Shown one piece after another: positions 1 to 40,278 of a DNA stretch of 40,278 nt. The notes beneath the pieces were generated by a model that did not search any database, was not told the origin of the DNA, and was given only the letters and a program-made list of their open reading frames with translations. Each line of letters starts with the position of its first letter. Positions within the stretch are counted from its first letter, which is position 1. A program made the translations under genes and the position numbers. Where the stretch lies: positions 1-40,278 of the forward strand of contig JALGYY010000005.1 in NCBI GenBank assembly GCA_025782575.1, written 5' to 3'. The stretch is from a bacterium (GTDB taxonomy: Bacteria > Orphanbacterota > Orphanbacteria > Orphanbacterales > Orphanbacteraceae).

Positions 1-588
1 CTTGCTCGTGCCGATGAATGAGGTAGTATCCCCCTTAATGTAATTCATATAAACTACAGTAACGACTGTATCAGGAATCCAGTTTTCACTGCCCTGATCC
101 CAATCAACTGTCAGATTCGGGCAGGGAAAGTCGACGACAAAGCAGGCGAATGCATCGCAAATAATTGGGTTTTCATGGAAGTGCCTCGCGGGGGGGGCTT
201 TTATCCGTGTGCTTGAGCTGCACGCCCAGGCCCAAACCGGACTGGTTCTGACTGGTCCGCTATTTACGCCAATGACAGACACTTCGAACCATGCTTCGAG
301 AGTCCCCCGGTATTTCACAAAAGGAATCTCGTCCGCGCCCGTCGCACTAAACCAAACGAAGTCGTAAGCGCCCTGCACGAGAAGGCTATCCCCCAAGTAC
401 ACTCGATAGCCGGGAGCTGGCCATGTTTTCATCGTGGAGTCGGCAAAAAGAGCAAAGTAAGCTAAATCTTCAGGTGAAATCCACGCCCGAATCTCAGGCT
501 GTACGATTTTTCCAAACTGAGTGCTTGCCATGGCCGAGTGGAAGCTGGTGGCGATTACTAGAGCGAGAATGAGCATGGGAGTGCGCAC
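1..588 (-). CDS. Secreted protein of unknown function (3' end beyond window)
   Basis: The reading frame runs open from a GTG at 588 to the window edge, 196 codons without a stop, so the C-terminus is missing. The start is chosen because GAGGAGGAT lies about 8 nt upstream of the GTG; an ATG four codons later (576) has no such site. The N-terminus (MRTPMLILALVIATSFHSAM) is a typical signal peptide, so the protein is probably exported. The rest is rich in Trp, Tyr, Ser and Thr with several Cys and looks like a beta-sheet secreted domain, but I recognise no family. The next gene (617-1183) shares the same leader motif (TTGAGGAGG) and the same strand, so the two may be co-transcribed or duplicates of one expression cassette. 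Confidence 0.7.
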   Translation of the reverse strand, partial: MRTPMLILALVIATSFHSAMASTQFGKIVQPEIRAWISPEDLAYFALFADSTMKTWPAPGYRVYLGDSLLVQGAYDFVWFSATGADEIPFVKYRGTLEAWFEVSVIGVNSGPVRTSPVWAWACSSSTRIKAPPARHFHENPIICDAFACFVVDFPCPNLTVDWDQGSENWIPDTVVTVVYMNYIKGDTTSFIGTSK

Positions 589-616
589 AGGGGGATCCTC
601 CTCAAGTGAATTTAGG

Positions 617-1183
617 TTAACGGAACAGCTGTTTTACCTTACTCCAGGAACTGTCATGCGCATGAACCCCCTGCTTCACACGAGAAGCAATCGGTAGATT
701 GCCATTAGGGCAAGTCTTAAGAATGCTAGCTATAACCGTACCACCGTAAATGTCAGACCCGTCAACGACAACGTAATAGGTGCGATTGGGTTCGAGGCAA
801 ACTTCGATAATTTCAACCCTGTTAGATCCAGAACACGATCTGGCGACACAATCGTTTTTGTCGCACGATCCAAGTAGCATGAGGTCAATATTAGCTACGT
901 GGCCGGGATCCGGACCCGCGAGTAAAATCCTCACTTGCACGCCTAAGCCGGGCGGAGTCGTGAGAGAGTAGACCACGTCCCCCCCGCCGCCGCTGCAAGC
1001 ACATGCATAGACAAGGACGTTGTCGGGATAGCTCATCGGACTAGCAGATCGACTTGGTCCGTTCAGGACAAGTGGAGTAGCATAGCTGCAATCTAGCTCG
1101 CCTGCCAATGCTGGGCTAGGGAAGAGAAAGCACGATAAAACGAGACAACCTAAGAACGTCATCGCTCCAATCCTCACGTACAT
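617..1183 (-). CDS. Secreted PPC-like domain protein
   Basis: 188 residues. A signal peptide (about residues 1-27, ending SPALA-GE) is followed by one domain that resembles a bacterial pre-peptidase C-terminal (PPC-like) fold. It opens with a segment of the type CSYATPLVLNG, has a central NIDLMLLGSC strand, and ends with a YYVVVDG turn typical of such beta-sandwiches. About nine Cys, including CACSGGGG, suggest disulfides in the periplasm or outside the cell. The ATG is fixed by GAGGAGGT seven nt upstream. No catalytic residues are apparent; PPC-like domains usually accompany secreted enzymes or help secretion, but here the domain stands alone. Downstream on the same strand is another secreted protein, and upstream is a decayed copy of this gene. 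Confidence 0.6.
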   Translation of the reverse strand: MYVRIGAMTFLGCLVLSCFLFPSPALAGELDCSYATPLVLNGPSRSASPMSYPDNVLVYACACSGGGGDVVYSLTTPPGLGVQVRILLAGPDPGHVANIDLMLLGSCDKNDCVARSCSGSNRVEIIEVCLEPNRTYYVVVDGSDIYGGTVIASILKTCPNGNLPIASRVKQGVHAHDSSWSKVKQLFR

Positions 1184-1211
1184 CGGAACACCTCCTCAAG
1201 TCATAACCAAG

Positions 1212-1479
1212 TTACTGAAACAGCTATTCCGCTTCGCTCCATACAGCTCCAGAGCTACTGGGATCACATCCTCAATGCTTCCAAGCCACCCATATCCGAA
1301 GTGCAGGATGTTGCCCGGACTCCTCCACGGATCCGCAAGTTGACTCGGCCATTCATAAAGATCGGCTTAGCGTAGTTCTGATTCAGGTCACTGACCAACG
1401 TCGGGAAAAGGCTGAGGAGCCCACAAAAAAACAGCGTGATAGGAACTGCTACCGCTCTTGTCTCCACGTACATGGTCAT
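1212..1479 (-). pseudogene. Decayed tandem copy of the 617-1183 secreted protein
   Basis: An open frame of 71 codons starts MTMYVETRAVAVPITLFF. Its segment NQNYAKPIFMNGRVN aligns with CSYATPLVLNGPSR of the neighbouring gene. Past that point the match moves to another frame (PSQLADPWRSPGNIL against PSRSASPMSYPDNVL), showing a frameshift. Near 1212-1241 the last codons of the neighbour (WSKVKQLFR-stop) have a counterpart, WSEAE-stop-LFQ-stop, in which a sense codon has become TAG. The middle of the domain is missing. The sequence just downstream (CCTCCTCAAGT at 1192) matches the downstream flank of the intact copy at 596. This is therefore a tandem duplicate that suffered a deletion, a frameshift and a nonsense mutation, and it lacks a ribosome site. 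Confidence 0.65.
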
Positions 1480-1714
1480 CGCCCTGTTTTCTGGACGAGC
1501 GCCAAATAAGCGTCGTTAGGTGGAGCCGCGCGGTCAGGTCGGCGGATGAGTAGGCTTGGAGTTAGGCAACATGACTACCGGCACGGGGTCCTCGGCGCAA
1601 ACTTTCGCTCATTCCAAGTTCCTGAGGAAGTCAAAGATTGTTGCTTCGCGGCTGTTCGACAACTGCAAAGGGCGGACCGAAACCTCACATCCCGCATGGC
1701 ACCTGGATGCAGGT
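1480..1714. other. Intergenic stretch with no recognised feature
   Basis: About 235 bp between the decayed secreted-protein copy and the stop of the GNAT gene. I see no conserved reading frame, no strong hairpin followed by a T run, and no promoter worth calling. Confidence 0.4.
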
Positions 1715-2272
1715 CTACCCCGCGTCCACCGGCGGAACGTAGTCCCTGATTTCAAGGGCGTACTGCACCGCTTCGCCCGGCGGGTCAATTCGTGTTTCCG
1801 TAAAGTGCTTCACATATCGAAGTCCCGATTTTTCCATGACATGGATTGACGCGAAATTTTCGATCAGAGCATGGGCATAGACCCGCTTCACGCCGAGTTC
1901 GCCAAATCCCTTTTCAACAAGTGCTCGCGAGCCCTCTGTGGCATAGCCATTTCCCCAGGCGTCCTGTCGGAGCCGATAACCCAGCTCGATGTCTTCGATG
2001 TCGGCGGCTTGCTGGTCCGGTCGGAAGTGGAACCAGCCGATGAATCGGTTGCTCGATTTCTCGATCGCCGCCCAGTAGCCGAATGAATCGTATTTTTCGT
2101 ACCAGGCGAAAACGGGGGGGAAGAGACTCTCAGTCACTTCTTCGCGGCTCGTTACGCCGCCGCCGGTAAATCGGACCACCTCCGGGTCGCTGTCCAGATC
2201 GAGAATGTGATCGGCGTCATCGAGAGTCAATCGCCTGAGGAGCAGGCGGCCTGTTTCCAGATAGATGTTCAC
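1715..2272 (-). CDS. GNAT-family N-acetyltransferase (RimJ/RimL-like)
   Basis: 185 residues, the normal length for a single GNAT domain of the RimJ/RimL (Acetyltransf_3) group. It begins ETGRLLLRRLTLDDAD, the standard opening of that group. The acetyl-CoA pyrophosphate loop is seen near residue 107 as RQDAWGNGYATEG, followed by helix alpha3 (ALVEKGFGELG), the strand VKRVYAHALIENFASI and the C-terminal MEKSGLRYVKHF motif. It would transfer an acetyl group from acetyl-CoA to an amine, either a protein N-terminus or a small molecule; the substrate cannot be told. The GTG start overlaps the stop of the upstream glycosyltransferase by four bases (GTGA), so translation is coupled in a three-gene operon. 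Confidence 0.85.
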   Translation of the reverse strand: MNIYLETGRLLLRRLTLDDADHILDLDSDPEVVRFTGGGVTSREEVTESLFPPVFAWYEKYDSFGYWAAIEKSSNRFIGWFHFRPDQQAADIEDIELGYRLRQDAWGNGYATEGSRALVEKGFGELGVKRVYAHALIENFASIHVMEKSGLRYVKHFTETRIDPPGEAVQYALEIRDYVPPVDAG

Positions 2273-3516
2273 GGCGATGCAAGATCGTCGGCAGTGACCT
2301 GATCGAACCGCCCGAATTCAGCAGGATCTCTGTCGGCGATCGAAGCGGGAATTCGATCGACAATCCCGTTCCACTCTTCTTCAGTCAAACCATCGAGCAG
2401 GCCGGCGAAACTCTCCGCTCCGGCATCTGCAGGAAGATACTTTCTATAAAACCGAGCCACGCTCTGCAGCATGCCGAGATAGGGGCTGAGTTCGGTCGTC
2501 GTCGAACCTGCCTCGCTGTCAATCCAGGCGATCGGTACTTTGGTGATCGAATCTGATCGGCGGAGTTCCGTTTTCAGTAGTAGCTCGATGTCGAAAGCGA
2601 ATTTTTTCTCGATCATCCCATCGAGAGTTTCGCGGATCGTTTCCGCGCGAAACGCCTTGAAGCCGCACTGAGTGTCGACTACACGGTCGAGTATAGGGAG
2701 CATCCGTTTCCATAAATAGATGAAGAGCTTTCCCCTCGTGTTCCTGACTCCCTTCTTGATTACGACAGACGCTTTTTCCCGGCGGGAGCCGATCGCCGCG
2801 TCGGCACCCCCCGTTACAATCCCGTCGATCAACAATCCGAGCTGCCCCAGATGAGTCGAGAGATCGGCGTCTGTGAAAGCGATCACATGGCGGCCGGGCC
2901 TGGCAGATTCCCGGCCGGCCGCTTCCCACATGCCGTACTCGATCGCGCCACCCTTGTTGCTTTCGGCGGTTGATGTAAGACCTTCCGCCATCGGGTGGCC
3001 GTCCTGAATCGCGTTCTCCAGGAAGAGGACACGAACCGGTTCATCGGCGAGGCTCGTTTCGATTATTCGTTCTGCGATTCGTCCCGATCCCTCGGGACAA
3101 CCGTCATCCACCATGGTGAGATCCCATGTGGAATGGGATCCGTCGAACAGCCATCGAAGCTGGTCGACCTTCCTGCGTAGAAAGTCCTCGCCATGCTCAT
3201 GTTCTTCCGGTCGTTGGATTCGGTTGTGTTCTTTGTACGCGGCAAAGACGACCGATCCGTGGACCGGCGTGTCGAGTGATACGAGTAGCCTTTTGGACCG
3301 GGCCATTTTTACGGCGAGATGAACTGAAAGCGGAAATCGGTCCTTAGCCGCGATCAACTCATCTTCGAATTCGGCGACTGCGGCCTCGTCCGAAAGCGCT
3401 TCGAGAATATGATCCGCCATGTCACGAACGGCAGACAGGTCTTCTCCCCGTCTCAGATCAAGTGTCACCGGGGCAATGGGCAGGATCTGCTTCTGGAGTT
3501 TCCTCCGATCAGTCAT
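2269..3516 (-). CDS. Family 2 glycosyltransferase, dolichyl-phosphate-glucose-synthase-like
   Basis: 415 residues from the ATG at 3516; a TTG at 3534 is also in frame but lacks a better ribosome site. The GT-A nucleotide-sugar domain lies in the middle: MVDDGCPEGSGRIAE (nucleotide loop), FTDADLSTHLGQL with the DxD-type metal motif, IGSRRE, and TQCGFKAFRAETI, a signature shared with DPG/DPM synthases that move a sugar from a nucleotide donor to a lipid phosphate. The first roughly 90 residues and the last 60 are extensions I do not recognise. No membrane segment follows the catalytic domain, so the product probably works at the cytoplasmic face. The start overlaps the end of the small CxxC gene by 8 nt and the stop overlaps the GNAT gene by 4 nt. 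Confidence 0.8.
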   Translation of the reverse strand: MTDRRKLQKQILPIAPVTLDLRRGEDLSAVRDMADHILEALSDEAAVAEFEDELIAAKDRFPLSVHLAVKMARSKRLLVSLDTPVHGSVVFAAYKEHNRIQRPEEHEHGEDFLRRKVDQLRWLFDGSHSTWDLTMVDDGCPEGSGRIAERIIETSLADEPVRVLFLENAIQDGHPMAEGLTSTAESNKGGAIEYGMWEAAGRESARPGRHVIAFTDADLSTHLGQLGLLIDGIVTGGADAAIGSRREKASVVIKKGVRNTRGKLFIYLWKRMLPILDRVVDTQCGFKAFRAETIRETLDGMIEKKFAFDIELLLKTELRRSDSITKVPIAWIDSEAGSTTTELSPYLGMLQSVARFYRKYLPADAGAESFAGLLDGLTEEEWNGIVDRIPASIADRDPAEFGRFDQVTADDLASP

Positions 3517-3709
3517 GCGTATCTGCCGGACCAAAATCCTCGGCGCCCGGAAGCTTACCCGTCAGGTCGGCAGGACTATGAATGAGAGTAGGGAGGTCCT
3601 GCGGGCAGATTCTAAGTTCCCCGCCTTGGTACTCTAATTTCACGAGGGGAATCTCGTTCTCACCCTTTTTGCAGACGAAGCACTCTTTTTTGACAGACGA
3701 TTCACTCAT
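3509..3709 (-). CDS. Small CxxC (zinc-ribbon-like) protein
   Basis: 66 residues from the ATG at 3709, which has AGGAGAG five nt upstream; an upstream in-frame ATG at 3739 lacks this. The N-terminal half carries ECFVCKKGENEIPLVKLEY and then LRICPQDLPTLIH, giving Cys-x2-Cys plus a third Cys about 20 residues on and a nearby His. This is a plausible small metal-binding knuckle, and the usual fourth ligand could be His. The rest is short and polar. Function is unknown. Translation is coupled by overlap to the glycosyltransferase, so it may be an accessory factor in the same surface-glycan or lipid-sugar step, but that is inference from position only. Confidence 0.6.
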   Translation of the reverse strand: MSESSVKKECFVCKKGENEIPLVKLEYQGGELRICPQDLPTLIHSPADLTGKLPGAEDFGPADTHD

Positions 3710-3815
3710 GATGCTCTCCTGGTTGATAACCGAGTCCATTTGCCGGGGGAGGCTCCTTACTCGTTCGTCTTTTTCCTGCCGTGCGCAAGGGGTTTTTCAA
3801 TACTGGCAATCCATC

Positions 3816-3856
3816 CGCCACTGTTCGTCAAAGAATATGGGAAAACATTTTTGTCC
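3816..3856. repeat. 41-bp repeat, copy 1 (tail of the DUF4143 ATPase gene)
   Basis: This 41-bp block matches 6869-6909 at 39 of 41 positions in the same orientation. On the minus strand it encodes the last residues of the ATPase (TKMFSHIL-stop) and about 12 bp after its stop codon. The second copy lies in the arsR upstream region, where it reads TKTFSHIL-stop in the corresponding frame. Confidence 0.8.
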
Positions 3857-4991
3857 ACGGCACCGCTCGCACGCTTGTGGCCAATGCCGGCGCCACTGTG
3901 TCTGACCTGGCCGGCTGATGGACAACAAATGCATCATTTTCATATCCCCCAGTCGCCGGCAAAAGCTGGCGGAGTGATTTGGCAAGGATGCTTCGGGGGG
4001 TACTGGTTGCCTTGGCCTCGATAAGGGTCAGTCGGTTTTCTCCGCGCGGGACGATAAAGTCGACCTCAAGCCCCTGACGGTCCCGGAAATGATACAGAGC
4101 TTTCGGTTTGCCGTGGTGAATCTGTTGCTTGATGATCTCTGAAGCCACCAACCCCTCAAACAGAGGCCCCAAAAATGGTGACTTGCGGAGCGACGCCTCC
4201 GTTTCAATGCCCAGCAGATGTGAAGCGAGGCCGGAGTCTGCGAAGTATATCTTGGGTGCCTTGGTGATCCGCTTGCCGAAGTTCTCGTAAAATGGGGGCA
4301 CAATAATAATCTGAGCTGTGATTTCCAGTACGCTGAGCCACTCGGTAATCGTCGGCACCGAAAGACCGAGCGGGCCGGCCAGAGCGGTCTTGTTAAGAAC
4401 CTGACCAACCCGGGTGGCCAGCACTGCCAAAAAACGCCGGAAAGTAGCCAGGTCCTTGATCGCAATCACTGCACGGACATCCCGCTCAAGGTAGGTTTGA
4501 ATATAGGAGCGGAACCAGATATCCCGGGTTGACGGTCTGGCAATCACTTCGGGAAAACCGCCCTTTAGTAGCGAGACGGCAGGTTCTTCGGCGTATGAGA
4601 ATGGCAAAAGCTGGAAAACGGCCGCGCGGCCGGCCATGGATTCCGATACGCCTTGCATCAGAGCTGCTTCCTGTGAGCCTGTTAAAAGCCAGGCTCCCTT
4701 CTCCTCGGGCGCAGCATCGATTTCCGCCCGGATATAATTCAGAAGCTCCGGTGTGTTCTGGATCTCGTCCAGAATAGCGGGGCGGCGAAGCTCTTCCAGG
4801 AAATTTCTGGGATCGTTCCGGACCCTGTCGATGACATCAGGTTCTTCAAGAAGGACATAAGCTGCATCGGGAAAACAGTGTTGAAGCAAAGTCGTTTTCC
4901 CGGACCGCCGTGGCCCGGTCAAAATCGTTGCAGAAAAAGCAGATGCGGCCCGCCTTAGTTCGCCCTCCAAGTCTCTTCTTACATACTTCAT
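3828..4991 (-). CDS. AAA ATPase with DUF4143 C-terminal domain
   Basis: 387 residues from ATG 4991 (AGGATT upstream); the in-frame extension to 5027 is not needed. The N-terminal AAA domain has the Walker A TGPRRSGKTTLLQ at about residue 25 and Walker B-like AILDEIQNTPELL near 73, then a sensor-like WLLTGSQ. The C-terminal part (YIQTYLERDVRAV, KIYFADSGLASHLLG, FEGLVASEIIKQQ, LYHFRDRQGLEVDFIV) is the DUF4143 domain, with a restriction-nuclease-like DRQGLEVDFIV...LIEAKA core. Such ATPases are abundant in prokaryotes and their role is unclear. The gene stands alone here. Its last codons belong to a 41-bp block repeated at 6869-6909, a sign that this gene type has moved or left remnants. Confidence 0.85.
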   Translation of the reverse strand: MKYVRRDLEGELRRAASAFSATILTGPRRSGKTTLLQHCFPDAAYVLLEEPDVIDRVRNDPRNFLEELRRPAILDEIQNTPELLNYIRAEIDAAPEEKGAWLLTGSQEAALMQGVSESMAGRAAVFQLLPFSYAEEPAVSLLKGGFPEVIARPSTRDIWFRSYIQTYLERDVRAVIAIKDLATFRRFLAVLATRVGQVLNKTALAGPLGLSVPTITEWLSVLEITAQIIIVPPFYENFGKRITKAPKIYFADSGLASHLLGIETEASLRKSPFLGPLFEGLVASEIIKQQIHHGKPKALYHFRDRQGLEVDFIVPRGENRLTLIEAKATSTPRSILAKSLRQLLPATGGYENDAFVVHQPARSDTVAPALATSVRAVPWTKMFSHIL

Positions 4992-5074
4992 GGTGGCAAT
5001 CCTAAAGTGATGGCTAAGAATTGTCAAATGTATTCTATTGGAGAAGAGTGCAGAATCCAGCTTATCCGGGGCAG

Positions 5075-6328
<1,254 letters not shown>

Positions 6329-6374
6329 GGAAGGGCGTCGTCAGAGAGGGTGATGATGAGGACGAACGGCACTC

Positions 6375-6734
6375 TCATTTTTCGGTCCTGCAGAGCTCTT
6401 CCACAGGTATCTCAAGAATCATCGCCAAGCGCGTGGCGTCATCGACCATCCCCTTTTTCATTTCGATGGAGCTGTCAAGCCATCGAAGGGCCGCCTGTGC
6501 CCGTTTTGGGGCGTCCCGGCCGACTCGCCGGTAGTAGGCCCAGCGCCCTTCTTTGCGGAAATCCACGAGGTAGGCGTGGCGAAGCACGGCCATATGTTTG
6601 GAAACCGTGGAGGCGGCCAGACCGACGAGTTCGACAAGTTGGCAGACGCAGAGTTCCCGTCCCTTGAGTGCAATCAAGATGCGGACACGGGTGGAGTCTG
6701 ATAGTGCCTTGGCGACGTCGACGAACTCGCGCAC
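6375..6734 (-). CDS. arsR: ArsR-family arsenic-responsive repressor
   Basis: 119-residue winged-helix repressor. The GTG at 6734 is chosen because AAGGAGAT lies just upstream and because the predicted transcript begins only about 30 nt before it; a longer frame to 6755 or 6980 would run into the promoter. Residues near 30 read GRELCVCQLVELV, the ELCVC metal site of arsenic-type ArsR proteins, where the Cys thiolates bind As(III)/Sb(III) and release DNA. The recognition helix follows (AASTVSKHMAVLRHAYLV) and then the wing (DFRKEGRWAYYRRV). The product should repress its own promoter and acr3, with relief by arsenite. Confidence 0.92.
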   Translation of the reverse strand: MREFVDVAKALSDSTRVRILIALKGRELCVCQLVELVGLAASTVSKHMAVLRHAYLVDFRKEGRWAYYRRVGRDAPKRAQAALRWLDSSIEMKKGMVDDATRLAMILEIPVEELCRTEK

Positions 6735-6770
6735 GGAATCTCCTTGTGTGGTCATTTCGCCACAGAACGA

Positions 6771-6799
6771 ATTATAGTGAGCTTCTGAGCTGTTGTCAA
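6771..6799 (-). promoter_or_regulatory. Consensus sigma70 promoter of arsR-acr3
   Basis: TTGACA at 6799-6794 and TATAAT at 6776-6771 on the minus strand, with a 17-bp spacer: a perfect match to the sigma70 consensus. The transcript would start near 6764, about 30 nt before the arsR GTG. I could not identify a clear ArsR operator dyad within it. Confidence 0.85.
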
Positions 6800-6868
6800 A
6801 GCCGAACAATGGGGCCGCGCCCTTAAGGCCGCCAGGAGAGGAGAAGCACCATCGACACCTGTCGCCGG

Positions 6869-6909
6869 CGCCACTGTTCGTCAAAGAATATGGGAAAACG
6901 TTTTGGTCC
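6869..6909. repeat. 41-bp repeat, copy 2
   Basis: Matches 3816-3856 at 39 of 41 bases. On the minus strand it reads TKTFSHIL-stop, like the end of the ATPase gene, but the codons before it do not resemble that protein. It lies 70 bp upstream of the arsR promoter and probably marks the scar of a lost or moved ATPase gene. Confidence 0.75.
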
Positions 6910-7096
6910 GTAGTGCCATCGGGATGGATGAGTCGATCGTGTCGGATGATCGGGTCATCTCTCTTGCGGAGTCGGGTCAATGCGTGGAGGGTGCGGTCTT
7001 GCTACTTGGGCGCTTATTGGTGAGGAGGTCGTATCTTAATTGCGTTGATATTTGATGTGCGAGGCAGAAATAAGCTGGTGGGAATTTGGGCTGCCC
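6910..7096. other. Intergenic, nothing recognised
   Basis: Together with the repeat and the promoter this completes the roughly 360-bp gap between arsR and the YeeE-type genes. I find no gene or strong terminator in it. Confidence 0.4.
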
Positions 7097-7528
7097 CTAC
7101 CAGAGTTCGGTCAGGGTTACCGCTCCAGTAAATGACAGCTTCGTAAACGTGTTCTCCAGCGTACCCCCCAGAATACCGACGTAGAGAGCTACTCCCAGAA
7201 CGAATGAGATGATAACCACACCGTGAAACTTACTGCCTTCGCCTGTCCGAACCAGCAGACTAAGCGGACAACCAACGGCAATGTAGTAGCCCACACCTTG
7301 GAGTAGCCCCCCGGCGACGTGCCTCAGGCCGGCGTACTCGACGTAGTGTTGGTAGGTGCCCAGGCGGACAACAATGCCGAAAAGAAGCATAGCGCTGAAG
7401 ACGGCAAGAAGACGACGCCCCGAACCGATTGTCAACGCTTCCACAATCGCGCCAAAAATACAGAACCCGTAGCGGCGGGCAATGTAGCCGACTCCGACAC
7501 CGACAATGAAGATAACGAGAAAACCCAT
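7097..7528 (-). CDS. YeeE/YedE-type transporter, C-terminal half
   Basis: 143 residues from ATG 7528, one base after the stop of the preceding half-gene; the longer frame to 7588 would overlap that gene. It has about four to five hydrophobic segments. Motifs of the YeeE/YedE (sulfur-transport, TsuA-like) family are seen: GYIARRYGFCIFGAI near the start and VGCPLSLLVRTGEGS in the middle, each with the conserved Cys. Full-length YeeE/TsuA proteins take up thiosulfate through a chain of Cys residues and hold two pseudo-symmetric halves; here each half is a separate gene, so a heterodimer with the 7530-8003 product is likely. The operon also holds tusA. Confidence 0.8.
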   Translation of the reverse strand: MGFLVIFIVGVGVGYIARRYGFCIFGAIVEALTIGSGRRLLAVFSAMLLFGIVVRLGTYQHYVEYAGLRHVAGGLLQGVGYYIAVGCPLSLLVRTGEGSKFHGVVIISFVLGVALYVGILGGTLENTFTKLSFTGAVTLTELW

Positions 7529-7529
7529 A

Positions 7530-8003
7530 CTACCCCCACCGCTCGTCGGCGCGGGCACTGAGGGCAATACCGGCAATGATGCCCGCAAGGGCCGCGAAGC
7601 TGCTTAGCATGAGGCCCGGCGCTCCGCTCAGCGTATGCTTGATGAGACACCCTTGGGCCATCCACGTCCCAGCGCCCACGAGAATTCCACCGATGGCTGC
7701 TCGGAGCACCTTGCTTCGGGGGAGCTTCCTGGCTCGAAACTTAGCGAGCGTGAGGTCGCCTGTCTGACAAGCGCTCAGCATGGAGCCGATTATTATTCCA
7801 AGACCGAGGACAATCATGGCCTGAAGGTCGGGGGAAAGTGCATTCCCTAAGAACCCAAGAGAGACAGCGACCGGAAAGCCGCCCGGGAAGAGGCCGAAGG
7901 GTTTTTCTACCCCGGCCAGGCCCCCGGTGGCGTAGTAGTGGGCGATGTTAAGACCACCAATGGCGGCACCAACCGCAATGGTACTCCAATATGATCTTCT
8001 CAA
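7530..8003 (-). CDS. YeeE/YedE-type transporter, N-terminal half
   Basis: 157 residues from a TTG whose bases overlap the stop of the upstream gene (TTGA); GAGGT sits five to six nt before it and no ATG is available. It has several membrane segments. The segment MLSACQTGDL and the motif WMAQGCLIKHTLSGAPGLMLSS are typical of the YeeE/YedE half-repeat, with the Cys expected to relay thiosulfate or a related sulfur species. It is translated in tandem with the 7097-7528 half, with one base between them. Together the two are about as long as one YeeE protein. Confidence 0.8.
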   Translation of the reverse strand: MRRSYWSTIAVGAAIGGLNIAHYYATGGLAGVEKPFGLFPGGFPVAVSLGFLGNALSPDLQAMIVLGLGIIIGSMLSACQTGDLTLAKFRARKLPRSKVLRAAIGGILVGAGTWMAQGCLIKHTLSGAPGLMLSSFAALAGIIAGIALSARADERWG

Positions 8004-8398
8004 ACGGAGACCTCACGGAAGTAGGATATCAGGAAATCGATGCCCTCATCGAGGCCTTCACGGCACATTTCCGGCGTGGTTGCGGTCGCCTGAATCTTGA
8101 GCTCCCATTGCCACGAAAGATATCCATCGCCATTCAGAAGAAACTTCTTCTCAAAGACAAACGCATGCTCATGATTGACGCTCGCATTTTTGCGGAGCCT
8201 CAGAATGTCCTGCACCATATTGTACCAACGAATGGCATTCTCCGACTCGTTCTCGATGTCGAAGATTACGTTGGCCACGGCATAGCCGTACTCCTCCACA
8301 GCAGACTCCTCGGGGTGCCCACCACAGCAGCTAAGAGTCTCGATGAATGAGATTCGGTTCATGATATCAATCAGGGGGGCGATGGTTTCGTCAATCAT
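8000..8398 (-). CDS. Conserved-looking soluble protein of unknown function in the sulfur operon
   Basis: 132 residues starting at ATG 8398, nine bases after the tusA stop; its end overlaps the next gene by four bases. The most striking segment is FIETLSCCGGHPEESA near residues 18-33, a Cys-Cys-Gly-Gly-His cluster that could bind metal or sulfur. The rest is an alpha/beta protein with no membrane segment. I do not recognise the family. Its place between a sulfur carrier (TusA) and a YeeE/YedE transporter pair suggests a role in handling imported sulfur. Confidence 0.75.
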   Translation of the reverse strand: MIDETIAPLIDIMNRISFIETLSCCGGHPEESAVEEYGYAVANVIFDIENESENAIRWYNMVQDILRLRKNASVNHEHAFVFEKKFLLNGDGYLSWQWELKIQATATTPEMCREGLDEGIDFLISYFREVSV

Positions 8399-8407
8399 GG
8401 CGGATTC

Positions 8408-8671
8408 TCACCGAACCTTTCGTACGAGGATTTCCCAAGTCACCTCACCGGTCTTTTCAACCTTGAGAATCACCTGTCCCTCGTCCTCAAAATTATGGGG
8501 GATATTGATCATCGCCGGGCCATGGTCACCCAAAATGAGGAGCACCTGACCTTCATCGAGCTTCTTCAGGGTCTTCTTGGCTTTCACCCAGGGGAAGGGG
8601 CACACCTCTCCGCGGGTATCGAGTTCTCTGTCGGGCTCAACGGCAGTGTTTTCTTTTTTGTCCTGGCTCAT
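8408..8671 (-). CDS. tusA: TusA-family sulfur carrier protein
   Basis: 87 residues. After a polar start, residues 17-33 read LDTRGEVCPFPWVKAKK, the CPxP motif of TusA/SirA proteins whose Cys carries sulfur as a persulfide. The beta-alpha-beta fold continues with LKKLDEGQVLLILGDHGPA and ends in a strand (TWEILVRKVR). The usual partner of a YeeE-type thiosulfate transporter is a TusA-like protein (YeeD or TsuB), and here it is the first gene of the operon, ahead of an unknown protein and the two transporter halves. An AGGAG lies about 13 nt before the ATG, a rather long spacing. Confidence 0.9.
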   Translation of the reverse strand: MSQDKKENTAVEPDRELDTRGEVCPFPWVKAKKTLKKLDEGQVLLILGDHGPAMINIPHNFEDEGQVILKVEKTGEVTWEILVRKVR

Positions 8672-8720
8672 TGTGGAATATGATCTCCTGGTTATCTTAG
8701 TGACATATCCGAATTCGTGC

Positions 8721-8795
8721 TCACGCCAGATTGTTCTTCATCTGTTTGAATTCCTCCCGCGAAAGCGTGTATGTTTCCGGTTTATTCAAAGACAT
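8721..8795 (-). CDS. Possible 24-residue small protein
   Basis: A short frame between tusA and the SPFH gene starts at ATG 8795 after a GGGGGA run and reads MSLNKPETYTLSREEFKQMK, then NNLA and a stop. Composition and codons look coding-like and it would be an amphipathic helix, but at this length chance cannot be excluded. It could be a leader peptide for tusA. Confidence 0.25.
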   Translation of the reverse strand: MSLNKPETYTLSREEFKQMKNNLA

Positions 8796-8876
8796 TTCCC
8801 CCGCCGGTCTATGCGACCGGTCGCCGCTCGACCAACGTGGAGGACCTGGAACTGCCAGACGAAGGAATACACGAAA

Positions 8877-9746
8877 CTAAGGAACGAAGTCCACTTCCCT
8901 TTCAGCAGAACCTGCATCCACGATGATGGGCAGTCCATCCTTGCCGATGGGCACGAAGTAGTATCTGGTCGAGCTACCATCAAAAGCCTTGTATTGCAGA
9001 TAGCCCTTTGTGAGCGTTGCGGTAATCGCACCCTGAGCAGTAGCCTGAGCCTGACCCTTAATCACGATTGCCTGAGCCTCCCCCTCAGCCTGGATGCGGA
9101 TAGCGTCGCCCATGCCCTGGGCTCGTATCCGATCAATCTCAGCATCTTGTTCGGCGATCTTGATTTCGTACACTTTTTGTTCCGCCCGTTGCTCCATCAT
9201 GAGCTTTTCCGAGATTGCTCGCGTAACATCCCTATCGAATTCAATATGGGTGATCGCTACCTGATCGATTTCGACCGGCATTTCCGCAAGCCTGCTTATT
9301 AGGCCTTCCCTTATTTTGTTCTCAATGGCCGGGCTCTCACGAGCCAGGTCATTGTGGTTGAATTGAGAGAATGCGCTTCGTACAAGAGTTAGAAACACAG
9401 GGCGTATTATCTCGTTAAAATAATCCTGGCCGATTTGCGTGGCAAGCCTGTGCAATTCTTCAACTTTGGGGCGGTATGTTACAGAGACGCTTGTAGGAAC
9501 ATGGAGATCGTCAGCCGATAGGATTTCCACGGTCTCATCCTTGGTTTGCCAAGTCACGTCATACATAACAGTACTGTTCCAGGGCCACTGGAAGTAGAAT
9601 CCCTCCGGGCGAGCTTTCTCTTCAAGGGCGGGTTTGCGCATTACAATCTTTTTGAGACCCATTTGCCCGGGCTGGACCGATGTGCCGCAGCCGATGATCA
9701 ATGGGATCAAAAGGAACAATGCTACGATGTGAACTAGTTGTCGCAT
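8877..9746 (-). CDS. SPFH/prohibitin-like lipoprotein
   Basis: 289 residues. The N-terminus has a lipobox (LIPLIIGCG, Cys about residue 20), so the mature protein is lipid-anchored rather than held by a transmembrane helix as most SPFH proteins are. Residues 30-180 form the SPFH/Band 7 domain (PEGFYFQWPWNSTVMYDVTW, strand pairs, VEIDQVAITHIEFD). A long Ala/Glu/Gln-rich coiled coil follows (EQKVYEIKIAEQDAEIDRI, then AEGEAQAIVIKGQAQATAQG), typical of prohibitin-type ring assembly. Such proteins scaffold membrane microdomains and control proteases. The ATG overlaps the end of the response-regulator gene by 13 bases, so the two are translated together. Confidence 0.85.
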   Translation of the reverse strand: MRQLVHIVALFLLIPLIIGCGTSVQPGQMGLKKIVMRKPALEEKARPEGFYFQWPWNSTVMYDVTWQTKDETVEILSADDLHVPTSVSVTYRPKVEELHRLATQIGQDYFNEIIRPVFLTLVRSAFSQFNHNDLARESPAIENKIREGLISRLAEMPVEIDQVAITHIEFDRDVTRAISEKLMMEQRAEQKVYEIKIAEQDAEIDRIRAQGMGDAIRIQAEGEAQAIVIKGQAQATAQGAITATLTKGYLQYKAFDGSSTRYYFVPIGKDGLPIIVDAGSAEREVDFVP

Positions 9747-10180
9747 GACTCTTCCCCTTTCTGGGTGGTGATACGACCTGTCTCGTCGCGCTGCGAGACT
9801 GGTAATTGAGGCAATTTTTCTTTCAGAGCGAGTGTTGTAGAAATCTTTGCTTTCAGCTCTTCCCGATCACATGGCTTATCGAGCCGGCTGACTACACCAG
9901 GCTTCGTGTCGTTTAGGGCTTGATCATTATTCCTGGATGCGCGGGTTACGACGCATTGGATTCTGAGCCCGAGTCCAATGACCCGTCCCAGCAACGCCAT
10001 CTCGTCCATACACGACATCTGAGAATCAGTAGTGATCAGTTTCGGTTTTCTGCAGGATATATGCGCCAGCGCCCCTTCTTCATCCCGGGCATGAACCTCG
10101 AACAGACTTTCCAGTTGCAGAAGAAATGTAAAGATTTCTCTCACTCGGGGATCATCAGAAACCAACAAGATGTACCCCAT
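9734..10180 (-). CDS. Single-domain response regulator
   Basis: 148 residues, a lone receiver domain with a short polar tail and no output domain. The acidic pocket (D9, D10), phospho-acceptor D52 (in KLITTDSQM), T79 and K102 (RLDKP) are all present, so phosphorylation is expected. The start is clear, with GGAGGTGAG just before the ATG. It is the first gene of a two-gene unit with the SPFH lipoprotein and faces the HAMP-(p)ppGpp synthetase gene across a 325-bp divergent region. Without an output domain it must act by protein contact, perhaps on a kinase or on the neighbouring synthetase; that is speculation. Confidence 0.85.
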   Translation of the reverse strand: MGYILLVSDDPRVREIFTFLLQLESLFEVHARDEEGALAHISCRKPKLITTDSQMSCMDEMALLGRVIGLGLRIQCVVTRASRNNDQALNDTKPGVVSRLDKPCDREELKAKISTTLALKEKLPQLPVSQRDETGRITTQKGEESCDN

Positions 10181-10267
10181 GACTCACCTCCAATCGTGCG
10201 AGGTCTGCGGGCGACCGGAGCGGGCAATCCGCTTCGCTCCCCGTCGCCCCGAGCCTGGTTGCTTTGG

Positions 10268-10297
10268 AGAATTATAGCCAGCAGCGAAGAACATTCT
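10268..10297. promoter_or_regulatory. Degenerate tandem operator pair upstream of the (p)ppGpp synthetase gene
   Basis: AGAACATTCT at 10288-10297 matches the AGAATATTCT core at 9 of 10 bases. AGAATTATAG at 10268-10277, 20 bp away, keeps only the left half. The pair lies 170-200 bp upstream of the predicted sigma54 transcription start, a normal place for an activator site. It also overlaps a TATAAT (10276-10271, minus strand) that may be the -10 of the response-regulator operon. Confidence 0.45.
10271..10276 (-). promoter_or_regulatory. Possible -10 element of the response regulator-SPFH operon
   Basis: TATAAT on the minus strand about 90 bp before the response-regulator ATG. The -35 (TTGGAG or TGGAGA, 18-19 bp away) is poor. 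Overlap with the operator pair suggests control by whatever binds there. Confidence 0.3.
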
Positions 10298-10440
10298 CCA
10301 ATGGAACCGGACTTTTCCTCAGAAACACCAGCAATGATGCTTAAGCGCAATTTATGTGCCAGGGAATAACTGAGGTAAGAGCGCCTGCTATCAAGACTGG
10401 GCGGGAATTCCCAACCTCAACCACGGGAGTGACATTCAGA

Positions 10441-10456
10441 TGGCATGAATGTTGCG
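10441..10456 (+). promoter_or_regulatory. Sigma54 promoter of the HAMP-(p)ppGpp synthetase gene
   Basis: TGGCATGAATGTTGCG: GG at 10442-10443 and GC at 10454-10455, separated by the obligatory 10 bp, matching the -24/-12 consensus TGGCAY-N5-TTGC. Transcription would start near 10467, about 40 nt before the ATG at 10506. Confidence 0.75.
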
Positions 10457-10505
10457 GTATTAATAAAACTGACGGCGTGGGAATCCGAACGCAGCGGGAG
10501 CATGA

Positions 10506-12059
10506 ATGCCTTTCAAGCCTAAGCTGTTCCCGGGACTCTCCCTTGAGTGGCGACTCGGGATCATAACGTCTCTTGTTGTCATCTTTGTCATGGGGTCCGT
10601 AACCTCGGTCCAGCAAATGCACGAGCTGGACCAACAGCGGATCGCTCGCGAGCTGTTACTGCGAGAGTCGCTCGCCCCTCTTGCCGCTACGATTAATAAA
10701 GCAACGAAACTGGAAGAGATACTCGCTGGGATGATCACCTTTCATGAAGCATATCTTCGGGAGGGTTATGTTCGCCACGAGATCGATCTATGGAACAATT
10801 CCGGTCAGCTGATCTTTACAACACGCGGCCAATCAAATGATGTTAGTGGAATTGTCCCGCCGGGGGATGATCTCTTGAGTGCCCGTTTCCCGGTATCATC
10901 CCATCTTCTCACCGGCGAACGGGGCGTGCTGGCCGTCTATGAGGACGCTTCTGAGTACAAATCCGCCACTTCCAGGCAATGGGCGTCCTGGCTGGTCCAT
11001 GTGCTTGTTACAGCCCTTTCGATAGTAATATGTCTTCTTATTGCTGTTCGCCTTCTTGTTCTTCGCCCCCTGTACAAGCTGATTGAGTCAACCCACCTTG
11101 TCGGTTCCGGATATCGGAAAGCCGTTGAGGTGCCGGACGGCGCTTGGGAGATCCGCTGGTTGGCCAGACGCTTCCGAAGGATGAATATGCGCCTTGAGCA
11201 GACGGTGCGGGATCTTCTAGCAGCTCAGCGCCGTGCGAAACTGCCAATTGGGCCACGAAACATACGTGCGGAAAGCACCCAGGGGGATCACGGCAACCAA
11301 GGTTCGTCTCCAAACACCGGTTCCGAAATACCTGGTGATTCTGAGGTATTGGAGGGGACGCTGCGGCGGCTCAGAAGACTTCAACCGGATGCTCCGAACG
11401 CATTGAAAGCGGCGAAGCGCGCGCTCCGATCGGATGCGGTTGCGGCTGAACGTATCGGGAGTTTTGACCTCAAGAATGCAATCGAGGATGCGGCATTCAG
11501 CATTATCGCCGGTAAGGAGTACCACGAATTAAGAAGGGATCTAGATGCTTTCGCTAGATCCAGACGCGAGTGGGTCGACAGCATCGAAACTGAGATTCTG
11601 AAGATGCTCAAAGATCGGGGAGTCCGTGTCCATTCCCTGGAACACCGCGTGAAGCATGCCGCGGGGGTCTGGAGCAAGATGAAGCGGAAGGGTCTCAGTC
11701 TGGAAAGGGTACATGACCTCTTCGGATTCCGAATCGTTGTTGGCGGGGAGGGCGAGTGCTATCTTGCGCTCGGGGCCGTCCATGATGCTTTTGTGCCAAT
11801 TGTCGGGAGATTCAAGGACTATATCGCGAGACCGAAAATAAACGGATACCGTAGTCTCCACACAAGCGTTCGGGAGAGGGACAACCAGGTTTTTGAAGTG
11901 CAGATTCGTTCGATTTCCATGCAAGATGAATCCGAGAGGGGGAATGCGTCGCATTGGAAATACAAAAAGGAAAACGTCTGTCCCCCCGATGGACGCCACC
12001 GTCTTGTCCCGCGGCTCATAGGGAGCATTTTCAAGGATCCTTCGAGACCTCCGAGCTGA
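10506..12059 (+). CDS. Membrane HAMP sensor fused to a RelA/SpoT-type (p)ppGpp synthetase domain
   Basis: 517 residues. TM1 (about 18-36) and TM2 (160-184) flank a 120-residue periplasmic domain. A HAMP segment (about 186-235, starting RPLYKLIESTHLVGSG) is followed by a linker and helices, then a RelA/SpoT synthetase domain at about 360-490. Synthetase residues are kept: R381 and K383 (EHRVKHAAGVWSKMKRK), D404 (DLFGFRIVV), Y448 and H452 (KINGYRSLHTS), E464 (FEVQIRS) and H483 (HWKYK). It should make (p)ppGpp from ATP and GDP/GTP at the inner membrane. There is no HD hydrolase, TGS or ACT domain. The periplasmic domain probably senses an envelope signal. GGGAG precedes the ATG, and a sigma54 promoter lies upstream. 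The fusion is unusual among alarmone synthetases known to me. Confidence 0.85.
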   Translation: MPFKPKLFPGLSLEWRLGIITSLVVIFVMGSVTSVQQMHELDQQRIARELLLRESLAPLAATINKATKLEEILAGMITFHEAYLREGYVRHEIDLWNNSGQLIFTTRGQSNDVSGIVPPGDDLLSARFPVSSHLLTGERGVLAVYEDASEYKSATSRQWASWLVHVLVTALSIVICLLIAVRLLVLRPLYKLIESTHLVGSGYRKAVEVPDGAWEIRWLARRFRRMNMRLEQTVRDLLAAQRRAKLPIGPRNIRAESTQGDHGNQGSSPNTGSEIPGDSEVLEGTLRRLRRLQPDAPNALKAAKRALRSDAVAAERIGSFDLKNAIEDAAFSIIAGKEYHELRRDLDAFARSRREWVDSIETEILKMLKDRGVRVHSLEHRVKHAAGVWSKMKRKGLSLERVHDLFGFRIVVGGEGECYLALGAVHDAFVPIVGRFKDYIARPKINGYRSLHTSVRERDNQVFEVQIRSISMQDESERGNASHWKYKKENVCPPDGRHRLVPRLIGSIFKDPSRPPS

Positions 12060-12195
12060 GCAGGAAAGATCGGTGATGCGACTTTTCAGGACTTGATGAT
12101 CTGGGTCGGTTCAAGAGCCACTGCCAAAAAACAAAACACTCTCCCAACCTGTTGAATTACGCATTCAAAACCCACCATAAACTGAGTGCGAAACA
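12060..12195. other. Convergent intergenic gap
   Basis: 136 bp between the ends of the HAMP-synthetase gene (plus) and the ABC permease (minus). I see no convincing terminator hairpin. Confidence 0.35.
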
Positions 12196-13305
12196 CTATT
12201 GCTCCTGCAGTGCCGAAACATGCTCTCGAAAAGCGGACAGTACCGATACCGGCAGCGCCCCGGTTATGCTGAGAATCAAAACGCTCGCGAGAATTGCAAA
12301 GAAAAGATCGATCGACCAAATGATGCTGGATGCAGATTCGACATCTTGAAGAAGGACAATCAAGACCCCCAGCGCACAACCGACAAGCGATCCCAAAAGG
12401 CCAACGATTACCGATCGGAGCGAAAGCATGACCAGCACCGTCGAGGAAGTCCCGCCAATGGCCACTATCGTCGAAATTTCGACCCGTCTTTCGGAAGAGT
12501 TCAGATGTGACCAGAGGAGCACGCATAAACCGGCGAGTGTCGCCGTAATGAGATACAATACCCACCGGTGATGTCGTAGGCTGCTGTATACTTGAGCATC
12601 TGTTCCAATTCCGGATTTCGCGATGATTACCGATAAGTCTTTGTGCCTGGCTTGCAAGAGTTCCGCCGGCTCGAAAGCAGCTATCCCCGGTTTTGTGAAT
12701 ATGCGTATTTCATTAATGCCGGGTATTCCGGAAATCTGGCGTAGGATCTTGACATCCAGGAACAGAGCAAGGTCCTCGGGAGTGCCCGTCGAGGGCAGGA
12801 CGCCCGCGATACGAAACACATCATTCATAACTTGGATTACATCACCATCCCGTTTCCCGAGCTGTTCGGCCAGCTCGCTTCCCAGGGCGACCTCCACAAC
12901 CTTCAGACGCTTCAGCAGATTAAATGGCGAAACAACTTCAGATGGTTCGATTCCGATCGCGGGAGCCATTCTGCCATCCAATGGGGCCATAGTGAGGAGT
13001 CGCCCTTCTGCGGCTCTAAGCCACGGCAGAAGTTCCTGCCTCAGTTCTTTGATAGAGTCCTCCGCCAGGTACACTGTCCCTAGTTCGAATCGGGCGAGGT
13101 CAATATGGTTCAGGCCGGCGGGGATAATACGTAAGGCCGGCCCCTTGAAGGCGATTTTGGAAGCGACGGCGACTTCCCTCGCTCTTGAAATGAGTTCTGT
13201 GGCCGAGCAGAGCGCAACCGCGACAGATAGCGCGGCTACGCTAATCGCAAGCGAATGTCTTCGCGTCACGATTTCGCGCCAGACAAGCCAAAGCGAAGCC
13301 CTCAT
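12196..13305 (-). CDS. ABC transporter permease, FtsX/MacB type (second permease)
   Basis: 369 residues with the FtsX/LolCE layout: one TM near the N-terminus (about 18-36), a large periplasmic domain (about 40-240) and three C-terminal TM segments (VLYLITATLAGLCVLLW, VLVMLSLRSVIVGLLGSL, LFFAILASVLILSITGAL). The cytoplasmic loop RRVEISTIVAIGGTSS contacts the ATPase. Its ATG overlaps the ATPase stop by four bases. With the 14002-15105 permease it would form a heterodimer moving lipoproteins or small molecules outward, or acting as a mechanical transducer; substrate unknown. Confidence 0.85.
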   Translation of the reverse strand: MRASLWLVWREIVTRRHSLAISVAALSVAVALCSATELISRAREVAVASKIAFKGPALRIIPAGLNHIDLARFELGTVYLAEDSIKELRQELLPWLRAAEGRLLTMAPLDGRMAPAIGIEPSEVVSPFNLLKRLKVVEVALGSELAEQLGKRDGDVIQVMNDVFRIAGVLPSTGTPEDLALFLDVKILRQISGIPGINEIRIFTKPGIAAFEPAELLQARHKDLSVIIAKSGIGTDAQVYSSLRHHRWVLYLITATLAGLCVLLWSHLNSSERRVEISTIVAIGGTSSTVLVMLSLRSVIVGLLGSLVGCALGVLIVLLQDVESASSIIWSIDLFFAILASVLILSITGALPVSVLSAFREHVSALQEQ

Positions 13306-14000
13306 CGGACGATCTCCAACCCGCTCTTGCCAGTGTCGTTCCTTACTTCTCCTTCGTTGAGCATCAGAATACGGGGGCTCATCTCGGCAAAGCGAAGATC
13401 GTGGGTTACTGCGATGATCGTCAGGCCTTCATCGTTCAGTTCCAGAAACATTTGAATAACTTCGAGAGCCAAACCATCATCCAGGTTTCCCGTAGGCTCG
13501 TCGGCCAACAGAAAATCCGGTTCGTTAACGAGACTGCGGCAAAGAGCGACACGTTGTCTCTCACCCACACTTAGTTCATTCGGTCTGTGCCCAATCCTGT
13601 TTCCAAGGCCCAGCCGATTGAGCATTTCGCATGCTCTCGTTCTACTATCTCGGTACGAAGTACCGTCAAGGACCGCCGGTAGTGCCACATTTTCCGCACA
13701 GGTTAGGTAGGGAATCAGGTTGAATGTCTGAAATATGAAGCCGATCTGGCGTCGCCGGAGAGACGCGCGTTTTCTCTTCGAAATGCTGTAAATGTCAACT
13801 CCACCCAGCTTGACCGTCCCCTCACTGGGTTCCAACATAGCCCCCGCTGTAAACAGCATGGTGCTCTTCCCGCTCCCACTTGGCCCGACTATAGTGAGAA
13901 ATTCTCCGGTGCCTACGACGAGACTAACCTGGTTCAGAGCCCGGACCGGTAGTCTGTTTCGACCAGGGTACGTTTTCGAGACAGAGTTTAGTTCCAACAT
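13302..14000 (-). CDS. ABC transporter ATPase, LolD/MacB type
   Basis: 232 residues from ATG 14000, one base after the stop of the first permease, with AGGGAG eight nt upstream; the longer frame to 14129 lies inside that permease. Walker A is GPSGSGKST, the Q-loop FIFQTFNLIPYLT, the signature LSVGERQRVALCRSL, Walker B LLADEPTGNLD, and the switch His is in AVTHDLRFAEM. The signature LSVGE differs slightly from the usual LSGGE. It powers the two FtsX-like permeases encoded on either side. Confidence 0.92.
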   Translation of the reverse strand: MLELNSVSKTYPGRNRLPVRALNQVSLVVGTGEFLTIVGPSGSGKSTMLFTAGAMLEPSEGTVKLGGVDIYSISKRKRASLRRRQIGFIFQTFNLIPYLTCAENVALPAVLDGTSYRDSRTRACEMLNRLGLGNRIGHRPNELSVGERQRVALCRSLVNEPDFLLADEPTGNLDDGLALEVIQMFLELNDEGLTIIAVTHDLRFAEMSPRILMLNEGEVRNDTGKSGLEIVR

Positions 14001-14001
14001 G

Positions 14002-15105
14002 TCAAATCTCCCTGAGTGCGGTTGTCGGGTCAACTGTGGCGGCGCGGTGGGCGGGGAAGAATGAGGCCGCAATGCTTGCTGCAGTTGCAGATGCGACCAA
14101 GGGGAGTAGAATCCCATTTGACACGGCAAGCGGACGCCCCACGAGCTGGGACGCCAGATGCTCTGTTATCGGAGAGCCAAGAAGAAAACCTGTCAGGCCG
14201 CCGATCAAGCCGACCAAAGCGGCCAGGACAATGAAGTATCCTGTGATGATGAATGGTTGAGCTCCGACGGCAAGGAACAATCCGATTTCTCGAACCTGTC
14301 TTCGCACCTGCGAAGAGATCAGAGCGGCTATTATTCCACCCACCAGGAGAATCGCCACCAGTTCGAGGACCTTGGAGTACCTTTGGACCGATTTTTGGGA
14401 TTGTACCTGTGAAGCCAGGATCGCCTCAGCGGCAATCGCCCGTGTTCCCGGAAGGACATCCTCCACTTGCCTGGCGAGAGCAGGAATATCGATGCTGCAC
14501 CAACAGCCGCTCACGTGAATAGCGTTTATTGTTTCCGGACGACCGAAAATGCGTTGGGCGACCTCCAGCTCCGTGAAGATTCCGAGGTCCATGTCATCTG
14601 TCAGTCCTTCGGCAATAAACGAAACCTCCAGGTTCACATTTCCGATGGTGATGATATCACCCTGGTTCAGGCTCAGCTCCTTCGCTGCCCGGTCGCCCCA
14701 TACGGAAGCGGCGGCTGATGATTTGTCGGTCGGAAACGCACGAGTTATGCCGCTCTGTCCAACGACGATAAGGGGCACGCCCTGAACCTCCCAGTTGCCA
14801 TAAAGGCGGGAAACCATACCCTTAATCTGTTGACCGATCGATGACGAAAGTGCCAACCGGGGGTACGATTCCGGCATAGAATCGTCGCCGAATCTCAGCA
14901 TGTAGAAATCAGAAAGCTCCACTTTCTCGGACAAAACCAATATGTTATCGCCTAATCTGTGAGCCAGATCGTGGATCTCGTTCTCAGCAGAAATGGCAAG
15001 AGAATGCTGTACGATAACTGTCGAAACGACGACAGCAATTACCAGCACCGCTGCGAGGAACTCGAACCATCTCGCCCTCACGCACTTGAAGAATAATCTA
15101 ACCAC
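14002..15105 (-). CDS. ABC transporter permease, FtsX/MacB type (first permease)
   Basis: 367 residues from a GTG at 15105 with AGGAG seven nt upstream. It has TM1 (about 14-36), a periplasmic region of roughly 200 residues including a CWCSI segment, and three C-terminal TMs (VLELVAILLVGGIIAALIS, FIVLAALVGLIGGLTGFLL, LPLVASATAASIAASFF). The loop RRQVREIGLFLAVGAQP and the ending ATVDPTTALREI are standard for FtsX-like permeases. It is the first gene of a three-gene exporter operon. Confidence 0.87.
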   Translation of the reverse strand: MVRLFFKCVRARWFEFLAAVLVIAVVVSTVIVQHSLAISAENEIHDLAHRLGDNILVLSEKVELSDFYMLRFGDDSMPESYPRLALSSSIGQQIKGMVSRLYGNWEVQGVPLIVVGQSGITRAFPTDKSSAAASVWGDRAAKELSLNQGDIITIGNVNLEVSFIAEGLTDDMDLGIFTELEVAQRIFGRPETINAIHVSGCWCSIDIPALARQVEDVLPGTRAIAAEAILASQVQSQKSVQRYSKVLELVAILLVGGIIAALISSQVRRQVREIGLFLAVGAQPFIITGYFIVLAALVGLIGGLTGFLLGSPITEHLASQLVGRPLAVSNGILLPLVASATAASIAASFFPAHRAATVDPTTALREI

Positions 15106-16399
15106 AGGCTGACTCCTGACCCCCTTTGAAAGAAACGAATCTTAGCGGCACACCAGACCCAGCACTCAAAAGCTGATCTTATCGGACTCTTCGTGCTGCA
15201 TATGCCCGGAGCCCGGTGTGCCCAATGGGTTGTGCCACTAAATACATGCAAGAAACCAGCCAAGTACGCACTACATGGAATACTGCGGATACAATGTTAT
15301 TGGCGACCGGTTGCCCAACCAAGTACAAGAAGTGGGGGGCGGAACATAGCGGGTGTTTGACAATAGGCCCGACCCAGAAACAGTTCCTAATTGTGTTCTT
15401 AGGCAAGACAAACACCGCAGAATCGAAGACTATCCTTTATGCCCATAGACTATTGTTCGAGATTGTTGCTGCGGGTCCAAAGAACCGAGTTGCCGATTCT
15501 TCGCGGACCACAACGGATTATCGATCATGCGGTTAGCGTTCCGGACATGTTTTCCGATTCCCGGCCCGGTCCTTGCGTTTGAAGTATCTGTTATTGAGAG
15601 GATAGCGTCCTTAGCATGTGTATTGTGAGATAGCAGCTCGAAGTTGTTGTGAGTCAATCATGACACTCACGGAGGTCTCCTGCGATAAACAAGAAATTGA
15701 TAAGGCAGGAGGATGTGCTAAAGCTAGCTGGAGTAAGTGGCCATCCTCCGGGATACGCATACCAAAGACAGGGTATGTTCACTGGAAGGAAGTTGTCCGG
15801 CCGTAACGGGAGAGGGGCCTCGGTTGCGAGTGATCCTGGTCCCTATCCATAATGCAATCGAAGGCCGACGACCAAGTGTTCGAATCATGCTGAGTGCTGG
15901 CGGCGATCAATCGGGGCAATTGTTGTATTCAGCCGCCATGATGGTGTAGGGAGAATTGCGCCCGATGTTAGAATCTCACTATGTCGACTCTATTGATGTA
16001 TCGATCGATGGTCGCTGAGTCCTTGAGTCTGGGTCTGGAATTTGCCGGGCTCGCCATTGATAGGAGAAATGAGATGCAGCAATGGGATCTGGTCGTTTGT
16101 GACAAACCCGAGAGTGTAGTGATCGGACCTGATATGCAAGAGGATAGGAGGAGGTTGGGGTAGATTTGGGCCCTGAAGAAGCTCGAGAACTCCGTGGCCG
16201 GATCGCCAGATATTATTACATTCGACATCCAGGTGTATTAGACATCAATCAGTCACTTGTTCCGGAAGGTGATAGCCACGAGGAGCGTAGCTCGAGGAGG
16301 GCGCGCGACTGCTGCCAACAAGAAGCTGTCCCGAAGAACAGTTCTGCCGGTTTTCCGGCTTAAACAGTGCTTGACCCTGACCATGAACGGAGGTTTCTT
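15106..16399. other. 1.3-kb region with no recognisable intact gene
   Basis: No frame longer than 107 codons and no family match. Short coding-like stretches appear in different frames, for example PDIITFDIQ and LRGRIARYYYIRHPGVLDIN near 16170-16250, which may be remnants of decayed genes. Just before the protease gene are a dyad AGAACAGTTCT (16335-16345) and a small GC hairpin (GCCGG-TTTT-CCGGC, 16346-16359). I call no promoter here with confidence. Confidence 0.4.
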
Positions 16400-17437
16400 T
16401 TGAAGTGTTACGGGCTTTTTGGCGTGCTTCTAGTGTTCGGAGTTAGCGACCCTGCGCTTTCACTCACCAATGAAGAAAGGAATACGATCCAGGTCTGCGC
16501 CAGCGTTTCGCAGTCGATGGTTCTGATTTTGAGTCGAGGCGTTGAAACTAGGGGAGACGATCGAGTTCGAGAGATTTGGACGAGCGGTAGCGGCATTGCG
16601 ATCAAACCGGGATTGGTTCTTACCAATTTTCACGTTCTGGAACAGGCGTGGAGCCTGGAAGTAGTTTTGCAGGATGGTCGCCGTGTGGACGCGACGCTGA
16701 TCGGAACCGCCCCCGGCCTTGACTTGGCACTCCTGCGCGTTCCGGTTTCCTCCGACACCCTTCCACCGGCTCGACTTGCGGCGACCCACAATATGAAAGT
16801 AGGCCAGAAGGTGCTTGCGATTGGGAGTCCGTTCGGACTCGACCATTCTGTAACATCCGGCATTGTCAGTGGCCTTGACCGCGAGGTTCTGGGGTTAGAA
16901 CTAGGTCCAAGCTTTATCCAGTTTGACGCGCCTGTAAACCCCGGCCAGAGCGGTGGTGCTCTCGTTGATTCGGATGGACAGGTGGTCGGCCTCATCACCG
17001 CTAAGGTATCCGGGGGGGAGTCAGTCGGGTTTGCTCTTCCGATCGACATCGCTGTTCGAGCGATCCCCGACCTTGAACGGATGGGACATGCTTTTCGCCC
17101 CCAACTCGGTTTCGGCGGGATCGAGGTAACTGCAGACCTAGCGGCCCTTTTTGATCTCCCCGTGAAGACCGGAATCCTTGTTCAGGAAATCGACGAGGGA
17201 GGGGCCGCGCATAAGGCCGGATTAAAGCTGGGACAGCGACATATCTATTTGAACGACCGAGACTATATCCTTGACGGTGACATTATTGTTGCTGTTGATG
17301 GTCTTCCAACCAGAAAGCCGATGGATCTTCTATTGCGTCTTCTATCCACGCGTCCTGGGGAGACTCTCGGTTTAGAGGTCGTAAGTTCAACGGGCCCACG
17401 ACATGTGGAGGTTATCATCCCGCCAATGGAGCACTGA
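16400..17437 (+). CDS. HtrA/DegP-like periplasmic serine protease with one PDZ domain
   Basis: 345 residues from a TTG at 16400 preceded by GGAGG; an upstream GTG (16367) lacks this and would add 11 residues before the signal peptide. The signal peptide covers about residues 1-22 (LLVFGVSDPALS). The trypsin-like domain holds the triad H78 (LTNFHVLEQ), D108 (GLDLALL) and S184 (NPGQSGGAL). One PDZ domain follows (LGFGGIEVTADLAALFDLP, then GDIIVAVDGLPT). HtrA proteases degrade or refold damaged envelope proteins. The gene converges on the sigma54 activator gene, so its envelope-stress role may be linked to that regulator by position only. Confidence 0.9.
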   Translation: MKCYGLFGVLLVFGVSDPALSLTNEERNTIQVCASVSQSMVLILSRGVETRGDDRVREIWTSGSGIAIKPGLVLTNFHVLEQAWSLEVVLQDGRRVDATLIGTAPGLDLALLRVPVSSDTLPPARLAATHNMKVGQKVLAIGSPFGLDHSVTSGIVSGLDREVLGLELGPSFIQFDAPVNPGQSGGALVDSDGQVVGLITAKVSGGESVGFALPIDIAVRAIPDLERMGHAFRPQLGFGGIEVTADLAALFDLPVKTGILVQEIDEGGAAHKAGLKLGQRHIYLNDRDYILDGDIIVAVDGLPTRKPMDLLLRLLSTRPGETLGLEVVSSTGPRHVEVIIPPMEH

Positions 17438-17442
17438 TCCGA

Positions 17443-17459
17443 CGATGCCTCACGCATCG
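17443..17459. terminator. Possible bidirectional terminator hairpin
   Basis: CGATGC-CTCAC-GCATCG in the 34-bp gap between two convergent genes. A six-bp stem without a T run on either side, so termination by this hairpin alone would be weak. Confidence 0.4.
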
Positions 17460-17471
17460 ACACGCCAGGGC

Positions 17472-18854
17472 CTAGTCGGTACGAGAATCCTCCATGTCCA
17501 ACGAATATTTCTGGATTCGGTAGATCAACACATGCCGGGGAATACTGAGATACTGGGCCGTCTTGGACTTGTTTCCGTCGAACATGGCAAGTGCTTTCTT
17601 TATTATTTCGCACTCAAGTTCCCACAGAGGAAGCGAGTGCTCGGGCAGCTCCCGCACGATCTTTGCCAAGTATACATCTTCCGCCTGCAATGGTGCAGAT
17701 TGGATTTCGGGGGGGGCGTCCTTTAGGGTAAGAGCATTGCCATGCCGAAGAAGGATCATACGGTGACATAGATTGGCAAGCTCACGAACATTTCCTCTCC
17801 AGGGAAGGGACATCAGTTTCTTTATCAGAGGCAATTCCGTTCGGATTTTCTCCCCGTCGCCGTATACTTTTACGAAATGTTCCCACAGGGCAGGAATGTC
17901 GTCCCGCCGGCTCCGAAGGGGAGGGATGTGGATTGGAATCACCTTCAGCCGATAATAGAGGTCTTCTCGGAATCTACCTTCTTGAATGGCTTCCTGCAGA
18001 TTAGCATTAGTGGCGGCGACGAAGCGGATATCAACGTTGACGGGCCGTTCGGTCCCCAGCACGTCAACTTCACCGGTTTCCAAAACACGGAGCAATTTCG
18101 TCTGAAGGTCTGGCGGCAATTCGCCGATTTCGTCGAGGAAAAGTGTTCCTCCTGAGGCGCTAATAAACCTGCCTCGCTTGTCACGAATCGCCCCGGTAAA
18201 CGCACCCTTCGCAAAACCAAATAGTTCCGATTCGATCAAATCCCGGGGAATCGCTCCGCAATTGACTACAACGAGGCGCTTTTCCCGTCGCCGGGACATC
18301 TCGTGGAGGCCTCGAGCTACGAGTTCCTTACCCGTCCCGCTCTCTCCGGTGATCAGAACGGTCGCATCCGTAGGACCGATCTGCCTAATTGTGTCGACCA
18401 GCTCCTCCATCGGCTTAGAGGCATAGACCAGCGGAATCTTTCCTTCCCAATCATGGAGCCTTTGCTTGAGGCACCTGTTTTCCTCGCGGATTTTTTCCTG
18501 TTCGAGGGCGTTATGTACGACGATGCGAAGTTCATCCCTGTTGTACGGCTTTGTGAGGTAGTTGAACGCTCCGAGCTTCATCGCTTCCACTGCCCTCTCG
18601 ATCGTTCCAAACGCAGTCAGTACGATAATGGGGATATCGATCCCCTCTTCCCGGATTGCACGGAGCAGGGAGATCCCGTCCATGCGAGGCATCTTTAGAT
18701 CTGTGATCACTAAATTCACGCGCGAACCACGAATGACCTCAAGGGCCTCTTCCCCGTTCGTCGCCTCTAGGACCTTGTATCCTTCAGCTTGCAAAGCGAA
18801 GGAAATAACCCCGCGCAGACTGTTATCGTCATCGACGAGAAGTACGGTATTCAT
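17472..18854 (-). CDS. NtrC-family sigma54-dependent response regulator
   Basis: 460 residues. The receiver domain (1-115) has D8-D10, phospho-site D52, T80 and K102. The AAA+ domain (about 140-380) has Walker A GESGTGKE (170-177), the GAFTGA sigma54 contact loop (217-222), Walker B LFLDEIGEL (about 239-247) and the PPLRSRRDDIPAL segment. A Fis-type helix-turn-helix closes the protein (NKSKTAQYLSIPRHVLIYRI). It should bind upstream sites as a dimer and, once phosphorylated, open sigma54 promoters. A tandem pair of AGAATATTCT palindromes lies 80-110 bp before its start; the same motif precedes the efflux operon and the Met-rich gene. Its sensor kinase is not in the window. A ruined paralog lies at 32703-33297. 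Confidence 0.93.
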   Translation of the reverse strand: MNTVLLVDDDNSLRGVISFALQAEGYKVLEATNGEEALEVIRGSRVNLVITDLKMPRMDGISLLRAIREEGIDIPIIVLTAFGTIERAVEAMKLGAFNYLTKPYNRDELRIVVHNALEQEKIREENRCLKQRLHDWEGKIPLVYASKPMEELVDTIRQIGPTDATVLITGESGTGKELVARGLHEMSRRREKRLVVVNCGAIPRDLIESELFGFAKGAFTGAIRDKRGRFISASGGTLFLDEIGELPPDLQTKLLRVLETGEVDVLGTERPVNVDIRFVAATNANLQEAIQEGRFREDLYYRLKVIPIHIPPLRSRRDDIPALWEHFVKVYGDGEKIRTELPLIKKLMSLPWRGNVRELANLCHRMILLRHGNALTLKDAPPEIQSAPLQAEDVYLAKIVRELPEHSLPLWELECEIIKKALAMFDGNKSKTAQYLSIPRHVLIYRIQKYSLDMEDSRTD

Positions 18855-18931
18855 CCTGTTCTCTCCAGTACGATCCAGGCGCCAACGGATATCGTTGCAA
18901 CCGCAACTTCATTGAGCCGGCACCCGCGCTG

Positions 18932-18964
18932 TAGAATATTCTACGCGCAGGGTAGAATATTCAC
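18932..18964. promoter_or_regulatory. Tandem operator pair upstream of the sigma54 activator gene
   Basis: TAGAATATTCTA (perfect palindrome, 18932-18943) and TAGAATATTCAC (18953-18964), spaced 21 bp centre to centre, two helical turns. A partial third copy (CCAATATTCC) follows at 18964-18973. The position fits autoregulation of the activator. No good sigma54 promoter lies between the sites and the gene; TTGGCGCC-type sequence there breaks the GC of the -12. Confidence 0.7.
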
Positions 18965-18973
18965 CAATATTCC

Positions 18974-19308
18974 TTGTTTCTGCAGAGCAATTGATCCGAT
19001 AGTCAAGGAAAGCAAGAAATATACCGCCACGGGATTTCGCGTGTGGAGATGTTGGGAAGCATGGATTAGGGTGGGTGAGCCCCCTCGCCCGTCTGGGAGA
19101 AGCTTTCGGCGGTTGCAGTATGCTGGAAAGATAAGGATATACCGGAAGTCCTCCCACGCGGATATCTACTGTGTTGTCGCCATGCTCCTACCGAATTATG
19201 GCAATTCGGTCATTCCTGGGAAGTGGTGGATCGGCATAGAGAAACAGTTCAGTCAATTCGATGATTGGCGATTCTTGGTTATAATCCTATGCCGACAATA
19301 TCGACATT
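18974..19308. other. Intergenic region upstream of the activator gene
   Basis: About 335 bp with no gene. It contains a hairpin ACCGAATT-ATGGC-AATTCGGT at 19190-19210, roughly 100 nt past the stop of the minus-strand beta-barrel gene, possibly a processing or termination signal. Confidence 0.35.
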
Positions 19309-20082
19309 CTAGGGTCGCCATGCCAACTGTAGTGCCGCTCCCTCATTGGGACTGACGCTTGTCAATCCCGTGGAGGCGAGAAGAGTCATCGATAGAGTGT
19401 GTGAAATTGGAAACCCGCCACCAAACGAAAGTTCAGCATATCCTGGATCCCCCTCCTGTGAAGAGGAAGACCCGAGCAGGCCGGTGGTCAGGTAGCCGGG
19501 CATCCACGTGGGGCGGTAGCTTACGGTCAGAGCACCCATCGCGAGCCCATTGTAGGTCACATTTTCCGGCTCACCGAGATCCAGATAACCAACCTCGGCA
19601 TGGACCAATGCTCGCCCAAAACCCTGCTGGGCGAGAACTGAAGCGCCCCAGTCAGTTCTCCCCGATCCGAGCACGGAAGGATCGTCTCTTAACGATATCT
19701 TTCCCCTCCCCCGAACCCAAACGGCACTTCTGCTACCGGTCCGCCCGGGCGGTGCTCCCAAGATCCGTCGCCCGAGCGTGGCGTAAAATGAACCCACGCC
19801 CGACCGGGAAGGCGACGCATTCTGGGAAGTACCGGCGTTCCATGACAGGAAGCTCGTTCCTGTACGGAGACTCCACGGCTCTGTTCGGAATCCAACACTG
19901 GTATAGCTGATCCAGTAAGCCCCATCATCCAGCTGTAGCCATCGGATTGTCTGCGAAACCGACGAAATGCGGTTTGCTGCCGCCCCCGCTGGAAAAAGCG
20001 ACGCGGCGAGAATCGCGAGAATCACAGAATAGCCTCTTCCGGCAGAGGCAACACGCCATAGGGCTGGTAATCGGTTTGGCAT
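19309..20082 (-). CDS. Predicted outer-membrane beta-barrel protein
   Basis: 257 residues from ATG 20082; a TTG at 20097, two bases after the previous stop, is an alternative. The N-terminal hydrophobic run (YSVILAILAASLFPAGAAA) is a signal peptide. The body has alternating hydrophobic strands (GAYWISYTSVGFRTEPWSLR, ALVHAEVGYLDL, YAELSFGGGFPISHTLSM) and many Gly/Ser/Tyr, as in small porin-like or MetA-type barrels. I do not recognise a precise family. It follows the Met/His-rich gene in the same transcript, so it may be the outer-membrane part of metal handling; that is inference. Confidence 0.6.
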   Translation of the reverse strand: MPNRLPALWRVASAGRGYSVILAILAASLFPAGAAANRISSVSQTIRWLQLDDGAYWISYTSVGFRTEPWSLRTGTSFLSWNAGTSQNASPSRSGVGSFYATLGRRILGAPPGRTGSRSAVWVRGRGKISLRDDPSVLGSGRTDWGASVLAQQGFGRALVHAEVGYLDLGEPENVTYNGLAMGALTVSYRPTWMPGYLTTGLLGSSSSQEGDPGYAELSFGGGFPISHTLSMTLLASTGLTSVSPNEGAALQLAWRP

Positions 20083-20099
20083 TCTAGGATCTCGCAATC

Positions 20100-20654
20100 C
20101 TAATGACCCATAGCCGAATGATCGGCCTCATTCGTACTCGTTGAGTGTGTGCTTGTCATGGTCCCGATGGAGCCCATTACATTTCGTCCCGCCTCGATCA
20201 TCGCGTTCATGTGCGAAATCAGCTCATTCATCGGGTCGGACATATCATTCATGTCGTGCTCGGGAACCTGGTCAATCCAGCCTTGCAGATGCTCAAGCAT
20301 CTGCTCCATGTGTGGCTCCATGCTCTGCATCTCTTCCGAAATCTCCATCATGGCAGGCATGGAGTGATCTCCATCCATCATCATTTCTTCAGACCAGGAA
20401 GAGGCGATCTGCTCATGAAAACCGTGCATTTCCTCCACCATCTGAGTCATGTGGTCCATCATCATGGACATCTGCTCCATCATTTCTCCGGAATGCATCT
20501 GACCCATATGGTCCATCATGTTACTAGTGCCATGGCCGTCATTATCCATGTGACCGCCGTCGTCTCCACCGTGCTGAGCCCAAACGGGAGCCGCCAGTAT
20601 GACTATGGCGAGAAGTGAGCGGACACCACAACCAATCGGCCTATTCCAATTCAT
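20100..20654 (-). CDS. Met/His-rich periplasmic metal-binding protein
   Basis: 184 residues with a signal peptide (ending APVWA-QHGG) and a mature part packed with Met, His, Asp and Glu: HMDNDGHG, SNMMDHMGQMHSGEMMEQM, EHMEQMLEHLQG-like helices, and DHSAMGH at the C-terminus. Such composition binds Cu(I), Ag(I) or Cu(II) in the periplasm, as in PcoE/SilE or CopK-like proteins, but the sequence is not clearly any of these. GAGGAGG lies before the ATG. It has its own sigma54 promoter (20721-20736) and tandem operator (20791-20820), so it is induced separately from the main efflux operon, perhaps as a high-copy buffer. Confidence 0.75.
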   Translation of the reverse strand: MNWNRPIGCGVRSLLAIVILAAPVWAQHGGDDGGHMDNDGHGTSNMMDHMGQMHSGEMMEQMSMMMDHMTQMVEEMHGFHEQIASSWSEEMMMDGDHSMPAMMEISEEMQSMEPHMEQMLEHLQGWIDQVPEHDMNDMSDPMNELISHMNAMIEAGRNVMGSIGTMTSTHSTSTNEADHSAMGH

Positions 20655-20720
20655 CTTATCGTTCCTCCTCTCGAGGTATATAGCATTTCAAAACCACCTA
20701 GTTCTACGTGGCACGAAGAA

Positions 20721-20736
20721 CGCAAAATCTATGCCA
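20721..20736 (-). promoter_or_regulatory. Sigma54 promoter of the Met/His-rich gene
   Basis: On the minus strand TGGCATAGATTTTGCG, with GG at 20735-20734 and GC at 20723-20722 and exactly 10 bp between. Predicted start near 20711, about 57 nt before the ATG. The operator pair lies 80-110 bp upstream of this start. Confidence 0.75.
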
Positions 20737-20790
20737 CTACGCAACGCCCATAAACTCAGGACCCCCGCCCCTTGGGAATCCGACCAGTGA

Positions 20791-20820
20791 AGAAAATACT
20801 TCGTCGTGCAAGAATATTCT
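20791..20820. promoter_or_regulatory. Tandem operator pair upstream of the Met/His-rich gene
   Basis: AGAATATTCT (20811-20820, perfect core) and AGAAAATACT (20791-20800, 8 of 10), spaced 20 bp. Same arrangement as at 18932 and 32600. Confidence 0.65.
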
Positions 20821-20937
20821 CCAGCATTCTGGGACAGTCGGAGTGAGTAGAGTGGCCAGACTCGCGATCCACATTTCATTCCACAATACCACAGCAACTT
20901 GCCTCGTGTCGTTAGCGGACGAGTCCAATCCAGCTCC

Positions 20938-20966
20938 GATTCCGGAGAACCTGGTTCTCCGGAATC
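20938..20966 (-). terminator. Strong hairpin after the copA operon
   Basis: A perfect inverted repeat GATTCCGGAGAACC / GGTTCTCCGGAATC with one base between (12-14 bp stem), 64-92 nt past the copA stop. No T run follows on the minus strand, so it may stop a polymerase with Rho or protect the 3' end. It separates the large operon from the next promoter. Confidence 0.6.
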
Positions 20967-21029
20967 ATCTTTAGTCCTACGACGATCCGGGGGGAGGCCT
21001 CGACTCTCTCCTGTTCGGGGTCCCTAATT

Positions 21030-23156
21030 TTAGATTTTGGCGCGGCGTAATCGTAGCGAATTCCCAATCACGGAAACCGAGCTGAAGCTCATCGCAGCCG
21101 CTGCGAGGATCGGACTCAAAAGAACTCCGAACAAGGGATACAGAACACCGGCGGCGACAGGCACGCCGAGGGCATTATAAATAAAGGCGAAAAAAAGATT
21201 CTGTTTGATGTTGGCCATTGTCTGTTGACTCAGACGCCGCGCACGGACGATGCCTCGAAGGTCGCCCTTTACAAGCGTAACACCGGCGCTCTCGATGGCA
21301 ACATCGGTTCCGGTGCCCATGGCGATCCCGACGTCGGCCAGCGCCAGAGCGGGCGCATCGTTGATACCGTCGCCTGCCATGGCTACGATGTGGCCCTCTC
21401 GTTTCATCTCCTTGATGATATCAGCCTTGTGCTCGGGGAGAACCCCGGCGACGACGGAATCGATCGCGAGGCGCCTGGCGACGGCATCCGCGGTAGTCTG
21501 ATTGTCTCCGGTCAACATGACGATCCGGAGGTGCTGGCCACGGAGAGCCTGAATTGCCTCAGCCGTGGTGGATTTGATCGGGTCGGCCACACCCAGAATC
21601 CCGGCGAGACTGCCGTCGACCGCAACAAACATGACAGTCTGAGCGTCAGAACGACGGGCCTCTGCGGAGTCGGCAAGCGGTGTCGTATCGATACCCATGT
21701 TGTCCATGAGGCGGATGTTCCCGACAGCCACCGCCCGGCCTTCTACACGGCCACGAACGCCCATTCCGGTGACCGATTCAAAGTCTTCGACCGGTGCCGG
21801 AAAGACATCGCGTTCACTCGCGCCTCGAAGTATCGCGTCGGCAAGCGGATGCTCACTGGTACGCTCAAGACTTGATGCGAGCCGCAGGAGTTCGCTTTCA
21901 GAAGTCGGAGAGACCGGTGTGAGAGTGACCAGTGCCGGCTTCCCCTCGGTAAGTGTGCCGGTCTTGTCGACCACAAGAGTGTCAACTTTGCGAAGCGTCT
22001 CGATCGATTCGGCATTCTTGAAAAGAACTCCCAGTGACGCCGCCTTGCCGGTAGCGACCATGATCGACATGGGAGTGGCAAGGCCGAGAGCACACGGGCA
22101 GGCAATGATGAGAACAGCGACGGCGTTGATGAGGGCATGTGCCATTCGGGGCTCTGGTCCTATGAGGCTCCAGGCTACAAAAGTCGTCGCCGCGATCAGG
22201 ATGACTATGGGGACGAAGTAACCCGCAACGACATCCGCCAGTTTCTGGATCGGCGCGCGGCTTCGCTGAGCTTCAGAGACCATCTTGACGATTCGTGCCA
22301 GAAGCGTTTCCGAGCCGATTCGCTCGGCCCGCATAAGAAGCGTGCCAGTAGTATTAATCGTGGCCCCGATGAGCGGGTCACCACGATTTTTCACCACGGG
22401 GAGGGGCTCTCCGCTGACCATGGACTCGTCCACAGAGCTTCCCCCCTCAATCACAACACCATCTACCGGAATTTTCTCTCCGGGCCGGACACGGAGCTGA
22501 TCGCCGACCTGGACGGCTTCGAGCGGGATGTCATGCTCGGATCCATCTTCTTCGACACGCCGGGCTGATTTGGCCGCGAGGTCCAGGAGGGCCTTGATCG
22601 CCATACCGGTCTGGGACCTGGCGCGGAGCTCCAGAATCTGACCGAGGAGAATAAGCGTGACAATGACGCCGGCGGCTTCGAAATAGACCGCCACCTGCCC
22701 GGAGGGGCCGCGGAAAGATGCCGGAAAGAGACCTGGGAAGATGGTGGCGATGAGACTGTAAAGGTAAGCGACGCCGACACCGAGGCCGATCAACGTGAAC
22801 ATGTTAAGGCTGCGATTTTTCACGGATTGGACGGCGCGTTTGTAGAACGGCCACGCGGACCAGAGGCAGATGGGCGTAGCGAGTGCGAGCTCAAGAATGG
22901 CCCGCCACCGGTGTGAGAGTAAGCGGGAAACAGGTTCGCCGGGTAGGAGATCGCCCATAGCGATAAACATAAGGGGGACGGTGAGAATGGCGGCGAACCA
23001 GAAGCGCTTTGACATGTCGCGAAGTTCGGTATCGTCATCCGGTTCGGCGCTGACGTCACTACGCTCGAGCGCCATCCCGCAGACAGGACAGTTTCCCGGC
23101 CCGCCCTGAACGACTTCAGGGTGCATCGGGCAGGTGTAAGACGCGCCGGCCATCAT
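21030..23156 (-). CDS. copA: Copper-translocating P1B-type ATPase
   Basis: 708 residues from ATG 23156, which overlaps the cusA stop by four bases (ATGA); the frame to 23201 lies inside cusA. A short metal-binding segment opens the protein (YTCPMHPEV...[11 protein letters not shown]) in place of the usual HMA domain. Eight TM segments are expected. Catalytic marks are VSGEPLPV (A-domain), the ion-binding [13 protein letters not shown] in TM6, DKTGTLTEG with the phosphorylated Asp, [19 protein letters not shown] and [10 protein letters not shown]. The last TM has [16 protein letters not shown], the Met-Ser motif of Cu(I) (1B-1) pumps. It exports Cu(I) or Ag(I) to the periplasm, where CusCBA can take over. 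Last gene of the efflux operon. Confidence 0.93.
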
Positions 23157-26100
23157 TCCTTCACCGATGTTCCCGGCATGTGACCGAGGGCGAGTTTCCA
23201 TTCCGCTGCCGCGGCATAGAGAATCGGAACCGTGAAAGTAGTCAGTACGACGAATGCCATTCCACCGAACGAAGGGATGGCCATCGGTACCATGATGTCC
23301 GATCCCCGTCCGGTTGAGGTAAGCACCGGAATAAGTGCCAGTATCGTCGTTGCTACCGTCATGAGACAGGGACGAATCCTTCGACGCCCCGCCTCGAGAG
23401 TGGCCGCGCGAATGGCCTTCACGGTCCTGGGAGAGTTCTTTTGAAAAGTCTGGTCCAGGTAGGTTCCCATAATCACGCCGTCGTCAGTGGCAATCCCGAA
23501 CAAGGCCAGAAAGCCGACCCAGACGGCGACACTCAGGTTGAGAGGATGAACCTGGAAGAGTTGCTGCATGGAAGTGCCGAACACACTGAAGTCGAGAAAC
23601 CATGGCTGTCCATAAAGCCAGATCATGACAAAGCCCCCTCCCCAGGCGACGGCAATGCCGGAGAAAATGAGCGCCGTGGTAATAACGGAGTTAAACTGGA
23701 AATATAGGATGAGAAAGACAACGGAGAGCGCGAGCGGAAGAATCACGGACAGCTTCTTCTGGGCGCGAATCTGATTCTCGTAACTTCCCGTAAACGTGTA
23801 GTTCACTCCTGCCGGTACAACGAGGTCGCCGGAAGCGATCCTCTGATCCAGATACGCACCAGCTTGTTCGACGACGTCCACTTCGGCGAAGCCGGGCTTC
23901 TTGTCGAAGATAATATACCCGACAAGAAAAGTATCTTCGCTCTTGATGACCTGGGGGCCACGGACATAACGGATCTCCGCAAGCTGCGCCAGGGGAATCT
24001 GGGTTCCATCCGGTGCAGCGACGAGGATACGCATCAACGAATCCATATTGTCTCGAAGCTCTCTCAGGTAGCGAACCCGGACAGGGTAGCGCTCGCGTCC
24101 TTCCACCGTTCGGGTAATGGGCTTGCCTCCCACGGCGACTTCGATAACGTTCTGGACGGTCCCGAGATGAATGCCGTAGCGTCCGATCGCCTCTCGGTCG
24201 ATGTGGATCTCGAGATACGGTTTTCCGACGATTCGATCCGCAATGACCGCACTGGCTTCAATGGACGGAATGCTCTTGAGCTCGCGTTCGAGTGCGAGCC
24301 CGAAAACTTCGATGGTTTCGAGATCCGGTCCTTTGACTTTGATGCCCATGGGTGCCCGCATGCCGCTTTGAAGCATCACGATACGCGCCGCGATGGGCTG
24401 GAGCCTTGGGGCGCTCGTAGTGCCCGGTATTTTGGCGGCGTCAATGATGGCATCCCAGATATCATCGGTGCCCTGAACACCGGCCCACCTGTCACGTCCG
24501 TCATTGAGGTCCGGGCTTAGTTCCGGTCGCCAGAGGCGGAACGGTTTTCCGCGGTTGTCGGGGACGAGGGACCCGGTTTCGTCCCGCTCGAAAGTTCCGC
24601 GAACCATGTAAGGTTCGCCGTCGGGAGCAGGGATCGGATCGCCGTTCACGTCTCGAAAGAGATCATCCTCCCTGGAACTGTACTTGAAGCGAAGTCGATG
24701 TCCGGACTCATCGTCCAAATACTCTGACTTGTAATTGATCACAGTCTCGATCATCGAGATCGGGGCTGGGTCGAGGGGCGACTCTACACGGCCGATTTTA
24801 CCGACGGCAGTTTCTACTTCAGGAATAGCCTGAATGGCCATGTCCTGTTTGCTTAGGACATCATATGCCTCGCCAATCGACGCGTGAGGCATCGTTGTCG
24901 GCATGAACAGGTACGACCCTTCGTCGAGGGGTGGCATGAATTCCCGGCCGAGTCCTGGAAACGCATGGGCCACAGCGGAGACCGGACTGAACATTCGGAC
25001 CGGCTGAGGCACCCACCCGAATACCGTGTCGAAGCCCAGCCAGACCATTGCACCTATAACAGCGATCAGGGCGGGCACAGAAAGCGCGAGAAGTTTATGT
25101 GCGAGGCCCCACGCCAGGATTCGGCCGTAGGCCCGCTGGAACAGGAGAAGGGCAGTCAGAAGGCCTCCGATGAGGCCGGTCACAAAGATCGTATTTCTGA
25201 CGATTCCCTTATCAGGCCCAAGGGGAAGCCAGTGCGAGGTCAGGTAGAGAAGAACCGAAATGATGGCCACCCAGTTCACATACAACCCCACCTTGAGCCG
25301 TTGGCGTTCCGGGACACGTTTCTCGAGGAGGTGGTAGCCTCCAATGAGGGCAATGATACCGCCTGCCCACCAGCTCACGCCAAGCGCGGTGACGAGGCCG
25401 AGAAGCACGAGAGCGGAATTCAGAAAGATGCGGAGGAGACGGCCTCGAATGCGGCTCGTGAAAAGCATCTGAGCCAATGGCGGAATTACGAGAACCGCAA
25501 CGAGGACAGCGGCGACAATCGCGAATGTCTTCGTAAATGCAAGAGGGCGGAATAGCTTCCCTTCGGGGCCGGTCATGGTAAAGACAGGAAGGAAGCTGAC
25601 TACCGTGGTGGCAACGGCTGTAAGAACGGCGCCACCGACTTCGCTGGCGGCTCGGAAGATGACGTTACTCGGAGGTTCGTCCGGTTCAGCCTCGTCAAGG
25701 TGCTTGAGGATGTTCTCTATTATGACGATTCCCATATCGACCATAGTGCCGATCGCGATCGCGATGCCGGATAGTGCGACAATATTGGCGTCGACGTGGA
25801 AGACACGCATGGCAATAAAGCACATGAGGACAGCAAGGGGGAGAAGCCCTGCGATAAGAATAGAACTTCTGAGATGCATTACCATAACGAGAACCACGAT
25901 AATAGTGACGAGAATTTCTTCGATGAGGGCGGTGTTCAGCGTTCCCAGGGTTTCGTGGATGAGCTCGGTTCGGTCGTAGAAGGGCACGACGGTGACCTGG
26001 CTGACAGTGCCATCGTCCAGAATCTTGGTTGGAAGCCCGGGGCCGATTTCAGCGATCTTCTCCTGCACCGCCTTGATTGTACTCAGTGGGTTTTCGCCGT

Positions 26101-27043
26101 AACGGACAACAACTACCCCACCTACGGCCTCAGCTCCCGCCTTGTCGAGCACGCCGCGGCGAAGTGCGGGTCCAAGAGTCACGCTAGCTACGTTTCGCAC
26201 GAACACGGGCGTGTTCTCGTGAGCTTTGATGACGGAGCTTTCGATATCTTCCAGGCTTTTCACAAAGCCGATGCCGCGGATAATGTACTCCACATTGTTC
26301 AGCTCGATTGTGCGGGCGCCGACGTCGAGGTTGGACATCCGAACGGCTGAGAATACTTCTTCAAGCGTTACGTTGTAGGCGCGCATGGCGTCGGGATCGA
26401 CATCGACCTGGTACTCTTGAACAAAGCCCCCGATCGATGCGACTTCACTTACCCCTTTGGCGGACATCAAGGCGTAGCGAACGTACCAATCCTGAATACT
26501 TCGGAGTTCATGCAAGTCCCAGCCACCGGTAGGGTTCCCCTCAGGGTCTCGTCCTTCCAGTGTGTACCAGAAGATCTGACCGAGGGCGGTAGCGTCCGGG
26601 CCGAGCGCCGGCCGGACACCAGGAGGAAGTGTGTTTGCCGGTAGACTGTTGAGTTTCTCGAGAATACGGGAGCGCGACCAGTAGAACTCGATGTCTTCTT
26701 CAAAGATCACATAGATGCTCGAGAAACCGAACATCGAGAAGCTGCGGATGGTCTTGATTCCCGGGATGCCGAGGAGGGACACTGTCATAGGGTAACTGAT
26801 CTGGTCTTCTACATCCTGGGGTGAGCGCCCTTCCCAGCGAGTGAAGACGATCTGCTGATTCTCGCCGATATCAGGGATGGCATCAACAGGGACCGGATCG
26901 CGAGGAGCACCTCCCAGTTCCCAGTCGAAAGGGGCGACCATAAGTCCCCAGCCGATCGTCATAAAAACGAGGAGGATTACAATGAGCTTCCGCTGCAAGC
27001 AGAATTGAATCAGATAGTCGAGAATGTTTGCAGGCTTGTCCAT
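23153..27043 (-). CDS. cusA: CusA-type heavy-metal RND efflux pump
   Basis: 1296 residues, about 250 more than E. coli CusA. AGGAG precedes the ATG by eight nt. The core matches Cus[54 protein letters not shown] with the proton-relay Asp, [15 protein letters not shown] and [19 protein letters not shown]. Of the three Met ligands I recall for E. coli CusA, those in YLFMPTT and RIVMLQSG are present, but the third is Ile here (RYGIHLGT). Extra sequence lies in the loop after TM6 (about 540-650, with up to four additional hydrophobic segments), in the periplasmic domain (about 800-870) and before TM11. Long CusA forms occur elsewhere. It pumps Cu(I)/Ag(I) through CusB and CusC out of the cell. 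Confidence 0.93.
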
Positions 27044-27054
27044 GGTCGCGGCTC

Positions 27055-28926
27055 CTAGTGGTTGGTGTGGTCCGCGCCGGTACTCTCAGCACGAGGACCC
27101 GCTATGAGCGTCTCTGTTTGAGAGCCGCATTTGAGCATTTGTGATCCGTAGTATGGGTTCTCGGTTCCGACTGTGGACTGGAGCCAGTCGGCGCCCGCTC
27201 CACCCATGGCCATGGGACAGTGGTAGACTAAAATGGGGATTCGACCCGATGCGCGAAAGGTACGAATGGCGTCGATCATTCGCGATGAGAGGTCGGAGAA
27301 CAGGTGTCGCGCGTTCTTGATGTCGGCGGCTGCAGCGACGGCTTCGGACGCCGAAGTTATCTCTGTCTGTACCTTCCCCCATGGGGCATGGCCTGGGCCG
27401 GGCAAGAGGCCGTGGTCGACAGCGAGAAGAGCCGGCCGAATGTCCGCCGCCGCCGCTTTCGCCTGGTCGAGATCATCATGGCTCAGTGCGGTGCTGACCT
27501 TGAGATAAAGTGCGATAACGTCGTCCAGCTGGATGCGGAATTCCTCTGGAATTCCGGCGATCTCCTTTACCTGCTGTTGAGCTTCAGCTGTGGCCTCCGA
27601 GGAACTGGAACCATGGTTGTGGCCCGGAACGGGCGCGCCTCCCTCGGGGCTCATCATGCTCTTCTTGGCGAGGATCTGCAGGGCGCTGTCGATCTTGAAG
27701 CTGCCATTGGTAACAACGCGCTCGCCTTCCTGAAGGCCTTCACGGACGACGAAGAACTCTCCTGCCCGCGGTCCGAGCACGATTTCGCGGCCTTGAAACA
27801 GCCCGGGCTGGTCGGGATCCTCGACGTAGACAACAGCTCGTGTACCTGTTACGAGGGGTGCGGAAGCGGGAATAACGAGGGGTAGCTTCTCTCCCTCACC
27901 GGTGATCGTGGCGTGGACTACGGCTCGGGCGAACATGCCCGGCATGAGACGGCCGGCCGGATTCTTAACATTGACGCGGACCTTGATGCTCCGCGATTGC
28001 TCGTTCAGCATGGGGTCGATGAAGGCAACCGTTCCCTTGAATTTCTCGCCACGATATGTATCCGTCTCGAACTCGACTGCCAGTCCGAGCTTCACCCACG
28101 CAAGGTCTGATTCATAGACATCGAGCTTGAGCCAGAGTACGGAAAGGTCGGCGATGGAATAGACATGGGTGCCGGTCTGAACATAAGTTCCTTCAACTGC
28201 ATCTTTGTGGAGTACGACGCCGCTCATCGGTGCCACGATCGTGATGTGGTCCGAGGGGGCACCTCTTCTCTCGATTTCTTCAATCTGCCCGGCGGTTAGA
28301 CCCCAGAGCCGAAGGCGTTCGCGCACGGCATGAATGGTTCGTGCGGCAGAGCGACGGGTGCTCTCGAGGGTGCTCTTTGCAAGTTCGTCCGATGCCCTGA
28401 TCGCCTGGAGGAGCTCCTCCTGGGCGGAGTAGAGCTCCGGGCTGTAGAGGTCGAAAAGCTTCTCGCCAAAGCGGACATGAACACCGGTGTAGTCGACATG
28501 GAGCCGGTCGATCCGTCCGGGAACCCAGGCGGAAATCTCCCGAACACGTGTCTCGTCCGCTTCGAGCTTGCCGACCATGCGCAGGGTCATTTCTGCTGAT
28601 TGCCGCGTTACAGGCGTGGTCTGGATTTCGGCGATCTTCTGGGCCGCGGGGGAGAGTCTGAGCGAGCGTGGGCCGAGGTCATCACCACTTGACGATTTGA
28701 GGGGAATCAGATCCATGCCGCAGAGCGGACACTGTCCGGGTTTCGGCAATTGAATCTGCGGGTGCATGGAACACGTCCAGACCGTGGCCTCAGTCTCTCC
28801 TGCGGCGTGCCCGGAGTGTTCGGATTCAGGCGCCCCTCCGCGGAGGGAAAGCCCGATCACAAAGGTAAATAGGAGCGCCGCGGCGAGGGCGAGTCTCCGG
28901 AACCATGGATTGCGTGTGATTTGCAT
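27055..28926 (-). CDS. cusB: CusB-type RND periplasmic adaptor with metal-binding ends
   Basis: 623 residues from ATG 28926, preceded by GGGGGAGG; the frame to 29007 overlaps cusC. An N-terminal anchor (LALAAALLFTFVIGLSL) is followed by a heavy-metal-binding segment (WTCSMHPQIQLPKPGQCPLCGMDL) like that of CopA here. The adaptor core includes ISAWVPGRIDRLHVDYTG, the helical hairpin, TIVAPMSGVVLHKDAVEGTY and a membrane-proximal domain. The C-terminus adds a DUF3347-like helical domain and a Cys/Met segment (VYHCPMAMGGAGADWLQ...NPYYGSQMLKCG), frequent in Bacteroidota-type CusB. It binds metal in the periplasm and hands it to CusA. Confidence 0.92.
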   Translation of the reverse strand: MQITRNPWFRRLALAAALLFTFVIGLSLRGGAPESEHSGHAAGETEATVWTCSMHPQIQLPKPGQCPLCGMDLIPLKSSSGDDLGPRSLRLSPAAQKIAEIQTTPVTRQSAEMTLRMVGKLEADETRVREISAWVPGRIDRLHVDYTGVHVRFGEKLFDLYSPELYSAQEELLQAIRASDELAKSTLESTRRSAARTIHAVRERLRLWGLTAGQIEEIERRGAPSDHITIVAPMSGVVLHKDAVEGTYVQTGTHVYSIADLSVLWLKLDVYESDLAWVKLGLAVEFETDTYRGEKFKGTVAFIDPMLNEQSRSIKVRVNVKNPAGRLMPGMFARAVVHATITGEGEKLPLVIPASAPLVTGTRAVVYVEDPDQPGLFQGREIVLGPRAGEFFVVREGLQEGERVVTNGSFKIDSALQILAKKSMMSPEGGAPVPGHNHGSSSSEATAEAQQQVKEIAGIPEEFRIQLDDVIALYLKVSTALSHDDLDQAKAAAADIRPALLAVDHGLLPGPGHAPWGKVQTEITSASEAVAAAADIKNARHLFSDLSSRMIDAIRTFRASGRIPILVYHCPMAMGGAGADWLQSTVGTENPYYGSQMLKCGSQTETLIAGPRAESTGADHTNH

Positions 28927-28930
28927 TATC

Positions 28931-30304
28931 TTATTCCTCCCCCTTGAGGTGGTCCCCGACAAGCTGTTCCAGTCGGGCTCGTCGGGTCGCGCGATCTGCC
29001 AAAGCACGTTCGTATGCCAGCTCGAATTCGAGCAGTGTTCTCTGGGTATCGATCAGGTCGAGAAAATCGGCTTTGGCCGTCGTAAAGGCGTCAGTGGTTA
29101 CCTCAAGTGACTGCCGTGCTTTGGGAATAAGTGTGTAGGCATATAGATCAACCCGTCGCTCGGCATCGCGCAGTTCGAAGTGGATGCGTTCCAGATCGGC
29201 CAGGAGTCGATTCCGGAGCTGAGAGAGTTCATTCTGTGTTGCTCGAAGGCGAGCCTCGGCCTGGGCCTTCTCGGCGCGGTAGCTTCCAAACCAGAGAGGG
29301 ACATTGATTGTCGCCCTGGCTATGACTCCGTCCTTCCCGCTGTCGAGAACATCGGGGAAGCGAGCTTCATCCGTAGCGATGTAATCGGCGCCGATCGTCA
29401 GATCAGGAATGGGACTCCGTCCCGCGAGCTTGACGGCCGCTTCTTCTCTTTTCTCTGTAAATGAAAGGCCTGCAAGCCTGGGATTCTCTAATAGAAGGAG
29501 ATCGCGGAGTTCTGTTTGAGAGAGGTGGAGTGGCCTGGTGTCGACCGAGTCCGGCCATGCGATCGGTGCGCCTTCAGGGCGGTTGAGATCGGCATTAAGC
29601 GCCGCGAGGAGGGAACTACGCTGATCCTGGAGTGTTCGCAGACGGTCTTCGAGGCGTCCCAATTCCACCTGGGCGCGGATTACTGCTGAGTGAGGCGCCT
29701 TTCCGGCAATGTATTGAGTGAGCGCCACACTTTCGAGATTGGTCAGAAGGAGCACGTTCTCGTGTGTAATGTCAGTGGCACGGCTCAGGTAGTAGTAATC
29801 GTCCCAGAGCTGCGTAATCCGGTAACGCAGATCCCGCCGGGCGGCTTCAAAATGTGCCCCCATGGTATTCGCAGATTGAACGGCCACCTCGCCGCGGAGG
29901 CCTAGTTTCCCAAATAGAGGGATCGTCTGCGAGACACCGAATTTCTGTCGCTGTGGACCGACACGGGTCTCCACAGACTCGAGGAAATAGGCGTAGGATA
30001 GCTTGGGGTCGGGGAGGGATTTGGACTGAGGCACCTGTTCGAGAGCTGCGGTCCAGCGATCGAATGCGGCTCGTAGCCCGGGGTTTCCCGACTCAGCGAG
30101 CATGAGAAGAGTGTCCAGAGTGGCGGAATCGCCCAACTCCGGGTTCTGCGCCTCGCTTTTCAGAATGGGCTCGTAGTGTTGACTGTAGACGTCGTCCCAA
30201 CGTGTCTGAGCCGCTTTCTCGGTGCCGGCAGCACAACCGGAAAGCCACAGAATGGCCCCCGCGCCAAGCAACGCCAGGGCGTACCGTGCAGTCCTTGCTA
30301 CCAT
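28931..30304 (-). CDS. cusC: CusC-type outer-membrane efflux channel (TolC family lipoprotein)
   Basis: 457 residues from ATG 30304, which overlaps the end of the preceding gene by seven bases and has GGAG eight nt upstream; the longer frame to 30427 lies inside that gene. A lipobox (ILWLSGCAAG, Cys about residue 24) anchors it to the outer membrane. Two OEP repeats of long alpha-helices follow, with beta segments of the type PDPKLSYAYFLESVET and IPDLTIGADYIATDE and helices such as AEARLRATQNELSQLRNRL. It forms the exit duct of the CusCBA tripartite pump; the cusB start follows its stop by four bases. Confidence 0.9.
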   Translation of the reverse strand: MVARTARYALALLGAGAILWLSGCAAGTEKAAQTRWDDVYSQHYEPILKSEAQNPELGDSATLDTLLMLAESGNPGLRAAFDRWTAALEQVPQSKSLPDPKLSYAYFLESVETRVGPQRQKFGVSQTIPLFGKLGLRGEVAVQSANTMGAHFEAARRDLRYRITQLWDDYYYLSRATDITHENVLLLTNLESVALTQYIAGKAPHSAVIRAQVELGRLEDRLRTLQDQRSSLLAALNADLNRPEGAPIAWPDSVDTRPLHLSQTELRDLLLLENPRLAGLSFTEKREEAAVKLAGRSPIPDLTIGADYIATDEARFPDVLDSGKDGVIARATINVPLWFGSYRAEKAQAEARLRATQNELSQLRNRLLADLERIHFELRDAERRVDLYAYTLIPKARQSLEVTTDAFTTAKADFLDLIDTQRTLLEFELAYERALADRATRRARLEQLVGDHLKGEE

Positions 30305-31083
30305 TTGAAGTGCTCCGTCCCATGAATGAGGGTGGCCCCGAAGTGCCCGGTCAGTCCGGCGAGGAGGGCGGCCCCGACCAATGCTGCCATAAAAACTTTG
30401 CGTCGAGCAGGCGTTGGGGTACGCCAATACCTTTCGGACGCAATGAGCGTCAGGAGTGCGACGACAGCGGTCCCCGTGCCGAGCCAGCGATGCCGGAACA
30501 GTATATCGGTGAGCTCACCAACATAGCGAGCATTTACTGCCGTCGCCCACCCGAGCGCCGCTGATAGAACAGCCGTCGGCGCACCAATCAGAATGAAGAC
30601 TCGTGCCGCTTCCAGGGACCGCGGGTATTGCCAGACTGCCGCAAGGATCTGCGCCAGAAGCGCCGACATAAGGAGCGCGATAGGGAAGTGGATCACCACC
30701 GGGTGGAACTTCCCTATGAATCGGATGAGCCGCGCCCATGTTTCTGGCGTCTTTTCCCCGCCTGAGTGAGCGTGCCCTTCGTCGTCCGGTGTCTCTGAAT
30801 CGGTTGGATCCGAGTACGCGATGTTGGCGGCATACTTGGCAGGATTCTCAAGAAACTGCTTGCGACATCTCATGCAGCAAAAATACACCCGTTTGCCATC
30901 GTAATCGGTAAAGATTTCCGGATCGACCGGCTCGTCGATCGTAACCGGGCATAGGGCATTCGTAATGCCCTCCGATTCCGTCTCGCGCGCGGCACTATCG
31001 TGCCCCTCGCCACTGTGGGCAAATGCTGCCGGCACAATCGCGAGGAAGACCAGCGCGCAAATCAGTAGGCTGCGGAACATCAT
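30298..31083 (-). CDS. TRASH/YHS metal-binding domain fused to a DUF2231-like membrane domain
   Basis: 261 residues. A signal peptide (ending PAAFA-HSGE) is followed by a TRASH/YHS-type domain at about 42-85: NALCPVTIDEPVDPEIFTDY, KRVYFCCMRCRKQFLENP, with Cys ligands in C-x~24-CC-x2-C order. A His-rich linker (DDEGHAHSGGE) leads to four TM segments of DUF2231 type, starting KFHPVVIHFPIALLMSALL and including HRWLGTGTAVVALL. The His residues in the membrane part could bind haem or metal. Probably a periplasmic metal sensor, reductase partner or chaperone at the inner membrane; the function is not established. A paralog lies at 38375-39130. GGAGGG precedes the ATG. Confidence 0.8.
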   Translation of the reverse strand: MMFRSLLICALVFLAIVPAAFAHSGEGHDSAARETESEGITNALCPVTIDEPVDPEIFTDYDGKRVYFCCMRCRKQFLENPAKYAANIAYSDPTDSETPDDEGHAHSGGEKTPETWARLIRFIGKFHPVVIHFPIALLMSALLAQILAAVWQYPRSLEAARVFILIGAPTAVLSAALGWATAVNARYVGELTDILFRHRWLGTGTAVVALLTLIASERYWRTPTPARRKVFMAALVGAALLAGLTGHFGATLIHGTEHFKW

Positions 31084-31092
31084 TCCACCCTC

Positions 31093-31806
31093 CTAGTGAC
31101 GATGTCCGGAGTGATTATTTTCGGGCTCATTGTGAGGCTCGGCCTCTGGTGTTGCTTCGTAGATGGTCGCAAGTGCCTGCGCAGGGTTTTCGTTGAACTT
31201 GGAAACGCATCCATCGCAGCAGAAACGGACGAGCTTGCCTGCGAAGACGTAGTCATACGGCTCGCCCATGCCCTCAAGCGCCTCTCCGGTGATCGGGCAC
31301 GTGGATGCCGGGTAGCCATCCAACTGTGCGGCGACTACAGCTTCGTCCAGCCGCGCAATGTACTTCGCCGGATCCGCTGCGAGTTCCTTCTTGCACATTT
31401 TGCAGCAGAGCCTGACAAGGCGGTTCCCCACGACATGGTCGATCGGATCCCCCATTTCTCCGCCGAGCGCTTCCCCGCTCACGACGCAGGTTTCAAGCGG
31501 ATAGTCGGCAAGCTGCGCCTGGATGATTGCTTTATCAAGTTTCTGGAGAAATGAGGCCTGGTCCTTCTCAAAGTCTTTCACACATCCCTTGCAACAAAAA
31601 CGCATCTCGCGGCCGTCGTAATCTTTGATGACGGCATCGCTCTGATCGCCGAGGTCTTCCCCCGATACGATGCATTTGTTAAGCGGATACAATCCCGGAT
31701 CGGAGGTAACTCCGGCGGCAACAGCACCAGACGGTACGGAAAAGGCCATGAGTAGTACGGCACTGAGCACCAGGCTTCGGCAGAGACGGGCAAAAGAGAG
31801 TTTCAT
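31093..31806 (-). CDS. Secreted protein with three tandem TRASH-like domains
   Basis: 237 residues from ATG 31806 (AGGA upstream). A signal peptide (ending GAVAA-GVTS) is followed by three repeats of about 60 residues, each opening YPLxxC or YPASTC and ending in a CC-x2-C knuckle: MRFCCKGCVKDFEKD, VRLCCKMCKKELAAD and VRFCCDGCVSKFNEN. Each repeat has four Cys in the TRASH pattern, which binds metals in sensors and chaperones. The tail is His/Glu-rich (NHSGHRH). Likely a periplasmic copper or silver sponge or carrier for the CusCBA system. Tandem triplication of this domain in one secreted protein is uncommon. Confidence 0.82.
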   Translation of the reverse strand: MKLSFARLCRSLVLSAVLLMAFSVPSGAVAAGVTSDPGLYPLNKCIVSGEDLGDQSDAVIKDYDGREMRFCCKGCVKDFEKDQASFLQKLDKAIIQAQLADYPLETCVVSGEALGGEMGDPIDHVVGNRLVRLCCKMCKKELAADPAKYIARLDEAVVAAQLDGYPASTCPITGEALEGMGEPYDYVFAGKLVRFCCDGCVSKFNENPAQALATIYEATPEAEPHNEPENNHSGHRH

Positions 31807-31916
31807 TGTTCTTAGTCCTTTCGTGAACATTAAATTCGTTCGGCAGATTAATCACGCAAAAACGCAGCGTAACGTCACACAGTTGTGGCGAAATCAGGTC
31901 GAGAGAAAGGAGTAGC
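31807..31916. other. 110-bp gap inside the efflux operon
   Basis: Lies between the Cys-rich gene and the triple-TRASH gene. No promoter matching the sigma54 consensus and no clear hairpin, so read-through from 32452 is likely. Confidence 0.4.
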
Positions 31917-32393
31917 TCAGATCAGTAGGGAAGAGAACAGTAGATAGACTGGTGCGTTTGGGGGGGGGCGCGCCTCAAGGTTAGAGAGATTGGGCAACGA
32001 GGGAGACAGGATGGCATCAATTGAGGCGAGAGATATCGTCTCAACACTGAGCAGTGAACTGCCGGGTTTGTCGCTGTCCCGCGAGCCGGGCACGGTTGCG
32101 GTTTGGATCGTGACTACATCGCCGCGAAGTCGTTGGCAGGATGGTGATCCGATAGACGGTGATTCCGGGTCGACGTTCGAAACCTCGGCCGAGCACCCCC
32201 CGCAAACAGGGGAGGTAACTTCTTTATTGGCGACAGCGCAGCACTCGGAGCCTTGTGCTGTGGTCGGCAAAGCGGCGCAACAGATGGTATTGTTTTCGCT
32301 GCAAGAGCAGTATGTCTCGCTTGGGACGGACACAACGAGAAGTAGGACGCTCAAGCCCCAAGCCATGACTTTTCGGGATGCAAAGCTGCGCAT
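31917..32393 (-). CDS. Small Cys-rich exported protein, first gene of the efflux operon
   Basis: 158 residues. A signal peptide (MAWGLSVLLLVVSVPSETYC) is followed by nine Cys in about 45 residues (YCSCSENNTICCAALP, GSECCAV, SPVCGGCSAEV), including two CC pairs and a CxxC. The second half is Ser/Pro-rich with a hydrophobic end (VYLLFSSLLI) that may be a membrane segment. This looks like a metallothionein-type or periplasmic metal-binding leader protein, but no family is recognised. The best ribosome site (AAAGGA) is about 13 nt before the ATG. Its sigma54 promoter and operator pair lie upstream. Confidence 0.6.
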   Translation of the reverse strand: MRSFASRKVMAWGLSVLLLVVSVPSETYCSCSENNTICCAALPTTAQGSECCAVANKEVTSPVCGGCSAEVSNVDPESPSIGSPSCQRLRGDVVTIQTATVPGSRDSDKPGSSLLSVETISLASIDAILSPSLPNLSNLEARPPPNAPVYLLFSSLLI

Positions 32394-32462
32394 TGGTCGG
32401 TCAAAGTCCTTTCGAATCGCACAAGGTCACACTTTGAATGATCGGCTCTCAGGTTACCTTAA

Positions 32463-32478
32463 TGCATGTGGCGTGCCA
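32463..32478 (-). promoter_or_regulatory. Sigma54 promoter of the efflux operon
   Basis: Minus-strand TGGCACGCCACATGCA with GG at 32477-32476 and GC at 32465-32464, 10 bp apart; one base in the -12 block differs from TTGCA. Predicted start near 32452, about 59 nt before the first ATG. The operator pair is 148-190 bp upstream of this start, in the usual enhancer range. Confidence 0.75.
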
Positions 32479-32599
32479 TGACGTCCCTCATTCAGTTGGA
32501 TTCCTGATTACGACCATAACATGTTGTAATCTAAAACGTTGGAAGATAAGTAATCTGGTCATCGGCTTAGGCGCCCAACCGGGGTTCCGAATCGTCGTG

Positions 32600-32642
32600 T
32601 AGAATATTCTAAACTCCCTCCCGGTGGCAGTAGAATATTCTT
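32600..32642. promoter_or_regulatory. Tandem operator pair of the efflux operon
   Basis: TAGAATATTCTA (32600-32611) and TAGAATATTCTT (32631-32642), 31 bp apart centre to centre, close to three helical turns. Same motif as at 18932 and 20811. Confidence 0.75.
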
Positions 32643-32702
32643 CAGCCGCTGCTGGGCCGTCACAGGCTCGTTAGAGTGAGGTGAGGCTAGCCCAGCACCA
32701 GG

Positions 32703-33297
32703 ATGGAAGGGGTTGAAGGTTGTCCGCCGCGGGTGAGGGAAGCGGACGCTGGCCTTCCAGTGATCGTCCTCAAGGCTTATGGGTCCATCTCAGATGCTGT
32801 CGAGGTTATGTAACCGGGAGCGCACGATTGTCTGACGAAGTGATACAACCGGTTCGTCACAATCAACTGCGGGGCGATCCCGCGAGACTTGATGGCGGCG
32901 GAATTATTCGGCCATGGGGGAGGGGCGTTTACCGGCGCGTCACAGATAATCCGGGCAAGTTTCAGCGAGCATCTGGTGAAACACTGCTCCTGGGTGAAAT
33001 TGGAGATCTGTAGGCAGACCTTCAGGCAAAACTACTGAGAGTAGTCAAGTCAAGACATGTTGACGTCATGGGCGGGCAGGAGCCGGCCCAGGTCAACGCA
33101 GCCCCTCATTTCCGTGACAAATGCAATCCTGAACGAGATGGTGAAGGCTGTTGGGTTCCGGGAAGACCTTTTCTATCGGCGAGACGTGATTCCTCCTCGT
33201 ATTCCACCTCTCCGCGAACCGGAGCCGAACTGCAAAATATCTCGGCATTCCACGCCACGTGCTCACTTATAGACTGGAGAAATATCGTAAAGCCTGA
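32703..33297 (+). pseudogene. Decayed NtrC-family sigma54 activator (paralog of 17472-18854)
   Basis: Pieces of a sigma54 response regulator follow in order in several frames. Receiver remnants are LPVIVLKAYGSISDAVEVM, then a stop, then PGAHDCLTK. The AAA+ part has [20 protein letters not shown] with an intact GAFTGA, then [18 protein letters not shown], a stop, [32 protein letters not shown] and IPPLRE. The Fis-type end is IPRHVLTYRLEKYRKA-stop at 33250-33297. The N-terminus, Walker A and most of the region between the AAA+ domain and the helix-turn-helix are deleted; frameshifts and in-frame stops confirm loss of function. The ending matches IPRHVLIYRIQKYSL of the intact regulator, so it once bound a similar site, and it still sits next to the operator pair at 32600. 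Confidence 0.85.
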
Positions 33298-33347
33298 TCG
33301 GGATGGCGGAGAGGTGTTGGCGAGCACGTTACTGTTCAGGGGGACCT

Positions 33348-34370
33348 CTAGCGGATGTCGGGTAAATCACTCTGTCCCGGGGTCACGAAGCGTTCGTCGG
33401 GCCAGGCACGGCCAAGCAGACCACGATAGAATCTCTCGTGAGTACATACAAATTCGCGATGATGGTATTCTGTCAGGAATCGAACGCCCTCCTCCAGCGA
33501 GCCCACAAAGTCACTCAGGGCAGAGGTCTTCCAGAGTCTTTCCTGCCCGGGCACGCTCGCGAGGAGAGTCAGGCTGTCATTCAGGTCGCCCATCTCCACA
33601 GTAAGAAGCAGGTCGCCATCCTTGGTGGCGACGTCGCTCTCTTCCCCACTGACGACAAGAGCAAAACAGGCCATCTCGGAGAAGGCACGAAGTGTCGCAT
33701 TGCGGAATTCAGTCGGAACGTTCTTGAATCGCAATTCAACCGGGGTCCTTTCCACACAGAAGTCAGAACTGTAATAGGCAAACCGGGCAAGGCCGCCGAG
33801 CGTGAAGAATCGATTGAGGTCTTGAGCGAGCCTGGGAAGCAGGTCGGCCACAACGCCGTTCGCCAGCAGGTAAGGAAGGGTCAGTGCCTGCACGGACCCT
33901 TCTCCGATCGTATGCACTTCCGCCACAGCGATGTAATCTCCGGCCCAGATTGTCTGCTGATAGAGCGGGTCCTGGAGAGTGACGCGGATAGTCGCTTCAA
34001 GGTCCTCTGTCGATGTTCGCGGCGACCTCTCCAGATTCAGTATTTCGTACTTCAAGATGAGATCGATTGTGCCGGTTGAATCCGTTGTTACTTCACGAAA
34101 GAGGCGGAGCTTCTTTAGTTGGCCTTGAAACGCCTGCTGAAATACGCCTACCGGAATCTGTCGATACCAGTCCCCCCCGATATAGTCGATCTCTTCCACG
34201 CTGAATTTCGGGATATAAACGCGGAACCCGGTCGGCACGCACAAGGGCGGGCTCTGAGAGTGAGAAACGGCTGGAACAAGAAGCAGAAATAGAAGAAATC
34301 TTAGAGAGATTCCCCTGCGCGATTCAGGGGCCGGATTGCACTCGCCTGTCATACTGAAACCTGGCGGCAT
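33348..34370 (-). CDS. Exported protein of unknown function
   Basis: 340 residues from ATG 34370 (AGGA six nt upstream); an internal ATG at 34352 also fits. A hydrophobic run (LRFLLFLLLVPAVSHS) is a signal peptide. The N-terminal half (RVYIPKFSVEEIDYIGGDWY, QLKKLRLFREV, TIDLILKYEILNLERS) looks like the DUF4410/LpoB-type lipoprotein fold, though no lipobox Cys follows the signal. The C-terminal half is not recognised. It is the last gene after HMA, barrel and NHL genes, so it probably belongs to the second metal cassette. Confidence 0.7.
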   Translation of the reverse strand: MPPGFSMTGECNPAPESRRGISLRFLLFLLLVPAVSHSQSPPLCVPTGFRVYIPKFSVEEIDYIGGDWYRQIPVGVFQQAFQGQLKKLRLFREVTTDSTGTIDLILKYEILNLERSPRTSTEDLEATIRVTLQDPLYQQTIWAGDYIAVAEVHTIGEGSVQALTLPYLLANGVVADLLPRLAQDLNRFFTLGGLARFAYYSSDFCVERTPVELRFKNVPTEFRNATLRAFSEMACFALVVSGEESDVATKDGDLLLTVEMGDLNDSLTLLASVPGQERLWKTSALSDFVGSLEEGVRFLTEYHHREFVCTHERFYRGLLGRAWPDERFVTPGQSDLPDIR

Positions 34371-34462
34371 TCTTGATCCTTCCTATTCTTCACCTGAGCC
34401 TAGAGTGGGGCGGCTTGCGATGGAGCTGCAACCGTCTGGTGGGCGCAACCATGGCGGTCTTC

Positions 34463-35377
34463 TCAGTGCTTCCATTGTATCACGAGCAGACGGCCGTGAG
34501 CAGGATCGGCGACGTAAAGCGTGCCGTTCGGCCCCCGGGCGATGTGGCCGGGAGTGGTAAGGCCGTTTCCAAGCCCCCCGGGGATCGGCAGCGATGCGAG
34601 TTCCTGACCATCCGCGGAGAAGGCGACGAGCCTCCGGTGGTCGCTGTCTGAGATGTGAACGATTCCGTCAGGGTCTAAAGCGACCGATACCGGCACACTG
34701 AGCCGATCAGGGCCGCCGAATGTGCCGAATGATCGTCTGTCAGATCCGAAGAGTGCGAGGCGATGGTTGTAGGCATCGGCGATCCATATCGTGCCGTCGC
34801 CGGCGAAATCGATGTCGGTGGGATAGTAAAGGTCCCCTTCGGCGTGACCCTTCCGGCCGATCGTTCTGATGAATGTTCCGTCCGCGCCGATTACCTGTAC
34901 GCGATGATTCTGAAAGTCGGCTATGTAGATGGAGCCATCCGGTCCGATGGAGAGGCCGGCGGGGGACTGGAATTGGTCATTGCCGCTCCCGGAGCTCCCC
35001 CAGGAGGAGAGAAATTCCCCGGCAGAAGTAAAGGCAAGCATCTGGTCCCGTTCAAAGTCGGCAATATGGACAATACCGTTCTCTGATACCCCGATGTCGA
35101 TCGGCCGTGCGAGTCGACCTTCATCTTCGCCTCGCCACTCCCGAATCAAACGGCCATGCGGGTCATACTGCAATACGCGAGCCCCCCGCGCGTCTGTCAC
35201 AAAGACCGTGCCGTCCCGGGCGACCGCGACTCCCATCGGTTCGGAAAGAGAATCACCGGGGCTCTCAGCCGTGGACCACGAGGCAGCTATTGTGTAGGTC
35301 GGCGGCCCAGGAGAACAACCGGCAACAAGAAATAGAATTGCCGAGACAACGAGAATGATATTTCGTTCGGCGACCAT
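34463..35377 (-). CDS. NHL-repeat lipoprotein (six-bladed propeller)
   Basis: 304 residues with a lipobox (ILFLVAGCSPG, Cys about residue 21). Six NHL repeats fill the rest; each has a G(I/V)A-type strand, a DG turn and a V(F/Y)VAD-type strand (for example GVAVARDGTVFVTDARGARV, LSIGPDGSIYIADFQNHRVQ, ARGPNGTLYVADPAHGRL). Six blades make one closed propeller for protein binding. A homologous lipoprotein is encoded divergently at 37380-38372. Its link to metal resistance is positional. Confidence 0.85.
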   Translation of the reverse strand: MVAERNIILVVSAILFLVAGCSPGPPTYTIAASWSTAESPGDSLSEPMGVAVARDGTVFVTDARGARVLQYDPHGRLIREWRGEDEGRLARPIDIGVSENGIVHIADFERDQMLAFTSAGEFLSSWGSSGSGNDQFQSPAGLSIGPDGSIYIADFQNHRVQVIGADGTFIRTIGRKGHAEGDLYYPTDIDFAGDGTIWIADAYNHRLALFGSDRRSFGTFGGPDRLSVPVSVALDPDGIVHISDSDHRRLVAFSADGQELASLPIPGGLGNGLTTPGHIARGPNGTLYVADPAHGRLLVIQWKH

Positions 35378-35396
35378 TGATCAGTCCTTTGCGAAG

Positions 35397-36308
35397 TCAA
35401 ATGAGAAGAACTCGCATGCCCACACTAGCGGTCCAGTCAGTACCGAGTTGAGTGCCGTTTGGTTCGTTACGAACGGGTAGCTGTAGCGAAGCTTCAACGA
35501 GCCACTTTCTTCCGCCGACAAACTGAATCCCTGGCGAGAGAAAAAGCTCTGAGCCGCCCGAGTCTGGGTTCTTTGTGCCGGCAACATCGGTGTGCCCGAT
35601 GGTGTTGCCGTTTAGTTCGAGGTAGAGATTGAACTGGGGTGACGGGTAGCGCTCGTAGACCCAGGGAAGGAGCCGAAACCCAAGAGCAGCGTGATATCCA
35701 ACGCGGTCACCGTAATCGATATCCCCGTTAGATGTGTTGTGGATGTAGATGGCTTCGCCGTAGAGGCCCCATCGCCCCTTTATCCAGCCTGCGACAACGC
35801 TTCCGCCATAATCGAGGGAACCTGTGCCGAGGGGAACGGGCGTCTCGTCGTCACCTGTGGGGAGTTTCGCCATGCCCTTCGCGGCCACTCGAAAGGTCTC
35901 ACCTTTCCGGTCCACTTGCAGGAGGAGTTTCTTCACAAAGGTCGAGACGTCGCCGACTCCTGAATGGGTCTTGTCCGTGTCTCTCGAGTCGAGCGTTTTC
36001 GATACGAACGGGACCACAGCACCGACCTGTAAGGTTGGTGTGAAATTGTAGGGAAGGGCGAGGGGCAAGACATAGGCTGTTATGGAACGATCCATCGGGT
36101 CGGTAATCTCGTTGCCGTCCCGGAGAAGAGTCCCTTTGCGAACAATCTTGAGGAATGTGCGAACGCCCCGTCCCTCAAGCCCGAGCATGATGGGCGTGTC
36201 GGTCAGGATGGGTGGCCCCTGAGCCCGGCTTGTGACCGGCATGCAGAGGGCCGCGGGGAAAATGGCGAGGAGGAGCACGGCACGGAGACGATATCTGCTG
36301 CCAGGCAC
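35397..36308 (-). CDS. Outer-membrane beta-barrel protein, MetA/transporter-like
   Basis: 303 residues from a GTG that overlaps the HMA gene's stop by one base (TAGTG). The signal peptide ends VTSRA-QGPP. Strands such as LPLALPYNFTPTLQVGAVVP, GSLDYGGSVVAGWIKGRWGL, FNLYLELNGNTIGHTDVAG and the closing WTASVGMRVLLI fit the Phenol_MetA_deg-type barrel family often found beside metal-resistance genes. It probably forms a channel in the outer membrane; substrate unknown. Confidence 0.75.
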   Translation of the reverse strand: MPGSRYRLRAVLLLAIFPAALCMPVTSRAQGPPILTDTPIMLGLEGRGVRTFLKIVRKGTLLRDGNEITDPMDRSITAYVLPLALPYNFTPTLQVGAVVPFVSKTLDSRDTDKTHSGVGDVSTFVKKLLLQVDRKGETFRVAAKGMAKLPTGDDETPVPLGTGSLDYGGSVVAGWIKGRWGLYGEAIYIHNTSNGDIDYGDRVGYHAALGFRLLPWVYERYPSPQFNLYLELNGNTIGHTDVAGTKNPDSGGSELFLSPGIQFVGGRKWLVEASLQLPVRNEPNGTQLGTDWTASVGMRVLLI

Positions 36309-36832
36309 TACGGTTTCTCCGCCCGAAGAGCCGCTACCCGGGTAAGTGATAGACGCGGCGGGCCGGTGCTTTCGTCGCTTTCCTCGTGAAGGACATAGAC
36401 TCCCAGAATTTCGTAGTTATCCCAATCTCCGGTCCCGACCGAAGAGAGTACCTCGTTCGGGTCGAGTCGGAAGAGAAGCGTTCCATCGGCGGCGACGAGA
36501 ACGGCGCCGCCGCCCCGCAGTTCAATACGCCCCGCAGCACTCACGCGCATGTCACGCGGGGTAAACCCGGCGTCTTTGACTGCGACTGGGATACCCTCTA
36601 GGTCGACCTGGCTATCCGTCACGGGAGTAAGGGTGGCGGTTCCCTGGTTGACGTTGATGGCGATTCCGCTAATGCCGCCGATCCGCTTCAGGTTTTTTTC
36701 CAGGCTATAAGCACAGAAGGGACAGGCAAGGCCGTCAACCTCAATTGTAACCTCCAGAATCTGCGCAACTCCCGGGGCGGGGAGCAAAAGAGTGAGCGCC
36801 ATCAGAGCGGCCAGGGGGACAATCTGTTTCAT
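36308..36832 (-). CDS. Exported HMA-domain metal-binding protein
   Basis: 174 residues from ATG 36832, with GGGAGACAAAG just upstream; the frame to 36937 overlaps the thioredoxin remnant. After a signal peptide (ending APGVA-QILE) comes one heavy-metal-associated domain with the metal loop GLACPFCAYSLEKNL (CxxC) and the ferredoxin-like ending GIPVAVKDAGFTPRDM. The last 80 residues form a small beta-rich domain of unknown role. A periplasmic mercury, copper or silver carrier in the style of MerP is likely. Confidence 0.85.
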   Translation of the reverse strand: MKQIVPLAALMALTLLLPAPGVAQILEVTIEVDGLACPFCAYSLEKNLKRIGGISGIAINVNQGTATLTPVTDSQVDLEGIPVAVKDAGFTPRDMRVSAAGRIELRGGGAVLVAADGTLLFRLDPNEVLSSVGTGDWDNYEILGVYVLHEESDESTGPPRLSLTRVAALRAEKP

Positions 36833-36845
36833 TCTTTGTCTCCCA

Positions 36846-37031
36846 TTAGTGTTGTGTCCGAGCGGAAAGACACAATCGTACAGTTTTTTGCTTCGCGATC
36901 GCGCTGGCATCGTGCATGTCGAGAGCAGCGACGTCACGCGATGGGCGGGTCAGACGCTTCACACGCGACACGGTGTCATTACATGCGGGACATCCCGTAG
37001 TGAACACCTCTGGAATTCGGATTGCTGTCAT
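36846..37031 (-). pseudogene. Truncated thioredoxin/glutaredoxin-like gene
   Basis: A 61-residue frame with AGGA before its ATG starts MTAIRIPEVFTTGCPACNDT. EVFTTGCPACNDTVSRVKRL and LDMHDASAIAKQKTVR correspond to the first two thirds of small thioredoxin-fold proteins (redox CxxC) common in metal operons. The expected second half with the cis-Pro strand is missing; the frame ends in an unrelated tail. I read it as a 3'-truncated relic, though a short product may still be made. Confidence 0.6.
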
Positions 37032-37135
37032 TGTGATGTTCCTTTACTTTTGTCCTGTTCTTGAGTGCCGGAGCCCCCGTCGGATCCTCGGCGTTCGTAG
37101 CAATGGAGTGTCCGAAGGTTGACGCCGACTTGCAT
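37028..37135 (-). pseudogene. Remnant of a MerR-family regulator
   Basis: A 35-codon frame starts MQVGVNLRTLHCYERRGSDG. VGVNLRTLHCYERRG is the heart of the MerR helix-turn-helix (family form: GVNxxTLRYYERRGL). Nothing of the rest of a MerR protein follows; the frame runs into the thioredoxin relic, overlapping its ATG by four bases. It sits just downstream of a MerR-type promoter, where a merR gene might once have been. Confidence 0.55.
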
Positions 37136-37169
37136 AGTTTCTCTTGTCATCCAAAGTTCCGTTACTCTA

Positions 37170-37201
37170 AAGATACACTCTATACCTAGGTAGAGAGTCC
37201 A
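37170..37201 (-). promoter_or_regulatory. MerR-type promoter with 20-bp spacer and operator dyad
   Basis: On the minus strand the -35 is TGGACT (37201-37196) and the -10 is TATCTT (37175-37170), 20 bp apart, the over-long spacing that MerR-family activators correct by twisting DNA. The spacer is a near-perfect dyad, ACTCTcTACCTAGGTAtAGAGT (37198-37177), with one mismatched pair. It should drive the HMA-barrel-NHL cassette. The regulator must be encoded elsewhere since only a fragment of merR remains here. Confidence 0.7.
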
Positions 37202-37379
37202 GGGGATAGGGGACTTTTCTTATAATTCCTCTTGGGAAATCAGGGACAGAGACTTGGTGGGACCGGATGGGGCTGCGACCCTGGCCCGGATCATGTAGAT
37301 TAGAGGGTATGGCCCATTTACCGTCAGCCAGGAACGAAATGACGGGCGGATACACATCACCGAATGCGGAGATGAGTGC
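37202..37379. other. Upstream region of the plus-strand NHL gene
   Basis: A plus-strand TATAAT at 37221-37226 could be a -10 for the NHL gene, but no matching -35 is seen. Nothing else is recognised. Confidence 0.3.
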
Positions 37380-38372
37380 TTGATCAGACAGCTGAGCAGC
37401 ATTGCGCTTGTATGGATCGTCTTCAGCATCGGCTGTTCCGGCGACTTCACTGCCATAAACCTGCCGCTGTTCTCCGAGGGTGCGCCGGAGTTCGTGCTCG
37501 GCTGGGATCTGGAGATCAACGCCGATATAGGCGGGCTTGGGCAATCGGCGATCGCCACCGGTCCCCTTGGCGCAGTTTACGTTGCAGATTACGGTCATCA
37601 CAGAGTGCTCAAATACAATGACACCGGGAAACTCCTCGATTCATGGGGAACTCTCGGCTCGGCGGAGGGGGAGCTCTCGGGGCCATCGGGTATCGCGGTC
37701 GATCGGGACGGCTTCGTTTATGTAGCCGATTCTTTTAACGATCGGATTCAGAAGTTTTCCAGAAACGGATCCTTCATCATGGAGTGGGGAGCGTACGGGT
37801 CCGGTGAAGGTCAGTTCAACAGGCCGGCCGATCTGGCGGCGGATGGCCTGGGACATCTTTTTGTCGCCGACCCGTCTAACCGGCGAATTCAGAAATTTAC
37901 GACTGACGGCAGGTTCCTGCGCCAGTGGGATGACGCCGTGCCGATTTCGACGGCAAGGGGTGGATTTGACGGGATCGCGGCAGGCTTGAACGATGATGTT
38001 TTCGTGGCCGATCAGGCGAGATTCTGGGTCGGGCGGTATTCGAATGACGGCGAGTATCTACAGTCATTTGCTGTTTATGACACAGTGATTAGCACACCTG
38101 AAGAGGAGGAGGCCGAGGCGGACACAGCGATCTTCAGGTCAGTCCGTTTCATAGATGTGGCCGTGAGGGTTGACGGTCGTCTTTATGCTCTGGATAGCAG
38201 TGATGACCGGATCAGTGAGTTCGACGAAGATGGCATGCATCTGTCTGACTGGGATGATGGCGGCCGGCTCGAGGGGGCGCGGCGCATGGCGATCTCCCCG
38301 AACGGCGACCTCTTCGTTCTTCGGGATTCGGCCGGCCGGATCGAGCGGTACACATGGCAGGTAGAGGATTGA
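37380..38372 (+). CDS. NHL-repeat lipoprotein, paralog of 34463-35377
   Basis: 330 residues from a TTG with GGAG eight nt upstream. A lipobox (WIVFSIGCSGD, Cys about residue 19) anchors it. Six NHL repeats follow, such as GPLGAVYVADYGHHRVLKYN, IAVDRDGFVYVADSFNDRIQ, ISPNGDLFVLRDSAGRIE; the fourth and fifth are separated by an acidic insert (TPEEEEAEADTAI). Its stop lies two bases before the start of the TRASH-DUF2231 gene, so they are co-translated. It is divergent from the cassette that holds its paralog. Confidence 0.85.
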   Translation: MIRQLSSIALVWIVFSIGCSGDFTAINLPLFSEGAPEFVLGWDLEINADIGGLGQSAIATGPLGAVYVADYGHHRVLKYNDTGKLLDSWGTLGSAEGELSGPSGIAVDRDGFVYVADSFNDRIQKFSRNGSFIMEWGAYGSGEGQFNRPADLAADGLGHLFVADPSNRRIQKFTTDGRFLRQWDDAVPISTARGGFDGIAAGLNDDVFVADQARFWVGRYSNDGEYLQSFAVYDTVISTPEEEEAEADTAIFRSVRFIDVAVRVDGRLYALDSSDDRISEFDEDGMHLSDWDDGGRLEGARRMAISPNGDLFVLRDSAGRIERYTWQVED

Positions 38373-38374
38373 AA

Positions 38375-39130
38375 ATGCTTCGATGGTGCCCGAAGATCGT
38401 TGCTGTGCGAATCGCGCTGGTGTGGCTGGCATTATCGATGGTCGTCGGCGCCTCGGAGGCGGCGAATCCCGCGGCCGTCGTGCCCGACAATCCGATGTGT
38501 CCGGTCATGCTGGGGAGCGCGGTCGATCCTGAATTCTGGCTCGACTATAATGGTAAGCGGATCTGGTTCTGCTGCGATAACTGTCGGGCACGCTTTATTG
38601 CCAACCCCGATTTCTTCATGCCCAATGTAGAAGATGAGGCCTACCAGACAGCCGGTACGACCGGGTCCGGTGAGCCGGCCGGTTTTGTCGGTTCGCTCAT
38701 CGGTCTTGCGGGTCGGTGGCATCCGGTGGCGGTTCACTTTCCGATTGCGCTCGCACTCGCTGCGTTGCTCGCCGAGATCATGACCATCATGACGGGGGCA
38801 AGGACTTTTCTACCTGTCTCTCGTTTTCTTCTCTGGACTGCCGTCGCCGGCGCTCTGCTCGCAGCCCCCTTCGGATGGGCTGCCGCACATGGCGCCGGCT
38901 ACTCCGAGGTCGTTCAGCAGACTGTGTTCCGGCACCGCTGGCTCGGCACGGGAGGAGGGGCAATTCTGCTGATCGCGCTCCTGGCCAGGGAGGTGGCCGA
39001 AAAACCGAAAGACCGGAAATTTGCCTGGGGGCTCTACAGGCTCTCTCTCTTCGTAGGAGCGGTCGCGATCGCTCTGGCCGGCTACTTCGGGGGGGTGCTC
39101 GTCTATGGGCCGGATCACTTCCGATTCTGA
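38375..39130 (+). CDS. TRASH-DUF2231 membrane protein, paralog of 30298-31083
   Basis: 251 residues from ATG 38375 (AGAGG upstream). After a signal peptide (VVGASEA) the TRASH/YHS-type part reads NPMCPVMLGSAVDPEFWLDY, KRIWFCCDNCRARFIANP, and the membrane part starts RWHPVAVHFPIALALAALLA with HRWLGTGGGAILLIALL and ends GYFGGVLVYGPDHFRF. The order and the endings match the copy in the Cus operon (GHFGATLIHGTEHFKW), so the two are clear paralogs placed in two different metal cassettes. Confidence 0.8.
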   Translation: MLRWCPKIVAVRIALVWLALSMVVGASEAANPAAVVPDNPMCPVMLGSAVDPEFWLDYNGKRIWFCCDNCRARFIANPDFFMPNVEDEAYQTAGTTGSGEPAGFVGSLIGLAGRWHPVAVHFPIALALAALLAEIMTIMTGARTFLPVSRFLLWTAVAGALLAAPFGWAAAHGAGYSEVVQQTVFRHRWLGTGGGAILLIALLAREVAEKPKDRKFAWGLYRLSLFVGAVAIALAGYFGGVLVYGPDHFRF

Positions 39131-39154
39131 GCGGCACCTGATACTATCCAAGCC

Positions 39155-40120
39155 ATGAATTCGAAAAGAGTCGCTGTCGGAATCGCCATTCTGTTGATTG
39201 CAGTCGCTGTCTCACTTGCCGGCTGTCTCGATGCCGACCCGATCGGCGCACCTCACGACAACGCATCCGTTTCAGTTCAGATGTCGGTCATACCGGCGAG
39301 GCCCGGGAAAACGGTCGCCATCGACTCGATCAGGATCGCCATCTACGATGTGGCCGGCGATGCGTCGACAGCCGTGCCCGACACATTCCCGTTGGCGGCG
39401 CTGGCGGAAGCGGGTGGAAACCTCGACGGGTTTCTGGAAGTAAACGACGCGACCGGTACCCACTTTCTTTCGACATTGCGCATTGATCTGACGGAGAAGT
39501 CCCCTTATCGGGTCGTTGCCTATCTGGCCATCGATGGGGAAGGGGAGTTCGATGGGGAGCGTTCGGTTGAACTGAAGCCGGGTGAGGACCGGGCGCTCGT
39601 CATGGTGATGAGCGATGCGGGCCCTGTCAATCCGGGGAGCTTCGACCTGTCGCTCTCCAAAACTGTAGTGGCCGTCCGGGATATCGCCCGAATTCCTGTC
39701 ATATTGGAGAACGCCGATCTTATTGGCGGAATTCAGTTCCGCCTGGTGTTCGATCGCGAGGTGGTGGAGTCGGTAACCGGGATCGAAGTCGATCCGGCGA
39801 GCCGGCTCTACGTGGAGAGAGAGGACGGAACAAAAGAACCGATTGAATCGAGTTTCAACATGCCCACCGATTCTACCGTGCAGGTTGTTACTGTCGATCT
39901 TCATGTGGGGGAGGGGGACAGTCTTGAAGCGCCGCTCGCGGCAATACCGCCGGGAAGAGACCTGGTCTGTTTTGTGCGGCTCGACCTGATCGATAATCTG
40001 ACCGGCCTCCCCGATACGATGGATCTTCGACTGGAGAACGTCTTTTTCTCGACCCCTTCCGGCAGCACCGATATTGCCGTTCCCGATCCACGGGGCGCGC
40101 TTCTAATTATTACGGAATAG
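39155..40120 (+). CDS. Lipoprotein with a cohesin-like domain
   Basis: 321 residues. A lipobox (AVSLAGCLD, Cys about residue 24) is followed by a beta-rich domain to about residue 150 (SVQMSVIPARPGKTVAIDS, YRVVAYLAIDGEGEFDGE). A second domain at about 160-320 resembles a cohesin fold: ARIPVILENADLIGGIQFRL, then VTVDLHVGEGDS and VCFVRLDLIDNLTG. In uncultured lineages such domains are part of surface lipoproteins. No ribosome site stands out; translation may rely on the upstream TRASH gene 24 nt away. Confidence 0.7.
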   Translation: MNSKRVAVGIAILLIAVAVSLAGCLDADPIGAPHDNASVSVQMSVIPARPGKTVAIDSIRIAIYDVAGDASTAVPDTFPLAALAEAGGNLDGFLEVNDATGTHFLSTLRIDLTEKSPYRVVAYLAIDGEGEFDGERSVELKPGEDRALVMVMSDAGPVNPGSFDLSLSKTVVAVRDIARIPVILENADLIGGIQFRLVFDREVVESVTGIEVDPASRLYVEREDGTKEPIESSFNMPTDSTVQVVTVDLHVGEGDSLEAPLAAIPPGRDLVCFVRLDLIDNLTGLPDTMDLRLENVFFSTPSGSTDIAVPDPRGALLIITE

Positions 40121-40278
40121 ATGTCGGCGACGATTCAGCGGATCGAAACCGCTCGTTCTGCATTCCCCGCCGATCAACGATTCGAAAGTGCCATCTTGCG
40201 AGCCGCCAGTCGGTTGTGTTTACCACAGAGAAGACGCAGATTCTTGATGGAGTGCTCCCCGCCCCGGCAAAATGGCGT
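40121..40278 (+). CDS. Possible partial gene running off the window
   Basis: An ATG directly after the previous stop (TAGATG) opens a frame of 52 codons to the window edge, starting MSATIQRIETARSAFPADQR. It is too short to recognise and lacks a clear ribosome site; coupling to the lipoprotein gene would explain that. Confidence 0.3.
   Translation, partial: MSATIQRIETARSAFPADQRFESAILRAASRLCLPQRRRRFLMECSPPRQNG

Follow-up and report, generated by a model that had tools for sequence, protein, structure and literature searches.

The window, that is, the whole stretch of 40,278 nucleotides that was analysed, carries a gene for a 517-aa protein in which a membrane-bound sensory part is joined to a RelA/SpoT synthetase. 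The protein and its relatives are referred to here as HAMP-RSH. A regulator gene diverges from it, and a set of metal efflux genes lies further along the same stretch. The genes and features are as follows (window positions, strand, description and basis):

9734..10180, -, single-domain response regulator, divergent from HAMP-RSH; Pfam, with an orthologue in the matching position of the nearest relative
10346..10361, -, sigma-54-like site TGGCACATAAATTGCG in divergent orientation, 5' of the response regulator gene
10441..10456, +, sigma-54-like -24/-12 promoter TGGCATGAATGTTGCG / TGGCATGAATGTTGC, 66 nt 5' of the HAMP-RSH start codon
10506..12059, +, HAMP-RSH gene (517 aa, ATG start): TM1, periplasmic domain, TM2, HAMP, linker, RelA/SpoT synthetase
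10554..10610, +, TM1 (residues 17-35); hydropathy peak in 11/11 aligned members, helix 13-55 in the AF2 model
10611..10991, +, PAS-like sensor domain in the periplasm (residues 36-162), containing H80, H91 and W159/W162; AF2, Foldseek and conservation
10992..11048, +, TM2 (residues 163-181), with H165 on its periplasmic end; hydropathy
11043..11240, +, HAMP with the coiled helix that leaves it (residues ~180-245), carrying the family signature GAWE; hhalign and Tsr/NarQ matches
11241..11360, +, variable, low-confidence linker (residues 246-285); pLDDT < 50 at 249-276 and alignment variability
11361..11639, +, helical region that in long RSHs runs from HD to SYNTH (residues 286-378); alignment with Rel/RelA structures from 286, TIGR00691
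11643..11975, +, (p)ppGpp synthetase domain PF04607, with the RFKD (RXKD-type) motif and all catalytic residues
16367..17437, +, HtrA/Deg-type trypsin-PDZ protease; domain search
17472..18854, -, NtrC-type sigma-54-dependent response regulator; domain search
20100..20654, -, Met/His-rich exported protein without a Pfam family; sigma-54-like site at 20736 (-)
21030..23201, -, copper-translocating P1B ATPase; TIGR01511, HMBD domain
23153..30427, -, CusA, CusB and CusC-like heavy-metal RND efflux system; domain search

Architecture and ancestry of the protein

The layout of two transmembrane segments around a periplasmic domain, proposed in a first-pass annotation of this DNA, is borne out by the relatives. 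Segments 17-35 and 163-181 are common to 11/11 aligned members, and K/R residues are richer after TM2 than in the loop, so that the topology test was met. HAMP-RSH is predicted to span the inner membrane with its sensor of about 125 aa outside and its enzyme, a predicted cytosolic synthetase, inside. The full-length AF2 model has a pLDDT of 77 and a pTM of 0.54.

The same annotation placed a HAMP domain after TM2, and here the support is divided. The Pfam search returned RelA_SpoT but not PF00672 (HAMP), which reports no member of the family. However, residues ~150-237 of the window protein align with the HAMP sensors BaeS, NarQ and EnvZ and with chemoreceptors (NCBIfam), and the family profile matches the HAMP domains of Tsr (1.2e-5) and NarQ (0.005) in the PDB. 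When the family was compared by hhalign with four Pfam-verified HAMP segments, the probability was 98% (E 3e-13), whereas column-shuffled control profiles did not exceed 0.7% against the same segments. This test is not fully independent, as the four HAMP proteins had been picked for their earlier match to the window protein. On the level of profile-profile comparison the HAMP domain is confirmed, with PF00672 still not reporting it.

RelA_SpoT (PF04607) is the sole Pfam domain of the window protein. It covers residues 380-490 with an E-value of 3.5e-34 and a score of 117.9 bits against a curated cut-off of 27, and it is present in 11/11 aligned members. Positions 132-319 of the TIGR00691 (spoT_relA) model correspond to residues 301-489. 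Since this alignment starts only at model position 132, the HD (hydrolase) part is missing from HAMP-RSH. Pfam likewise found no HD, TGS or ACT domain in any member; HD_4 was absent from every one of them, the similarity to RSHs begins after the HD part, and the window protein ends about 27 aa past SYNTH. The absence of a hydrolase noted at first pass holds.

Among the catalytic residues checked in the synthetase, conservation is nearly complete. R381, K383, K391, D404, R409, K437, D438, K444, N446, Y448, H452, E464, Q466 and R468 are invariant in 15/15 aligned members, and R435 is replaced only in the paralogue L094 (by S). The six catalytic residues listed by the first-pass annotation (R381, K383, D404, Y448, H452 and E464) are among the invariant ones, and no loss of a named residue appeared on alignment of the 15 members. 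The RFKD motif has the form seen in the bifunctional Rel proteins aligned with the window protein, and in a Foldseek search with the full AF2 model Rel catalytic domains match first. Enzyme activity itself is inferred.

A maximum-likelihood tree of residues 300-490, which took in 12 HAMP-RSHs and 65 long RSHs, splits the two sets by a branch with UFBoot 100. The members of the family have a common ancestry, and the long RSHs from their host genomes group with other long RSHs. This tree, in which HAMP-RSH stands as a separate clan, rules out that the gene arose recently from the long RSH of its host through loss of domains. Every host genome also has a long RSH, with at least one RelA_SpoT match in a frame that is of long-RSH length or truncated by the contig end. 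These long RSHs were called by frame length; the HD domain was seen in the window genome only, as an HD_4 match within the 761-aa long-RSH frame. The window genome additionally holds a stand-alone HD_4 match in a 198-aa frame (G000:C46 284920-285288, L068), a candidate small alarmone hydrolase.

A rare family in several phyla

Besides the window protein, 14 essentially full-length members and one broken copy were found, in genomes labelled Eisenbacteria, Krumholzibacteria, Gemmatimonadota, Acidobacteriota, Binatota, Delta- and Betaproteobacteria and an Escarpia endosymbiont. Within the window's own phylum (7 genomes), HAMP-RSH occurs in one other genome, at 58% identity. When 386 genomes, of relatives and others, were scanned, one member came up, from another phylum, with 37% identity over residues 8 to 494. 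The GTDB species collection, scanned with an alignment of the sensor, HAMP and linker, yielded 11 loci, two of which were records already found. The labels of these MAGs were Eisenbacteria, Deltaproteobacteria, Binatota, Escarpia endosymbiont, Acidobacteriota (two), Gemmatimonadetes (two), Krumholzibacteriia, Leptothrix and Burkholderiaceae. Three further members were recovered with the sensor profile alone from 395 sampled genomes of the phylum of one Gemmatimonadetes MAG. Sampling 399 genomes from the order of the Leptothrix MAG and 297 from the phylum of the Binatota MAG gave no HAMP-RSH apart from that of the starting genome.

The Burkholderiaceae copy (L066 9750-11034) is frameshifted over several frames and adjoins CopA, a two-component system and CusCBA; it is either a pseudogene or an assembly error. 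The Deltaproteobacterium, which has the member L057, also has a second, divergent one (L094 1459-3099, - strand) without the three periplasmic histidines described below and without the HAMP Trp. Viral contigs contained no relatives and plasmids no full-length match, and a phage or plasmid origin was ruled out on these grounds. Judged from the homologue scans across genomes, this is a genuine, rare family that is either old or mobile.

By its synthetase, and as far as sequence comparison reaches, HAMP-RSH is a member of the RSH superfamily without the defining features of long RSHs or small alarmone synthetases. Long RSHs (Rel/RelA/SpoT, with structures of S. equisimilis, B. subtilis and M. 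tuberculosis Rel) have the same synthetase fold and active site, an RXKD-type motif and a helical segment before SYNTH. HAMP-RSH differs in having no HD, TGS or ACT; instead, it has two TM helices, a periplasmic domain and HAMP, and it forms a separate clan. A small alarmone synthetase is a single soluble synthetase domain. The members of that group (RelQ/RelP; YjbM/YwaC) and the toxSAS resemble HAMP-RSH in combining a synthetase with the lack of a hydrolase, but they are small and have no membrane receptor part, whereas HAMP-RSH is membrane-integral, bears a sensor and is nearer to long RSHs in sequence. One-component receptors with HAMP domains (diguanylate and adenylate cyclases, phosphatases, chemoreceptors) share the order TM, sensor, TM, HAMP and output; a RelA/SpoT synthetase as the output was not found reported in the open-access literature. 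Exported alarmone synthetases (EAS) also combine an N-terminal membrane-targeting sequence with an alarmone synthetase, but they carry signal peptides and leave the cell (PMC12691689), whereas the two TM helices and HAMP of HAMP-RSH predict a cytosolic synthetase. Plant RSH4 (CRSH) likewise couples an RSH synthetase to an extra sensory domain; it differs in its calcium-binding EF-hands, its plastid location and the lack of a membrane receptor part, and the sensors are unrelated (PMC3153485).

The first-pass annotation knew of no described example of this architecture. No combination of HAMP with RelA/SpoT was found in the open-access literature either; subscription papers and UniProt/InterPro architectures were outside the scope of this search. 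The text of the 2011 RSH census does not mention transmembrane or HAMP. The family, spread over several phyla, is thus apparently undescribed, and its best reading is that of a new RSH subfamily whose enzyme activity and ligand are inferred, not shown.

Sensor domain and gene neighbourhood

Structure prediction of the periplasmic domain, put forward as a check at first pass, gave a model of two helices, four strands and a helix running into TM2 (AF2, domain alone: pLDDT 79, pTM 0.68; the input alignment had 11 sequences only). Its best matches in the PDB are to CusS. In Foldseek, the silver-bound CusS sensor (5ku5) takes ranks 1, 2, 3 and 5 with its four chains, with E-values of 2.6e-3 to 2.8e-2, probabilities of 0.99-1.00, TM-scores of 0.53-0.57 and 12-14% identity. 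LapD-type domains are also among the best matches, and CpxA and WalK come after. As no match reached 0.001, the fold match to CusS is a pointer and not proof. A profile search of the PDB gave no sequence link of the domain to CusS or other known sensors, and Pfam assigned it no family (dCache_1 appeared at 0.029 in two members only).

H80, H91 and H165 are all kept in 12/15 members, and W159 and W162 are invariant in 15; no conserved Met or Cys was found in the periplasmic domain. The members L060, L065 and L094 have each lost at least one of these histidines, and no copper pump gene was seen in the sequence available for them. The CusS sensor binds silver near the membrane through H42, F43 and H176 and elsewhere through S84, M133, M135 and H145 (PMC10100754). 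The histidine positions of HAMP-RSH do not copy H42/F43/H176, although the two were not superposed in 3D. A putative metal site, if it exists, uses a different set of residues from that of CusS. CusS is the best structural match of the periplasmic domain, though a marginal one, and is alike in having its genes beside cusCBA/copA; it differs in its kinase domain, which HAMP-RSH does not have, in the position of its metal ligands and in the absence of sequence similarity.

In the window, HAMP-RSH lies 9-19 kb from the copper P-type ATPase and the CusA/B/C-like system, with the HtrA-type protease, the NtrC regulator and the Met-rich exported protein in between. In the nearest relative (L056), the HAMP-RSH stop codon overlaps the start of an HtrA orthologue, which is followed by CopA, all on the + strand; in L062 the HtrA orthologue is directly 5' of HAMP-RSH. 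CopA adjoins HAMP-RSH in L061 and L066, a Cu ATPase is about 8-9 kb away in L063, CusA is 2 kb away in L064, and CusCBA with CopA is found at 16-22 kb in the Escarpia endosymbiont. Both CopA and CusCBA are present at L066 and L059. Altogether, a P-type Cu ATPase or a CusA-type pump occurs within about 22 kb at 10/15 genomic loci. No copper pump was seen near L058 (43-kb contig), which keeps the three histidines, near L060 (358-kb contig, 20 kb read on each side) or in reach of L065 on its short contig. A P-type ATPase at L060 was rejected as a copper pump, being KdpB, and was left out of the count. Several loci are on short contigs (L057 with L094, L062 and L065, 7-16 kb).

Against an expectation of 0.38, 6/12 genomes have a P1B Cu ATPase within 22.5 kb of HAMP-RSH, a number not attained once in 2 million simulations; five of the six still qualify at a limit of 10 kb. 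The 22-kb radius was set after seeing the data, and the counts pool close and distant P1B types. None of the 15 long RSHs of the same genomes is on a contig with a P1B Cu ATPase (Fisher p 0.003). CopA, CusBA or both lie no more than about 16 kb from each of three Gemmatimonadota loci that were found later without reference to copper (3/3). The association with copper genes is an observation. Metal islands are mobile, so that this proximity could partly reflect shared transfer.

The metal genes of the window have some features of their own. The CusA-like RND pump (23153-27043, 1296 aa) is matched by most other CusAs in two pieces, about 50-535 and 850-1288, and from these alignments it seems to carry an insertion of ~300 aa between its halves; a relative in genome G392 matches residues 8-1244 in one piece at 68% identity. 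The CusB-like adaptor (27055-29007) combines an N-terminal HMBD (heavy-metal-binding) domain with a C-terminal DUF3347. Near the copper genes, an SBF-family (ACR3-like) transporter and an ArsR-like regulator (5075-6980) are likely an arsenic resistance pair. Downstream of HAMP-RSH at L059 (15282-18236), an ArsR-like regulator, GAPDH and then a membrane-protein ORF are reminiscent of an organoarsenical (ArsJ) operon, by analogy of gene order.

Four sigma-54-like sites with at most one mismatch occur in the window; 300 Markov shuffles had 0.56 on average and never more than 3. A third site, beside those of HAMP-RSH and its divergent regulator, is upstream of the Met-rich gene. In L056 such sites precede the regulator and the Met-rich orthologue. 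In L057 a perfect site lies 46 nt before a small gene that directly precedes HAMP-RSH. This gene (3251-3817) encodes 188 aa with a TM segment and a HAMP-like stretch, has no Pfam match and ends 4 nt before HAMP-RSH; its product is possibly a partner subunit. Sites upstream of HAMP-RSH are strong only in the window and in L057, and a sigma-54 promoter as a family-wide feature was rejected. Since the sites are weak or absent in other members, sigma-54 control is suggested in some lineages only.

Proposed function and rival explanations

The first-pass annotation had inferred an envelope signal coupled to (p)ppGpp synthesis. This remains the best reading, with the coupling still inferred; the multi-phylum family, the tie to copper/silver efflux loci and the resemblance, marginal as it is, of the periplasmic domain to the CusS fold had been missed. 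In the reading preferred here, HAMP-RSH is a one-component membrane receptor in which a Cu/Ag-linked envelope sensor has (p)ppGpp synthesis as its output. A probability of roughly 0.6 is given to it, with activity and ligand inferred. A dimeric PAS-like (CusS-type) periplasmic domain would detect a metal-linked signal; Cu(I)/Ag(I) or the damage done by them are the most likely candidates, and H80, H91 and H165, close to the membrane face, may take part. The change would travel from TM2 through HAMP to the helices that join hydrolase to synthetase in long RSHs, by which the cytosolic synthetase would be toggled between off and on, and pyrophosphorylation of GTP/GDP would be turned on. (p)ppGpp would then slow growth during the removal of metal and damaged proteins by CopA, CusCBA and HtrA, and hydrolysis would be supplied by the long RSH of the same cell. 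The signal at the first step and the pyrophosphorylation at the last are inferred, as are dimerisation and the direction of signalling.

The leading rival differs from this explanation in the signal only. The receptor would sense envelope damage in general, in the form of misfolded proteins or of redox or lipid stress, and not the metal itself, and copper genes would be its neighbours because metals cause such damage. The HtrA-type protease in the neighbourhood in three lineages, the periplasmic domains of CpxA and WalK among the fold matches and the lack of a copper pump in reach of L058, L060 and L065 would all fit. Nevertheless, the association with copper is stronger and wider than that with HtrA, the top fold match is CusS with silver, and the loss of histidines coincides with a missing copper context, so that a pure damage sensor is unlikely, although it deserves to be taken seriously. 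A membrane-anchored synthetase with another product, acting as a growth-arrest or defence module, is considerably harder to support. Toxic small alarmone synthetases make (p)ppApp or pyrophosphorylate tRNA, the conserved residues by themselves do not reveal product specificity, and residues 324-469 weakly match the PADLOC candidate PDC-S33 (3.7e-14). However, the sequence is closest to long-RSH synthetases, with RFKD and the preceding helical region kept, and the gene is absent from viral contigs and without a full-length plasmid match. The context is one of metal efflux: the neighbours recognised are regulators, a protease and metal efflux genes, and no antitoxin gene was recognised, with unnamed small ORFs not ruled out.

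Slightly less probable still is a catalytically silent synthetase with a GTP-binding or scaffold output, for example, one that hands its signal to neighbouring response regulators. The unusual neighbours (the divergent single-domain regulator and NtrC) and the severing of the RSH domain from its usual TGS/ACT regulators lend this some appeal. Yet R381, K383, K391, D404, R409, K437, N446, Y448, H452, E464 and Q466 are invariant in the 15 members, and a dead enzyme is not expected when catalytic residues are invariant across several phyla. The assembly behind the window is a draft of 49 contigs, in which a sensor fragment and a RelA fragment might have been joined by chimeric assembly or chance fusion; the same fusion, linker position and conserved sensor recur in 14 other loci from independent assemblies, and these homologues refute a chimera, leaving almost no weight on this explanation.

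(p)ppGpp is a master growth-rate signal of bacteria and, to our knowledge, its synthesis is set by cytosolic cues. Known inputs to alarmone control are ribosome, carrier-protein, small-protein, calcium and toxin-antitoxin inputs. Alarmone control by a metal receptor would, if real, be a mode separate from these, and a membrane receptor with an alarmone output would give alarmones dedicated transmembrane receptors, as c-di-GMP and cAMP have. A detached synthetase under HAMP would also be a clean system for studying how the helices adjacent to SYNTH switch it on. The copper context offers a concrete, testable ligand and ties metal resistance to growth arrest. From the neighbourhood of copper and silver pumps, metal stress in the envelope may trigger the alarm directly. 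The strict form of this idea, in which a periplasmic Cu/Ag receptor makes (p)ppGpp directly, with activity and ligand inferred, stands a little short of even odds; it would give these bacteria a stringent response without starved ribosomes.
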